NCBI RefSeq assembly: GCF_026151205.1
Contig: NC_087082.1
Span: 17,889,401 to 17,949,400 of the forward strand
Origin: Bolinopsis microptera
Lineage: Eukaryota; Ctenophora; Tentaculata; Lobata; Bolinopsidae
DNA length: 60,000 nucleotides
Direction: 5' to 3'
Position numbers and translations under genes: made by a program. Shown here in pieces: positions 1 through 60,000 of this stretch. Under the pieces are notes generated by a model. The model made no database searches. It had not been told where the DNA came from and was given only the letters and a program-made list of their open reading frames with translations. Each line of letters begins with the position of its first letter. Within the stretch, counting starts at the first letter, position 1.

Positions 1-20
1 TTATTCAAAGCAGTTTCATC

Positions 21-780
21 TCATATCACGTCAGTCAACCCAAAATCAACCTCTAAAAGCTTTTCCCGTAGAACTCCGCCAGTGTATGCAACTGAATCGA
101 GGATTTGTAGTTTTTGCAAAATTTCTGATGGACTGATCGAAGAAGGAAACACGACTTCCGACTCATATTTTCTGTGTGGATTACAGAAAGAAATTCTATC
201 GCCATAAACTTCAGAAATAAAAGATTTAATGTGGTGCTTCTGAAACGAAATCCTTGGCCATTTTTCTGACAAATGTTCCCTCAGTTGACTAAGAGTGAGG
301 CCAAACTTGTCTCTAAGCATTTCATCAATCACTGGAATCAAGGTTTCACGTGAGCAGGCTGGCAAGTTAGTGGATTAACAAAGGTACTCTGTAACCCATG
401 CTAAGTGAATGGGGATTGGGGAAAGGCTTTATCATCGCTTAGATTTGATTGTCAACTGCACACAATAGAATGCTCACTAGTTTCATATCTCTCTTGTTAC
501 GGGCGTTCTCAAGGAGTTCCAGAGCTGTGTCATAGTTTAAAGAGTAAGACGTGAAGCATGCGCTCCTCTGACAAATTTCGCAGGTGAATGTTTCACGCTC
601 GTATTTTTTAAGATACTGTTGCATACATAAATGATGGGAGTAAATATCTGCTGCAAGCTAAGATTCGACAGAGTCTATATCAGCAAGCCGTGTGCCCCGA
701 TCATCGTTGAAAAATTTGACAGCATCCAGAAACAGTTCAACACGGGGTTGTTCACTCAATTTAAACTTGTCCACTTCTTA
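21..780 (-). pseudogene. Unrecognised exon-like coding fragments
   Basis: Three minus-strand coding-like blocks lie close together. The first (365-21) encodes about 114 residues with a Leu-rich helical stretch (LRDKFGLTLSQLREHLSEKW), and TTGCCAG just upstream of it could be a splice acceptor. The second (624-439) encodes about 60 residues with a CEIC..C cluster and ends at a stop. The third (about 770-665) reads DKFKLSEQPRVELFLDAVKF up to a stop. They may be decayed exons of one gene or of a multicopy element ORF. I do not recognise the family and found no confident splice chain, so no function is assigned. Confidence 0.3.
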
Positions 781-1256
781 TCTCCTATGAATTTCCCTTG
801 GACTCAATTTATACACTTTATTTTGCGACCTCTTTCCCGGTCCGTTAGAACCACAGAACCTGCAGAAAAAACAACTGTGAACATAAACATTCTACCTTAC
901 GCTTACATATAATACAGCGAAGTCAGTGTTCATGTTGTGAAAAATGTCGTGCCCCATAGCGTGGCGTTAGTTTAATTTAAAAAATCCTAAATAAATCTTA
1001 ATATAAATAAAACTCACTTTTCTCATTACGAGAAGAGGAAATCCGACTCCGTGTTGCGGGGGTATGGGTACTTTCAGGTTGATCGCTCCCAGAAGCTAAA
1101 CCCATAGGAATAACTAAGCTCTCTGAAGTAGGTACAATGTTAATGTTTAGCACGATATAGCATTTTTAGAATAAATAATCAACAAATTACAATCTGAAAC
1201 TTGTTGGTCACTGATCCCGAAATCCGAATAGGACCAGATTGAGGGAATCCTTGTTA

Positions 1257-1511
1257 AATTGCTACTGACCTTCTTCGCGCTTTCTTTTCCTTGTAGCTTC
1301 CTTTAGTTTGCGCTTCAAGGTGAACGATTTATAGCATTATTATTGTCCATGTGATACAATACAGGAACTCCCAGGGTCTCAGCTTTAGAAAATCGGTCAA
1401 GAACCATCTGCTCACTCTGAATTTCAGCAGCCTGATGTTATGATTAATGAAGTTTGATGAAATAAGTTTTGCAGCAACGTCATGTAAGTCCTCACTTATT
1501 TTAGCAAACAA
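1257..1511 (-). pseudogene. Decayed coding fragment, family unknown
   Basis: On the minus strand one frame reads EIQSEQMVLDRFSKAETLGV and continues to VLYHMDNNNAIN. After a frame change a basic Lys/Arg tail (KLKEATRKRKREE) follows, next to a donor-like AG|GTCAGT. The composition is protein-like but the frame is interrupted. It may belong with the fragments at 21-780. The stretch between them (913-1256) shows nothing else I can name. Confidence is low. Confidence 0.25.
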
Positions 1512-1554
1512 AAATAAAATACATTTATTATTACAAAATATAGCGAAATTATAC

Positions 1555-3013
1555 CTCTTTGATGGATGAGATCATACCTTGAGAGCAGATATTTCTGTGT
1601 AAAGATAGGCGATACTATCTCGTCTCTGCTTGAACTCCTCTTTGGAGTCCCTCAGGGATCCCTTCTAGGGCCCATCTTGTTCATACTCTACATTAAAGAC
1701 CTTCAGAACATTGCTGCCAAATTTGGACTAGACATCCAGCTATATGCGGATGACTCTCAGTTATACATATCTTTTCATCCAAGCTTCCCAAGCGAACTTG
1801 CAGATGTCAAAGATCGGATCTAAATAGATGTCTCTCGGAAATCAAGCATTGGATGGTTGGAAACTTTATGAAACTCAATGAGTCGAAGACAGAACTACTT
1901 GTCCTAGGCAAATCAAAAGTTCTTAAAGACTGCAAAATGGAGGTGACGGTTCAGTTCGGAAACTCAACTATCACTCCAACTGAATGTAGAGGTGACAGCT
2001 GGAAGAGTCTTGGAGTAAAGTTTGATAAGTCTCTTACCATGGAAAGACAAATTAATAGTGTCAAACAGAAATGCAGCTGGACAATGATGAATCTAAGGAC
2101 GATTGGGCGCTACCTGGATGAAGGATTGAAACTCATGATGGCAACACAGCTTGTAATATCAAAGCTCGACTACTGTAATTCTCTTAACATGAACCTACCA
2201 AAGACACGACTAAACAAGCTAAGATCAACCCTCAATGGTGCCATACGGTTCATCTACAATATCAAAGACCGATCAAAAGACCTACTTCCCTACTACAAGA
2301 GAGCACATATCCTTCCTCTTGACCAAAGGATTTTCTTTAAAGTCTGCCTGTTAACTTATAAAGCTGTGCATGGGATTGCACCGGCCTACATACAGAACCT
2401 TGTAGTGATTGAAAACCCATTGACAACAGCTAGTACAAGATCAAAAGTAGAAGGAGATTGTTATAGACTAAAGACTCCTAAAACTACAAATAGTAGGATT
2501 GATCAACGTCGATTCACCAACTACGCACCAACTGCATGGAACTCACTTCCCTGGGAGATACGATCACTACGCAACGAAGACAGTTTCAAAAGTAGCCTTA
2601 AACATTATTTATATGACCGTATGTGATTAGTGCTGTTTTTTCTTTGTTCTTATGATTTGTTGGAGGGTGTACCTTTATTTATTAGTGCAAAGTGTATTAA
2701 TATATTAATAAACCTTCCTATGATTCCTATAAGTATATTATGTTACTTTTGAAGTGTTTTCTGGTGGTTTATTGTTAATCGTAGTGTGGTATATATCAAT
2801 AAATCTTCCTATGATTACCATATGATATATTTATAGTTTTAATTTTCCTGAACAGATTTGTTTTTGAGATGATTTAGTTGTTTGTTGCTGGATATTTTCA
2901 CCTCACCCTTTAGAACAGCTCTGACATGGTTAGTACCTGACACTTGTGTCAGTTGCTAACCATATGGGCGGTATCCGTATACAAGCACATTATTTCATTT
3001 CATTTCATTTCAT
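1555..3013 (+). pseudogene. 5'-truncated CR1/L2-type LINE, reverse transcriptase 3' half
   Basis: This is the C-terminal part of a non-LTR reverse transcriptase. The first block (1566-1823) carries the RT signatures VPQGSLLGP and LYADDSQLYI, the catalytic YADD box. A frame change near 1820-1850 leads to a second block (1853-2626) with the usual downstream thumb and C-terminal region (KLNESKTELLVLGKSK, then LDYCNSLNMNLP, then APTAWNSLPWEIRS). The endonuclease and N-terminal RT are absent, so the copy is 5'-truncated. The noncoding tail runs to an (ATTTC)n microsatellite at about 2993-3013, a typical 3' end for L2/CR1-group LINEs. The frameshift makes it a dead copy. Confidence 0.8.
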
Positions 3014-3028
3014 AGTGTAAAACAGGAT

Positions 3029-3204
3029 TGACCTGATCGTTTTCATAACTTCGCTTTACAATTTGTACCACAATAAAACTAGCACTGCCATGGGGTTCAA
3101 AAAGGGTCATTGTGAGCCTCCAGCGTAATGGTCTTAAGTCTCTGCCCCATGCGGTGCCTGTCAGCATCAGCTAACAGAATTGCCCTAACATAACGATCAG
3201 GTCA
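3029..3204. mobile_element. Small TIR element (MITE-like), copy 1
   Basis: A 176-bp segment bounded by perfect 13-bp terminal inverted repeats, TGACCTGATCGTT at 3029-3041 and AACGATCAGGTCA at 3192-3204. A close second copy lies at 36175-36341. Similarity between the copies extends past both inverted repeats (about 3014-3290 against 36158-36412), so the mobile unit may be larger and the repeats internal. It has no coding capacity. It sits just beyond the LINE (ATTTC)n tail. Confidence 0.7.
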
Positions 3205-3290
3205 CAAATTAGGTCCCTATAATGATTTAATATTGTTGAATAAAGAGATTTTAATATAATATTTGTTTTATATTTGTTTTATTCTGAATT

Positions 3291-3399
3291 GTACTGGTGC
3301 TCTGCTGTTCATAAGAGTTCAATGGTGCTCTACTGTTCATAGGATAGTACATCATGAACAGTAGAGCACCAGTACACTCCTATGAACAGTAGCACCACG
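3291..3399. repeat. Quasi-palindrome built from four copies of one motif
   Basis: The motif TGGTGCTCTACTGTTCAT occurs twice in direct orientation (3291-3312 and 3323-3344) and twice inverted (3354-3375 and 3378-3399). The outer arm pairs 21 of 22 bases with its partner. The fourth copy lacks 2 nt. The whole could fold into a cruciform or hairpin. It has no coding capacity, and no target duplication was identified. Confidence 0.75.
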
Positions 3400-3757
3400 A
3401 TTAGGAATTTGTAATGTGCTTTTGTCTTTGGTCACTTTTTTTAGTTATCCAGTATTTCTCATATTTATGAATAAGCTCAGTGAGATGCGAGAGAAAATTA
3501 ATGCGATGGAAAATTAATCATGCGTGGTGTAAGTATAGGCGATGTTATTTCTACCTAAATTTGTTCAGTGCTTTATAGATACTCGCCGAGGACGCTGAAA
3601 TGTATCATCGATGTAATTTAAGGATGCATATTTATTGATATTTCGATAACAAATTCCAGAATAGCTGGCCCAGTTAGTGCTTCGTTTTACTTTATAGCAG
3701 AAAGCCCGTCCACCGGATGCTATATATCGGTTAATAATAGATGTGGATACTGGCGGG

Positions 3758-3880
3758 GAGGTGATCATTTAATTGTTTGTTTACATTAATAGTGAGCACA
3801 TGTTCGGCAGGCTGAGGAGGTGATCATTGTTTGTTTACATTTTAGGTCGAGCACATGTTCGGCAGGCTGAGGAGGTGATA
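3758..3880. repeat. Short direct repeats (about 55-59 bp period)
   Basis: GAGGTGATCAT followed by TTGTTTGTTTACATT and GAGCACATGTTCGGCAGGCT occurs twice in tandem. A third start of the unit lies at 3872. The block just upstream (about 3732-3765) shares some 32 bp, inverted, with 15885-15925. There is no gene here. The rest of 3400-4080 shows nothing I can name. Confidence 0.6.
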
Positions 3881-4079
3881 ATATAATAATTATAACTCGT
3901 GCAAGTCCGAAATGGGCCGTGTGCTGCTTCTTGGAAGTACATATGACAGTGCATATCAGCACACTGTTGGCTTTCTTAGAGACCTGATGAGTACCAAGCG
4001 GAAATCATGATTGCCTGGTAAGCAAGTTCACACTCATTCCGAATGGCGGTAGACTATTACAGCTACACTGCAGCTTACA

Positions 4080-4240
4080 CTGTAGTGGGAATCGCGTCAC
4101 TGATATCCTCCGAGCATAATTACCAGGATAAATCCTGTACCAATCACAGCTTGGTGACCTGGCCTGCCTGCCTCAGACGGGGTTTGAACCCCGGTCTTCC
4201 GCTTGGGAGGCGAGTGAAATACCACTATACCACCCGGCCG
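4080..4240 (-). mobile_element. tRNA-Gly-derived SINE
   Basis: Reading the minus strand from about 4240, the sequence resembles the 5' half of a tRNA-Gly. An A-box-like TGGTATAGTGG lies at 4231-4221 and a B-box-like GGTTCAAACCC at 4190-4180. A CTCCCAA anticodon loop would give CCC. The 3' acceptor strand does not pair with the 5' strand, and the T stem needs a 6-nt loop, so this is not a functional tRNA. The sequence below it (about 4080-4170) is unrelated to tRNA and probably the SINE body. The distal end was not located. Confidence 0.6.
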
Positions 4241-4380
4241 ACAAAAAAAGGAGGTGATACATATTTTGTATTATAGAAGGCTTGTAACACTTGTAACGCT
4301 TTCTTGTTACCCCCCTTTGAGGGCCCCGAATTATTTTCTGAACGAAAGCTCAAAAATAACCGAGAAATCGACCTTCTTAT

Positions 4381-4780
4381 TAACTCATTTTGATGACCGT
4401 TTCTAACCTAAAATTGCACGAAAAATCGATTTAGCTAGGTTTCAGAACCTAGAGACACTTCCTTATCCCTCAAAATCGATGTTTTATAGTTTAGAATGCG
4501 AGCAACAAGCAACATATATTTTGATCCTTCGGTTCTACAGCTCTTGACCTAGGGCTGAAACCGAAAGATCGAGGCAATCCTCACCTTAACTGATCGAACT
4601 TGAGCGAAGAGCAGAGTACGACAAAACACAGCAGGTAAGCAACTCATTTTGGTGACTGTTCCTCACCTGTACAACGTTGCACGAGAAATCGATTTAAGTT
4701 GGTTTTACAGCCCAATAACGCTTCCTTATTCCTCAAAATTGTTGTGTTACTCAAACAAAGAACATGTTGATTCTGCAACG
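4381..4780. repeat. Diverged direct repeat pair upstream of the Gypsy LTR
   Basis: About 135 bp at 4381-4515 recurs, diverged, at about 4637-4770. Both copies have AACTCATTTTG, GAAATCGATTTA or near variants, and CTTCCTTATxCCTCAAAAT in the same order. Small ORFs overlapping 4649-5262 have no recognisable content and look fortuitous. Nothing else is seen between 4241 and 5155. Confidence 0.55.
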
Positions 4781-5155
4781 AAAGAACAAGGAGATCGTCT
4801 CGTTAACAACTCGAACAGGTTCTATCACAATTTTCAGAGCAGAGCACGATATAGCAAAAGTCAAAAGAAACACAATAAAGGTAGGTAACCAACACCATAA
4901 TATAACAATCATAATAACAACTGAATTATATTTATTCGGACGACGGGCAGCCCTGATGTGCTCCATGATCCCGACCAATTGTAATAGAGGTGTTCTGTCA
5001 CGTGACGCTGATCTGTCCAATCACAAACAGGAAGAGTGAGCAGAGGGACATTATATCTTATGTTTACCTTTCTTATCTGTATTTGACCCTTTGTTCACAT
5101 TTTTATCTCTACCACAGCTTGGCAATTTCAAGGTGCTCCTATCTGCAGACAGCAC

Positions 5156-5288
5156 TGTCAGCCTATTTTATATGCTGTTATCTAACGACATCCCCCTTTA
5201 GGTTATTCTATGTAATACAGTTCATTGTAAGTTGTTCCTCATTCATTACCTGGTTTCATTGAATAAGTACACTTACAAGAACCTCACA
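5156..5288 (+). repeat. Gypsy 5' LTR
   Basis: A 133-bp long terminal repeat, TG...CA bounded, preceded by the target duplication GCAC. It matches 15388-15520 over its whole length by eye. I could not identify a convincing tRNA primer-binding site in the bases just after it. Confidence 0.9.
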
Positions 5289-5338
5289 TAATAACCTCAA
5301 ATTATTTTGTAACATCTATCCTATAGAAGTGTTGAGAT

Positions 5339-6343
5339 ATGGCACCAGTCAACGTTATTCCAGCGCTGATGCCGGGTCAGTCTATTCAAGATTGGGGAAG
5401 ACTGTTTAAGCGAGCAACGGCACTATTTGCATCAGAGAAACAGAAAATTGACTCTCTTCCGGTTTACGTTTGCAGAAATGAAGGAGAAGTGGAGATCGCA
5501 TTACTGGTTGTAGAAGAAAATACTGATGATGATCTAGATAAAGCACTCAAAAGGTTGAGCGAGCTTGTGGATGGTAAACCATCACGGGTTCTAGCGGCTC
5601 AAAAGTTCTTTGATTGTCCTGTTACTGGGGAGCTCAAGACTACATTCTTCATCTTGAAGAAATTAGGGAAAGAAGCAGTATTTTCAAATGATGTTGTACT
5701 GCTGAGATTCTTAAGTCTCATACCCTCAGGAGTTAAGTTTCATGAAGATAACAAGGCAAAGATAAAAGCGGATATGACGGATGCGGAATTACTGGAAATG
5801 TTTGCGTTGCTACAGCCACAGCTAGACAAAACCCAAAACCATACTAAGCAGGAGTTGCAGATTAACATAAAGCAAGAGAAAGAGGACGGTTTCGTCTTCG
5901 CAGCAGATTTGGAAGAGAATCAGAGACCTACAGACTACACCGGAGAGTTAGATGCCTTGAAAGGTGAATTGGACTCCATTAAGCACTACCTGTTAGACCA
6001 GCATGAAGAGAACTGGACAGAGGAAAGAGAATGGGATGAAACTGAAGAGGTGTATTATGGAACAGAGAACAGGCAAAGAAGCACAAGAAGATGCTATACA
6101 TGTGACAGGCAAGGTCACATTGCCACTCAATGTTTTAAACGTAAATGCAAGGCATGTGGTAAGCTGGGTCACAGTACTCATGAATGTGAGAAGAAGAAGT
6201 CAGGAGGATACTCAGGAGGATACTCAGGATCAGGAGGATACTCGAGAGGATCCTCAAGCTCAATGGGACACCCAGAGGGGCAGTCTAGAGGAAACAAACA
6301 ACGTCCGCAGCAGAAAGACAATGGGAGAAGAGCAAACTTATGA
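5339..6343 (+). CDS. gag: Gypsy Gag with two CCHC zinc knuckles
   Basis: A 334-residue ORF starting with ATG 51 bp after the 5' LTR. The N-terminal two thirds is a capsid-like, mostly helical region without clear motifs. Residues about 252-265 (CYTCDRQGHIATQC) and 271-284 (CKACGKLGHSTHEC) are paired CX2CX4HX4C zinc knuckles, as expected for nucleocapsid RNA binding. The C-terminus is Gly/Ser/Arg-rich. The ORF is intact and closes with a single TGA at 6341-6343, and pol follows in the same frame. Gag should form the particle that packages the element RNA. Confidence 0.92.
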   Translation: MAPVNVIPALMPGQSIQDWGRLFKRATALFASEKQKIDSLPVYVCRNEGEVEIALLVVEENTDDDLDKALKRLSELVDGKPSRVLAAQKFFDCPVTGELKTTFFILKKLGKEAVFSNDVVLLRFLSLIPSGVKFHEDNKAKIKADMTDAELLEMFALLQPQLDKTQNHTKQELQINIKQEKEDGFVFAADLEENQRPTDYTGELDALKGELDSIKHYLLDQHEENWTEEREWDETEEVYYGTENRQRSTRRCYTCDRQGHIATQCFKRKCKACGKLGHSTHECEKKKSGGYSGGYSGSGGYSRGSSSSMGHPEGQSRGNKQRPQQKDNGRRANL

Positions 6344-6347
6344 CTAG
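6341..6347 (+). promoter_or_regulatory. Probable stop-codon readthrough site (UGA CUAG) between gag and pol
   Basis: The gag stop TGA is followed directly by CTAG, and the reading frame stays open through protease and RT (6344 onward, same frame as 5339). UGA-CUA(G) is an established context for efficient eukaryotic stop readthrough, used by several RNA viruses and some cellular mRNAs. Pol has no start codon of its own near its beginning. I infer Gag-Pol synthesis by readthrough rather than by frameshifting. Confidence 0.75.
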
Positions 6348-7733
6348 ACGGACAGATTCAGTACAATGGTAAAATAGTTGCAGCGAGAATACTCCTGGAT
6401 AGTGGAGCAAACACATCTCTCATCAGTGCTGAATTGCTTCCTGAACTAGAAGATAAAATTAAAGATGGGGGCTCTATTAATGGGATTGGTGGTAAGCAGA
6501 AAACAGGGGACCCAGTGCAGTGTGATGTGATGTTTCACTCGGGATGGACCCAGACTCACTGGATGAAACCTACATTCTTACCCGCCCAGCCGGACTTGGT
6601 TATCCTTGGTACGGACTTTATGCAGAAGTTTGGGAAGACCGGATTTGATTGGGAAAAGGGTCGCGTTAAGCTGGGCGAACAGTGGGTATACTGCCTACTC
6701 AGCGAGGACAAACAACCTACATACAACATCAACCCTGAGCTTTCTAATGAAGAAGTAGGTAATCTTAAAAATGTGGTAGATGAATTCAAAAATGTTTTTG
6801 CATCTAACCCCAAAGCCCCTCGCAAATACAAGGGTCCTCAACACTATATTGTAAGCGAAACTAATAGAGTTAGCTTTGATAAGCCCAGGAGAGTCCCTGA
6901 AAAATGGATGGGACACATCAACCGCCAAATTGACGAAATGTTAGAGAATGGGATCATTGAACCGTCTGCATCGCCATACAACAGCAATGTAATCATAGTT
7001 GATAAAAAAGATGGGGATAAACGCTTTGTAATTGATTATCGTTCATTAAATAAGGGCACTATTAAAGACTCGTATCCTTTACCTAACATAGACGAGCTTA
7101 TAGACAAATGCCAAGGCGCAAAATACTTTACGCAACTTGACCTTGCGGCTGGTTACTGGTGTGTGCCTATCGCTGAAGAAGATAGACATAAAACAGCATT
7201 TAGCGTGCCGCGTGGTAAATACCAATGTTTAAGAATGGCATTTGGACTCAAAAACTCAGGTCCTACTTTTCAGAGGAATATGGATGCTATTGTGAAGAGT
7301 GCTAAGAAGAACATGACTAAGGAGCAGACTCAAAATGGTTCTGGATTGGACGATTACTATGACAACCTGATACTATTCTCCAGGAATCTGGAAGATCATG
7401 TGAGTATGCTTAAGATCGTCATGAATGAATTGAGGAAAATGAACATGTCACTCAGAGTTGACAAATGCGAATTTGGCTACACTAAGATTGACTTCTTGGG
7501 ATTTGTTATTGACGGAGTTAGTGTGGGTCCTTCTGAAGCTAATATAGATAAAGTCAAGCAGTTCCCTAAACCTAAAAACAAGAAAGAAATCCAACGATTT
7601 CTGGGGTTAGCTAATTTCAACAGAAGATTCATCAAGAATTATTCCACACTAGCTAAACCATTAACCTCCCTTGTTTCAGAGAAAGTGCAATTCGAGTGGG
7701 GTGCAACTCAAGAGGAAGCTTTCACAGTGTTAA
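6344..7733 (+). CDS. pol: Gypsy Pol, protease and reverse transcriptase (truncated)
   Basis: In frame with gag after one UGA. The aspartic protease has the LLDSGANTS active-site motif (6392-6418). The reverse transcriptase follows with FVIDYRSLN, FTQLDLAAGY, LRMAFGLKNSGPTFQ and FLGFVIDG, the usual Ty3/Gypsy blocks. The catalytic box reads YYDN instead of YxDD, a change of the second Asp to Asn that should cripple polymerisation. The frame runs through IQRFLGLANFNRRFI into the start of the RNase H tether, then into a G20 tract where a foldback element is inserted. RNase H and the integrase core are absent. Confidence 0.9.
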
Positions 7734-8633
7734 GGGGGGGGGGGGGGGGGGGGTGGTTCACCCTGATTTTTTTGTGAAACTTGGTTTCGAGATAGCAGTT
7801 GACCAACAAATTAAGACTGGTGACCGAACTTTTGAGGGGGTCCCCGACCCCAACCGCCAAACGGTGCCCGTGGGGCAGCCACGCCCATATTTGGTCCAAA
7901 TTAGGCCCAATTTAGCCAAATACCCCGAACATGCCCAAAACCCAGATTTTATGTGCTCTACTTGTAGCTAGTGGTCCCCTGAACAAGTATATGAATTTTC
8001 ATCAAGATTGGGCAAAAAATGAATGAGTTATGAGCCAAAAACCATATGACCATATTTGGGCATACGTACCAAATTTGATCGATTTTGGCCCATAAATTGG
8101 TCAAATATCAATATTTTTGAATGAAACCAACTTTATATGAAAGGTAAGCTTATACTACACATTCTCTATGATTATCAGCTCAGTATCTACCTAACAGTGG
8201 ATTCTGTGTTCAAATTTTTTTTTTTATTAAATACTTTTCAAATTTTACAGAGTACAGCAATAGATGAATATAAAATAGAATCGTTCAAAATATCGCCCCC
8301 ATCTGTAAAATATGATGGGCACCCAAACACGGTAAACACATAGTGAACTATGTCCGCAGTAACTTGGACCCATTACATCGAATTAATCTAAATCCAAAAA
8401 TTTATGAAAAACTATTTAATAACAAACAAATCCATGGTGAATAACTGTGGATATATAGTCAAAAATGGTATTTCAATACGTCAAATTCCAGATACATTAG
8501 ATACAGGTCTGATATGGTCATTAATGTGTGAGGTGTGCGGGTGAAGTGTGATATGATGTTGAAAGTATAGGAAGGTAGATAAAAAAATTAATAAAACAAA
8601 AATAATAATAATATGGGGAGCAAAGAGACTAGG

Positions 8634-11600
8634 CTAGGCTGTTGTTTCACTATCCAATAAACATTTCCATAGATGCTTAGTGACCTCAGCTTTGAAAACA
8701 CTTGTAGACACAATCTGTCTTACCTGTAAAGGGAGTCCATTCCACAGTATATGAGTTCTGTAGAAAAATGATTTTGCCAGTGGGCTATTTGAGGTACATA
8801 AGGTGTGTGAATTCTGACTTAACTTAGGTAAAATTGATGACACAATAGACAGACTGTCGAGGTGGCAACGTCTTAGTCGAGAAGTGCCCTGATATAAAGT
8901 GAGATAGTGAGGCAGCCATACAGGAATTAAATTGTTCAGAACTTTGTGGAAAAAAATAAGATCATTCAAGTCAAACTTTTGAGACAAAGGGAGAATGTCG
9001 ACAAGCTTGCACTTTTTGACATATTGCTCAGGTGGATAACTGCGGCCCTCTTCAGACAGAATCCATTTAATAGCTCTCTTTTGGAGACTTTCTAATTTAT
9101 CACTAAGTGATTTATTACAAGGGCGCCAGATTATGGAACAATTTTCGAATTGGCTACGAACCAGGGAGAGGTAAAGCGCCCGGCGACGTTTCTGATCAAT
9201 GACAATATGGCCATCTCTTCTGACCATACCAAGTTGTTGGCAGGCCTTAGTATAAATTCTGTCGCACTGACTATTCCAACTGAGCTTAGGAGTAACATCG
9301 ACTCCAAGATCTTTTTCTAACTCTACATACACAAGAGGAGAGCCATCAAGATTATATGCGAATGGAGGAGATAAAGATGGTTTTCCTGAAACAATAAGCA
9401 CTTTACATTTTGCTGGATGAAATCGCATTTTGTTTCTAAGTGCCCAGTCAGAGAGATAGTCTATATCCATTTGTAAATTGGTATTATCAGAAGATGAATG
9501 TATTTTACGCCAGATTTTTGTATCATCGGCATACAAAACAATATCAGTATTAGCCGAAAGGCCAAGAGGAATATCATTGATAAACAATACAAAAAGTAAG
9601 GGACCAAGGATAGAGCCCTGGGGGACACCAGAATTAACTGAGAGGGTAGATGACATCTCATTACCAATAACCACTCTTTGGTAACGGCCTTGAAGGTAAT
9701 TGGTAAGAAATTTGAGAAGTGTACCATCAATGTTATATAAGGTCTTTAGCTTATGAAGAAGGATATCATGATTTACAGAATCAAATGCCTTAGCAAAATC
9801 AAAATACACAACATGATTGATAATGTTTTCGTTAAGAGACAATGCCAGGCTATCACAAAAATCAACCATATTGGTTGTGCATGACTTGTGCTCTAGAAAA
9901 CCATGCTGCCTGGGATCAAGAAGGGTACTTGTCAAAGAAAGCAGTTTACGTTTAACAATGCGCTCAAAAACTTTCATGACTAAACAAGTAAGGGATATTG
10001 GTCTATAGTTTTCACCCTCACTTTTCTTACCTTTCTTAAATATTGGGACAACATTTGCAAGTTTCCATTCTTGTGGAATGTAGCCGCTGTTGTAGGATCC
10101 ACGAAAAATGCATGTTAGAGGGTAAGCTAAACCTACGGAACAATTTTTTAGAATTTTACCGTGTATGCCATCTGGTCCCTGGGCTTTATTTGAATTAATA
10201 TTTGAAAGAAGCTTACGAACATCCCGATGATCGAAGTCAATATCAAAATCAACATCATTGACATAGGAGATGTCAGTGTCATAAAGTGAAGGATCCGAAA
10301 ACTGGTTATAAAAGAAAGAATTGAAAAGTTCAGCTTGATCTTTGGGATTGAACCGAAGCTGTCCAGAATAACTAACACAATTAGGAATACGGCAGGAGTT
10401 AGATTTATACTTAACATGTGACCAAAACTTCTTAGTTATAAGCGCTGGATCATCACTATTAAAAAGATTATCTCTTATTTTGGCTGATGAGAGCCTCTTA
10501 AAATCTTTACGGCTAGTAACAAACTTTAACTCATCAGAAATAGAACCAGAAATTTTAAATTTAGCTCTGAGTCTATCTTTTTTACGGCATGAAGAAAAAA
10601 GTTCACTATCGAACCACGGGGGTTGGAACTCTGATTTAATAACTACTTTAGGAATATGTATATCAACTAAATTCATAATGCAGTCTTTAACTAACTTCCA
10701 AGACGAATCAGGATCTAGGCATTCTAGGACTTGCCAATTAATCGAGCATAATTCACGATTAATCATGTCCCAGTTTGCTTTCTTAAAATTATAGATTTTA
10801 CGTTTAGGAGTTTTCTTACGGGAAAAGGAGCTTTTAATTGAAAAAGTGACAGGAAAATGATCAGATTTGCACACGGAATGAGGATCACAGACATTCAAGT
10901 TATCGATTGTGTTATCATAATTACTGAGAAGAATGTCTAATGTATTACCACTTTTATGGGTGGGTGATGTGATCAACTGGGAGAGAGAAAGATCACTGAA
11001 AGAATCTATGAAGGATTGCTCAATAGGTACGGTACTGGATGAAGATAGCCAGTCTGTATGGGGGAGATTAAAATCACCAATAACATAGATTTTAGGGGGA
11101 TTCTTTTTGGAAACTAGCTTGCGAATATAACTAACTATGACATCATGATTAGGTAACCCAAGAGTTCCTACTCTATAACAAGTACAGATTACAATACTCT
11201 CTTTGTTAGGAAAAGAAATTTTAACGGCAAGCATTTCTGCACCTAGGCTAACTGGTAGTCGGGTTGTAGTGGCGTCGAGATCAGACCGAACAGCCAAAAG
11301 AACACCACCTCCATTTTCCCTAAACTTTTTAGGGTTATTAGGATCTTGAGGATGAGTCTTTCTCGTGCGGTCATTGCGGAAGATTTCATATTGAGAAGAA
11401 GGAAAGATTTCGTTGCTAGAAATAGATTTTTTGAGCCAAGTCTCATTTAGGGCAATTATGTCAGGCTGCTCTATGTTAGCAAAGGATTGAAGTTCGGAAA
11501 TCTTATTACCATCAAAAAGGGGATGGGAGGAGCTTAGGTTACTGAAAGGAATGAGACCTTGGACATTTTGGTAGAGTACAGATAGGGAGTTGGGACCTGG

Positions 11601-12149
11601 ATTAAGCATAGAAGGATTAACAAGAGTTATCAAAAGAAAGTTAAGAGAGAAAACCCAAAGAATGAATAAAGAGACTAGACGCCTGAGGCGGCTGGAATAC
11701 TTGACTCTATTCATCTTACCAGGGAGAAGAACATTTCTTATAAACCATGAGGAGATAATTACAAAGAAAAGTTTGATGTGGGAGCAAGCAAGAAATGGTA
11801 TAAGATAACGTGGGCTGTCAAGGAGTAGAGAGGAATGAATATTAGAATCTAGGGGGAATACGGTGTTCATGGACCTAACCATGGAGAGAAGAATTGGGAG
11901 AAAGTAAGTCATGATGAGAGAATAGAAGAGAAACATATGATTATGATAATTGTAGTTGATGTGTGGGGTGTATGGAGACTTAAATGTGTAAATTTTGTTA
12001 GGTATAAACGTGTTGATATGTATAAGTGCATTTCTTGACTGTGTACGAGGCCTTTTGCATGCAAAAAGACCTATTCTAAGTTTAAACGATTCATTGTCTA
12101 ACATATTGGAAAATGGACAGTGACCGAATGTACCTGAAATGGGAGGCAT
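8634..12149 (-). CDS. LINE ORF2: endonuclease and reverse transcriptase
   Basis: A 1171-residue ORF. Residues about 70-180 contain several hydrophobic stretches, and MLNPGP at 181-186 resembles the end of a 2A-type NPGP peptide. An APE-type endonuclease follows (about 188-440) with its key residues: N195 in YQNVQG, E236 in LNETWL, Y325 in CYRVG, D359/N361 in GDFNLP and SDH at 429-431. The RT region has NYRPISLTCLVMKVFERI, FDFAKAFDSV, GVPQGSILGPLLF and the catalytic VLYADD near residue 872. The C-terminus has the usual LWNGLPLQVRQ motif. No stop or frameshift is seen. The protein would nick target DNA and prime reverse transcription (CR1/Jockey group). Confidence 0.93.
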   Translation of the reverse strand: MPPISGTFGHCPFSNMLDNESFKLRIGLFACKRPRTQSRNALIHINTFIPNKIYTFKSPYTPHINYNYHNHMFLFYSLIMTYFLPILLSMVRSMNTVFPLDSNIHSSLLLDSPRYLIPFLACSHIKLFFVIISSWFIRNVLLPGKMNRVKYSSRLRRLVSLFILWVFSLNFLLITLVNPSMLNPGPNSLSVLYQNVQGLIPFSNLSSSHPLFDGNKISELQSFANIEQPDIIALNETWLKKSISSNEIFPSSQYEIFRNDRTRKTHPQDPNNPKKFRENGGGVLLAVRSDLDATTTRLPVSLGAEMLAVKISFPNKESIVICTCYRVGTLGLPNHDVIVSYIRKLVSKKNPPKIYVIGDFNLPHTDWLSSSSTVPIEQSFIDSFSDLSLSQLITSPTHKSGNTLDILLSNYDNTIDNLNVCDPHSVCKSDHFPVTFSIKSSFSRKKTPKRKIYNFKKANWDMINRELCSINWQVLECLDPDSSWKLVKDCIMNLVDIHIPKVVIKSEFQPPWFDSELFSSCRKKDRLRAKFKISGSISDELKFVTSRKDFKRLSSAKIRDNLFNSDDPALITKKFWSHVKYKSNSCRIPNCVSYSGQLRFNPKDQAELFNSFFYNQFSDPSLYDTDISYVNDVDFDIDFDHRDVRKLLSNINSNKAQGPDGIHGKILKNCSVGLAYPLTCIFRGSYNSGYIPQEWKLANVVPIFKKGKKSEGENYRPISLTCLVMKVFERIVKRKLLSLTSTLLDPRQHGFLEHKSCTTNMVDFCDSLALSLNENIINHVVYFDFAKAFDSVNHDILLHKLKTLYNIDGTLLKFLTNYLQGRYQRVVIGNEMSSTLSVNSGVPQGSILGPLLFVLFINDIPLGLSANTDIVLYADDTKIWRKIHSSSDNTNLQMDIDYLSDWALRNKMRFHPAKCKVLIVSGKPSLSPPFAYNLDGSPLVYVELEKDLGVDVTPKLSWNSQCDRIYTKACQQLGMVRRDGHIVIDQKRRRALYLSLVRSQFENCSIIWRPCNKSLSDKLESLQKRAIKWILSEEGRSYPPEQYVKKCKLVDILPLSQKFDLNDLIFFHKVLNNLIPVWLPHYLTLYQGTSRLRRCHLDSLSIVSSILPKLSQNSHTLCTSNSPLAKSFFYRTHILWNGLPLQVRQIVSTSVFKAEVTKHLWKCLLDSETTA

Positions 12150-12246
12150 AAAATTGAGAAAAAGATTAAATCAGAGATTTGTTTGAGTTTTAATTTTAGG
12201 CGCAACGTCATAATCAAAATATTAAATGGAAGAAAAGATCAAAGAT

Positions 12247-12576
12247 TTAAATTCCCAGAAGATTATTTACAACCCTGTCAAAACTGTGTTCGTTTACAAC
12301 AAACTTAAGCCAAGTGGACAGTAAACCTACTCCTCTCATGTTGAGATGAAGCCAATCATGGTATAGAAGTTCATTACATGATCTAAAGTCTCGAGTTAAA
12401 AAGACTGAGAAACAGTCTAAGAACACGCAATTATTATTTAGGCATAAGTCTTTAAGTAGATTATTAAAATCTAGAACATTCTTTGCTATGTAGGAATATA
12501 AACATTTAATAGGAAGACAACATTGGATAATTACTAGCAAGAACCCGTCTAACCGTAAAGTGGTGTCAAGGCTCAA
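12247..12576 (-). pseudogene. ORF1 C-terminus: SGNH hydrolase block V
   Basis: This fragment carries the end of the SGNH/GDSL hydrolase fold: LPIKCLYSYIAKNVLDFNNL, then YHDWLHLNMRG, the Asp-x-x-His pair expected in block V. Its N-terminal half is at 12856-13070. The two halves would be contiguous without the insertion at about 12541-12848, so ORF1 is split rather than made of two genes. The stop at 12247 lies about 100 bp before the ORF2 start. Confidence 0.8.
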
Positions 12577-12848
12577 GAGACTAAAATAATTATTACCTAT
12601 TTAATTAGCGTTTTTGACACCACTTGGGGTACCAAATTTTGGGCTCTAAAACTCCTATTTCTTGGCCAATTTTTTATTTTTTCATACTGATTTGGAGGCC
12701 ATTAAAGCATTTGAACCAGTCAAAAAAGTTTCAGTTGTATATCTTTTACGGTTTTGGCGGAAATTTGCGTTAAAGTTGATGCCGTGGTGTCAGTAAAATG
12801 GCACGGATAAATAAATATATATATATCGTCTCGCTTTATATATAGTAA
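12541..12848. mobile_element. About 300-bp insertion in ORF1 with TGACACCAC inverted repeats
   Basis: This segment separates the two halves of the SGNH domain. It contains TGACACCAC at 12615-12623 and its inverse GTGGTGTCA at 12784-12792. It ends with CGTCTCGCTTTATATATAG (12827-12845). The same terminal motif recurs at 55030-55048 (inverted) and 58066-58084. A candidate target duplication GATAATT flanks it (12533-12540 and 12849-12855). However, GATA also follows the motif at 58066, so the duplication is uncertain. No coding content. Confidence 0.65.
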
Positions 12849-13946
12849 GATAATTGCAGCGGGAAATAACTGCTTAGTGGTGTCAATTAATTCAGTAAGA
12901 TACTTCCTAAGGAACTGAACCCCATACTTAGAATGTTTAATGTCATTTGTACCAACACTCAATATAATTTTTTCAATATCGTCAGCTTCTGCAGCTGCAT
13001 GAGTTTTATGAAAATTATGAATGTTTTCAGTGATGTCTCTAATTTTTGCACCACTTTGAGACACATTGATTACTTTCCTTCCCCGGAATCCCAACTTATT
13101 TGTCCGTACGAATTTTGTCATTGACGTACCAAACAGGACAGTGGTTTTCCTGCTCTTCGGTTTTCTTGGAGTATTTCGGTAGTAAAGGGTTGGTGTTGAG
13201 GTGGTGGTGGGCGGCATAGGAATTGTAGTGCGGGCAATCTGCTCCTTGACTACATTTGTATCTGTCTTTGGTATCTGGCAGCGAAAAGATAAGCTATACC
13301 GAGTCCCCTTAACTGAGCTCTCTGCACGAACCTTGTGAAGACAATATTCCTGACACCCCGGTTTCATAATATACAAACTACAGTCCTTTGGGGTGATATA
13401 GCATTTACTGTTACATCGCTTATCCCCATTTTCTGGAATTATGTCGATGGTCCTCTCAGCTCCAAATGAAACTACATAAATACCTTGCGACTGGTCAAGA
13501 GACACCTCGTCGTCGTTGTGGTACCTAGTTGCACAAGAACCAGACTTGTACATGCTTGCTAGGCATGAGTTTAGCTTGCAGCCAAACTTGGAGTTGATAT
13601 CATGCATAAGCTCTGATATCCCAGGATAATTTAAAATATCGATTGGCTCCTTAGTCGTGGTGTGTCCATTTGAGGAAGACCATACATATTCTTCTCCAGT
13701 CGAAGTGAGCCACTTTGTGGCAGTTTTCACAGCAGTTTGCTTGGCCATAAGTGTTTCAAGTTCAGACATCAACGTGCCATGTTGAACACTCTTGTTCTGA
13801 ACAAAATCTGAATGCAACTCCAAGAAGTCCTCGCATTTAACAGAATTTCTCTTAAGTTTCATGACATTCTCAACACTGGCCTTGAGAGCTTTCAGCTCAT
13901 TTAATGAAAACGAGTTTAAAACATTGGTAACAGAATTCAGATCCAT
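12720..13946 (-). CDS. LINE ORF1: AlkB-like Fe(II)/2OG dioxygenase plus SGNH hydrolase
   Basis: A 408-residue ORF. Residues 1-75 are helical with coiled-coil character. Residues about 85-225 form an AlkB-type dioxygenase, with the iron ligands H143 and D145 in YHNDDE, H204 in CLHKV, and the 2-oxoglutarate/AlkB arginines R216 and R222 in GTRYSLSFR. The intervening IYVVSFGAERTIDI matches the AlkB strand pattern. After a Pro/Thr-rich linker (about 240-265) comes an SGNH hydrolase: VLFGTSMT with nucleophile Ser275, and SVGTND at 331-335. The last roughly 40 residues are read out of inserted DNA, and the true C-terminus is at 12576-12247. Esterase-type ORF1 proteins are known in CR1/L2 LINEs. The fused AlkB domain is the unusual part and suggests repair or demethylation of element RNA or DNA. 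Confidence 0.88.
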   Translation of the reverse strand: MDLNSVTNVLNSFSLNELKALKASVENVMKLKRNSVKCEDFLELHSDFVQNKSVQHGTLMSELETLMAKQTAVKTATKWLTSTGEEYVWSSSNGHTTTKEPIDILNYPGISELMHDINSKFGCKLNSCLASMYKSGSCATRYHNDDEVSLDQSQGIYVVSFGAERTIDIIPENGDKRCNSKCYITPKDCSLYIMKPGCQEYCLHKVRAESSVKGTRYSLSFRCQIPKTDTNVVKEQIARTTIPMPPTTTSTPTLYYRNTPRKPKSRKTTVLFGTSMTKFVRTNKLGFRGRKVINVSQSGAKIRDITENIHNFHKTHAAAEADDIEKIILSVGTNDIKHSKYGVQFLRKYLTELIDTTKQLFPAAIILLYIKRDDIYIFIYPCHFTDTTASTLTQISAKTVKDIQLKLF

Positions 13947-14348
13947 AGTGATGTGAGGAAGAGGGAGGAGAAAATGGCGGTGAGGGAGGAGAAAATGGCG
14001 AAGTCAATACTGTAGCCCAGGAAGTAGATGCGTTGCTTAGGATACAAACGGTCACGTCATAGTCTCTTCTATCGCTTTGACATTGGGACCTAAAATTATT
14101 TGTTATATAGTAGTGTTGAAAGTATTAAAACTGTAATCACAAAAAATGAACAAAATCGTCCATATCTCAGTTCGCGATATTTGCAAAACTGATTTCGCTC
14201 AAAACAATAGAACTCAATAGGGTTTCAATATTTTTACATGAAATTTTCAGAATCAACGTAGAATCGCATTTCGACCTTAAGTTTTGTATTGAAATTTTAA
14301 GTTAGGCCTTTAAAAAAATTTGGCGGCCAAATTAATTTGGCCGCCAAA

Positions 14349-14979
14349 GGAGAGTAAGGAGTGGAAGCAAGGAGACCGAGTGCTAATAAAGCGTACACAT
14401 GGTAAACATAAAAAGATCTCGCCTAAATGGGTTGATGGACCATTCCATATCGTTAGGAAACTCAGCGATGTCAACTGGGAAATCACTGATTCGAAGGGTA
14501 AACATAGAATTTATCACAGTAACCTGATGATGGACGCAGGCACCAGAAAAGAACCTGTTGCAAGCAGAACATCAACAGATACTGAAGAGGTGGAATCAAC
14601 AAACACACCAAGACTCCATGAGATCATCATGCCATCGTTACCCACTATCAGTACCATGAAGGCTCCGGATCCTACACTACTGATATCTACTACACCTACA
14701 TCGCCGGTGGAAAACCTTTTGGATAAGACACTAATAGACACCCTTGATATGCGGAGATTTAGGGAACACGTTCTGTCGGAAAGCCCTGAAGCAATAGAGG
14801 ATTGCCTAAGGGATCCTGAGGATACCATTAATGAGACGGATATCGCTACTGAGGAGAGTACCGAAACTACGGAAGAGGTCGCTACTGCAGAGGTTATACC
14901 TACTTCATCTAATGCTACACGCTCAGGCAGAGTCTCTAAAGCTGTAATAGGTAATAGACTCATTGACCAGATCGAATAG
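14349..14979 (+). pseudogene. pol: Gypsy Pol C-terminus (integrase GPY/F module and tail)
   Basis: An open frame resuming directly after the 30-bp palindrome. It begins ESKEWKQGDRVLIKRTHGKH and contains WVDGPFHIVRKLSD, the GPY/F-type C-terminal integrase module, then an acidic Thr/Glu-rich tail to the stop at 14979. The catalytic DDE core and zinc-binding N-terminus are missing, deleted at the foldback junction. The 400 bp after it are AT-rich noncoding sequence up to the 3' LTR. Confidence 0.85.
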
Positions 14980-15387
14980 ACTTTTGAATTTATAAACACT
15001 TTTTATTATGACTGTAATCAATAGTGTTTAATGTTATTAGTTGATACATTGATAGTTTTCTAAACCTGTTTGTACCGCCAGATTTATATGGTTTTTAGGG
15101 GAGTTATTGAATTATTTATGATTGTTCTTGACCTATTTTGATATGGTATTTATTGAACACGTTTTCGAGAATGTATGAGAACACTTTCGTTTTTGAGAGA
15201 TTTATCAACATATTTTAAAATTATTTTATTTTTTCGATATCTTTGGGGTATTTGAAATTGACCCAAACATTCTGATTCTATTTATTAATTCTTTTAAATT
15301 TATTGAACATTGTTAACCTTATACGATTGTAACTGGGTTTGAAATTTTCATATATAGAATTAGGTTTTGCAACTTTTGAAGATGTGA

Positions 15388-15520
15388 TGTCAGCCTATTT
15401 TATATGCTGTTATCTAACGACATCCCCCTTTAGGTTATTCTATGTAATACAGTTCATTGTAAGTTGTTCCTCATTCATTACCTGGTTTCATTGAATAAGT
15501 ACACTTACAAGAACCTCACA
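15388..15520 (+). repeat. Gypsy 3' LTR
   Basis: 133 bp matching the 5' LTR at 5156-5288 end to end and followed by the target duplication GCAC (15521-15524). The sequence just before it (TTTTGAAGATGTGA) is at best a weak polypurine tract. Confidence 0.9.
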
Positions 15521-17493
15521 GCACCTCGTTACACACGCCATGATTACGTCATACAGAACTAGAAATTGTGTGAACCGTGATCATAACAATGTAGCCGTGC
15601 CCACTGCCCATGTACAATACAAACTGTTGGGGGGGGGGGGGGGGGGTTGTTTCCGATAGTCAAACAATCTTGATAGTGTGTCAAGGTTTCTCCTCCAACT
15701 GACTGTGGTCCAGTCAGGAACAGAATAATAACATAATTTTTTATTTATTTAAGTAGTCCTGGTCATTTAAAAAAAATCACTGTCCACCTCCCTTAACAAA
15801 ACAGGGTTCAAATTGACAAGTTGGGCACACACGAATGCGATGTCGCTCAGATAAGGCAACATCTTCGCCACAACTTTGTTTCCCAAAATCACCTCCCCGC
15901 CAGTATCCACATCTATTATTCTTCCCTCTTCGCCTCTCTTTAGTCTTCATTTTAATTGATAAGTTTGACTTTCAAATGTCACAACACCGCCAGATCGATT
16001 TTCGGTAAATGAAACTCATGTATCATCATCAACAAATAGTACAGACAGGTCCGTCCGAAAAAATCGATTTGCCGACACAAGAAACTTACAAAGGACTTTT
16101 GACGTTTTTGAGTCCCATTAGGTGCCCTTTATGGCTGACCAACTTTTCAAAACTTTTTCACGTGTCGTAAGGCCACTTTTTGCCACTTTACCACTTTTGC
16201 CACCTTTCTTGTTTATCGAATATCTTTGGTTGTGAACATCATAAAAGGTTGCAGATTACTCGAGGGTGTTCATATTATTAGGAAAAAAACTTTTGCACAG
16301 ACTATTTTTACGTCAGATAATCAATTAATTGGATAATTATCAATTACTCTGCTCAGAAGTACTGTCTCAGAGTACTATTTGGTGATAGGCTGGCGTACCT
16401 TGATAAGTTTAAGACTTGTGCACGTACTAGGCCTATAGGACACCAGAAACTTGACCAAAAATTTTTCATAAAAGAGCACGCCAAACCCGCCAAACCGATA
16501 TTCAAGCATAATAATATTCTAGCTATACAAAATCTCTATACATACCACAGTTACCTCGAGCTCTACAAGATAATGAAATTCCGTGCCCCAATATCCCTAC
16601 ATGAGGGTTACACATGTTCGTCAAGGAAACCCTGCCTTCTAATCTGTCAGGCAGACCCACCTGACAACCACAACACTAGTCTAGTGTAAAAGATTTTGAC
16701 TGCGCAAATGTTACTTTCCAAACATTATAACTGGCTGGTCACACACAATACACGTCTCAATTAAATTACCCTAGGCTACTGTTTTCCAAGTCTTGTCCTG
16801 TGAGTAAAGTATGTGTGAGAAAGTTTTAATAAAATGAATGCATATTTTTGAATTTTTAAAATTTAATTTGAGAATGAAGTATAAAGAAATATTTAATTAG
16901 CACTGTATAGTTTAAGAGCTTATATATTATAGCTTATTATAACCATTGATACAAAGGCCATAATCTCTCGCCAGCTCTCCAATATCCACCTTGAAGCTGC
17001 ATCTTAAATCCTTGAACTAAAGCATGTTATAGTGTAGACTTTTTGTCACAACAAGACTGCAACCTATAGTAAAAACTATGAACTGAACCCCTAATGTCTG
17101 CTAACAATTTTTCTTCTAGTCCTAATCTGAGCCTTGTCTCCAAAAACTTAACTGAACTAGCGTTTCGGTGCGTGCAAAAGCTTCCAGGCACGCGTATTCC
17201 TTGCCCCGTTAGTTACCTGTCCTTTCAAAACCAAACTAGCAGTCAAGAGTCGGTCCCTGTACCTGCTGCGTCATAGTTTAGGTTACGGTTATGAAGAAAA
17301 AAACTAAGGTTACGACTCAGAAATTGTCTGGGAAGGATGTCTTGGTTCTTTGTTTTCAGTGTCCGACGCCAAGTTGTGGGGATGGGACTAGCAATTTGAG
17401 TCTCGAAATACTTGCGTCTTAGGTCATAGAGTTGAGCGGTGTAATCACCAATTATTAAAAATATTTTATTGTTTAATAGATTTTACCAGGCTC
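15521..17493. other. Intergenic AT-rich stretch
   Basis: Nothing firm lies between the Gypsy element and the peptidase gene. It holds a G18 tract (15629-15646) and the small Cys-containing ORF described separately. Other ORFs here, including one at 17094-17276, have no protein character. The region just before 17494 should carry the 5' UTR or promoter of the peptidase gene, but I see no clear core promoter. Confidence 0.5.
15777..15950 (-). pseudogene. Small Cys-containing ORF sharing a block with 3732-3765
   Basis: A 57-codon minus-strand ORF with ATG at 15950-15948 and TGA at 15779-15777. It has NNRCGYWRGGD, KQSCGED and VCPTCQFEPC, which hints at a decayed zinc finger. The segment coding for NNRCGYWRGG is also present, inverted, at about 3732-3765. 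It could be a fragment of a multicopy element ORF. No family assigned. Confidence 0.3.
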
Positions 17494-20400
17494 ATGACAA
17501 AACCACTGCTGTGTTTGCTGGTACTCGTACCCTGCGTCCTGGCCTCGATTACTCTCCCTGCCACCAAGCTCTTTCGAAACACCCTCAAACGATGGCAAAT
17601 CAACCCGACCCACGACAAAGACAGACTGTGAGTTACTATTTACATGCTTGATATATGCATGTACGGAGATAGGAAGTTTTTTCAAAATGCTTGATAGTGT
17701 TAGCAAATAATTTGCTGAAAATTAAAAGAAATATGAACTGCTCCGTCTTGATCAGTATTGAACATATTTTTACAGGCTTGCATAAGTAGTTTCTTTTGTC
17801 ATTTTGAACCCGAAAACATTAAATTGTTCAGTGAGCGGTGGAACAGATTTGTGAAAATGAAGAAATCAGTGGAAGAAACAACGAGCGAGGTTTTTCTGGA
17901 GAGTCTCAACAAATTCACGGTTCTTGTAATTAAATCTTCAACTTCTTTTCTCTTGTTCACGGTTCTTGTAAGTAAATCCTGAACTTCTTTTCTGTTGTTC
18001 ATGGTTCTTGTAAATTTTATCTCTATTAATTAATCTCTGCGCTTTTTTTTTTTTTTTTTTTTTTTTTGTCGATGGGCGCTCACCGCAAACCCCCGGGTTT
18101 GCGGGGAGGCTACGTCCGCCTTGTGGCTAACGTCTCTTGGAGCTCCTTTGGTTGCGGAGGTGTACCGAAAGCTCGGCTGGGATGGGGACTCGCTGAGCCG
18201 GCACGAACCAAATGGACATAACATTGCTGTTATGACCCGGTGGAACGGCGATACCCCTAAGAGTATCTGCCATATGTTCCGTCATCGGGGGACTTTCTGA
18301 GTCCATAGAAAGTCAACTGTCGAAACAGCCTCCCGGAAAATTGGGTTTGATAATGCGAGAAACTACCACTTCCACTGTTATCTGGCTAACAGCTCCGCTA
18401 GGTGTTTCTCGATATTTACTGTGCTTGATGTTTGTTGTTTTGCCGTGATTTGTTTGGTCGCGCGCGCACCAGTTTGGTGATAAATTTGTGGCTTTCTTTA
18501 CTATGTATGTCTTTGTCCGCGCGTTCCGTGTTTTCAGTAGACCCCTTTTGCCGTTCTCTCTGTTTATGTGACGAGCTATTGTACTGTTTTGGCATATTTG
18601 TGGGTTTTAGGTACCATTTGTCCATGGCTGGGTCGTTTTGATATTCTACTGTCCGTAGCGGAAAGGAGCTTGCCGGGCTCCTGTGTGAGTGAGGTGGAGT
18701 GGAGAGAGGCTAGGTATGTGCTGGTATTTGATCTGATCCAGCCAGACGACGTTTAGCCTGCCGGACAATGAGGGGCAGTTACCATCCCCTACCAACGTGG
18801 AGGTCACTCTGAGGTTGCTAGTGGGTCCAGAAACAACAGGGGGGATGGAGTGAGTGATCCCTGCAGCTTGCTGGCTAGCCACCCCAAAGCGGGTGGGGCT
18901 GTGAAAGCCGTGCTCAGACTAGGCACCCCACCCGTCGTCTCTTCTTGCAGTAGCAAGGCGTGTTAGTTGATGAGGACTAACACAAGGGATTAATCTCTGC
19001 GCTTGAAACTCAACCTTTTCATTTTATCACTCAAACACACCTCCTCTCAGAACGACTTTGAGTACGACACGATTGTCAAGCCTCTCATGGAAAACAGTCT
19101 AAACTTCTCGGAACCGCTGTTCACTGATGAGGAGGTTGAAAATCACCCCGTCACGAGGAGACTTGCGAGAAGCAAGCGAGATTATGGGTTACCGGAGGAG
19201 TTAACGTTTTGGGAGGAAGGAGTGACTCTTTCAACTCCAGGCGACCAGGCGTCGTGTGGGTCGTGCTGGAGTTTTCCCAATGTGAGTAGTGAGCACGTCT
19301 ATTGTCTCTCATCTGTTTTTCCCAGCATTCACTGATCGTCCCGCCATGACTTTTTTTGTTTAAAATATATCAGTCCGTCATCATATTTTCCTTCGGTTGT
19401 ACGACGATTTTCGTAGTTAAGCTTATTTATTTTCTTATCGTAAGCAGAAGCTTACGTTTATGAGGCTGTCTACAACCATTGGACAACCCTCATCATTAGC
19501 ATATGATCATTGTTTAAGGTGGAACGTACTTTATTATCCTATCGACATTAAAGTCTGATCTTGACAATAAAGTATAAACTAAACGAATTGATGAAAGATA
19601 AACTTAATCACCTTCACAATTTTAACAACACGAGCTGCTGAACAGGTTGGAACGTTTGAAGCTCTGAACACAAGGTTGTCGGGCGAGAAAATGAAGTTTT
19701 CTGAACAGTACTTTGTTGATTGCACGTTTTCCTACTCCGGCTGCGCTGGAGGAACTGTGAACCAGGGCTACAAACTCACTATGATGAGGCAGTACCTGAT
19801 GTCTGCAGAACAGTGGCCATACACAGCTGATTGTAAGTCTGGGGTTTAGAAACCCTATTTCAAATTTTGAATTCAGTAAGGTAGAACATTTCGTGAAAAG
19901 TCGGGGTGAAATGTGCCGAGAGCAGGAATTGAACCTAGTTAGATTTTAAAATTTAAATGCGTGAATGTATTCCTCCTCGTCTACAATCGTGTGAGCTTGG
20001 AGAAGCATCATGAGCGGGCATTGAATGGGGGTTTAAAATTCTATGTGAAGTTATAATAAATTATGAGTAGAATCATTTGTTGACATAGCAGGTGAGAATA
20101 ACTGATAAGGAAATGATTGGCTTGTTCAGCTACTAGCTAAGCTAATAAATACCTGATTGTTTGATCGAATATTCCATAAGGTGGAATGTTGCTATGCCAA
20201 TTTATCATTTTTAAACTCAATAACGTCTCCTTTAGATCAGGAATGTGCGTTTACGATGGACATTCGAAACGATCGGAACAATGCTATGACGAAGATATGG
20301 GGTCAGGATTATGTGCCGCTTAGAAAGAATGAGGAGAGTTTCTTGACGAAATTGCATATATCCCCAATAGCTTTTGGGTCTTACATCTCCGAAGCAATCT

Positions 20401-21336
20401 TCGGGTACTCTGGAGGTGGGTTCTTTTTTTAGAATAGACTTAAAATGTCTCCTGAAACATATCAACTCATAATATTGAACTCAGTTATTTATACAGTAGT
20501 AACTTATAAGTAATATTAAAAATAAATGATAATAAAACATTAAACTTCCCTCTTAATGTTGAAACATTCTCTGGCAGGTTTATATGACGACGCTTTGTGT
20601 GCTTCACAACCGCTGGCTCACTCAATGTTGATGGTCGGATACACCGCTACTTACTTGAGAGTGAAGGCTAGGTAACATTGTACTTTCAAATTGTACTTTA
20701 CTTCTCGTGAGGAGATAATATTTGTAGCAACCCCACTTATAGCGCAGTCTATTAGCTAAGGGTATGCGCTCCACGTATGCCTACATATGTCTACATATAT
20801 CTGTAATATATGCCTACATATATGATATATCTTTACTATATCCTTTATAATTTTCCCTAACGCTTACTAAAAGCCAAATATTTCCAGCTACGGACCATCT
20901 TTTGGACTCGGCGGTTACATAAACTACAAGCGGGGATCCTTCAACATGCCTTCCTGCAGATTCTTTGAAAATGGTTACATATTTACCGCTACATACAGAA
21001 GGGGTGAGAAAATAGAATTTCAGTGGATCATTGAAACTTGTTTGCCTTGTGCCGCATTGGCGATATTTTTTAAACATCTCTATCCAACTTTACATTACCA
21101 TAATATTAACTATGGCATGGAAACGCCATTCAATAATGAAATACAGTATGCCAATCTATCTCCTCCCTTATTAAATATGAACTCCTCATCCCACAGAGAT
21201 GCAGTATGACTTCTGTGGAGATAAGAAGCTGGTAACACGGTCTGCGTGCTTGAAATCCTGCGAAGATAAGAATTTAGCGGGAACAGAAACTGGGTGGACG
21301 CTGGCTTCCATACCGACAAGATATCACAACCAGAAG
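17494..21336 (+). CDS. Papain-family (C1) cysteine peptidase, N-terminal part of a multidomain secreted protein
   Basis: Exons by splice signals and phase: 17494-17627, 17832-17967, 19051-19281, 19646-19832, 20236 to about 20418, 20579-20671, 20888-21003, 21197-21336. Exon 1 encodes a signal peptide (MTKPLLCLLVLVPCVLAS). Exons 2-3 are I29-propeptide-like (LERWNRFVKMKKS, then LNFSEPLFTDEEV). The mature domain has the oxyanion Gln and catalytic Cys in GDQASCGSCWSF, then SEQYFVDCT and a Gly-rich GCAGGT. The catalytic His is in LAHSMLMVGY. The expected Asn (NSWG in papain) reads KASYG, so Asn is replaced by Ala and Trp by Tyr. The exon 5 donor is uncertain: the strong GTGGGT at 20416 gives the wrong phase, the weaker GTTCTT at 20419 the right one. 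The last exon begins the lectin-like domain. Confidence 0.85.
17919..18020 (+). repeat. Triplicated splice-donor segment, 43-bp period
   Basis: GGTTCTTGTAA followed by TTCTTTTCT-like sequence occurs at about 17919, 17962 and 18005. The three copies offer GTAATT, GTAAGT and GTAAAT as donors. Only the middle one (GTAAGT at 17968) keeps exon 2 in phase with exon 3. The duplication therefore adds 14 codons to the propeptide region if that donor is used. Confidence 0.6.
18027..19003 (-). mobile_element. GC-rich poly(A) retroposon with 15-bp target duplication
   Basis: An insertion flanked by TTAATCTCTGCGCTT (18028-18042 and 18990-19004). A long T run (about 18040-18067) on the + strand is the poly(A) tail of a minus-strand element. 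The roughly 920-bp body is markedly more GC-rich than its surroundings and has no long conserved ORF. The long target duplication and poly(A) indicate LINE-mediated integration. It may be an internally deleted LINE (5' and 3' ends only) or a retrotransposed RNA. It lies in intron 2 of the peptidase gene, just before the exon 3 acceptor. Confidence 0.75.
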
Positions 21337-24300
21337 GTTTACCTACTCATTTTGCGTCAAATTTCTCTCTTATTTTGCGTCAAATTTCTCTCTCTTCGTT
21401 TTAACACTAACAGTACTGCACCCCTTGTACTTGTAACCTGATGCCCGACCATATAGCCAAGGCTCAGACGGCCTACAATGAAATTGTCGATATATTGGAT
21501 AGTTTCCCGACTATAAATAAAAGCAACAGATCGAAGGAAGACAGTCAAAAGGCGTTTGATAATTCAAAGCTGAAGATTTTCAACCTCATGAAGTCAAGTA
21601 TTCTGCCTGTTATCACTGATAAGGGTGCTACATCATACACTTACATTGTAAAGGAGAATGTGCGAGTATCGGCTGAGATCAAGGATTTGCAGCTCAAAAT
21701 CAGAGAGTTGCAAACGGAAAACAAAAGCTTGAATGCCCGAGCAGACACGCTAATTGGGACCTATAGTGACGTTGTTGGTGGAGTCAAGACTGTTTTGGAA
21801 AACTGGAAGCAAGATCTCGATGTATCAGGTATAGATATGAAGAAAGAAGTGAAGCAGGCCGTTAAAGAACACCTAAAAGAGATTATGACCGAAACTGTCT
21901 CCACGATAGTCAAAACAGACAAAATGACAAAAACATTTGCTGACGTTGTGAAGAATACAGAAAGTATTATTGGCCGCGAGACGAAGAAATGTTTCGAGAA
22001 CAGTTTAGCCTCTGCGCTTAAGGAAAGCCAGTCTGAGATTGTATCTCAGACCACAGCTCGACAGGAAGCTGATGTGTTCGACAAAGAGAAGCGTATCAGG
22101 AACGTCGTGATCACTACTGTTCCTGAGAGCTCACTAACAGAGATAAAGGACAGGATCGCAGCCGACAAGCTGATAGCTGCCACGGTTCTAGATGTCACAA
22201 CCGACCAGATAGAACGCTGCTACAGAGCTGGTCCCCCTCTCGGGTCTGGCTCTTATAAGGAAAGAACAAAGCCACGACCCCTTGTTGTTGTGCTTGCGAC
22301 ACCAGATCTTGCCCGTAGCAAGCACAAGTACGGAAATGGCTGCAAGGTTTTCAAGGATGGTGAGGACTACTGGATAAATCCAGACTTATCCCAGGCTGAA
22401 AGAAGGGCGAACTACGAGGCGCGGCAAAGGAGACGGGAGCGGACGAAGAACAGTGATTTCAAGGGACTATTGACAGGTGGTACGGAATCGGAAAACTCCG
22501 ACAACGTTGCGACCGGTTAGCTGTCTCTAGTTATAATTCTAAACTAAGAAACAATGCTAGTCATTTTCTGAAAGTTTTTTATTCGAATGCAAATGACTTG
22601 AAGAATAAAATCAGTGAACTGCAAATTGTAACCGAATCCAGCGACTGCAAGGTTTTGGGAATTACAGAAACAATGTTCAGTGCAGATGTGTATGATGCAG
22701 AGGTAGCATTAGCGAACTTTAGGCTGTATAGAGTAGATCGATTAACGGGGAAAGGTGGTGGTTCTTGTATATATGTGCATGATTCTATCCAATCTCACAA
22801 TGTAACAATAAATGTACCTGATTGCATATGTGTCATGCTAAATTCTGATTGTATTGATATTGCATTATTTGTTATATACCGATCCCCTTCATTAACAATC
22901 GATAAGTGTCAATCAATGTTATCTAATCTGTCCGTAGCGATTGAAAATCTAGCCCCTAATACCGAACTGATCATGATGGGAGATTTCAATCTTCCTGATG
23001 TTGTGTGGGATTTAGGTGTAGTTAAATGTCCGAATAATTCAATTAATCAAAAATTCCTGATTCAACAGTGTTATCTTGATTTTTTCGCAAAACATGATCT
23101 CAGTTGGGTTATCGGAGACGATGTTAAAACTCGCAGAAGGAAGGGTTTAACAACAGTGCAATCGTCAACTCTTGACAATGTTATGACTTCATACCCCGCC
23201 ATATTTCAGGAAGTTCAAATAACCGCACCGCTGGGAAAATCAGACCATGTGGGAATTATCAGTAAGTGGTCAATTGCTAACCATGATGAATATGTGACTC
23301 AACAGAAGAAGAATTGGTCAAAAGCAAACAAAGACCTAACCATTGATACAGCAGGGCCGCTGCAATGGAGTGCTAATCATGACTTGACTATTGAAGAGCA
23401 CTGGAATCTGATTCAGGCCAATGCCAACACCATTGCTGAAGCTGTTCCAGTCGTCAAATTGAGGATAAATCGTGCAGGTGCAATAAAATCACGATCGGTC
23501 TGGGACAAACCATGTCTAATCAAGGCACGGAAGCTAAAAGAAAAACTGTGGTCTATTTTTGAAAGCGACCCGACATCAAAAAACCTGAATCATGCACTAC
23601 ATCAGCAGGGTGCTTACGAGAAGAAGCAACAGCAGCTCATGATATGCTATGAGAATAAAGCAGCAGCCCAGCTAATAATAAATCCAAAAGCTTTCTACAG
23701 CTATATGAACTCCAAGCGCAAGATTAGGGCTGCAATATCTGGAATCAGAGATGCTAGTGGGGATGAACTCCACTCAGCACATGATATGGCTAACCAACTT
23801 GGGATTTTCTTTGAGAGCACGTTTGTAAAGGAGAATCAGGCCTCAATACCTGACCCACTACCCGGTGACAGCGCAAAGGAGACGATTCCTGACCTGAAAT
23901 TCAATACAAGTGTAGTTCAAGATCAACTTCGTAAAGTTAACATCTGGAAATCCGTTGGACCTGATGATATACACCCCAAGCTTTTGAAAACACTAGCCGA
24001 AAACAAACAGTTTGCTGATTCAGTCACAGCACTGTTCCAAAAATGCTACAACGACGGAAAGATTCCCGAAATCTGGAAGCAAGCAAATGTCACTGCATTG
24101 CATAAAAAGGGGGATAAATCCCAAGCCAGCAACTATCGCCCTATTAGCCTAACGTGTGTTCTTTCCAAGATCTTTGTGAGGTTTTTAAGAAACCATATTC
24201 TAGCTCACGTATCCCCCATGATTGTGAATGAACAACACGGTTTCCTACCAAAAAGATCCTGCGTCTCGAACCTCCTGGAATGTATGGACATTGTCAGTGA

Positions 24301-26263
24301 GATACTAGAGAAGGACGGGTCAGCTGATATACTGTATCTCGATTTTCAGAAGGCTTTCGATTCTGTACCACACAAACGATTGCTGAGAAAATTACAATCC
24401 TTTGGAATATCTGGCAACACCCTTGCAGTCGTGGAAGACTTTCTAACAGGAAGAACATTTCGCGTCAGGGTTGGATCATCATTTTCTAGAGTGTTTGCTG
24501 TAACATCCGGGGTCCCTCAAGGAACCGTGCTGGCCCCCTGCTCTTCCTGCTCTTCATAAATGATCTCCCTGATGGAATTGAGAGCTTCGTATCACTCTTT
24601 GCTGACGATCTTAAGCTAGTAACGAGCACAGCTAAGCACAGTTTTGCACAAGATGATATACTGAAACTCAATGCGTGGGAGAAGGAATGGCTCCTAAGAT
24701 TCAATGTGAAGGATGGCAAGTGTAAGGTACTACATATTGGGCGTAACAATCCAATGCATGAGTACTTCATGAATGGGGAATGCCTCCCCCAAGTGAAGTC
24801 AGAAAAGGATCTTGGAGTTCTAATTACCAGAAACCTGGACTGGAGTGACCATATAGATAAGTCCGTGAAAAAAGCAAAGTCTGTTATAGGCTGGATCAAA
24901 CGAAGCTTGATCTGCCGTAACAAATTTGTTATGCTAAATGTCTACCGAACTCTAGTTCGACCTCACATCGAATACGCTGTGCAAGTGTGGAATCTACCAG
25001 CAGAGCACGGAAACTGGAGGACTATTAAGAAGATAGAAGATGTTCAGAGAGAATTTACACGAATAATCGACGGGATTGGTATCCTACCATACGATGAGAG
25101 ACTGAGAATCCTCTAGTTAACAACACTACTGGAGCGCCGTATGAATGGTGATCTTATTGAAACCTTTAAAATAACGACGGGTAAAGTGGACTATGGACAA
25201 GATCTTTTCAGGATATCACGTAGCGGTACCAAGATCCTAAAAGATAAAAGAGGAAATCAGGTCCTCAGTAACCGGGTTGCCAATTACTGGAACAAAGTAC
25301 CAAGTTCGGTTAAAGAAGCCAGTTCAGTAGACGCATTCAAAGCTCGACTTCAATGTTATAAAAATGAACTGATAGCGAGTGGAGCATTATCAAAGGGTCA
25401 CTTCTGGGATCTCAGCGAAACCTTGATGTCAAAAATAAATACATGTGAGCATGATTCATATGCATATTTCATGTCTAATAACCCATTGATTGCTAAATAC
25501 CTAGGAATCAATGTATCTTGATTGTTAAATTCAGAATTACATGTTAACGTCCTTAAAATAATTAATCATTACATGTTCCGGATAGGAACATTTTTCATTT
25601 TGAAAATATTGTGCGAACTGCAATAGCGTAGAGTGCAGTTGGGTTTTAAGTTTTGTCGAGATGGCTATGTGGCCATAATCCTATTATTATTATTATTATA
25701 ACTTTTACTCTTTCAGTATTTATGTATTTTCCTTTGCGAGGGGTTTAAGTTGATCGTATCAGGTTTGCAGTCAGAATTCTCAATGATGACCCACACATAA
25801 TGGGCTATTGACCCGCATCGATTGATTGTTTCCTCTGTTCATTAAACTTAGTTTAATTTGTCCTAATTAGTGATTCCACAGGTGGTGGATCTGATATTAG
25901 CAGAATATCCGGGAGTAAAATCTGACGATAAGTTGAACTATTTCTGGATGGGGCTGCAGTGAGTGATAAAAAATGTTTACTATGGTCTCGTTCATGTATA
26001 TACTTTATTAGGTTTAATCCATAACCGTTATCAAAATCACTAGTATATTTCTATTGACGTACCACAACACTCCTCCAGAGACCTGACAAAGACATCAGCT
26101 CTGGAGTGGACAGACAATTTCATTCCGGTAAACTATGCGAATATATCAAACCACGACGTCTTTAACTGGGGCGAGAAATACGGAACAATCAATAAAAACT
26201 CTGGTTTTTACGCGATGAAGAGTTCAGAAACCGCAACACATTGGGGGGTGTGCGGCAGGGCAG
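21197..26263 (+). CDS. C-type lectin-like domain of the same gene, split by a LINE
   Basis: Exons 21197-21336, 25882-25958 and 26079-26263. Exon 1 has Cys-containing ACLKSCEDKN, then GWTLASIPTRYHNQK, the classic start of a C-type lectin fold. The next exon gives VVDLILAEYPG and NYFWMGLQ. The third gives ALEWTDN, FNWGEKYG, SGFYAMK and THWGVCGRA. These match the WIGL and WxD strands and the last Cys of the family. The usual EPN/QPD calcium motif is not evident, so sugar binding is uncertain. Phases join correctly. A 4.3-kb CR1-like LINE lies in the intron between the first two exons. The domain would be extracellular, downstream of the peptidase domain. Confidence 0.75.
21441..22520 (+). CDS. 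LINE ORF1 protein (coiled coil, RRM-like)
   Basis: A 359-residue intact ORF. Residues about 60-110 form a Leu/Glu/Lys coiled coil (IKDLQLKIRELQTENKSL). From about 220 there is an RRM-like region (RIRNVVITTVPES, then RPLVVVLATPDLA) followed by a basic tail (ANYEARQRRRERTK). This is the usual layout of an RNA-binding LINE ORF1 protein. It has no AlkB or SGNH domain, unlike the LINE at 8600-13990, so two distinct ORF1 types coexist in this window. Confidence 0.8.
   Translation: MPDHIAKAQTAYNEIVDILDSFPTINKSNRSKEDSQKAFDNSKLKIFNLMKSSILPVITDKGATSYTYIVKENVRVSAEIKDLQLKIRELQTENKSLNARADTLIGTYSDVVGGVKTVLENWKQDLDVSGIDMKKEVKQAVKEHLKEIMTETVSTIVKTDKMTKTFADVVKNTESIIGRETKKCFENSLASALKESQSEIVSQTTARQEADVFDKEKRIRNVVITTVPESSLTEIKDRIAADKLIAATVLDVTTDQIERCYRAGPPLGSGSYKERTKPRPLVVVLATPDLARSKHKYGNGCKVFKDGEDYWINPDLSQAERRANYEARQRRRERTKNSDFKGLLTGGTESENSDNVATG
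22540..25521 (+). pseudogene. LINE ORF2 (endonuclease-RT) with frameshift and nonsense mutation
   Basis: The endonuclease starts near FYSNANDLKNKISEL (about 22577) with ITET, VIYRSP, MGDFNLPD and SDHVG. The RT has NYRPISLTCVLSKIF, LDFQKAFDSVP and SGVPQGTVL. At about 24535 one base appears lost within the GP-LLF motif, shifting the frame. The catalytic SLFADDLKLV is read in the next frame. In that frame a TAG at 25114-25116 interrupts the C-terminal region, which continues to 25521 (ANYWNKVPSSVKEAS). Two lesions make ORF2 inactive. Otherwise it is full length for a CR1-type ORF2. Confidence 0.88.
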
Positions 26264-26459
26264 GTTTGATTTATTTTTATGATAATATAAAATTATAATG
26301 TAAAATGCTAAATTAAACGGAGTCATGAAAGGTTTGTTTTATTTCCTTCTATTATCTTATTATTACGCTGTTTTAATCAGTAATCAATTATAATTGATAA
26401 TTTAACTATAATTACGTCATCAATAACATGATTAAGTATTGATACATACTTGTTCGTAG

Positions 26460-26636
26460 TGACTTGCTGGGACATCAGCAGTGCAGTGGAGAACGGAGAC
26501 GTTACCTTTGACAGAGAGAAACTGACCGAGGGTACAGTGGCAACTCCCAATTGTTACAGTGGCTACACTATCAGTGACGCAACCACCATTGCTTGTGTTG
26601 GTGGTATATGGAACAAGGATCTTCCTACCTGTGCAG
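26460..26636 (+). CDS. Sushi (CCP) domain exon
   Basis: A phase 1-1 exon between TTCGTAG and GTTTGT splice sites. It encodes TCWDISSAVENGDVTF, then NCYSGYTISDATTIACVGG and PTCAG. The four Cys and the Gly-Tyr and late Trp (GGIWNKDLPTC) fit the complement-control-protein module. It directly follows the lectin-like exons in the same transcript orientation. Confidence 0.8.
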
Positions 26637-27647
26637 GTTTGTGTTTTGTATGATCATACTTTTTTAGGTTTGTGAAAACAAAAATGCCACGATATCATAT
26701 TCTTATGCTGTTCGGCGAAGGGTTGAAAGCCTCAACTTATTTCCCACGTTCCTACTGTTTATGGAATTTTCATATTTTGATTTCTAGGCTTGATTTATTG
26801 AAATATCGTGGGGACATGACTAAACTTAAATATCTTTAGATGTCATTCCTACGATATTGGAAAATTGCTTTGTCGCTAATGTGTAATCGCTAGTTTTTGC
26901 TCGTGACGTTTGCTGAGAAAATTTGTTGGCTTGTTTCTATTATTTGAAGTTTCACGAAGTGCCGCTGATAGTTTGTGTTAGATTTCTTTAGCGACGATTC
27001 TCAAAGAATAGAAAAAAAAAAGATGAAGCACACTGTATCTGTGGCTGTGAATGTAATAAAAAAGTTATCCGTTTGACCGCGGAAATCCATGAATAAACCC
27101 TTGGAATCGGTCAAGTAAGTTATTCTCGCTACGTTTCAGTTCAATATATTAGTTTACAAAATTGTTAATCGTTGTGAATTCAATCGAATGAAGCAGCGAG
27201 GGCTTTAGCCTAACTTCGAAGCATAACAAACAGAAAAAATTACAATCACCTAGTCAAAAGTTTCAATGCAAATTGCAATGCAGTACATCTGTGATGGACA
27301 GAGATTGATAAGTTGACCGAAATTTACAAGTAAACAGAAATGTACAGACAGAAGATTATCGACGAGGCGCAGACTAAATCGACGGATCAATTGACTTTTG
27401 ACAGACTTAGTTGTAATTTCTTTTTACTATTACTAAATCAGTAGTCAATGACTAGACAGGGTTATTGAAAATTACAAAGAATAAAATGGCGTCTGGACTT
27501 GGGACCAGTTCATAGTACATTTAATTAATCCCTCTGAAAACCATTATGCTAGCTAAAAATGATATTGTTAGGTAAAACGTACTGAAAATTAAAATTAAGA
27601 TTATAATTGAAAACGAACTGAACTAACAAAAAGAATGCCACGTCATG
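26637..27647. other. Intron sequence, no gene seen
   Basis: AT-rich intronic sequence between the first sushi exon and the RT fragment. I see no long ORF, tandem array or recognisable element. Confidence 0.5.
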
Positions 27648-28055
27648 CTAAAATACATATTCCGAATTTAAATTAATCCCAAATTTTCCCCAAATGTTAA
27701 AATACTTGTAGTTGTCAACAAAGATTTCAAACCGTTTGCGCAAGGCAGCAATATTGAAACTTTGTCGTGCAAGTTTACGAACTAAATTTTTACAATCCAA
27801 AATATAACTGTTAAAAGAACTATTAATACGAGCTAAACGAACTAACTGACTAATAAATATACCATAAGACTGGCCTTTGGGAATATTCCCATCTAAAAAG
27901 GGATAATTAATGACATCAAAATTATAATCGTTCCTCTTGTCATAAAGTTTAACAAAAAACTTTCCTCTATAAATACTGATAGTAAGATCTAAAAAGTTAG
28001 TTTTACGAACTGAAGTATTAGTTTTATTAAAAGTCTGATTATTGCTTATATGCAT
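27648..28055 (-). pseudogene. Reverse-transcriptase C-terminal fragment (Penelope-like group)
   Basis: A 135-residue ORF with FLDLTISIYRGKF, LYDKRNDYNF, YPFLDGNIPKGQSYGIFISQ and LVRLARI. These blocks are typical of an RT family common in invertebrate genomes that I associate with Penelope-like elements; the exact clade is uncertain. The upstream catalytic region is absent, so this is a 5'-truncated relic in the host intron. Confidence 0.6.
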
Positions 28056-28420
28056 TACGAAAACCTTAACATGCGGTTACCATAAGGATATCCTAACTTG
28101 CACACAGTGCACGATTGAGAACCTAATCAATGCAAACTTTGGTACATTGCAGTTCCATCTGTCCCGTCAACAAAATTACACAAGCCCGACAAATTGATGA
28201 ATTGGAAAATTGCCAAATTTCCAAATTGAGAAATTACTAAATATTGTGCTAATGCCTTGCCTTATGGTTCAGTCGGACCAGCTGCGCTGTTAAACGATCA
28301 ACTACAGCCTGCATCATAGCGATTAACTTTCAGCAGACACAGCAGACACAGCCAACGTGGCTCTTCAGAACGACAGAACCGTTTTGATTGTAGCTGGCTA
28401 ATGAGGTCAACCTTGAGGAC

Positions 28421-29218
28421 ATGTGGGATAATTTCAAGCAGACAGTCACTGATGTCTCGATGGAAGTGCTTGGAAAGCGTCCCCGGAAGGTTAAAGAAAA
28501 ACACCTTTCGCAAACCTCTAAGAACTTGATAGAGCAACGGGGAATGTTCAAACGGAGGGATCCCACTTCAAACGTCAATAGATCAGCCTACTCTAAACTT
28601 AATAAATTAGTTAAGAAAAGTTGTAAAACTGACGACAACAACTGGGCTACTAAAATAGCGACTGATCTAGAGGAGGCTTCTAAGAAAGGCCAGCAAAGGG
28701 GAGTTTGGGATAAGATAAAGAAGATTTCTGGGAAAAAGAAGAAAAAAGTGGGTATGTCAGTTAGGGATAAGGATGGTCATTTTATTACAGACCCGCACAG
28801 TCAGAAGGAAAGGTGGAATGAGCACTTTACTGAGCTCTTAAATCCTCCACTATCGGATGCCAATCTTGATGACCTCGATGGTGTGCCCTCACAACCGAGT
28901 TTTGACTACCTTTCTTGCTCTGATGGACCTCCTTCTAGAGATGAGATTAGTTATGCTCTAAAGAAACTGAAGAACTGCAAAAGTGCGGGGGTTGATGAGA
29001 TAACTAATGAACAACTTAAGTATGGTGGAAGTGCTCTTGTTGGCCAACTAGAGCTACTGTTTAAAAAGGTATGGGAGGAAGAGGTGATCCCTGAGGATTG
29101 GCTTAAAAGTGTTATAGTGGTTATCGGAAAGAAGGGAGACACCTCATACTGCTGCAATAATAGGGGTATAACTCTTAGGGCAACGTCTTCTAAGGTTCTT
29201 CAAATGGTTGTCATTTGG
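28421..29218 (+). pseudogene. RTE-like RT, N-terminal piece
   Basis: Reads MWDNFKQTVTDVSMEVLGKR, a Lys-rich region, then KERWNEHFTELLNPP, LKNCKSAGVDEITNEQLKYG and IPEDWLKSVIVVIGKKGD. This is the conserved pre-palm region of RTE reverse transcriptases (usual form APGxDGIxxE, then W..(G)..IPxxKKGD). It breaks off after SSKVLQMV, where unrelated DNA begins. The endonuclease part is missing or lies in decayed sequence upstream. Confidence 0.8.
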
Positions 29219-29876
29219 GAAACCCGAAAAAAAATTGCAAATTTTTAGAGTTAGCTTGTAGTCGATACAACATCCTACAAGTAGGTTAAATTTAGAATTC
29301 CGCCACCCCTCCCTGTAGCACGTAAATAGACCCGGAGTAACACGCACGCGAGAGCCGTATCATGAAATGAGGAGGCATCGATTTCACTGGAGTCGGGCCA
29401 ACACATACTTCACAACACAATACTACGGCTGGAAGCGGTGAATAATAATTGCATTTTATTACTGTAAACAAGCATGCCAATACGGAACATTATATCAGAA
29501 ATTTAAGAAAAAGAAATGTCAATACTTTTTTTCAGGAGAAGTACATTTTCCTATTGTTCTGGTACTGTTATTGACAACGTAATTACTAATTTGATAATAC
29601 AATGTAATATTACAATGTCTAGGGCAACGATTGCCCATCTTTTGACTTGAGCGAAACGTAGTCTGTGTAGGGTTCTCCGTTTTCATTCGGAAACTTTGCC
29701 CTGATTTGGCTGACAACACATGCAGGCAAGTTGTTTGCCCGAGCATACGTATTTTATCGTCACCGAAAGGCCCACGGTATAGCTGTCCAAGACCTTAGCA
29801 CTACTCCCACATTCTGGACACCATTTGAACAATTGAAGTAGTTGGTTCACGGAGACGATTGCTCACCAAAAATCAG

Positions 29877-30704
29877 TTAAGATTTTCCTCTTATCTTTTT
29901 TCTTCCGGGGTCCAGATGGCTTGATTCGTGGACGGTGGGAGGAAGGGGGCAGTAGTCAGAGTCAGAGTCAGAGTCAGAGTCAGAGTCAGAGTCAGAGTCA
30001 GAGTCAGAGTCAGAGTCAGAGTCAGATTCAGAAGTTTCAATGTCAGAATCGGAGTCTGATAGTGATGAGCTATTTCCATCATCAGGAAGCCAATGCATAT
30101 CATCTTCACTATCAATATTATCATGTTCAGTTGGAGCATCGTTCAAATTAGGATCCTGATCCACCGTGAGGATTTCCGAAGTATCTTGGCTGGGAGCTTC
30201 GTTTTCATTTTCCGCAAAATCTTCACTACTGCCTGCCGCAGGCACTGTGTAGGGATACGCACTGGTGTCTATAGACGAACTAAACTCGTGCATTTCCTTC
30301 AGCACCCGCCGATTTATTCGTGCTCTCTTGCTAGGAATATCGTCTTGCTCCGAAAGGACTGCACCCCCAATGAACAGCTGCAACTCGTCCCTTTCTGGGT
30401 GGGTATTGGGAACAGCGTCTTCCCGAAGTCTTAGCTTCATACGTTTTCTGTAGCCAGTTGTCTTCATGAAGTTAAAATCACCAAAATTATAATCTGAATC
30501 ATTGAAGTGGTCCGAACACACCTTGTAAGTTTTCATTTTGGTCTTCGAAACATGTTCAGGTTGTCGATTTATCCTCAGGTCCCATCTTTTTCTCATTTTG
30601 TCGTCTGTGGGAACGCAGTGAAATATCAAAAACTGTCGTCCAGGCCGCTTACTGTTCTGACCACATCTGTGTGTACAACCCCCTACCACACATGAAGAAG
30701 GCAT
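29877..30704 (-). CDS. THAP-domain protein with acidic Ser-Asp repeat
   Basis: The start is set at the ATG at 30704-30702 because THAP domains begin at the N-terminus (MPSSCVVGGCTHRC). The C2CH zinc ligands are visible: CX4C in the first residues and CSDHF near residue 60. RKRWDLRIN supplies the conserved Trp, and TYKVCSDHFNDSDYN ends the zinc motif. The middle has a basic patch (KRARINRRVLKE). The C-terminal third is acidic, with about 13 Ser-Asp repeats encoded by a (GAGTCA)n tract, and the last residues are basic (GRKKIRGKS). THAP domains bind DNA and occur in P-element-type transposases and host regulators. No transposase domain remains, so either is possible. It lies wholly inside the insertion in the RTE LINE. 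Confidence 0.8.
   Translation of the reverse strand: MPSSCVVGGCTHRCGQNSKRPGRQFLIFHCVPTDDKMRKRWDLRINRQPEHVSKTKMKTYKVCSDHFNDSDYNFGDFNFMKTTGYRKRMKLRLREDAVPNTHPERDELQLFIGGAVLSEQDDIPSKRARINRRVLKEMHEFSSSIDTSAYPYTVPAAGSSEDFAENENEAPSQDTSEILTVDQDPNLNDAPTEHDNIDSEDDMHWLPDDGNSSSLSDSDSDIETSESDSDSDSDSDSDSDSDSDSDSDSDYCPLPPTVHESSHLDPGRKKIRGKS
29955..30026. repeat. Hexanucleotide repeat (GAGTCA)n
   Basis: About 12 near-perfect units. On the minus strand they encode the alternating Ser-Asp stretch of the THAP protein. Being a multiple of 3, unit gain or loss keeps the frame. Confidence 0.95.
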
Positions 30705-30912
30705 CTTGGAGTCCGGATTCGTGTAGAAGTTATACTTGTAGCTGCTAACAACCTTATATTTCCATAGGAACCACTGTACTGCAAGAATATTTTTTGGATG
30801 ACAGGTCATCGAATAATAATGCGTATTCTGATACGATATTATTTATAGAAGGTACACCACGTTCAAAAGACTGTCGATCTCACGAATTTTACCATCAGAG
30901 ACCATCATTAAG

Positions 30913-31512
30913 TTGCAGTCAGAACTACTAGCCTGCAAAAATGAACAGTTTGAATCGTTGCAGACGTCAGTTAAATCGTCAGTCGGAGAGTCTGTCAAGG
31001 CTGAATTCCAATCCTTCAGCTCGGTATTACAGGCGAATTGTCCAGAATCTCAGAAGCCTGTCAGTTCTGAAATGATCAAGAAAGCTGTGAAAACTGTGGT
31101 ACAGGAGGAAGACCGAAACAAAAATCTGATGATTTTTGGTTTATCGGAGCAGGACAATGAGGAGCTCAGCACCGTGGTCAGTGAAGTGTTCTCAGCAATC
31201 GGAGAGAAACCCAGAATCGAAGCTAGTAGAGTCGGAAAGCTCAAACCTGGCAAGGCTGTGAGACCAGTTAAAGTGACTGCGGCAAGTGCAACAATTGTTA
31301 ATCAGATTCTCGCTAAATCGAGAAACCTGCGTGCAACGGAAAAGTTTAAAACTGTTTTTATCAGCCCAGATCGATCTCCAGAACAGAGAGCCAAGCAAAG
31401 AGAACTCGTCAGTGACATGAAAAGACTGGTAACTGAGCCGCCTGATAAGCTACACTTTATCAGAAACGGTGCTATAAAGAGTACTGATAAGACTAATAAG
31501 ACTGCAGAATGA
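30913..31512 (+). pseudogene. LINE ORF1-like fragment
   Basis: An open frame without an ATG near its start. NKNLMIFGLSEQDNEEL opens an RRM-like region, followed by ASRVGKLKPGKAVRPVKVT and TVFISPDRSPEQRAKQREL, the usual ORF1p/Transposase_22-type order. No ORF2 follows. It is a partial LINE ORF1 in the insertion between the RTE pieces. The 560 bp after it hold only AT-rich sequence. Confidence 0.65.
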
Positions 31513-32071
31513 GCTTGAGTGTTTTAATAATTGATTATTATTAGTGTATTCAAGTTTTTGTTGTGTGGAGGATGTTTTAACTCACTCTTGTGTGCCCAGT
31601 CTTGCACTGTCAGTATTTCTCGACACTTCGAGCACACAAAACTGTCAGTTTTCGCGACAATTGTCAGATTTCGTTTTCAGTTCTGTCAATTTCAAGCGCT
31701 ACTATAGCTCTACTACTAGTAGTCTACTTCAGCTCACATTAAAGGGAGTTTTCGTCGTGCGTGTAGCGCCCTTCAAGTTTAACTTGGACGGATAGGATTT
31801 ATAAAACTTCTGATTATAATATTTATACTATACTGTATTTTGTATTTATGTATTTTAGTAAATGGTCATTAGAACCACCGGCACCGTCCGGGCCCAAACA
31901 AACACCACCTGGTATATTCAAACTTCGATGCTCGGGCATGGCACAGTTGCTCGGTTGAACGATGGATGTTTTGCCATGCTGTAGGTACTTTTTACACGGT
32001 ACCACATCAAAAGTACGGTAGATATTGTTAATGTTAACACGGCAAGTTGTATGTACAAAGAAAATACGGTA

Positions 32072-32286
32072 CTACTACTACTACTACTATGTCGGAGCTA
32101 AGTCCGATCTACGCCAGAAAACCCCCTCCATATATCCCTGTCCCGCATCAGGGTTCGCAGTTCCTCTTTAGAGTTTGTCCCAACTTCCTTCAGTAACATA
32201 GACAAGTAGCTTTGTCTTGGTCGGCCTTGCTGTGCTCTACCGTGCGTAGGTTCCCATAAGACTAAATCACTGGCAAGTAGCTCAGG
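32072..32286 (-). mobile_element. 5'-truncated LINE end with 11-bp target duplication
   Basis: The minus strand encodes LVLWEPTHGRAQQGRPRQSY, then LRTLMRDRDIWRGF and a stop. This is the C-terminal end of a Jockey/RTE-type RT. A (TAG)n microsatellite tail (32072-32089) follows. The 11-bp direct repeat AAAATACGGTA flanks it (32061-32071 and 32287-32297), proving a truncated LINE insertion. Sequence 32298-32824 holds nothing I can name. Confidence 0.85.
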
Positions 32287-32824
32287 AAAATACGGTAGAT
32301 ACTGTTAACCTTGAAGTTGACCCGATATTACATTGAAAAAGCACGAAAGAAAACAGTCCTGCTGTGAGAAAACTCGTAAACTAATACAGTAGTCACTACA
32401 ATTGAAAAGCAAATGCCTAGTTTCTGATTTATCCGCCAAAAAATAGAAAGAAAACATAACGATGGTTTATGCCAATTATTACCGTATACCGCTTATTGGT
32501 TACTGGAGAAATGAACAGAAAATCGTCTCTACAGTACACTCAGGTCAAAACCCGGAACAAAACAAACAACCACAACTGGAGATATGCGATGATTTAGTAA
32601 TCTGTTTACACTGTTTATACACGTTAAGTGATTGCCCCCGGCCGGACACAACCTCTCCATGCCTCCTCATTGCTTGGCTTTGAAATCGATACGGAGCGCT
32701 CTAACTCGGTGTGTGAACTATTTTGGGACCTCTGTGCTGGTGGGAATTGAGAAGCATGTTGTAACAGGGCGTATAAGCGGTCATGAACGTAAATTTAAAT
32801 ATAGTCGATTTTAAATGATGACGA

Positions 32825-33283
32825 TCGCTTTAAGAGGCTGGATGTTGGAATGGAGTGTCTTCTTAGGGAAAATCAGTGTGGGTTCAGACGGAACTGCTCA
32901 TGTATTGATCAGATTTATTCCATCCGCACCATTATTCACAACTACATTGAGTCTAAAATTCCACTTTATGTTAATTTCATTGATTTTAAGGCAGCGTTTG
33001 ATTCCATCAGAAGAGAGTTTATTTGGTCAAGCATGAGACACTATGGACTTCCTGAGAAATATGTTAGAATCTTTCAGGCATTCTTCAACGGAACCATGAG
33101 TGCTGTCAGGGTTAATGGTGAAATGTCTGATTGGTTCTCTGTTAATTCGGGCACCGGACAGGATGATATCCAGGGCCCTCCTGTCTTTAATTTTTGTCTG
33201 AACTTTGGAATCTTTTTGGCCGAGGTTCATAAGGCAATCAGTCATGGTGCTGTACTGCAAAAGGAACTAAAGGGTGCAGTTGA
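32825..33283 (+). pseudogene. RTE-like RT, middle piece
   Basis: Continues the RTE reverse transcriptase: LLRENQCGFRRNCSCIDQIY, then FIDFKAAFDSIRREFIW and YGLPEKYVRIFQAFF. The downstream part is degraded (SVNSGTGQDDIQGPPVFNFC, equivalent to the usual VRQGC..SP.LF). The catalytic FADD box lies in the segment lost at the foldback insertion. Confidence 0.8.
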
Positions 33284-34289
33284 AAAAGTTGGGTATTTTT
33301 TTGTGAAACTTGATTACGAGATAGCAGTTGACCAACAAACTAGGACCAGTGACCAAACTTTTGAGGGGGTCCCGGACCCCAACCGCCAAACGGTGCCCGC
33401 GGGGCAGCCACGCCCATATTTGGTCCAAATTAGGCCCAATTTAGCCAAATACCCTGAACATGCCCAAAACCCAGGTTTATGGTGTTCTACGTGTAGCTAG
33501 TGGTCTCCTAAACTCGTATATGAAATTTCATCAAGATTGGACAAAAAATTACTGAGTTATGAGCCAAAAACCATATGCCCATATTTGGGCATACGCACCA
33601 AATTTGGTAGATTTCGTCCCATAAATTGGTCAAATATCAATATTTCTGGATGAGACTAACTTTATATGAAAGGTAGGCCTAAATTACATATTCTCTGTAA
33701 GTTATAGCTTTATATCTGTTTAAATGTGGATATTAAGGCGAAAATACCCCAAACAATGAACAAAATTGCCCGTATCTTCGTTCGCGATATTCGCGGAATT
33801 GATTTCATTAATTTGGAAATAACTCAATCAGTTTTCAAAATTTTTGCATGAAATTTTCGGAATCGACTCTAAATCGCATTTCCACCTTATTCTAATAAGC
33901 CGATTTTTGATTAAGGCCTCCAAAAAAATTTGGCGGCCAAATTCCAAAATTTGCCTGGCAAAATTCAGAATTTGGCCGCCAAGTTTTGGGCATGTTCAGG
34001 GTATTTGGCTAAATTGGGCCTAATTTGGACCAAATATGGGCGTGGCTGCCCGCGGGTACCGTTTGGCGGTTGGGGTCCGGGACCCCCTCAAAAGTTCGGT
34101 CACTGGTCCTAGTTTGTTGGCATGGTCAACTGCTATCTCGAAATCATATGGTTGGTGGGCTAGACAGTGAAACACGCAAATGTAGTGTATACTTCGTTAA
34201 ATTACATCATTCGTTAAATTACATCATTATCTCGAAATCAAGTTTCACAAAAAAATACCCATTGGCCCCCCCCCCCCCCCCCCCCCCCC
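33284..34289. mobile_element. Complete foldback element with C-tract end
   Basis: The left arm starts GTATTTTTTTGTGAAACTTG (about 33292). The right arm is its inverse, ending at about 34262 in CAAAAAAATACCCATTGG and then a C24 tract (34266-34289). The arms match over about 190 bp. The right arm carries a roughly 95-bp extra segment with a 17-bp tandem duplication (CGTTAAATTACATCATT). The centre (about 33930-33990) holds TTTGGCGGCCAAATT and its inverse. It has no transposase ORF and is non-autonomous. It interrupts the RTE LINE. Confidence 0.8.
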
Positions 34290-34296
34290 TTAAGTC

Positions 34297-34591
34297 TATC
34301 GAAACTTTCATCGGTGCGGCTAGACTAAGGTGGTACGGACATGTTGTCAGAATGTCAGAGACGCGGTTTCCCAATTTCTTACTGGATTGGAAACCAAACT
34401 ATGGAAAGAGACTGAGAGGACGACCCCGCAAAGGCTGGATGGCCTGTGTACTCGAGGATGCGGCTGAATTTACAGGTGTCGATAACATCAGCAGAGATGC
34501 AGTAAAACAGTCGGCTCTAAAGCGAGTGGAATGGAGGAACATGTTACGCCGTAGAAGAGATGTGTGTGATGCAGGCCACTCCAACGACTAG
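34297..34591 (+). pseudogene. RTE-like RT, C-terminal piece
   Basis: Encodes RLRWYGHVVRM, RLRGRPRKGWMACVLEDA and ALKRVEWRNMLRRR up to a TAG. This is the diagnostic C-terminal end of RTE-type LINEs. The stop is only about 30 bp upstream of a host sushi exon, so LINE-derived sequence supplies part of that exon's 3' splice region. Confidence 0.85.
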
Positions 34592-34622
34592 GAGGAGACC
34601 TCTTCATGTAGCATGTATGTAG

Positions 34623-34796
34623 ACACAGCCTGCAAACAGCCCACACTAGAGAACGGTGTATTTTACCCCACAACTGACACAGTTGCCTCTGGTTCGCACT
34701 ATACAGTGTCTTGCAAATCTGGGTATTCTCTGTCTGGGAACTCTAAGATTACCTGCACAGCAGGCAAGCTGTCAGATTTGCCTACGTGTGTGGCAG
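34623..34796 (+). CDS. Sushi (CCP) domain exon 2
   Basis: A phase 1-1 exon after ATGTATGTAG and before GTAAAT. It encodes TACKQPTLENGVFYP, then HYTVSCKSGYSLSGNSKITC and LPTCVAG. The four Cys, the Gly-Tyr and the spacing fit a CCP module. Splice phase matches the preceding sushi exon at 26460-26636, about 8 kb upstream across the element-filled intron. Confidence 0.8.
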
Positions 34797-34972
34797 GTAA
34801 ATCGTGCCCAAAACATTTTACTTTGAGTCGGTTAAATCAGTAGTTACTTTTTGAAAGTTGATATTCAAGAGAGCACACGATAACTGTTCGATGATTAAGA
34901 ATGATTATCTTAGTCTTGATAAATCAAAGAATCTTCTTACCTTCCTCAAAAAACTTAATACCTCAATTTCAG

Positions 34973-37566
34973 GCAGTGACAAACCAACTATTGATCATGC
35001 CTCCATTACACCTTCTGATGCTTCCATCAACTCTGGATCCAAGTACAGTGTTGAGTGCGGGAATGGATACACTATATCAGGGGCTGCAGAAATAACCTGC
35101 AATGATGGAGAACTTTCGACTAGTCCAACATGCCTGCAACAGTGTTCCAAACCAACCATTGATGAAGCAACAATCACCCCTGCTGATGCTTCTATCGACT
35201 CTGGATCCAAGTATACTGTTGAGTGTAAGTACTTAGGAAGGACACACTATATCAGGGGCTTCAGAAATAACCTGCAATGATGGACAATTCTCCACTAGTC
35301 CAACATGCCTTCAACAGTGTTCCAAACCGACCATTGATGAGGCAACTATGTTAAACCAACTATCGATCATGCCACTATTACACTTTCTGATGCTTCCATC
35401 AACTCTGGATCAAATACACTGTTGAGTGCAGGAATGGACACATTATATCAGGAGCTGCAGAATTAACCTGCAATAATGGACAATTTTCCACTAGTCCAAC
35501 ATGCCTTCAACAGTGTTCCAAACCGACCATTGATGAGGCAACTATGTTAAACCAACTATCGATCATGCCACTATTACACCTTCTGATGCTTCCATCAACT
35601 CTGGATCAAATACACTGTTGAGTGCAGGAATAGACACACTATATCAGGAGCTGCAGAAATAACCTGCAATGATGGACAACTTTCCACTAATCCAACATGC
35701 CTTCAACAGTGTTCAAAACCGACCATTGATGAGGCAACTATGTTAAACCAACTATCGATCATGCCACTATTACACCTTCTGATGCTTCCATCAACTCTGG
35801 ATCCAAATACACTGTTGAGTGCAGGAATAGACACACTATATCAGGAGCTGCAGAAATAACCTGCAATGATGGACAACTTTCCACTAATCCAACATGCCTT
35901 CAACAGTGTTCAAAACCGACCATTGATGAGGCAACTATCACCCCTGCTGATGCTTCTATCAACTCTGGATCCAAGTACACTGTTGAGTGTAAGGAAGGAC
36001 ACACTATATCAGGAGCTGCAGAAATAACCTGCAATAATGGACAACTTTCCACTACTGTCTCCGCTACTAAAATGTTTAATGAGCCCAATCACTCATCACT
36101 TAACAGTTTAATCTTCAAAGTGAGTTGTACAATCTAGGTTGTTTTAAGTAGCTGTTGATAGTGTAAAACAGGAGTGACCTGATCGTTTTCATAATTTCGC
36201 TTTACAATTTGTAAACTAGCACTGCCATGGGGTTCAAAAAGGGTCATTGTAAGCCTCCAGCGTAATGGTCCTAAGTCTCTGCCCCATGCGGTGCCTGTCA
36301 GCATCAGCTAACAGAATTGCCCTTACATAACGATCAGGTCACAAATTAGGTCCCTATAATGATTTAATATTGTTGAATAAAGAGATTTGAATATAATATT
36401 TGTTTTATTCTGAATATTAATTTTATTCTGACTAGTCCAAAATGTGTTAAGAACTCTGAAAATTGTGTTAAACCAACTATCGATCATGCCACTATTACAT
36501 GTTCTGGTGCTTCCATCAACTCTGGATCCAAATACACTGTTCAGTGCGGGAATGCATCAATTATATCAGGGGCTGCAGAAATAACCTGCAATAATGGACA
36601 ACTTTCCACTAGTCCAACATGCCTGCAACAGTGTTCTAAACCGACCATTGATGAAGCAACTATCACCCCTGCTGCTTCTATCAACTCTGAATCCAAGTAC
36701 ACTGTTGAGTGTAAAAAAGGACACACTATATCAGGGGCTGCAGAAATAACCTGCAATGATGGACAACTTTCGACTAGTCCAACATGCCTTCAACAGTGTT
36801 CAAAACCGACCATTGATATTGCAACTATCACCCCTGCTGATGCTTCTATCGACTCTGGATACAAGTACATTGTTGAGTGTAAGGATGGACAAACTATATC
36901 AGGGGCTGCAGAAATAACCTGCAATGATGGACAACTTTCGTTAGTCCAACATGTCTTCAACAGTGTTCCAAACCGACCATTGCTGAAGCAACTATCACCC
37001 CTGCTGATGCTTCTATCAACTCTGGATCCAAGTACACTGTTGAGTTTTAAGGAAGGACACACTATATCAGGAGCTGCAGAAATAACCTGCAATGATGGTC
37101 AACTTTCCACTAGTCCAACATGAAGGACACACTATATCAGGGGCTGTAGAAATAACCTGCAATGATGGAAAACTTTCGTTAGTCAAACATGTCTTCAACA
37201 GTGTTCCAAACCGACCATTGCTGAAGCAACTATCACCCCTGCTGATGTTTCTATCGTCTCTGGTTCCAAGTACACTGTCGAGTGTAAGGACGGACACACT
37301 ATATCATGAGATGCAGAAATAACCTGTAATGATGAACAACTTTCGACTAGTCCAACATGCCTTCAACAGTGTTCAAAACCGACCATTGATATTGCAACTA
37401 TCACCCCTGCTGATGCTTCTATCGACTCTGGATTCAAGTACACTGTTGAGTGTAAGGATGGACAAACTATATCAGGGGCTGCAGAAATAACCTGCAATGA
37501 TGGACAACTTTCGTTAGTCCAACATGTCTTCAACAGTGTTCCAAACCGACCATTGCTGAAGCAACT
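34973..37566 (+). pseudogene. Tandem intronless sushi-domain array, frame-broken
   Basis: It starts at a TTTCAG acceptor (34973, phase 1). The unit is about 168 bp, one 56-residue module: KPTIDEATITPADASI, then GSKYTVEC, GHTISGAAEITC and SPTCLQQC. The first two modules are open to about 35226, where a 7-nt insertion (TACTTAG) breaks the frame. Later units carry shared lesions: a lost base in CTGGATCAAATACAC and a truncation joining GCAACTAT to GTTAAACC. At least a dozen full or partial units are recognisable. A TIR element interrupts it at 36175. Either the array is decaying, or some lesions are assembly errors. The array should have encoded an extended extracellular stalk. Confidence 0.75.
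36175..36341. mobile_element. Small TIR element, copy 2
   Basis: Bounded by the same 13-bp inverted repeats as the copy at 3029-3204 (TGACCTGATCGTT and its inverse) and close to it in sequence, with about 10 bp fewer. Similarity extends to about 36158-36412. It is embedded in the sushi array. Confidence 0.75.
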
Positions 37567-37576
37567 ATCACCCCTG

Positions 37577-40500
37577 GGGTCAAATTCTGGTGGTGTCTGT
37601 ATTGGAGTCCATAAAAGCCTACAAGCCGGTGTAACTCATGTCCAGATGAACGCCTCGGAGGACATCGTTGTAGTTAAGCTGAAAGCCAACTATTTTGATC
37701 TTGAGAGGAACACCTATTTAGTTAATGTATACGACTCTCCAACCAATGGTTCTTTCAAGAAGCGGAGAAGAGATATAGAAACTGAAGTCAGCAACTCAAC
37801 TCTAGAACACCTCCAAGAATTCCTGGCAGATATACCGCTCAGCGAGGATGTCATTCTTCTCGGTGACTTTAACGCTAGAACTGGCACAATGGATGACATG
37901 ATGTCTGACAATAGACACCTGAAAGACTACGAACTTAACGCCCATTACTGCAAACAGCTGACGAAACGCAACAACTCGGACCTTAAGCTGAACACAAACG
38001 GGCGACCCTTCATCGAACTCCTGCAAACAACTGGTCTAGTCATTCTCAATGGTAGGACCCTGGGTGACATTTTTGGTGACCCACTTGTATTCAACGCCAC
38101 GGTGTTAGCACTGTTGACTATATTGCGTATCCACGAGTCTCCACGATAAAATTCGCCAACTCAAAATCGAGAGCATATCCCAGTACTCGATCACAGGCAC
38201 TCTCTATGACTTCTCTACAATCACATAAAGAGGATCTTACCTGTAATGACACTAAAGGACATCCAGGATGCACCCAAATCCTTCAAATGGAACAGATCAG
38301 AGAATCTCTCTGCCGACTCAGCAACCCAGTTTCGCTCGGCACAGAATGATCAGACATTTAAGGACACAAAATAGAAACACTCCTTAACCAACAGCGAAAA
38401 AAGCAGAGGGAAGCAACACGGTAAATAGATTTTTTGGGCAACTCCCAAAAACCTTGCGAATTCGTATAAAACCCAAAACGGGGAAACACGTCAACAAAAA
38501 AAAGGGTTTTGATCTTAAGGGCGTGCGAAAAGTGGGTAGTAGAGCTGAAGGGAAGCAAATCGAACCCCCACCAGCAATTTTCCCTTTCGAAAATCCCCTT
38601 TCTAAAAAAAAAGGGTCCCGGGGCTATTAAAGAGCAAAAAAAAAAAAGGGGGAAATACGTTGAGATGAATTCAAAAAGTAACAAAAAGTGGTAATTTTAA
38701 CGGGGCGGGTCAAGAAAAACTGTCGAACAACAAAAAGATAAAAGACCCATTGATTTTTATGTCTTCCCCCTTTTCATAAATTTTTTAACGCCCTTACACC
38801 GAAAAGTGTGTAGAATCCCCCACGAGTGAGGGAGTGTCTCTATCCAACCCCCGACGGCTGCAAAACACTAAAAAAACCTAGTCGACAGTTTGAATCGAGA
38901 TTACCTTCGGAGAAAAAAGTGCGTCGAAAATAAAGAAAACAAGAGTGTGCCCGAGACCTGATATAAAACGAGTTTGCTGAAAAACTCCAACGAGAAACCC
39001 CAATTTGTTCTATTTTTAAGTTTTTTTATTGCCTGTTTTTCGTGGGGAAAACCTCCCCTTGGGAACAACTCTATCACCATCCACTCCATAAAAAGGGGGG
39101 CCCGTCAAAAACCCCGAAAAACTTCGGGCCTACATTGGCGCTGTTTGGAAGCTATTTCGAATTGCCCCTTAAAACGGTGATAGAATTTAGGGAAATGCTT
39201 GTCCGACCGCCTATCAACGGGGTTTTCGGAGTGGAGCACAAGTATGACATTTGCTCACCCTGAAAAACTATCATAGAAAAAATATGTAAAAAAAAAAAGG
39301 AAGAACACTATTTGGTTCGCGTTTATCGGAAAGGCGTTTGACAGTGTATGAGGGATGACTTCTGTTAAAAATGGGAAACTGGGTCTCTGGGCAATTTCTT
39401 CCTTTGCTCCCCACATGTAAACAATCGTAACCCCGAGTTAAGCTGACCCAAAAGTCCCCGCTGCTATCGCGTTCCAGGGCCAAAACAAGGGCCCCCGATG
39501 CCCCCTGGTCTTCAAGTTTTATCCAGAGCTTTCATCAGCTGGAACAAATCGAGGTTTGAAGTCCCAATTTAAAACGGCTTTAAAAAGTAAGCCCCTCTAG
39601 GGGTGCGACTTCCCCTCCTGCACTTGAGCGTTAGCCTACAATCGTTGCTGAATTGCTTGCAGACTATGCAAAAAAAATGGGAGAAAATCAGTTAAACATC
39701 GAAAAAACCCAGTGTGTGGTTTTCAATACAAACTCACGAACATTAAATGTTTTTGGGCTTTAAATGGAAACCCTGGACATTTTACCAGTAAAAAAGAAAA
39801 AGCTATTGGGAAACCCAATTCTTTTGAAGGACTTTTTTTTTTTAAGCAAGCTATCGACAAAACTTAGGAAGAAAGTTTTACGTATTTTTCAATGGGCGAA
39901 TTATAAAACCGAAAGCGTCCTCCCGCAGTGCAAAAACTCATCGATAGTTAGTAAAGCTGTAGCGCCCTTGATGCCCCGTCGGGCTTCATAAACAAACTGT
40001 AAAGGATCCTGTCAAAAAAAAGAAGAAGTGAGCCTCCCAAAAATTTGCAGCTAAGACCCGCTCAAAAACAACTCTCTGAAGTTTTCCAAATGGTACTAGG
40101 CGTTCACAAGAAAGTAAAAACAACTTTGCTATGGTGACCTGGTAAAACCCCCCTGGCAGTTCCGTCTTTCCCCCAAATGTTTAGCTTACTTCCATGGGGG
40201 CACCCTGGGGGTAAAAGGTAACGTGAACACTTTTTGCACCCACCTTTCAAGGAAAAAGCTATAAATTTAAACCCTGGTTGTGCGTGGTAATATTCCCAAA
40301 GATGGTTGTTCAACCCGCAGTTTCACCCACCTAGACGCTTGTGAGTACATCTGAGACATTTGTTGACTTGGGAAGAGAATCTCTAAAACCAGCCCAAAGT
40401 CTTTAACGCTTTTTTAAATTGAGTTTGGCGAAAACCCTTTTACAGCTCCCCTGGGCTTAAAAAGGGTCAATTTTGCTAAACCCCGTCTGCAGTCCGATTT

Positions 40501-41022
40501 GGTGAAAAGGTCGCTACCCAAAGATAAACCAACACAGCTTAAACGTGTCGCTTCTGTGCTCTCGAAAGGATGTATAGTTTTTTAGAGGAGCCCCCTTTTG
40601 AACCCCTATTCTAAAAACCAAAGAACCCCCGCCCCAAAAATGGTCCCCCATACCATCAATGGTCCCCCCTTTTGGGAAACCTCAAAGTGTTGTGCTAAAA
40701 GAAAAAAGGGGAGCAATAATAAAATATCCTTTTTAAAGAGTTGGGGAAAAGTACCTTACGACTCTCAAAATTACGAAATCCCCCTAAAACCCCCCTTAAA
40801 ACCCTCGAAAAACAGATGTAGTACTCGAACTTTATTTACTGGTTTATTAAAAATTATTATAGAGACTTTTTTTATTTTCGTGAAATTGTAACGGTTAAAA
40901 TTTTTATTTTTTAAAAAATTCAGTTTTGTTAATTTTATTTATTTTTATTATTCTTGTATAGCCAAGACGAGTCCCTTAGTGTTCTCTTGGTAATTTCATG
41001 TTTAAACCCCGTTTAATCTGTT
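37577..41022 (+). mobile_element. 5'-truncated LINE inserted in a sushi repeat
   Basis: The clean part (37577-38340) encodes an endonuclease fragment: NSGGVCIGVHKSL, VNVYDSP, VILLGDFNARTG, then a frame change and VDYIAYP. From about 38345 the sequence is noisy. An RT segment is still readable near 39685 (LNIEKTQCVVFNTNSRTLN). The sushi sequence ATCACCCCTG (37567-37576) stops at the left border and resumes at about 41023 (ATCCCCCGCTGATG), which fits a target duplication blurred by the noise. Confidence 0.75.
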
Positions 41023-41030
41023 AATCCCCC

Positions 41031-41330
41031 GCTGATGTTCTTCAACTCTGGATCAAGTACACTGTTGAGTTTTTGGAGGGCACACTATATCAGGAGCTGC
41101 AAAATAACCTGCAAAGATAAACAAATTTTTTACTTTTTCCCAAAAATTTGGAAAAACTATATAGGGGCTGCAGAAAAAAAAACCCGCAAAAAAATAAACA
41201 ACTTTGACTTATCCAACATAGGGGCACACTTACGGGGGTGCAGAAAAAACCGCAAAAATGGACAACTTTTGGTTAGTCCAAAGGTCTTCAACAGTGTTTT
41301 AAACCCACCCTTTTCTGAAGAAAATTGCAA
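41031..41330 (+). pseudogene. Noisy sushi units after the LINE
   Basis: Recognisable sushi-unit words (CAACTCTGGATCAAGTACAC, TATATCAGGAGCTGC, TCTTCAACAGTGTT) in degraded sequence. At about 41325 the unit is cut within GCAACTAT and continues into the first copy of the Cys-rich exon array, which has the same word in GAAATGCAACTATTGT. The junction therefore shows 8-bp microhomology. Confidence 0.6.
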
Positions 41331-44300
41331 CTATTGTTGTGCACCCCCGCAACACTTTGACACTTATCTGCAAAATTCAAATAAAGCAACCTCCCCAAAA
41401 AGGGTCTTGGAAATTTTGTGCTTGCCGCGGCTGAAAAATTGCAACTATAAACTTGCCTAAAAACGACTTACTTGGGGAAAATTGGCTGCGGGCGAGTCTT
41501 GGGTTCAAAATGGCTTTGAACCCCGGGCCGGAGAGAATGGATTTAGCAGCAAACGCAGTTTACCTGCACGGGCATGTCCAGCTGACAAAAAAGGTGCCTC
41601 GGATAGGGAACCCAAAAAAGTGCCCGAAATGGGTAAGTTGTGTTTCCCAAAAATTGGGGGGACCCCGGGGTTCATCCCGAAATTATGTTAATTTAGAAAT
41701 GCAATAATGTGTGCGAATAAAATAGACTGAAATACGACGTCAACAAAACAAAGTTTAGTATTTGTAAATAATTTGGGTTTTTTACGTTTATGGGGGGGTC
41801 CATCCCAGTGCTCGAAGGAATTCCCGTGAATGAAATGCAAATATTGTATGTGAAACCCACCCGCAAACCCTTTGCACTTATCTGCAATATTCAAATAAAA
41901 ACGAACCCCTCCCTAAAAGGGTACTTCGAATCTTTAAAGGGTTTCCCGGGGCCTGAAAATTGCAACTATAAAATACTTTTAAACTGATATACTTGCAGAA
42001 AATTGTGTGCGGGGCCCGTATTGGATCAGGGCAAGTGGTGTCAACCTGTCCCGGAATCAATGGAGGGTTTTTCGCAAACCAGCTTCTACCTGCACGGCAT
42101 GCAGCTGCAAAGGGGAGCCTCTGGATGGAACAAGAAAGTGCTTTACATGGGTTTGTTGTTGTTTCCCAAAATTGGAGGGACCGAAGGGGGTTTTATCTGA
42201 AATTTAGTTATCTTAGAAAAACAATAAGTGTGCGAATAAAATAGATGAAAAAATGCGTCAACAAGCAAGTTTAGTATTTGTACAATAATTGTATTTTTTA
42301 AACGTTTTTTTGAGGTCCCATCACAGATGTCGAAGGAATTCCTGTGAAAAAAAATGCAAATATTGTATGTGAACACCCCCCGCACACACTTTGAACTTAT
42401 CCAATTTCAATAAAAAACGAAACCTCCCCAAAAAGGGGACTTGAAATTTTTGCTGTTGCCAGCGGCTGAAAATTGCAACTTAAATCTTGACTAAAAATCG
42501 GGTTACTTTCAGAAGATTGTGTTCGGGCCGTATCTGGATCAGTCAATGGTGTCAAACCGTCCGGCGGTCAAGGGTTTAGCAGCAAACGCAGTTTACTGCC
42601 GGCAAAGTCCAGCTGACAAGAGGTAGCCTTGGATGGAACCCAAAAAATGCCCCGACATGGAGAAAAATGTTTTTCTAAAATTGGGGGACCGAAAGGGGGT
42701 TCATCCTGAAATTTTGTTAATCTTAGAAAGCAATAATGTGTGCGAATAACATAGACTGAAATCTGACGTAACAACTAAAATTTGTTTTGTCAATAATTGG
42801 TTTTAAAAACTTTTTTTGAGGTCCCCTCACAGATGCTCGAAAGGAATTCCTTTGAAAGAAAAGAAAAATTTTAGTGAAACCACCCCCACACCTTTGCACT
42901 TATCTCAAAATTAAATAAAAACGAACCCCCCCTAAAAGGGTATTTGAATTTAAGCTGTTGCCAGCGGCTGAAACTTGAATATAAATAGAAAACCCCGACT
43001 TATTGAGAGTTGTGTTGCGAGCCGTATTTGGGCAGTCGGGCTGTAAAACCTGTCCGGAGATCAAAGGAGTTTAGCAGCAAAGCGCTTTCCTGCACGGAGC
43101 CGTGACAAAGGGTAGCCCCTGGATCAGGGAAAACAGGGGAAAAGGCCTGCCATGGAGTAAGTGTTTTTTCAAAAAATTGGAGGGACCCAAGGGGTTTATC
43201 CGAAATTTATGTTAAAACTTAGAAATGCAAAAATGTGGCGATAAACATGATGAAATACTGACTCAACAAGCAAAGTTTGTATTTGTCCTTAATTGGTATT
43301 ACTTACGTTTAGAGGTCCGAAGTGCTCGAAAGGAATTCTGTGAATGAATGCCTTTTGGGTTTTGAAAACACACCCCCCCACCCCCTTGACCTTTCTGCAA
43401 TATTCAAAAAAAAGCGAACCATCCTGGGTCTTCGAATCTAAACTGCTTGCCCCGCGGCGAAACTTGAATATAAAAAACTTGACAAACTCGACTATATTGC
43501 GAAGATTGTTTGGGGGCCGTTCTGGATCCCGTCAAGTGGCTGTCAAGCCTGTCCCCCGATCAATGGAGTTTAAGCAAACGCAGCTTCTCCCCCCCGGGAT
43601 GTCCGTGACAAAGAGGGAGCCCCCGGGGCAGGAAAAAAGAAGTGCTGACTGGGTAAGTTGTTGTTTTCCCAAAAAATTGGAGGGACCCCAAGGGGTTTTT
43701 CCTAAAAAATTTTTGTTAACTTAGAAAATGCAATAAAGTGTGCGAATAAAAATAGACTGAAAAATTGACGCAACAAGCAAAATTTAGTATTTGACAATAA
43801 TTTTGGTTTTTTCTATACGTTTTTGGGTCCCACCAAAATGCTCGAAAGGAATTCGTGAATGAAAACAAAAATTTGTATGTGAACACCCCCCCCACCCCTT
43901 TACAAATTTTTGCAATATTCAAAAAAAAGCGAACCATCCAAAAAAGGGGATTCGAAACTTAAAATGTTGCCCGCGGCTGAAAATTGAACTATAAATACTG
44001 ATAAATTTGCTATACTTGCAGAAGATTGTGTTTTCGGGCGTATTGGATCAGTCAGGGGCTGTCAAGCTGTCCCCCAGTCAATGGGGGTTTTTCAGCAAAG
44101 CAGCTTTTTACCTGCACGGGTGCAGCTACAAAAAAAGGTGCCCCTGGATAGGAACCGAAAGTGCCTGCACTGGGGGGAAGTTGTTGTTTTAAAAAATTTG
44201 GGGGACCCAGGGGTTCACCCGAAATTTTTGTTTTTCTTAGAAATGCAAAAATGTGTGGGGAATAAAATAGACTGAAATCTGACGTCAACAAGCAAAGTTT

Positions 44301-47300
44301 TGTATTTGTACAAAAGGTTTTTATACGTTTATGAGGTCCATCACAGTGCCGAAAAGGGTTCCCGTGAATGAAATGCAACATTGTTGTGAAACCCCCCCCG
44401 ACCCTTTGAACTTTTCCCCAAATTTAAAAAAAAAGCGAAAGATCCCTAAAAAGGGTACTTCGAATTTTAAGTGCTTTCCCCGGCTGAAACTTGAACTTAA
44501 ATACTTGATAAACTCGATTACTTGCAGAAGATTTTGTTGCGGGCCGTATTGGATCAGTCAAGTGGCGTCAAGCCTGTCCCCCGATCCAAAAGGGGGGTTT
44601 AGCGCAAAAGCGTTCTATGCACGGCATGTCCCCGCTGACAAAAAAGGGAGCCCCTGGAAAGGGGAAAACAAAGGGAAAATGCTGCAATGGAGTAAGTTTG
44701 TTGTTTCCCCAAAAATTGGAGGGACCCCAAAAGGGGGTTTATCCCGAAAATTTTGTTAAACTTAGAAATGCAAAATGTGTGCGAAAAAAAACATAGACTG
44801 AAATACTGCGTCAACAGCAAAATTTATATTTGTACAATAATTTGGGATTACTTAAAAGTTTATGGCTCCCCTCAGTGCTTTTGAAAGGAATTCTTGATGA
44901 AAATGAAAAATTGTAGTGAACACCACCCCCACACACTTTGCATTATCTGCAATATTCAAATAAAGCGAAACCCTCCCTAAAAAAAGGGGACTTGAATCTT
45001 AAGTTTGCCCGGGGGCTGAAACTTGCAACTATAAATCTTGGGGCTAAACTGACATACTTGCAGAGATTGTGTGCGGGCCCGTTTGGATCAGTCAAATGGC
45101 TGTCAAACCCGTCCGGAGCATGGAGTTTTTTGCAGAAACGCAGCTTTACTGAGGCATGTTTAGCTGACAAAGAGGTAGCCCTTTGGTCAGGAAAACAAAA
45201 AAAGTGGTGTGGGTAAGTTTTTTGTTTCCTAAAAATTGGGGGACCGAAGGGGTTTTATCCCGAAATTTATGTTAATTTAGAAATGCAATAATGTTGCGAA
45301 AAAAAATTTGACTGAAATATACGTCAACAAGCAAAGTTTGTTTTTGTACAATATTGGTTTTTATATACGTTTTTTTAGGTCCCCTCAAGTGCTCGAAAGG
45401 AATTCCTGTGAAAGAATGCAACTTTGTATGTGAACACCCCCCGCACCACTTTGACCTTATCGCAATATTCAAATAAAAGCGAAAACCCTCCTAAAAGGGT
45501 ATTGAATTTAAGCTGTTGCAGCGGCTGAAAAATTGCAAAATTAAAAAACTTGACTAAACTCGACTAACTTGCAGAAGATTGTGTTTCGGGCCGTATTGGG
45601 TCAGTCAAGTGGTGTCAAAGTGTCCAGATCAATGGAGTTTGCAGCAAAAAGCAGCTTTACCTGAGGAATTTTTCCAGGGACAAAAAGGGAGCCCCTGGGT
45701 GGAACACAAGAAAGTGCCTGCACTGGGTAAATTTGTTGTTTTCTAAAAATTGGGGGACCGAAGGGGTTCATCTGAAATTTTTGTTAATCTTAGAAAAGCA
45801 AAATGTGTGCGAATAAAAAAAGATGAAATTTCTGGTCAACAAGCAAAGTTTAGTATTTGTACAATAATTGGTTTCTTTTACGTTTTTTGAGGGCCCTCAA
45901 GATGCTCGAAAGGAATTCCCGTGAATAAATGAAATTTTGTATGTGAAACCCGAACACTTTGACATTTCTGCAATATTCAAAAAAGGAACCATCCTAAAAG
46001 GGTCTTCGAATCTTAAGTCTTGCCCCGCGGCTGAAAATTTGAAAATATAAAAACTTGAATAAATCGCTATACTTTTCAGAAGATTTGTTGGGGCCCCTAT
46101 CTGGAACGTCAAGTGGCTGTCAAGCCTGTCCGCAGAAACAAAGGAGTTTGCGCAAAACGCAGCTTTACCTGCAGGCAGTCCAGCTGACAAAGAGGGTCCC
46201 CGGGGAATCGGAAACCCAAAGAAAGTGCCTGCACATGGGGTAAATTGTTTTTTCCCAAAAATTGGGGGGGGACCGAAGGGGTTATCCTGGAAAATTTTGT
46301 TAAACTTGAAATGCAATAGTGTGCGAAAAAAAAAGAGAAAAACTGACGTCCCACAAGCAAAGTTTAGATTTTGTCAAAAATTGGTATTATCAAAGTTATG
46401 AGCTCCCCTCAAGTGCTCGAAGGGAAATTTCCGTGAATGAAATGCAATATTTTAGTGAACACCACCCGCACCACTTTGGGCATTATCCAATATTTAAATA
46501 AAAGCGAACCATCCCAAAAGGGTAATTCGAATCTTAAGCTGCTTTCCAGCGGCTGAAATTTCAAACTATAAAACTTGGGCCCAACCGCCCATACTTGCAA
46601 AGGGTTGTGTTGCGGGCCAGTATCGGATCGTTTTAAATGGGCAAGCCCTGTCGGCAGATCAAAGGGGTTTAGCAGCAAACGCAGCTTCTACCTGCACGGC
46701 ATGTCCCGCTGCAAGAGGAGCTCTGGCCGGAAAAAGAAAATGCCGCCAATGGAGTAAGTTGTTGTTTCCCCAAAAATTGGGGGGACGAAGGGGTTTTTCC
46801 TGAAATTTATGTTAATTTAGAAAACATAAATGTGTGCCCAATAAAATAGACTGAATACTGACGTCAAAAGCAAAGTTTAGTATTGTACAATAAATTGGTA
46901 TTACTTACGTTTATGAGGTCCATCAAGAGCCGAAAGGATTCCTGTGAATGAAAGCAACTATTGTTGTGAAAACCACCCCCCCACAACTTTGAAATTTTTT
47001 GCAAATTTAAAAAAAAGCGAAACCCTCCCCTAAAAGGGTCTTCGAAAACTTAAAGCTGCTTGCCCCCCGGGCCCGCTGAAACTTGCAATTATAATATTTA
47101 CTAAATGACTTACTTGCAGGAGTTTTTGCGGGCAGTATCGGATAGTCAAGGGCTGTCAAGGCTGTCCACAGATCAATGGAGTTTGCCGCAAAAGCAGTTT
47201 ACCTGCCGGGAGTCCCGCGCAAAGGGTAGCCCCCGGATCGGCACAAGAAAAATGCCTTTCACATGGAGTAAAATTGTTGTTCTAAAAAATTTGGGGGGAC

Positions 47301-50300
47301 CCCAAGGGGGTTTATCCCAAAATTTTGTTAACAGTAAAAGCAAAAATGTGTCGTAAAAAAATGACTGAAATATGGGCGTCAAACAAGGCAAAGTTTAGTA
47401 TTGTCAATAATTGGTTTTCTATAGTTTTTAATGGGTCCTCAATGCCGAAAGGAAAATTCCCGTGAATGAAATGCAACTATTGTTGTGAACACCACCCCCC
47501 ACACTTTGACATTATCTGAAAATTCAAAAAAAAGCGAAAAACCTCCCTAAAAGGGGACTTCGAAACTTGGTTGCCCGCGGCTGAAAATTGCAATATAAAT
47601 ATTGACTAAACTCGACTATACTTGAGAAAGATTGTGTTGGGGCCAGTATCGGATCAGTCAAGGGCTGCAAACCCGTCACCAGATCAAAGGGGTTTAGCGA
47701 AAGCAGCTTTCTGCAGGCATGTCCAGCTGCAAAAGGTGCCCGGCAGGAACACAAGAAAAAGCTGCCATGGGGTAAGTTGTTGTTTCCTAAAAATTGGGGG
47801 ACCCCAAGGGGTTCATCCTAAAATTTTTTGTTAATTTAGAAATGCAATAATGGTGCGAATAAAAATAGACTGAAATCTGACGTCAACAAGCAAAGTTTTG
47901 TATTTGTTATTTAAAAGGTATTTATATTTATGGGTCCCCCAATGCTCGAAAGGAATTCCCGTGAAAGAAATGCAATATTTTATGGAACCACCCCCACACA
48001 CTTTTCATTTCCCTATTCAAAAAAAAAGCGAAACATCCCTAAAAGGGTACTTCGAATTTAAGCTGTTGCCAGCGGGGTGAAACTTGCAAATTTAAAAAAT
48101 TTATAAACTCCATACTTGAGGATTGTGTTGCGGGCCGTATTGGACAGCAAGTGGCGTCAAAACCTGTGGAGATCAATGGGTTAGCAGCAAACGCAGTTCT
48201 CCTGCACGGATGTCCAGCTGACAAGAGGTCCTCTGGACGGAACCAGAAAGGCCTCCATGGGGTAAGTTGTTGTTTCCCAAAAATTTGGGGGACGAAGGGG
48301 TTCATCCCGAAAATTTTTTAATCTTAGAAATGCAAAAAATTTGGCGAAAAAAAACATAGATGAAAAATGGTCAACAAGCAAGTTTAGTATTTGTAAATAA
48401 TTGGGGATTATATACGTTTATGAGGGCCCATCCAGTGCTCGAAAGGAATTCCTGTGAATGAAAAAGCAACTATTTTATGTGAACCCCCCGCAAACCCCCT
48501 TTGACATTCTGCAAAATTTCAAATTAAAACGAAACCCTCCCTAAAAGGGTACTTCCCAACTTAAGCGCTTGCCAGCGGCCTGAAACTTGCAACTAAAATT
48601 TTTACTAAACTCGATATACTTGCAAAGGGTTGTGTTGCGGGCCGTTTTTTGGATAGTAAGTGGCTGTCAAGCCTGCCACCCCATCAATGGTTTAGCAGCA
48701 AAAAACAGCTTTCCTGACGGATGTCCCGCTGACAAAGAGGTAGCCCTGGATCAGGAAACCCAAGAAAGTGCCTGTGGGTAAATTTGTTGTTTCCTAAAAA
48801 TTTGGGGGACCCCAAGGGGTTCATCTAAAAATTTTTGTTAAACTTAGAAAAGCAATAAGGGCGAATTAAAAAAATAGCTGAAATACTGAGTCAACAAACA
48901 AAATTTTTTATTTGTCCCTAATTGGTATTTCTATACGTTTATGGGGTCCCCTCAAGATGCTCGAAAGGAATTCCCGTGAATGAAATGCAACTTTTTTGTG
49001 AAAACCCCCGCCCAAAATTTGACAATCTGCAAATTCAAAAAAAAGCAAAAAAACCCTCCCAAAGGGTATTGAATCTTAAGTGTTGCCCGCCTGAAAACTT
49101 GAACTATAAAACTTGACTAAACTATTATTGCAGAAGAGTGTTGGGGGGCCGTATTGAAACAGTCAAGGGGCTGTCAAGCCCGCCGGCGATCAATGGAGTT
49201 TTGAGCAAACGCAGCTTTTACCTGACGGCATGTCCGTGACAAGAGGTGCCCCCGGGGCAGGAAACCCCAAGAAAGTGCCTCTGCCCCGGAGTAAGTGTTG
49301 TTTCTAAAAATTGGAGGGACGAAGGGGTTCTCCTGAAATTTAGTTTAATCTTTTTGAAAAAGCAATAATGTGTGGAATAAACATAGATGAATCTGACGTC
49401 AAAAAGCAAATTTTTTTTTTGTACAAAAATTGGGATTACTTAGTTTTTGGCTCCCCCCAGATGTCGAAAGGAATTTGTGAATGAAATGCAACTATTTTAT
49501 GTGAAAACCCCCCGCACCACTTTGAACTTATCCAATTTTCAAAAAAAAAAAAGCGAAACCTCCCTAAAGGGTACTTGAAATTTTGTGCTTGCCCGCGGTG
49601 AAAACTTGGAAAATTAAATACTTTACTAAACCGACTATAATTTCAGAAGATTGGTTTCGGGCCAGTATTGGTCGTCAAAATGGCTGTCAAGCCCCGCCCG
49701 GGAGGGAAAACCCATGGAGTTTAGAGCAAAAAAGCGCTTCTCCTGCACGGCCTGTCCAGCGACAAAAGAGGTGCCTCGGATGGAACCCAAAAAAGTGCCT
49801 GACATGGGTAAATTGTTTTCCCAAAATTGGGGGGCCGAAAGGGGTTATCCGAAATTTATGTTAATTTTGAATGCAAATGGTGCGAATAAATAGACTGAAA
49901 TATGACGTCAAAAAGCAAAGTTTGTTTTTTTTACAAAAATTGGTATTTTGTTTATGAGGGCCCATCACAGATGCCCAAAGGAATTCCTGGATGAAATGAA
50001 AATTGTTTTGTGAAAACCCACCCGCACACCTTTTTTACATTATCGCAAATTTTAAAAAAAAAAGCGAAACATCCCCAAAGGGTACTTGAAATTTAAACGT
50101 TGCCAGCGGGTGAAACTTGCAACATAAAATATGACTAAAAATGACTATATTGAGAAGATTGTGTTTGGGGGCCGATCTGGAAACAGTCAAGGGCTGTCAA
50201 GCCCGCCCCAGTCAAAGGAGTTTAGCAGCAAAAGCAGCTTTATGACGGATGTCCAGTGACAAAAGGGCTTGGTCGGAAAAACAAGAAAAAGCCCGCCCTG

Positions 50301-53300
50301 GAGTAAAATTGTTGTTCCCAAAAAATTGGGGGACCCAAGGGGGGGCATCCAAAATTTATGTTTATCTTAGAAATGCAAAATGGTGCGAATAAACATAGGG
50401 CTTTAAAAAAGCGTCAAAAGCAAAGTTTGTTTTGTACAAAAATTTGGGATTAATAGTTTTTAGGTCCCCTCAAGATGCTCGAAAAAGGAATTCCTGTGAA
50501 TGAAATGCAATATTTTATGTGAAAAACCCCCCGCACCCAAATTTTACATTATCTGCAATATTCAAAAAAAAGCAACCATCCCCAAAAGGGACTTCGAATC
50601 TTAAGCGTTTTCCAGCGGCTGAAAATTGCAATATAAAAAACTTGCTTTAAAATCGACTTTACTTGCAGAAGATTGTTGGGGCCCGTATTGATCAGTCAAG
50701 GGCTGTCAAGCCTTCCCAGATCAATGGGTTTGCAGCAAAAAGCAGCTTCACCTGCACGGCATGTCCCGTGACAAAAAAGGTAGCCCCCGGTCAGGAACCA
50801 AGAAATGCTGCACAGGAAATAAGTGTTGTTTCCCAAAAAAAAGGAGGGACCCCCAAGGGGGGTTTATCCTGAAATTTTTTGTTAATTTAGAAATGCAATA
50901 TGTGTGCGAATAAAATGATGAAATCTGCGTCAAAAAGCAAAGTTTAGTTTGTACAATTATTGGTTTACTATGTTTATGGGTCCCCTCCAAAACTCGAAGG
51001 AATTCCTGTGAAAAGAATGCAATATTTGTGAAACCCCGCACACCTTTGGCATTTTTTTGCAAATTCAAAAAAAAAGCGAAACCATCCCTAAAAGGGTACT
51101 TCGAATCTTAGGTTGCGCGGCTGAAATTGCAAAAATAAATACTTGATAAAAAGACTATCTTGCGAAGATTGGTTGCGGGGCCCGTTTGGATCGTCAAGTG
51201 GTGTCAAAATGTCCCCAGTCAATGGGGTTTTCAGCAAACGCGCTTCTCTGCAGGCATGTCCAGTGAAAAAAGAGGGGCCCCGGACGGAACACAAGAAAGT
51301 GCTGCAATGGAGGGAAGTTGTTGTTTTCCTAAAAATTTGGGGGGACCGAAAGGGGTTTCCCAAAAATTTTGTTTTTTTGAAAAGCAATAATGTGTGCGAA
51401 TAAACCCTGACTGAAAAAAATGACGTCAAACAAGCAAAAAATTTAGTATTTGTACAATAATTGGTATTATTTTACGTTTTGAGGTCCATCAAGTGCTGAA
51501 AAGGAATTTTTGTGAATGAAAAGCAAATATTGTTGTGACCCACCGACCACTTTGACACTTATCGCAATATTCCAATAAAAGCGCCATCCCCAAAAAGGGG
51601 CTTCGATCTTAAGTGTTTTCCAGGGTGAATTTTAACTATAAATTTCTTGACTAAAATCGATATCTTGCAGAAGATTGTGTTGGGGCGTATCTGGGTCAGT
51701 CAAGGGCTGTCAAGCCTGTCCACGATCATGGAGTTTAGCAGCAACGCAGTTTTACTGCCGGCATGCGTGAAAAGGGTAGCCCCCCGGATCAGGACCAAAA
51801 AAATGCCCCGCACTGGAGTAAGTTGTTGTTTCCCAAAATTGGAGGGACCCAAGGGGTTATCCTGAAATTTATGTTAATTTAGAAATCAATAATGTGTGGA
51901 AAAAACTAGAGAAAAACTGCGTAAAAAAGCAAAAGTTTGTATTTGTACAATAATTTTGGGATTACTATACGTTTATGAGGTCCCATCACAGATGCTCGAA
52001 AGGAATTCCCGTGAAGAAATGCAACTATTGTATGTGAACCCCCCGCCACACTTTGAATTTCTGCAATATTCAAATAAAAGCGAAAACCCCCCAAAAAAAG
52101 GGTACTTTTGAATCTTAAAATGTTGCCAGGGCTGGAAACTTTCAAATTAAATACTTGACTAAAATCGACCTTTCTTGCAGAAGATTGTGTTGCGGGCCAG
52201 TATTGGATCAGAAGTGGTGTAAGCTGCCCGGGGATCAATGGAGTTTTGCAGCCAAAAAGCAGCTTTACCCGCAGGCATGTCCCCGCTGCAAAAGGAGCCC
52301 CCGGTCAGGAAACCCCAAGAAATGCCTGCACAGGAGTAAGTTGTGTTTCCCAAAAATTGGGAGGGCCCAAGGGGTTATCCCGAAATTTATGTTAAATTTT
52401 GAAATGAAATGTGTGCGATAAACTTTTTAGACTGAAAATACTGACGTAAAAAGAAAAGTTTAGTATTTTTTCATATTGGTTTACTATACGTTTAGGTCCC
52501 CTCACAGTGCTCGAAAGGGAATTTTTGTGAGAAATGAACTATTGTTGTGAAACACCACCCCCACACACTTTGACATTATCCCAAAATTCAAATAAAAGCG
52601 AACCCTCCTAAAAAGGGGATTTGAATTTAATGTTGCCCGGCTGAAACTTGCAAACTATCCTACTGCCCAAATCGACTATATTGCAGAAGATTGTGTGCGG
52701 GCATATTGGATCGTCAAGTGGCTGCAAGCCCGTCCGGGGTCAATGGGGTTTTGCAGCAACGCGTTTTCTGCCGGCATGTCCAGCTGCAAAGGGTGCCTTG
52801 GATAGGAAAAACAGAAAGTGCTGACATGGAGTGTTTTTGTTTCCCAAAAAAATTGGAGGGGCCCAAGGGGTTCTCCCGAATTATGTTAATTTGAAAGCAA
52901 TAAAGTGTGCGAATAAACATAGACTGAAAACTGCGTCAACAAGCAAAGTTTGATTTTTTTACAAAATTGGGTTTTTCTATACGTTTTTGGGTCCATACAG
53001 ATGCCGAAAGGGAAATTCCTGTTTAAATGAAAGCAACTATTGTATGTGAACCCCCCGCACACACTTTGAACCCTTTCCAATATTCAAAAAAAAGCGAACC
53101 ATCCCTAAAAAAGGGGACTTCGAAACTTTGCTTCTCCCCCCCGGGGAAAATTGAGTTCTTAAAAACTTGACCCAAAACCCCACTTACTTGAGGTTGTGTT
53201 GCGGGCCGTATTTGGGCAGTCAACGGTGTGAACCCCGTCCCCCCCGATGAAAAGGACTGAAACAGCAAAAACCAGCTTCTCCTGCTTTGGGTGCCAGTGG

Positions 53301-53950
53301 CAAAAAGGGGGAGCCGTGGTCAGGCATCACAAAGGCCCGCCCGGGAAGTTGTTGTTTTCCCAAAAAAAAAAGGGGGGGCCCGGGGTTCATCTGATTTTTG
53401 TTAAACTTAGAAAAAGCAAAAATTTGGCGAATAAAAAATTAAGAGGGAAATACTGACGTTTAACAAGCAAAGTTTGTATTTGTACAATTAAATTTATTTA
53501 TATACGTTTTTGAGGTCCCTCACAGTGCTCGAAAGGAATTCCCGTGATGAAAAGCAACTATTGTATGGAAAAAACCCCCCGCACACACTTTTCAAATTAT
53601 CCAATATTTTAAATAAAAGCGAAAACCCTCCCTAAAAGGGTACTTCGAAAACTTAAGCTGTTGCCAGCGGCTTTAAAATTGCAACTATAAATACTTGACT
53701 AAACTGACTTACTTGCAGAAGATTGTGTTGCGGGCCAGTATCTGGGTTTGTCAAGTGGCTGTCAAGCCCGTCCGGCAGATCAATGGGTTTAGCAGCAAAA
53801 AGCAGCTTCTACGCCGGCATGTCCAGCTGACAAAAGAGGTAGCCCCTTGGATCGGCACAAGAAAATGCCTGCACTGGGTAAGTTGTTGTTTCCTAAAAAT
53901 TGGAGGGACCCCAAGGGGTTCATCCTGAAATTTTGTTAATTTTTGAAATG
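41330..53950 (+). repeat. Tandem array of about 25 exon-bearing 510-bp units
   Basis: Each unit has roughly 350 bp of intron-like DNA and one 160-bp exon between TTGCAG and GTAAGT. Exon starts lie near 41474, 41999, 42511, 43010, 43499, 44020, 44525, 45061, 45576, 46078, 46599, 47119, 47626, 48119, 48628, 49134, 49644, 50155, 50667, 51161, 51669, 52179, 52685, 53190 and 53719. Average spacing is 510 bp. Constant intron landmarks include GCTCGAAAGGAATTC, CACACACTTTGACATTATC and GACGTCAACAAGCAAAG. Copies differ by scattered small indels and homopolymer changes that look technical. The array is flanked by sushi fragments on both sides. Confidence 0.85.
53719..53877 (+). CDS. Cys-rich ephrin-receptor/GCC2-GCC3-like exon (best-preserved unit)
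   Basis: This is the cleanest of about 25 exon copies. Comparing units, the module reads DCVAGQYLDQSSGCQACP, then DQWSLAANAASTCTACP and SGTQESACTW, with six Cys spaced C-x11-C-x2-C-x14-C-x2-C-x16-C. This resembles ephrin-receptor-like (GCC2_GCC3) modules of secreted and cell-surface proteins. The acceptor TTGCAG and donor GTAAGT leave a phase 1-1 exon, so copies can be added or skipped without changing frame. Even here a few indels break translation. The exons probably belong to the peptidase-lectin-sushi gene, as they share its strand and phase and are flanked by its sushi repeats; that link is inferred. Confidence 0.65.
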
Positions 53951-54383
53951 CAATAATGTTATCGATCTGGATACAAGACATTTTTGGTGAAAGACGGACA
54001 ACTATATCAGGAGCTGCAGAAAAAAACCCCCTTTTAATTGTAAAGATTGGGAAACACAGTTGTTTTTAAGTAGTGAAGGGCCTTAAGTTAAACACTTAAA
54101 ACCCTGTCTGGTTTTAAGATAGTTTCATTGTAAGAGATTAACCTAGGTGGGTTTCATACCAGTTTTTTTTATTTTTTTTTGAATTTTTGCTAAAATTAAC
54201 AAAAAATCTACGGGTATTTAAAAATTAAAAATGATTTAAATAAACTTTTTTGTAAATCTGTTATAAATCCTTTAACTTTTTTAGTTAAAAACAATTTTTG
54301 AATTGGCTGCGCCGGCAGTTTCGCCCCCTTTTCACCCCAAACTGATCAAGTTACCATTTTAAAAAGAAGATGACGAATAAAAG
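53951..54383 (+). other. Noisy sushi remnant and AT-rich end of contig
   Basis: About 53958-54030 again shows sushi-unit words (TATCGATCTGGATACAAG, ACTATATCAGGAGCTGCAGA). The rest, up to the run of N, is degraded AT-rich sequence with no recognisable feature. Confidence 0.55.
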
Positions 54384-54483
54384 NNNNNNNNNNNNNNNNN
54401 NNNNNNNNNNNNNNNNNNNNNNNNNNNNNNNNNNNNNNNNNNNNNNNNNNNNNNNNNNNNNNNNNNNNNNNNNNNNNNNNNNN
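54384..54483. other. Assembly gap (100 N)
   Basis: Exactly 100 N, the conventional size for a gap of unknown length. It follows directly on the noisy region. Clean sequence resumes on the right. Confidence 0.98.
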
Positions 54484-56447
54484 ACATACAAATTATACTT
54501 AACCGTCTACTTACTCGTTCCTATAAAGACACCACCAAAATCTCTTTAAAGCACTGCACGTGAACCTCCCAACTGTGAAGATAGCACTGGATATGAAGAC
54601 ACCTGCCTCTTAACAGGGGGGTAGTGCCATAACACTACCACCCACAGCTGGGTACACTGAAGGACACTATTAACACATGGGGAATACCCCCAACAAGCAT
54701 GTCCCCATATAGCGAGGTGCTCTGTAATATCTTATTACCAATGTCTAGCCTCACAGATCCCTCGTCCTAAAAGGGCTGCTGTTGTTGTTATTATGTGGCT
54801 AGGATACCAGCTAGCTGGCTGCTGGCTCGTGTACATTAAGTTGTGTATTGTTTGGTAAAGAAACGCCCTTACTTTACTGTTGGAAAGTTGATAAGTATCA
54901 TTGCTGTTTAAGGTTGTAAAGAAGGGCACCTAGTATTGCATCTTAGTTAGCACCATGATAGAGGTCCGTTAATGCACCCCATCCTCGATGATATCATTGA
55001 TATCGCACATCTTTCTATATATATAGTTATAAAGCGAGACGTTATATATAAAGCATATCTCATCCAGTACATACCGTCACATGCCACTTGACACCTCCAC
55101 CGAAGTGGAAAATCGTCGGTAATGCTTACCATTTGATAATTTGTATCGATTATCCGCCACAATTAGGTTGACAGCTCGCTCTGTCTGACGTGCATATCAT
55201 GGTATAACGTCCTGCTGTATTTACTTACTGGTAACTAGATAACTTCATTATAGCAGGAGGGGATCTGGGCTTATAATAACCATTGGAGACTGCAGCCCGA
55301 TTATAGGATTATAGGATTATATCAACAGTATTTAGCTCTTCTGATATATATATTATACGCAAGTGGTAGCGAGATATATGATAAGTCTGTGTCTCTATAA
55401 CTACTTCTGCTGTTGTTATGTTGTAGTTAATGTAATGTTTGTCATGATTCAACACTGGTATTACTGTTTTAGTAGTTGGTGTTCATGTATTCAACCTGGT
55501 CATCACTAGTGTAGTAAGAACTAAGATCACCATCTTTTCTGGGTTTAAGAATCTAAATTATGAAATGATCACGTGTATAATGTACGGTACATTACTGGTC
55601 ACGTGGTATAGCATACAATCTTATAAATACCCGTGAGTAACTTTGCTGTACGAACTCAGCAGTTGCAGGTCAAATTAGATATGTTGGCAGCTAGCAACCA
55701 TTTTTACAACACTGTCTTTCACGCGGTTGTAAATATTTAGTAAGTTCTACGAAATTGCATTCAGCCGGTAAATAGGTCCATAATTACTGATCAGTGATTG
55801 CACTTTTAATTGGATGACTAGGACATGAACAATGTGGGAATGTAGCACTAGTAATGGTTGTTGATATATGTCCACATGGGGGTCTTATTAATTGTAGATT
55901 TTCCAAATGTTTTCGTTGTCGTGCGGATATGAATAACATTTCAATTCTTCTACAGAAACTCAGAAGAACAGCTTCTACTTTTGTTCACTTCAAGCTTCAT
56001 ACGAGACTTCGATCCAATCATTTCTTTTCTGTTGTTGCCAGGAGGTCCGGTATATAGAGGTTTCACTGTATTTCTGTCGTTGTGTAGCACATAAAATACC
56101 TTGTAGAAACAACAGTGGAGGATAGTAGCACCACCCACCCATTATTCCCCTGGATGAAGGATTGGCCTGCTATAGGCGTAATAACTGTCCGCATTGTCCC
56201 TTGCTAATAAACGTTGAGTGTAATTGCAACGGTTACATGAGTAGGTAGGTAGTGTTTAATGTAATAAATTTCTCACCAGAGTTTGTAGTTGTTGCTGTTG
56301 AACGGCTAGTACCTTTAAATTTTTTTTTCTGTGGATATTACCTTTTGGTCCCATTAAAACATTATGATATCTTAAGAGATTCTTAATGTTTTGTGTAAAT
56401 TCAGATTTAAATTTTAAAATATAACTGAAACTAAACTTCCTCTCAGC
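54484..56447. other. Intergenic region upstream of the class C receptor gene
   Basis: No gene seen. A hairpin (GGTAGTG / CACTACC) sits near 54626. An inverted copy of the AAAGCGAGACG repeat end lies at about 55015-55050, with GACACC about 45 bp further on, as in the insertion at 12541-12848. Small ORFs here lack protein character. The proximal part probably holds the promoter of the receptor gene. Confidence 0.45.
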
Positions 56448-59400
56448 ATGATCAATACTTGGATCGTTCTTATATTTTTATTAGATCGCGGACAAGCAAC
56501 CAACAAGTAAGCACCATAATTTTCTTACTTTAAACACCTCGTTTTAGTGTTCAAATAAATGTTTTATCTTGGTTATATGATGTGTTGTTCTTATCTCATA
56601 GAACATCTTGATATCCGACCACAATGTATATTATATAATTATTGTAGGGTTCTCATGGATGATGATTTTCAAACAAATTAGGCATCATAATTGTTTTAAC
56701 TATTCGTGTTTTTTCAAACGATTCAATGATAAATAAATCATCTATTTTTTCCTCCCCAGAAGGTTCATAAGGAACATCAGAAATAAGCCATTGCACACGC
56801 TAGCTGGATTATTTCCCGTGTCAAAGCACGTGTCCCCAGACCTAGCTCCTGGACCAAAGTCTCCTGCTTCCAATGATGGTGTTTGCGAGCAGTTTGAAAA
56901 GTACGATACATAATAATATGTTAATTTTATTACTTTGTGTTTTTACTACTATGTATCCATATTCTTTTCCTTTGGAATTTACAATTGACATTATTCTACT
57001 TTTGTTAGTCGTCAACATCAAAAAACAATCTGTAAACTCTTCCGCAGTGACGGATGGTATATGATGCTGGCTATGGACTTCGCAATTGAGAAAATAAATG
57101 AACGGCAAGACTACAATTTTGAATTAGAGAGTATCAAATTAGACACTTGCGGTACTTACGAAACAGCCTTCTGGTTGAACGACTTCACTTCCGTATGAAA
57201 TTATAATTGTTATAAGTATTATAATTTTTTTTAATTGTTCACTTTAGATTTGGGGTAATTCATTGACGAATTTCCCTTGAAAATGATATACATGCATAAT
57301 ATATTCTTAAGCTTATGTCACATGAAGTTTACCATTATTAGACCTACACGACAGCGACACAAACTTTAATTACCGTACCCCTATCACTATCCAGATCATA
57401 CAATCGGACCAATTCAATGTATCGGGAATAGTGGGTGCCTCCTACAGCTCCAACAGCAAGATAGCAGCTCACGCTTCAACCATGTATGAGATCCCCATGA
57501 TATCTTATCAGAGCAGTGCTACCTCCATCAGTGACACCTACTACTTTCCTTTCTTGTTCAGGTGGGGTTTCACTTTCTTAGTTTAAAAGTTTTCACGTTT
57601 TTAGTGACCGAGGTCTTTATCTACTAAATATCGTGAATTTGCAACGGTAATATGACCGAACACTTTATAATAGCTGATAGCAGAGTGTTATGAATTATAG
57701 GGTATTTTTTTGCTGATGAATCTAATTCATTCATTCAGATAACAGAAGTACATACTTTCTTTATTGGCAGCAAATAATAGATATACTTCAGGACAATCCC
57801 AATCGATGATCTCCAGGCCATAGCTCTGAAAAACCTTCTAGCGGAGCTCAACTTGACCTACATTGCCCTGTTTTATGACTCAAGCTCGTATGGTGTTGGC
57901 TTAAAAGAAATGCTCGACAAGGACCAAAAGGGTAACAATTGTTTTTTAATATCCTTTCGAATTATTTTTCCATCATACGGTCAATTTTTTTTGCATCGTT
58001 CTTAAGGCAAACAGCGCATATATTTAAATGTTGTAAAGGCAAAAATTTGCACTAAAAATACATATCGTCTCGCTTTATAAATAGTAAGATATTGTCATTA
58101 AAATTATTCACAATCCTCACCAACTAGATTTAGGTCCAGACAAAGTTTGCTTGCTGGATGGAGGTTATATGATAAGTTTAGACGAAGATTACACTTACAA
58201 GTATGAAATCAACAAAATCATTCAAGAGGACACTATTGGAGCAATCGCCGTCTTTGGCTATAAAGGAGACTTGGAGAAGGTAGGAACTATCAGACTTAAT
58301 TATTTTGAGTCTTTTTATATGTGCGGCCAAATATCAAAATATGTTACCCCAGGTTCTTACTTTGTTAAGCAATATGTCACTGTATAAATGTTGCTTATTT
58401 TAGGTGAAAGCAGCGCTGAATAAAACGGGAGAGCGCAGTGCTGACGATTACATTTGGATAGCTAGCGACGGTTGGGCTCAGTTCGACACTGACCCGGGAT
58501 TGAGTTAGTAATTTTGGCTTCTTCTTTTGTTAAATTGGGTCCAGATACTTATAGTGAAAGAAATGTATGCAGCACACCTAATTGATGGTATAATTCATGA
58601 AATGAAAATCAGTAATATAGTAGGATTCGATACTTTAAATATAACTATCGGTTAATGCCCAATGTTTTCAGAGAAAGTCATCGGAACAACCTTTAACGCA
58701 AGCATTCTGGCAAATTTCAGCGAATTTTACGACAAAACGATGGATAAATTGATCAGTAACAGCTCTTCTTACCATGAAAACGACCAAACAGTAAAGATAT
58801 TCAAAAGATTCCAGGATAATGCTGAAATGAAAAAATTGCTAACAATGGATCCCTCTACTGAAGACAAGGTTTGCTTAAAGTATTGTTAAAACCGTTTAGC
58901 AATATGTAATTGACTGGATTAAACATTAAATCGCTTCTTCACCACCAAAAGCCCACTTTTCAATGAATTGAGTTAACTAATTGTAGGTTTTAACAACTAA
59001 TATCTTATAGATAAGCTACATTACTAATAATTGAGTTAACTAATTGTAGGTTTTAACAACTAATATTTTATAGATAAGCTACATTACTCCGGTCGTTGAA
59101 GCAGTTTTCGCCTTTGCAGAAGCCCTGAACAACGAATCCTCACTATCCCTGAGCACAAAACTCCAGGATCTACAGTAAGTGATGAATAATTTGTATGCCA
59201 TGCAGCTTACTTTTTACGAATAACTCAATCTTTACTGAAACTGAAAACCATGTTACACTATATCAACTACATTTGTTTCCAAAATGAGGCGACCCACGTA
59301 GGAGGTTTATTAAACAAAACCACTCACTCATCAGCTACAACGTATCGAAGGTGTTCGAAATCAAAGGCAACAGCCACAGCATGATAGAAAGACTTACTTA

Positions 59401-59731
59401 CGGTGACCAAAGTTACGGTGCTTACTCCTACTCTGCGTACAGGTAAGAGAAACAAACTCTTCCACTTACTGGAGAGACGTTGTTTATTACAAACATAACA
59501 TTTCCTTGCTTATCAGATTATTCGTCACTGTTCATATGTTTATTCACGATTAGCCTTTTGAAACGCGAAGTGTTATAACCAAATGATATCGGTTCCATAA
59601 AATGCAGAGTAAATAACCACTTGACCTGTCTGCAAATGTTCTATATATTTTAGAATAAGCCCTAATCAGAAACAGCGCTCATGGAGTCATAAAAGCAACT
59701 CCTATGATGTCAATCAAAGGGTTGTGAAGAG
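56448..59731 (+). CDS. Class C GPCR-like receptor, signal peptide and Venus-flytrap domain (partial)
   Basis: Exons by splice signals and matching phase: 56448-56506, 56760-56900, 57048-57192, 57395-57561, 57792-57931, 58134-58279, 58404-58503, 58672-58868, 59074-59174, 59302-59442, 59654-59731. Exon 1 encodes a signal peptide (MINTWIVLIFLLDRGQA). Then come HTLAGLFPVS, MLAMDFAIEKIN, LDTCGTYETA, VSGIVGASYSSNSKIAAH, IPMISYQSSATSISD, YIALFYDSSSYGVG, DYIWIASDGWAQFD, VVEAVFAFAEALN and VFEIKGNSHSMIERL. This order is the ligand-binding (ANF_receptor) domain of metabotropic-glutamate/calcium-sensing-type receptors. The SSxS and SATS segments sit where such receptors bind the amino-acid backbone. The cysteine-rich and 7TM regions must lie beyond the window. 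Ligand unknown. Confidence 0.85.
58066..58092. repeat. Fragment of the CGTCTCGCTTTATA repeat family
   Basis: CGTCTCGCTTTATAAATAG followed by TAAGATA, matching the end of the insertion at 12541-12848 and, inverted, 55015-55050. It lies in an intron of the receptor gene. Confidence 0.6.
58966..59091 (+). repeat. 63-bp tandem duplication spanning a 3' splice site
   Basis: The segment AATTGAGTTAACTAATTGTA through ATAAGCTACATTACT occurs twice (58966-59028 and 59029-59091). Each copy includes the acceptor TTATAG and the first 15 nt of the ninth exon. Using the first acceptor would add a TAA soon after, so the second (exon start 59074) must be the productive one. Confidence 0.85.
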
Positions 59732-60000
59732 GTAAGGGGCTGCAAGATATTGTTGATCGGAGCGATCACAGTACAAACACGCTGAGAAAGCAAGCTTCGC
59801 CTGGATATAAACACTTTATGAGAGCACTCATATTTCCCCACAAAGCATGGGTAACCGCTATAATAGTGGCATTTTAGCAGCAGTGCAGCACCAGCTTGTT
59901 TTAGTGCGAGCATGACAACGGAGTGTCTCTGTAACATCATGTAGACTGGGAAACTAGATTACTGTACATTCTTTTAACTGATCATTTTTAAAAGCCGTGA
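59732..60000. other. Intron of the receptor gene
   Basis: Starts at a GTAAGG donor. No further exon is recognised before the window ends. Confidence 0.5.

Follow-up and report, generated by a model that had tools for sequence, protein, structure and literature searches.

The window (the whole 60,000-nucleotide stretch of Bolinopsis microptera DNA analyzed here) contains a LINE (non-LTR retrotransposon) of ~5.9 kb, which lies on the minus strand from ~14117 to 8203 and is nested in a small repeat element. This small repeat element sits between pieces of a Ty3/gypsy-like element. The LINE is of the APE type, carrying behind ORF1 an ORF2 with endonuclease and reverse transcriptase (RT) domains, and from its motifs we take it to be CR1/L2-like. 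Its borders were located by comparison with a LINE-free paralogue of the small repeat element and are approximate, with a precision of a few bases on the left and ~25 bases on the right, where the border was set by eye and the flank alignment begins at 14140. No clear target-site duplication was seen at the LINE ends. The features outside ORF1 are as follows.

5339-6343, gag-like ORF of the Ty3/gypsy-like element
From 6344, protease and RT of the Ty3/gypsy-like element
7766-8202, no strand assigned, left flank, the small repeat element into which the LINE inserted (88% identity over 438 positions to 33295-33731)
8203-14117, minus strand, LINE (both flanks align to one continuous paralogue, 33295-33940, that lacks the element)
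8203-8633, minus strand, LINE 3' UTR, between the ORF2 stop codon and the border derived from the empty paralogue
8634-12149, minus strand, ORF2, intact, 1171 aa (RVT_1, 2.8e-28; Exo_endo_phos_2, 9.4e-13)
9396-10022, minus strand, RT domain of ORF2
10848-11513, minus strand, endonuclease domain of ORF2
11589-12149, minus strand, ORF2 leader (residues 1-187), with NPSMLNPGP after three hydrophobic segments
13947-14117, minus strand, LINE 5' UTR, in which two identical 19-nt copies adjoin the ORF1 ATG (13961-14000, 21-bp spacing)
14118-14330, no strand assigned, right flank, same small repeat element (from 14140, 75% identity over 195 positions to 33750-33940)
14320-14979, C-terminal part of the integrase of the Ty3/gypsy-like element
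33295-33940, no strand assigned, LINE-less paralogue of the small repeat element (empty site)

ORF1 extends on the minus strand from its start codon at 13946 to its stop codon at 12247 and is interrupted by one insert of ~308 bp. Its open part (13946-12720, minus strand) encodes 408 aa from the ATG. The window copy is thus broken, and the whole protein is visible in relatives only. The database protein P0001 (460 aa, uninterrupted) is 95% identical to the window ORF1 over the first 368 residues and consists of an N-terminal region (1-74), an AlkB domain (75-226), a linker (227-263), and an SGNH hydrolase domain (264-460). The corresponding features of the window copy are listed below; mean pairwise identities refer to 88 aligned relatives with both domains.

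13725-13946, minus strand, residues 1-74, N-terminal region (26% identity)
13269-13724, minus strand, residues 75-226, predicted AlkB (2-oxoglutarate/Fe(II) dioxygenase) domain, ALKBH2/3-like
13512-13520, minus strand, H143-x-D145, predicted iron ligands, with E147 next
13335-13337, minus strand, H204, predicted third iron ligand
13281-13301, minus strand, R216-x5-R222, predicted 2-oxoglutarate-binding and AlkB-specific arginines
13158-13268, minus strand, residues 227-263, variable linker (16% identity)
12843-13157, minus strand, residues 264-368, first part of the SGNH hydrolase (Ser275, Gly299, and Asn334)
12535-12842, no strand assigned, later insert of ~308 bp that splits ORF1 (borders are tblastn match edges, with ~10-base precision)
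12247-12534, minus strand, C-terminal SGNH part with the D-x-x-H block V and the stop codon (located by tblastn with P0001)

Residues 1-74 are probably helical, as judged by eye. The start of the AlkB domain at residue 75 was set by conservation, and the stretch matched by PDB chains covers approximately residues 107-226. The window copy has the H-x-D, H, and R-x5-R residues that define the AlkB class. SGNH block I (G273-T-S275), G299, and block III (G332-x-N334) precede the insert, and block V (D425-x-x-H428 in P0001 numbering) is encoded past it, in 12534-12250; the catalytic S, G, N, and H in four blocks are found in the family and split in the window copy. The tblastn match of P0001 to the C-terminal part has 89% identity over 107 residues, of which the first ~12 fall within the insert. 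An earlier note, written from the letters of the window alone, had described a minus-strand ORF with a complete AlkB signature, SGNH blocks I and III with block V beyond a later insertion, and an intact ORF2. All of these were recovered, i.e., the five AlkB residues (H143, D145, H204, R216, and R222), the insert at ~12535-12842, and 1171 open codons with endonuclease and RVT_1 domains. The end sequence of the insert occurs again at 55028-55050 and 58062-58079.

Relatives of ORF1 were collected with phmmer (76 proteins, E-values 1.6e-234 to 1e-13) and with a family profile, A1 (108 proteins), and the union of the two sets comprised 109 different proteins. A1 contains 66 of the 76 phmmer proteins; the partial or short sequences P0033, P0035, P0040, P0046, P0057, P0059, P0060, P0073, P0075, and P0076 were left out. 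Searched alone against the PDB, the window ORF1 matched human ALKBH3 chains (6.6e-8) and, weakly, the esterase of the zebrafish ZfL2-1 ORF1 protein (ORF1p; 0.098). The ALKBH3 match, together with the E-values of the phmmer proteins, puts the homology well past what chance would give. With the A1 profile, the best match was human ALKBH3 (1.6e-18), followed by ALKBH2 (2.3e-15), and the SGNH part matched ZfL2-1 ORF1p at 5e-11; no ALKBH5, FTO, or bacterial AlkB chain was present among the 30 chains at 0.01. A 24-row profile (A2) gave the same order, and the other AlkB classes were likewise absent from all 20 of its chains and from all 20 obtained with the single protein P0081.

Pfam searches gave a less uniform picture. 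For the window ORF1 alone, PF03171 (2OG-FeII_Oxy, 0.0035) and two GDSL models (1.8e-4 and 5.6e-4) all remained under their cut-offs, and the AlkB model PF13532 matched neither the window ORF1 nor P0001 when each was searched alone. Among the 66 A1 rows, PF13532 matched 49 at 1e-3 (best, 2e-17), and PF13472 matched 65. P0001 has GDSL matches over the cut-off, with 48.4 bits for PF13472 (cut-off, 32.9). Recognition of both domains by profiles, which the earlier note had proposed as a check, is thus borne out for SGNH in the relatives; for AlkB it holds with PF13532 in most relatives and with ALKBH3 through the family profile and fails with PF13532 in the window ORF1 itself.

The H..12..R..6..R spacing in the window ORF1 equals that of ALKBH3, a G-A-x-R-T segment is also common to the two, and E147 is aligned with the glutamate in the HSDDE segment of ALKBH3, which we take to be a base-contacting residue. 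The W89 column is aromatic in 91 of the 92 rows with a letter (W in 79, Y in 11, and F in 1), and W89 possibly lies in the nucleotide lid, an assignment made by eye. As judged from the PDB matches, the AlkB domain is ALKBH2/3-like. ALKBH3 and ALKBH2 are the closest solved chains, but they are repair enzymes of the cell and lack an SGNH domain.

Conservation was evaluated in an alignment of all 109 proteins, 12 of which have a gap in at least one of the five AlkB columns and 21 of which do not contain both domains. All five AlkB residues are kept in 95 of the 97 rows with letters at all five sites, the exceptions being P0076 (H143) and P0093 (R216); the 97 rows include P0109 (210 aa), a lone AlkB outside the fusion family. 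Site by site, the residue is kept in 97/98 (H143), 98/98 (D145), 96/98 (E147), 103/104 (H204; the exception is the fragment P0107), 103/104 (R216), and 104/104 (R222) rows with a letter. Among the 88 two-domain rows, 87 have the five AlkB residues and 86 have S275, G299, N334, and H428 (exceptions, P0063 and P0090). Losses of SGNH residues affect S275 in P0063, P0090, and P0105 and H428 in P0053, the last two proteins being fragments. Mean pairwise identity in the 88 rows is 42% for AlkB and 43% for SGNH; H143, D145, R165, Q199, H204, and R222 are invariant (zero entropy), and the catalytic columns in general show zero entropy or close to it, in contrast to the freely varying linker. One relative, P0100, carries two AlkB domains (two PF13532 stretches).

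Across the family, the identities of the AlkB and SGNH domains rise and fall together (Mantel r, 0.853; none of 999 permutations reached this value, the best being 0.185), which argues that the fusion is old and that both domains were inherited as one. In a rapid maximum-likelihood tree built from 89 rows, SH-aLRT support was at least 95 on 49 of 86 inner branches, and the window copy grouped with P0001 and P0002. On this evidence, the fusion appears as a deep, conserved family, with a conservation pattern that is as expected from selection for function and unlike that of a passenger; this was judged on the relatives' proteins rather than by dN/dS, and predicted-protein databases favor intact ORFs.

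The same columns bear on whether the AlkB domain is still an enzyme. It could have become a nucleic-acid-binding module that stands in for the zinc fingers or RRM found in the other types of ORF1, given that ORF1 proteins need RNA binding and that Pfam detected no zinc finger and no nucleic-acid-binding domain other than AlkB in the fusion proteins. Binding alone would not need the zero-entropy residues H143, D145, H204, and R222, however, and we regard the loss of catalysis as distinctly improbable.

ORF1 and ORF2 were read together directly at one locus only, the window, which is what would be seen if a host AlkB-esterase gene or pseudogene had been swept by chance into one LINE copy. The earlier note had named the lack of the domain in other copies as the sign of such a capture; the relatives keep the AlkB domain (95 of 97 rows, as above), and capture in one copy therefore does not account for it. 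ORF1 also lies within the LINE borders, and the fusion recurs in 88 two-domain proteins whose sequences differ widely. Moreover, the longest source contig is LINE-sized (5.3 to 6.4 kb) for 17 of the 109 proteins (<3 kb for 54), and source contig sizes of ORF1 and ORF2 coincide in close relatives. Chance capture in a single copy is extremely improbable and was rejected, ORF1 being inside the LINE borders and AlkB being kept in relatives.

The size coincidence was obtained as follows. Of 8,000 candidates scored, 1,069 were ORF2 relatives at 1e-40 or better, and the best 120 of these were used in the ORF2 comparisons. Equal-sized source contigs were found for ORF1 P0006 and ORF2 P0128 (5975, the same three sources) and for ORF1 P0015 and ORF2 P0126 (5531). 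For close relatives (21 ORF1 by 25 ORF2 proteins, a subset picked after the sizes were seen), there were 2 exact size matches, with a shifted-control mean of 0.07 and 0 of 200 shifts reaching 2, and this coincidence is only suggestive of linkage. The comparison of all 109 ORF1 proteins with the best 120 of the 1,069 ORF2 relatives gave a weak signal (4 matches versus a mean of 1.36; 11 of 200 shifts reached 4).

Searches of contig collections delimited the distribution of the fusion. Among viral contigs, 0 were confirmed for the window ORF1, A2, and the ORF2 alignment A3 (3, 48, and 44 pattern matches, respectively), and among genome contigs, 0 of 56 pattern matches with the A2 profile were confirmed. 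With A3, 5 of 16 genome contigs were confirmed (L001 to L005). Four of them (L001 to L004) belong to three Poribacteria MAGs, which we guess to derive from a sponge host, and are 31 to 33% identical to ORF2. Judged by eye, their ORF1s resemble the PHD or RRM types. The tblastn search, which also covered L005, detected no AlkB-SGNH match in these four contigs, the single hit being one of P0035 to L002 at 0.008. Since these more distant LINEs are without the fusion, the AlkB ORF1 seems to be the mark of a sublineage.

Five types of LINE ORF1 have been described, of which type IV carries an esterase (PMC4120745), preceded by a leucine zipper or coiled coil and, in some cases, by a zinc finger (PMC4120745, PMC3905857). 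The earlier note had named an esterase/SGNH domain in CR1/L2-type ORF1 proteins, and type IV is such a case: the ORF1 of CR1/L2 LINEs (e.g., zebrafish ZfL2-1, PDB 4c1b; PMC3905857, PMC4120745) shares SGNH with that of the window LINE, whereas the window LINE has AlkB where type IV has the coiled coil or leucine zipper. A survey of 448 elements in 2014 reported esterase ORF1s in two vertebrate groups only, and its main text mentions neither AlkB nor an oxygenase (PMC4120745); esterases of LINE, RTEX, and Penelope elements from cnidarians and sponges had also been shown in 2013 (PMC3905857). Among the ORF1 types covered by these papers, the esterase is the sole catalytic function (PMC3905857, PMC4120745). 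Assignment of the window LINE to plain type IV was rejected because of the second enzyme, AlkB, upstream of the esterase. Its ORF1 is best seen as a variant within the esterase type, and the element is not of a separate kind.

The AlkB domain of plant RNA viruses belongs to the replicase, in viruses that are not known to have an esterase or reverse transcription. The signature named for AlkB in this setting (H-x-D, H, and R-x5-R) is the one in the window ORF1, in both cases within the own protein of an RNA-copying element, and protection of viral RNA from methylation has been suggested as its role (PMC544882); the occurrence in some plant RNA viruses was also named in the earlier note. A lineage of orchid Ty3/gypsy elements likewise has an AlkB-family domain, with demethylase activity in vitro (PMC9289625). 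That domain nests in ALKBH5, occupies its own ORF in an LTR element, and is recent according to its authors (PMC9289625), whereas the window family is a LINE with an ORF1 fusion that is ALKBH2/3-like and widely diverged. In bdelloid rotifers, a GDSL/SGNH domain was also captured by retroelements, but in ORF3 of LTR elements, and the text of that study contains none of the terms AlkB, dioxygenase, and 2OG (PMC5408684). Among the papers listed in full-text searches of the open-access literature (some of the listings being incomplete), we found none on AlkB in a LINE ORF1, in line with the earlier note, which knew of no such LINE architecture. Within this literature, a conserved ORF1 demethylase would be the first sign of a non-LTR retrotransposon keeping its template free of methylation, in parallel to the AlkB of plant RNA viruses and of one orchid Gypsy lineage.

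The fusion lies within a LINE, is deeply conserved, and has kept its cofactor residues. The reading that we favor, and hold to be somewhat better than an even bet, is that ORF1p joins an ALKBH2/3-type demethylase to an SGNH esterase and that the AlkB domain clears RT-blocking methylation from the RNA of the element; from the residues and affinities described above, we infer the activity, the substrate, and the service to reverse transcription. The earlier note had read the element in a similar way, as the source of its own nucleic-acid demethylase that perhaps repairs or unmasks its RNA, and this interpretation is supported, neither of the outcomes that it named as refuting having been obtained. 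ORF1p would coat the element's RNA, as is presumed for ORF1 proteins; the AlkB domain would use Fe(II) and 2-oxoglutarate and remove m1A/m3C-type methylation that stops or misleads the RT; and ORF2p would then read through and copy the full-length RNA. Common reverse transcriptases are known to be hampered by m1A and m3C, both of which AlkB treatment removes; the RT of R2 is possibly impeded by modifications, and AlkB raised the capture of full-length tRNA only modestly (PMC12140624). Whether RNA base methylation limits LINE copying becomes testable by comparing the wild-type protein with a catalytic mutant.

Alternatively, the demethylase might help the element to evade silencing by the host, through removal of epitranscriptomic or epigenetic marks (m6A in RNA or 6mA in DNA). 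This has been proposed for the AlkB of the orchid Gypsy elements, whose ALKBH5-like domain is active in vitro (PMC9289625). The affinity of the LINE domain is to ALKBH2/3, however, with no ALKBH5 or FTO chain at 0.01, whereas the orchid domain nests in ALKBH5; because of this affinity, we rank an m6A eraser below the m1A/m3C role. In addition, human L1 is helped by m6A and suppressed by ALKBH5 (PMC7873242), so the usefulness of an eraser to an element is not self-evident, a point that also weighs against the reading that we favor. Erasure of such marks is, in our estimation, unlikely.

ALKBH2 and ALKBH3, the nearest solved relatives, act on DNA. During target-primed reverse transcription, the domain could accordingly repair the nicked target or single-stranded cDNA that has been alkylated, and E. 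coli AlkB protects both RNA and DNA (PMC544882). ORF1 proteins are presumed to be RNA packagers, however (PMC3905857), and a rare DNA lesion would seem a weak selective force for so well-kept a domain; service to DNA is quite unlikely, and clearance of the RNA template remains the preferred role.

The SGNH domain would anchor the particle on lipid membranes, a role that has been proposed for the ZfL2-1 esterase. That enzyme hydrolyzed its substrate and bound negatively charged lipids, with low turnover and no binding of oligo(A) RNA (PMC3905857). By analogy, the SGNH part of the fusion probably binds lipids and may cleave them. The ORF2 leader, with its hydrophobic segments, may also fit membrane work. 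Put together, the locus could belong to an old LINE lineage with a self-encoded device, in which ORF1p demethylates the template and the esterase and the ORF2p leader bring about particle assembly at membranes ahead of target-primed reverse transcription; we offer this fuller scheme tentatively. NPGP was absent from the first 260 residues in 11 of 121 ORF2 proteins. Of the 105 ORF2 proteins with at least 12 residues ahead of NPGP, 102 had one to three hydrophobic segments upstream of it by a plain hydropathy count.

The ORF2 of the AlkB LINE begins with a leader that includes an NPGP-containing motif and occupies the following position in the window:
11589-12149, minus strand: ORF2 leader (residues 1-187), hydrophobic segments and then NPSMLNPGP

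The three hydrophobic segments of this leader (residues 73-91, 116-134, and 159-177) all precede the motif. Among 121 related ORF2 proteins (the relatives used were the best 120 of 1069), 105 have NPGP with at least 12 residues ahead of it, and 75 of these 105 read PS(L/M/I)LNPGP at the place where 2A-type sequences read DVExNPGP. LINE contigs of eukaryotic type (L001-L004) are contained in three Poribacteria MAGs; one of these LINEs (L002, 1-1474) carries a 2A-like motif, CGDVEVNPGP, upstream of a PHD-like stretch in its ORF1.

Among database proteins related to the AlkB-SGNH ORF1, P0107 has a match above the cut-off in its SGNH part to Pfam OSK (5.9e-8), which is named for Oskar, a germ-plasm protein that has this domain. 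OSK also matches the SGNH part of 6 of the 66 rows in our alignment of such relatives (best, 1.1e-4), including P0072, for which the match is below the cut-off. Another relative, P0100 (706 aa; encoded on a 59,550-bp contig), contains two AlkB domains within one protein and has C at the position of E147.

The window also contains the following:
7734-7753: run of 20 G
21441-24990, plus strand: another LINE, with an ORF1-like ORF and ORF2
29880-30809, minus strand: ORF with a THAP domain (7.4e-13)
34980-37576: tandem arrays, units of ~168-196 bp

The ORF2 of the plus-strand LINE encodes an endonuclease and RT and shares 26-34% identity with the ORF2 of the AlkB LINE; the 359-aa ORF1-like ORF of this LINE has no Pfam domain above the cut-off. 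The gypsy-like pol frame ends at the G run, adjoining the small repeat element. In the stretch from there to 14320, neither an RNase H nor an integrase core was noticed. Judged by eye, the repeat of the tandem arrays resembles sushi/CCP modules. A 13-copy AGTCAG repeat (29954-30032) lies inside the THAP-domain ORF.
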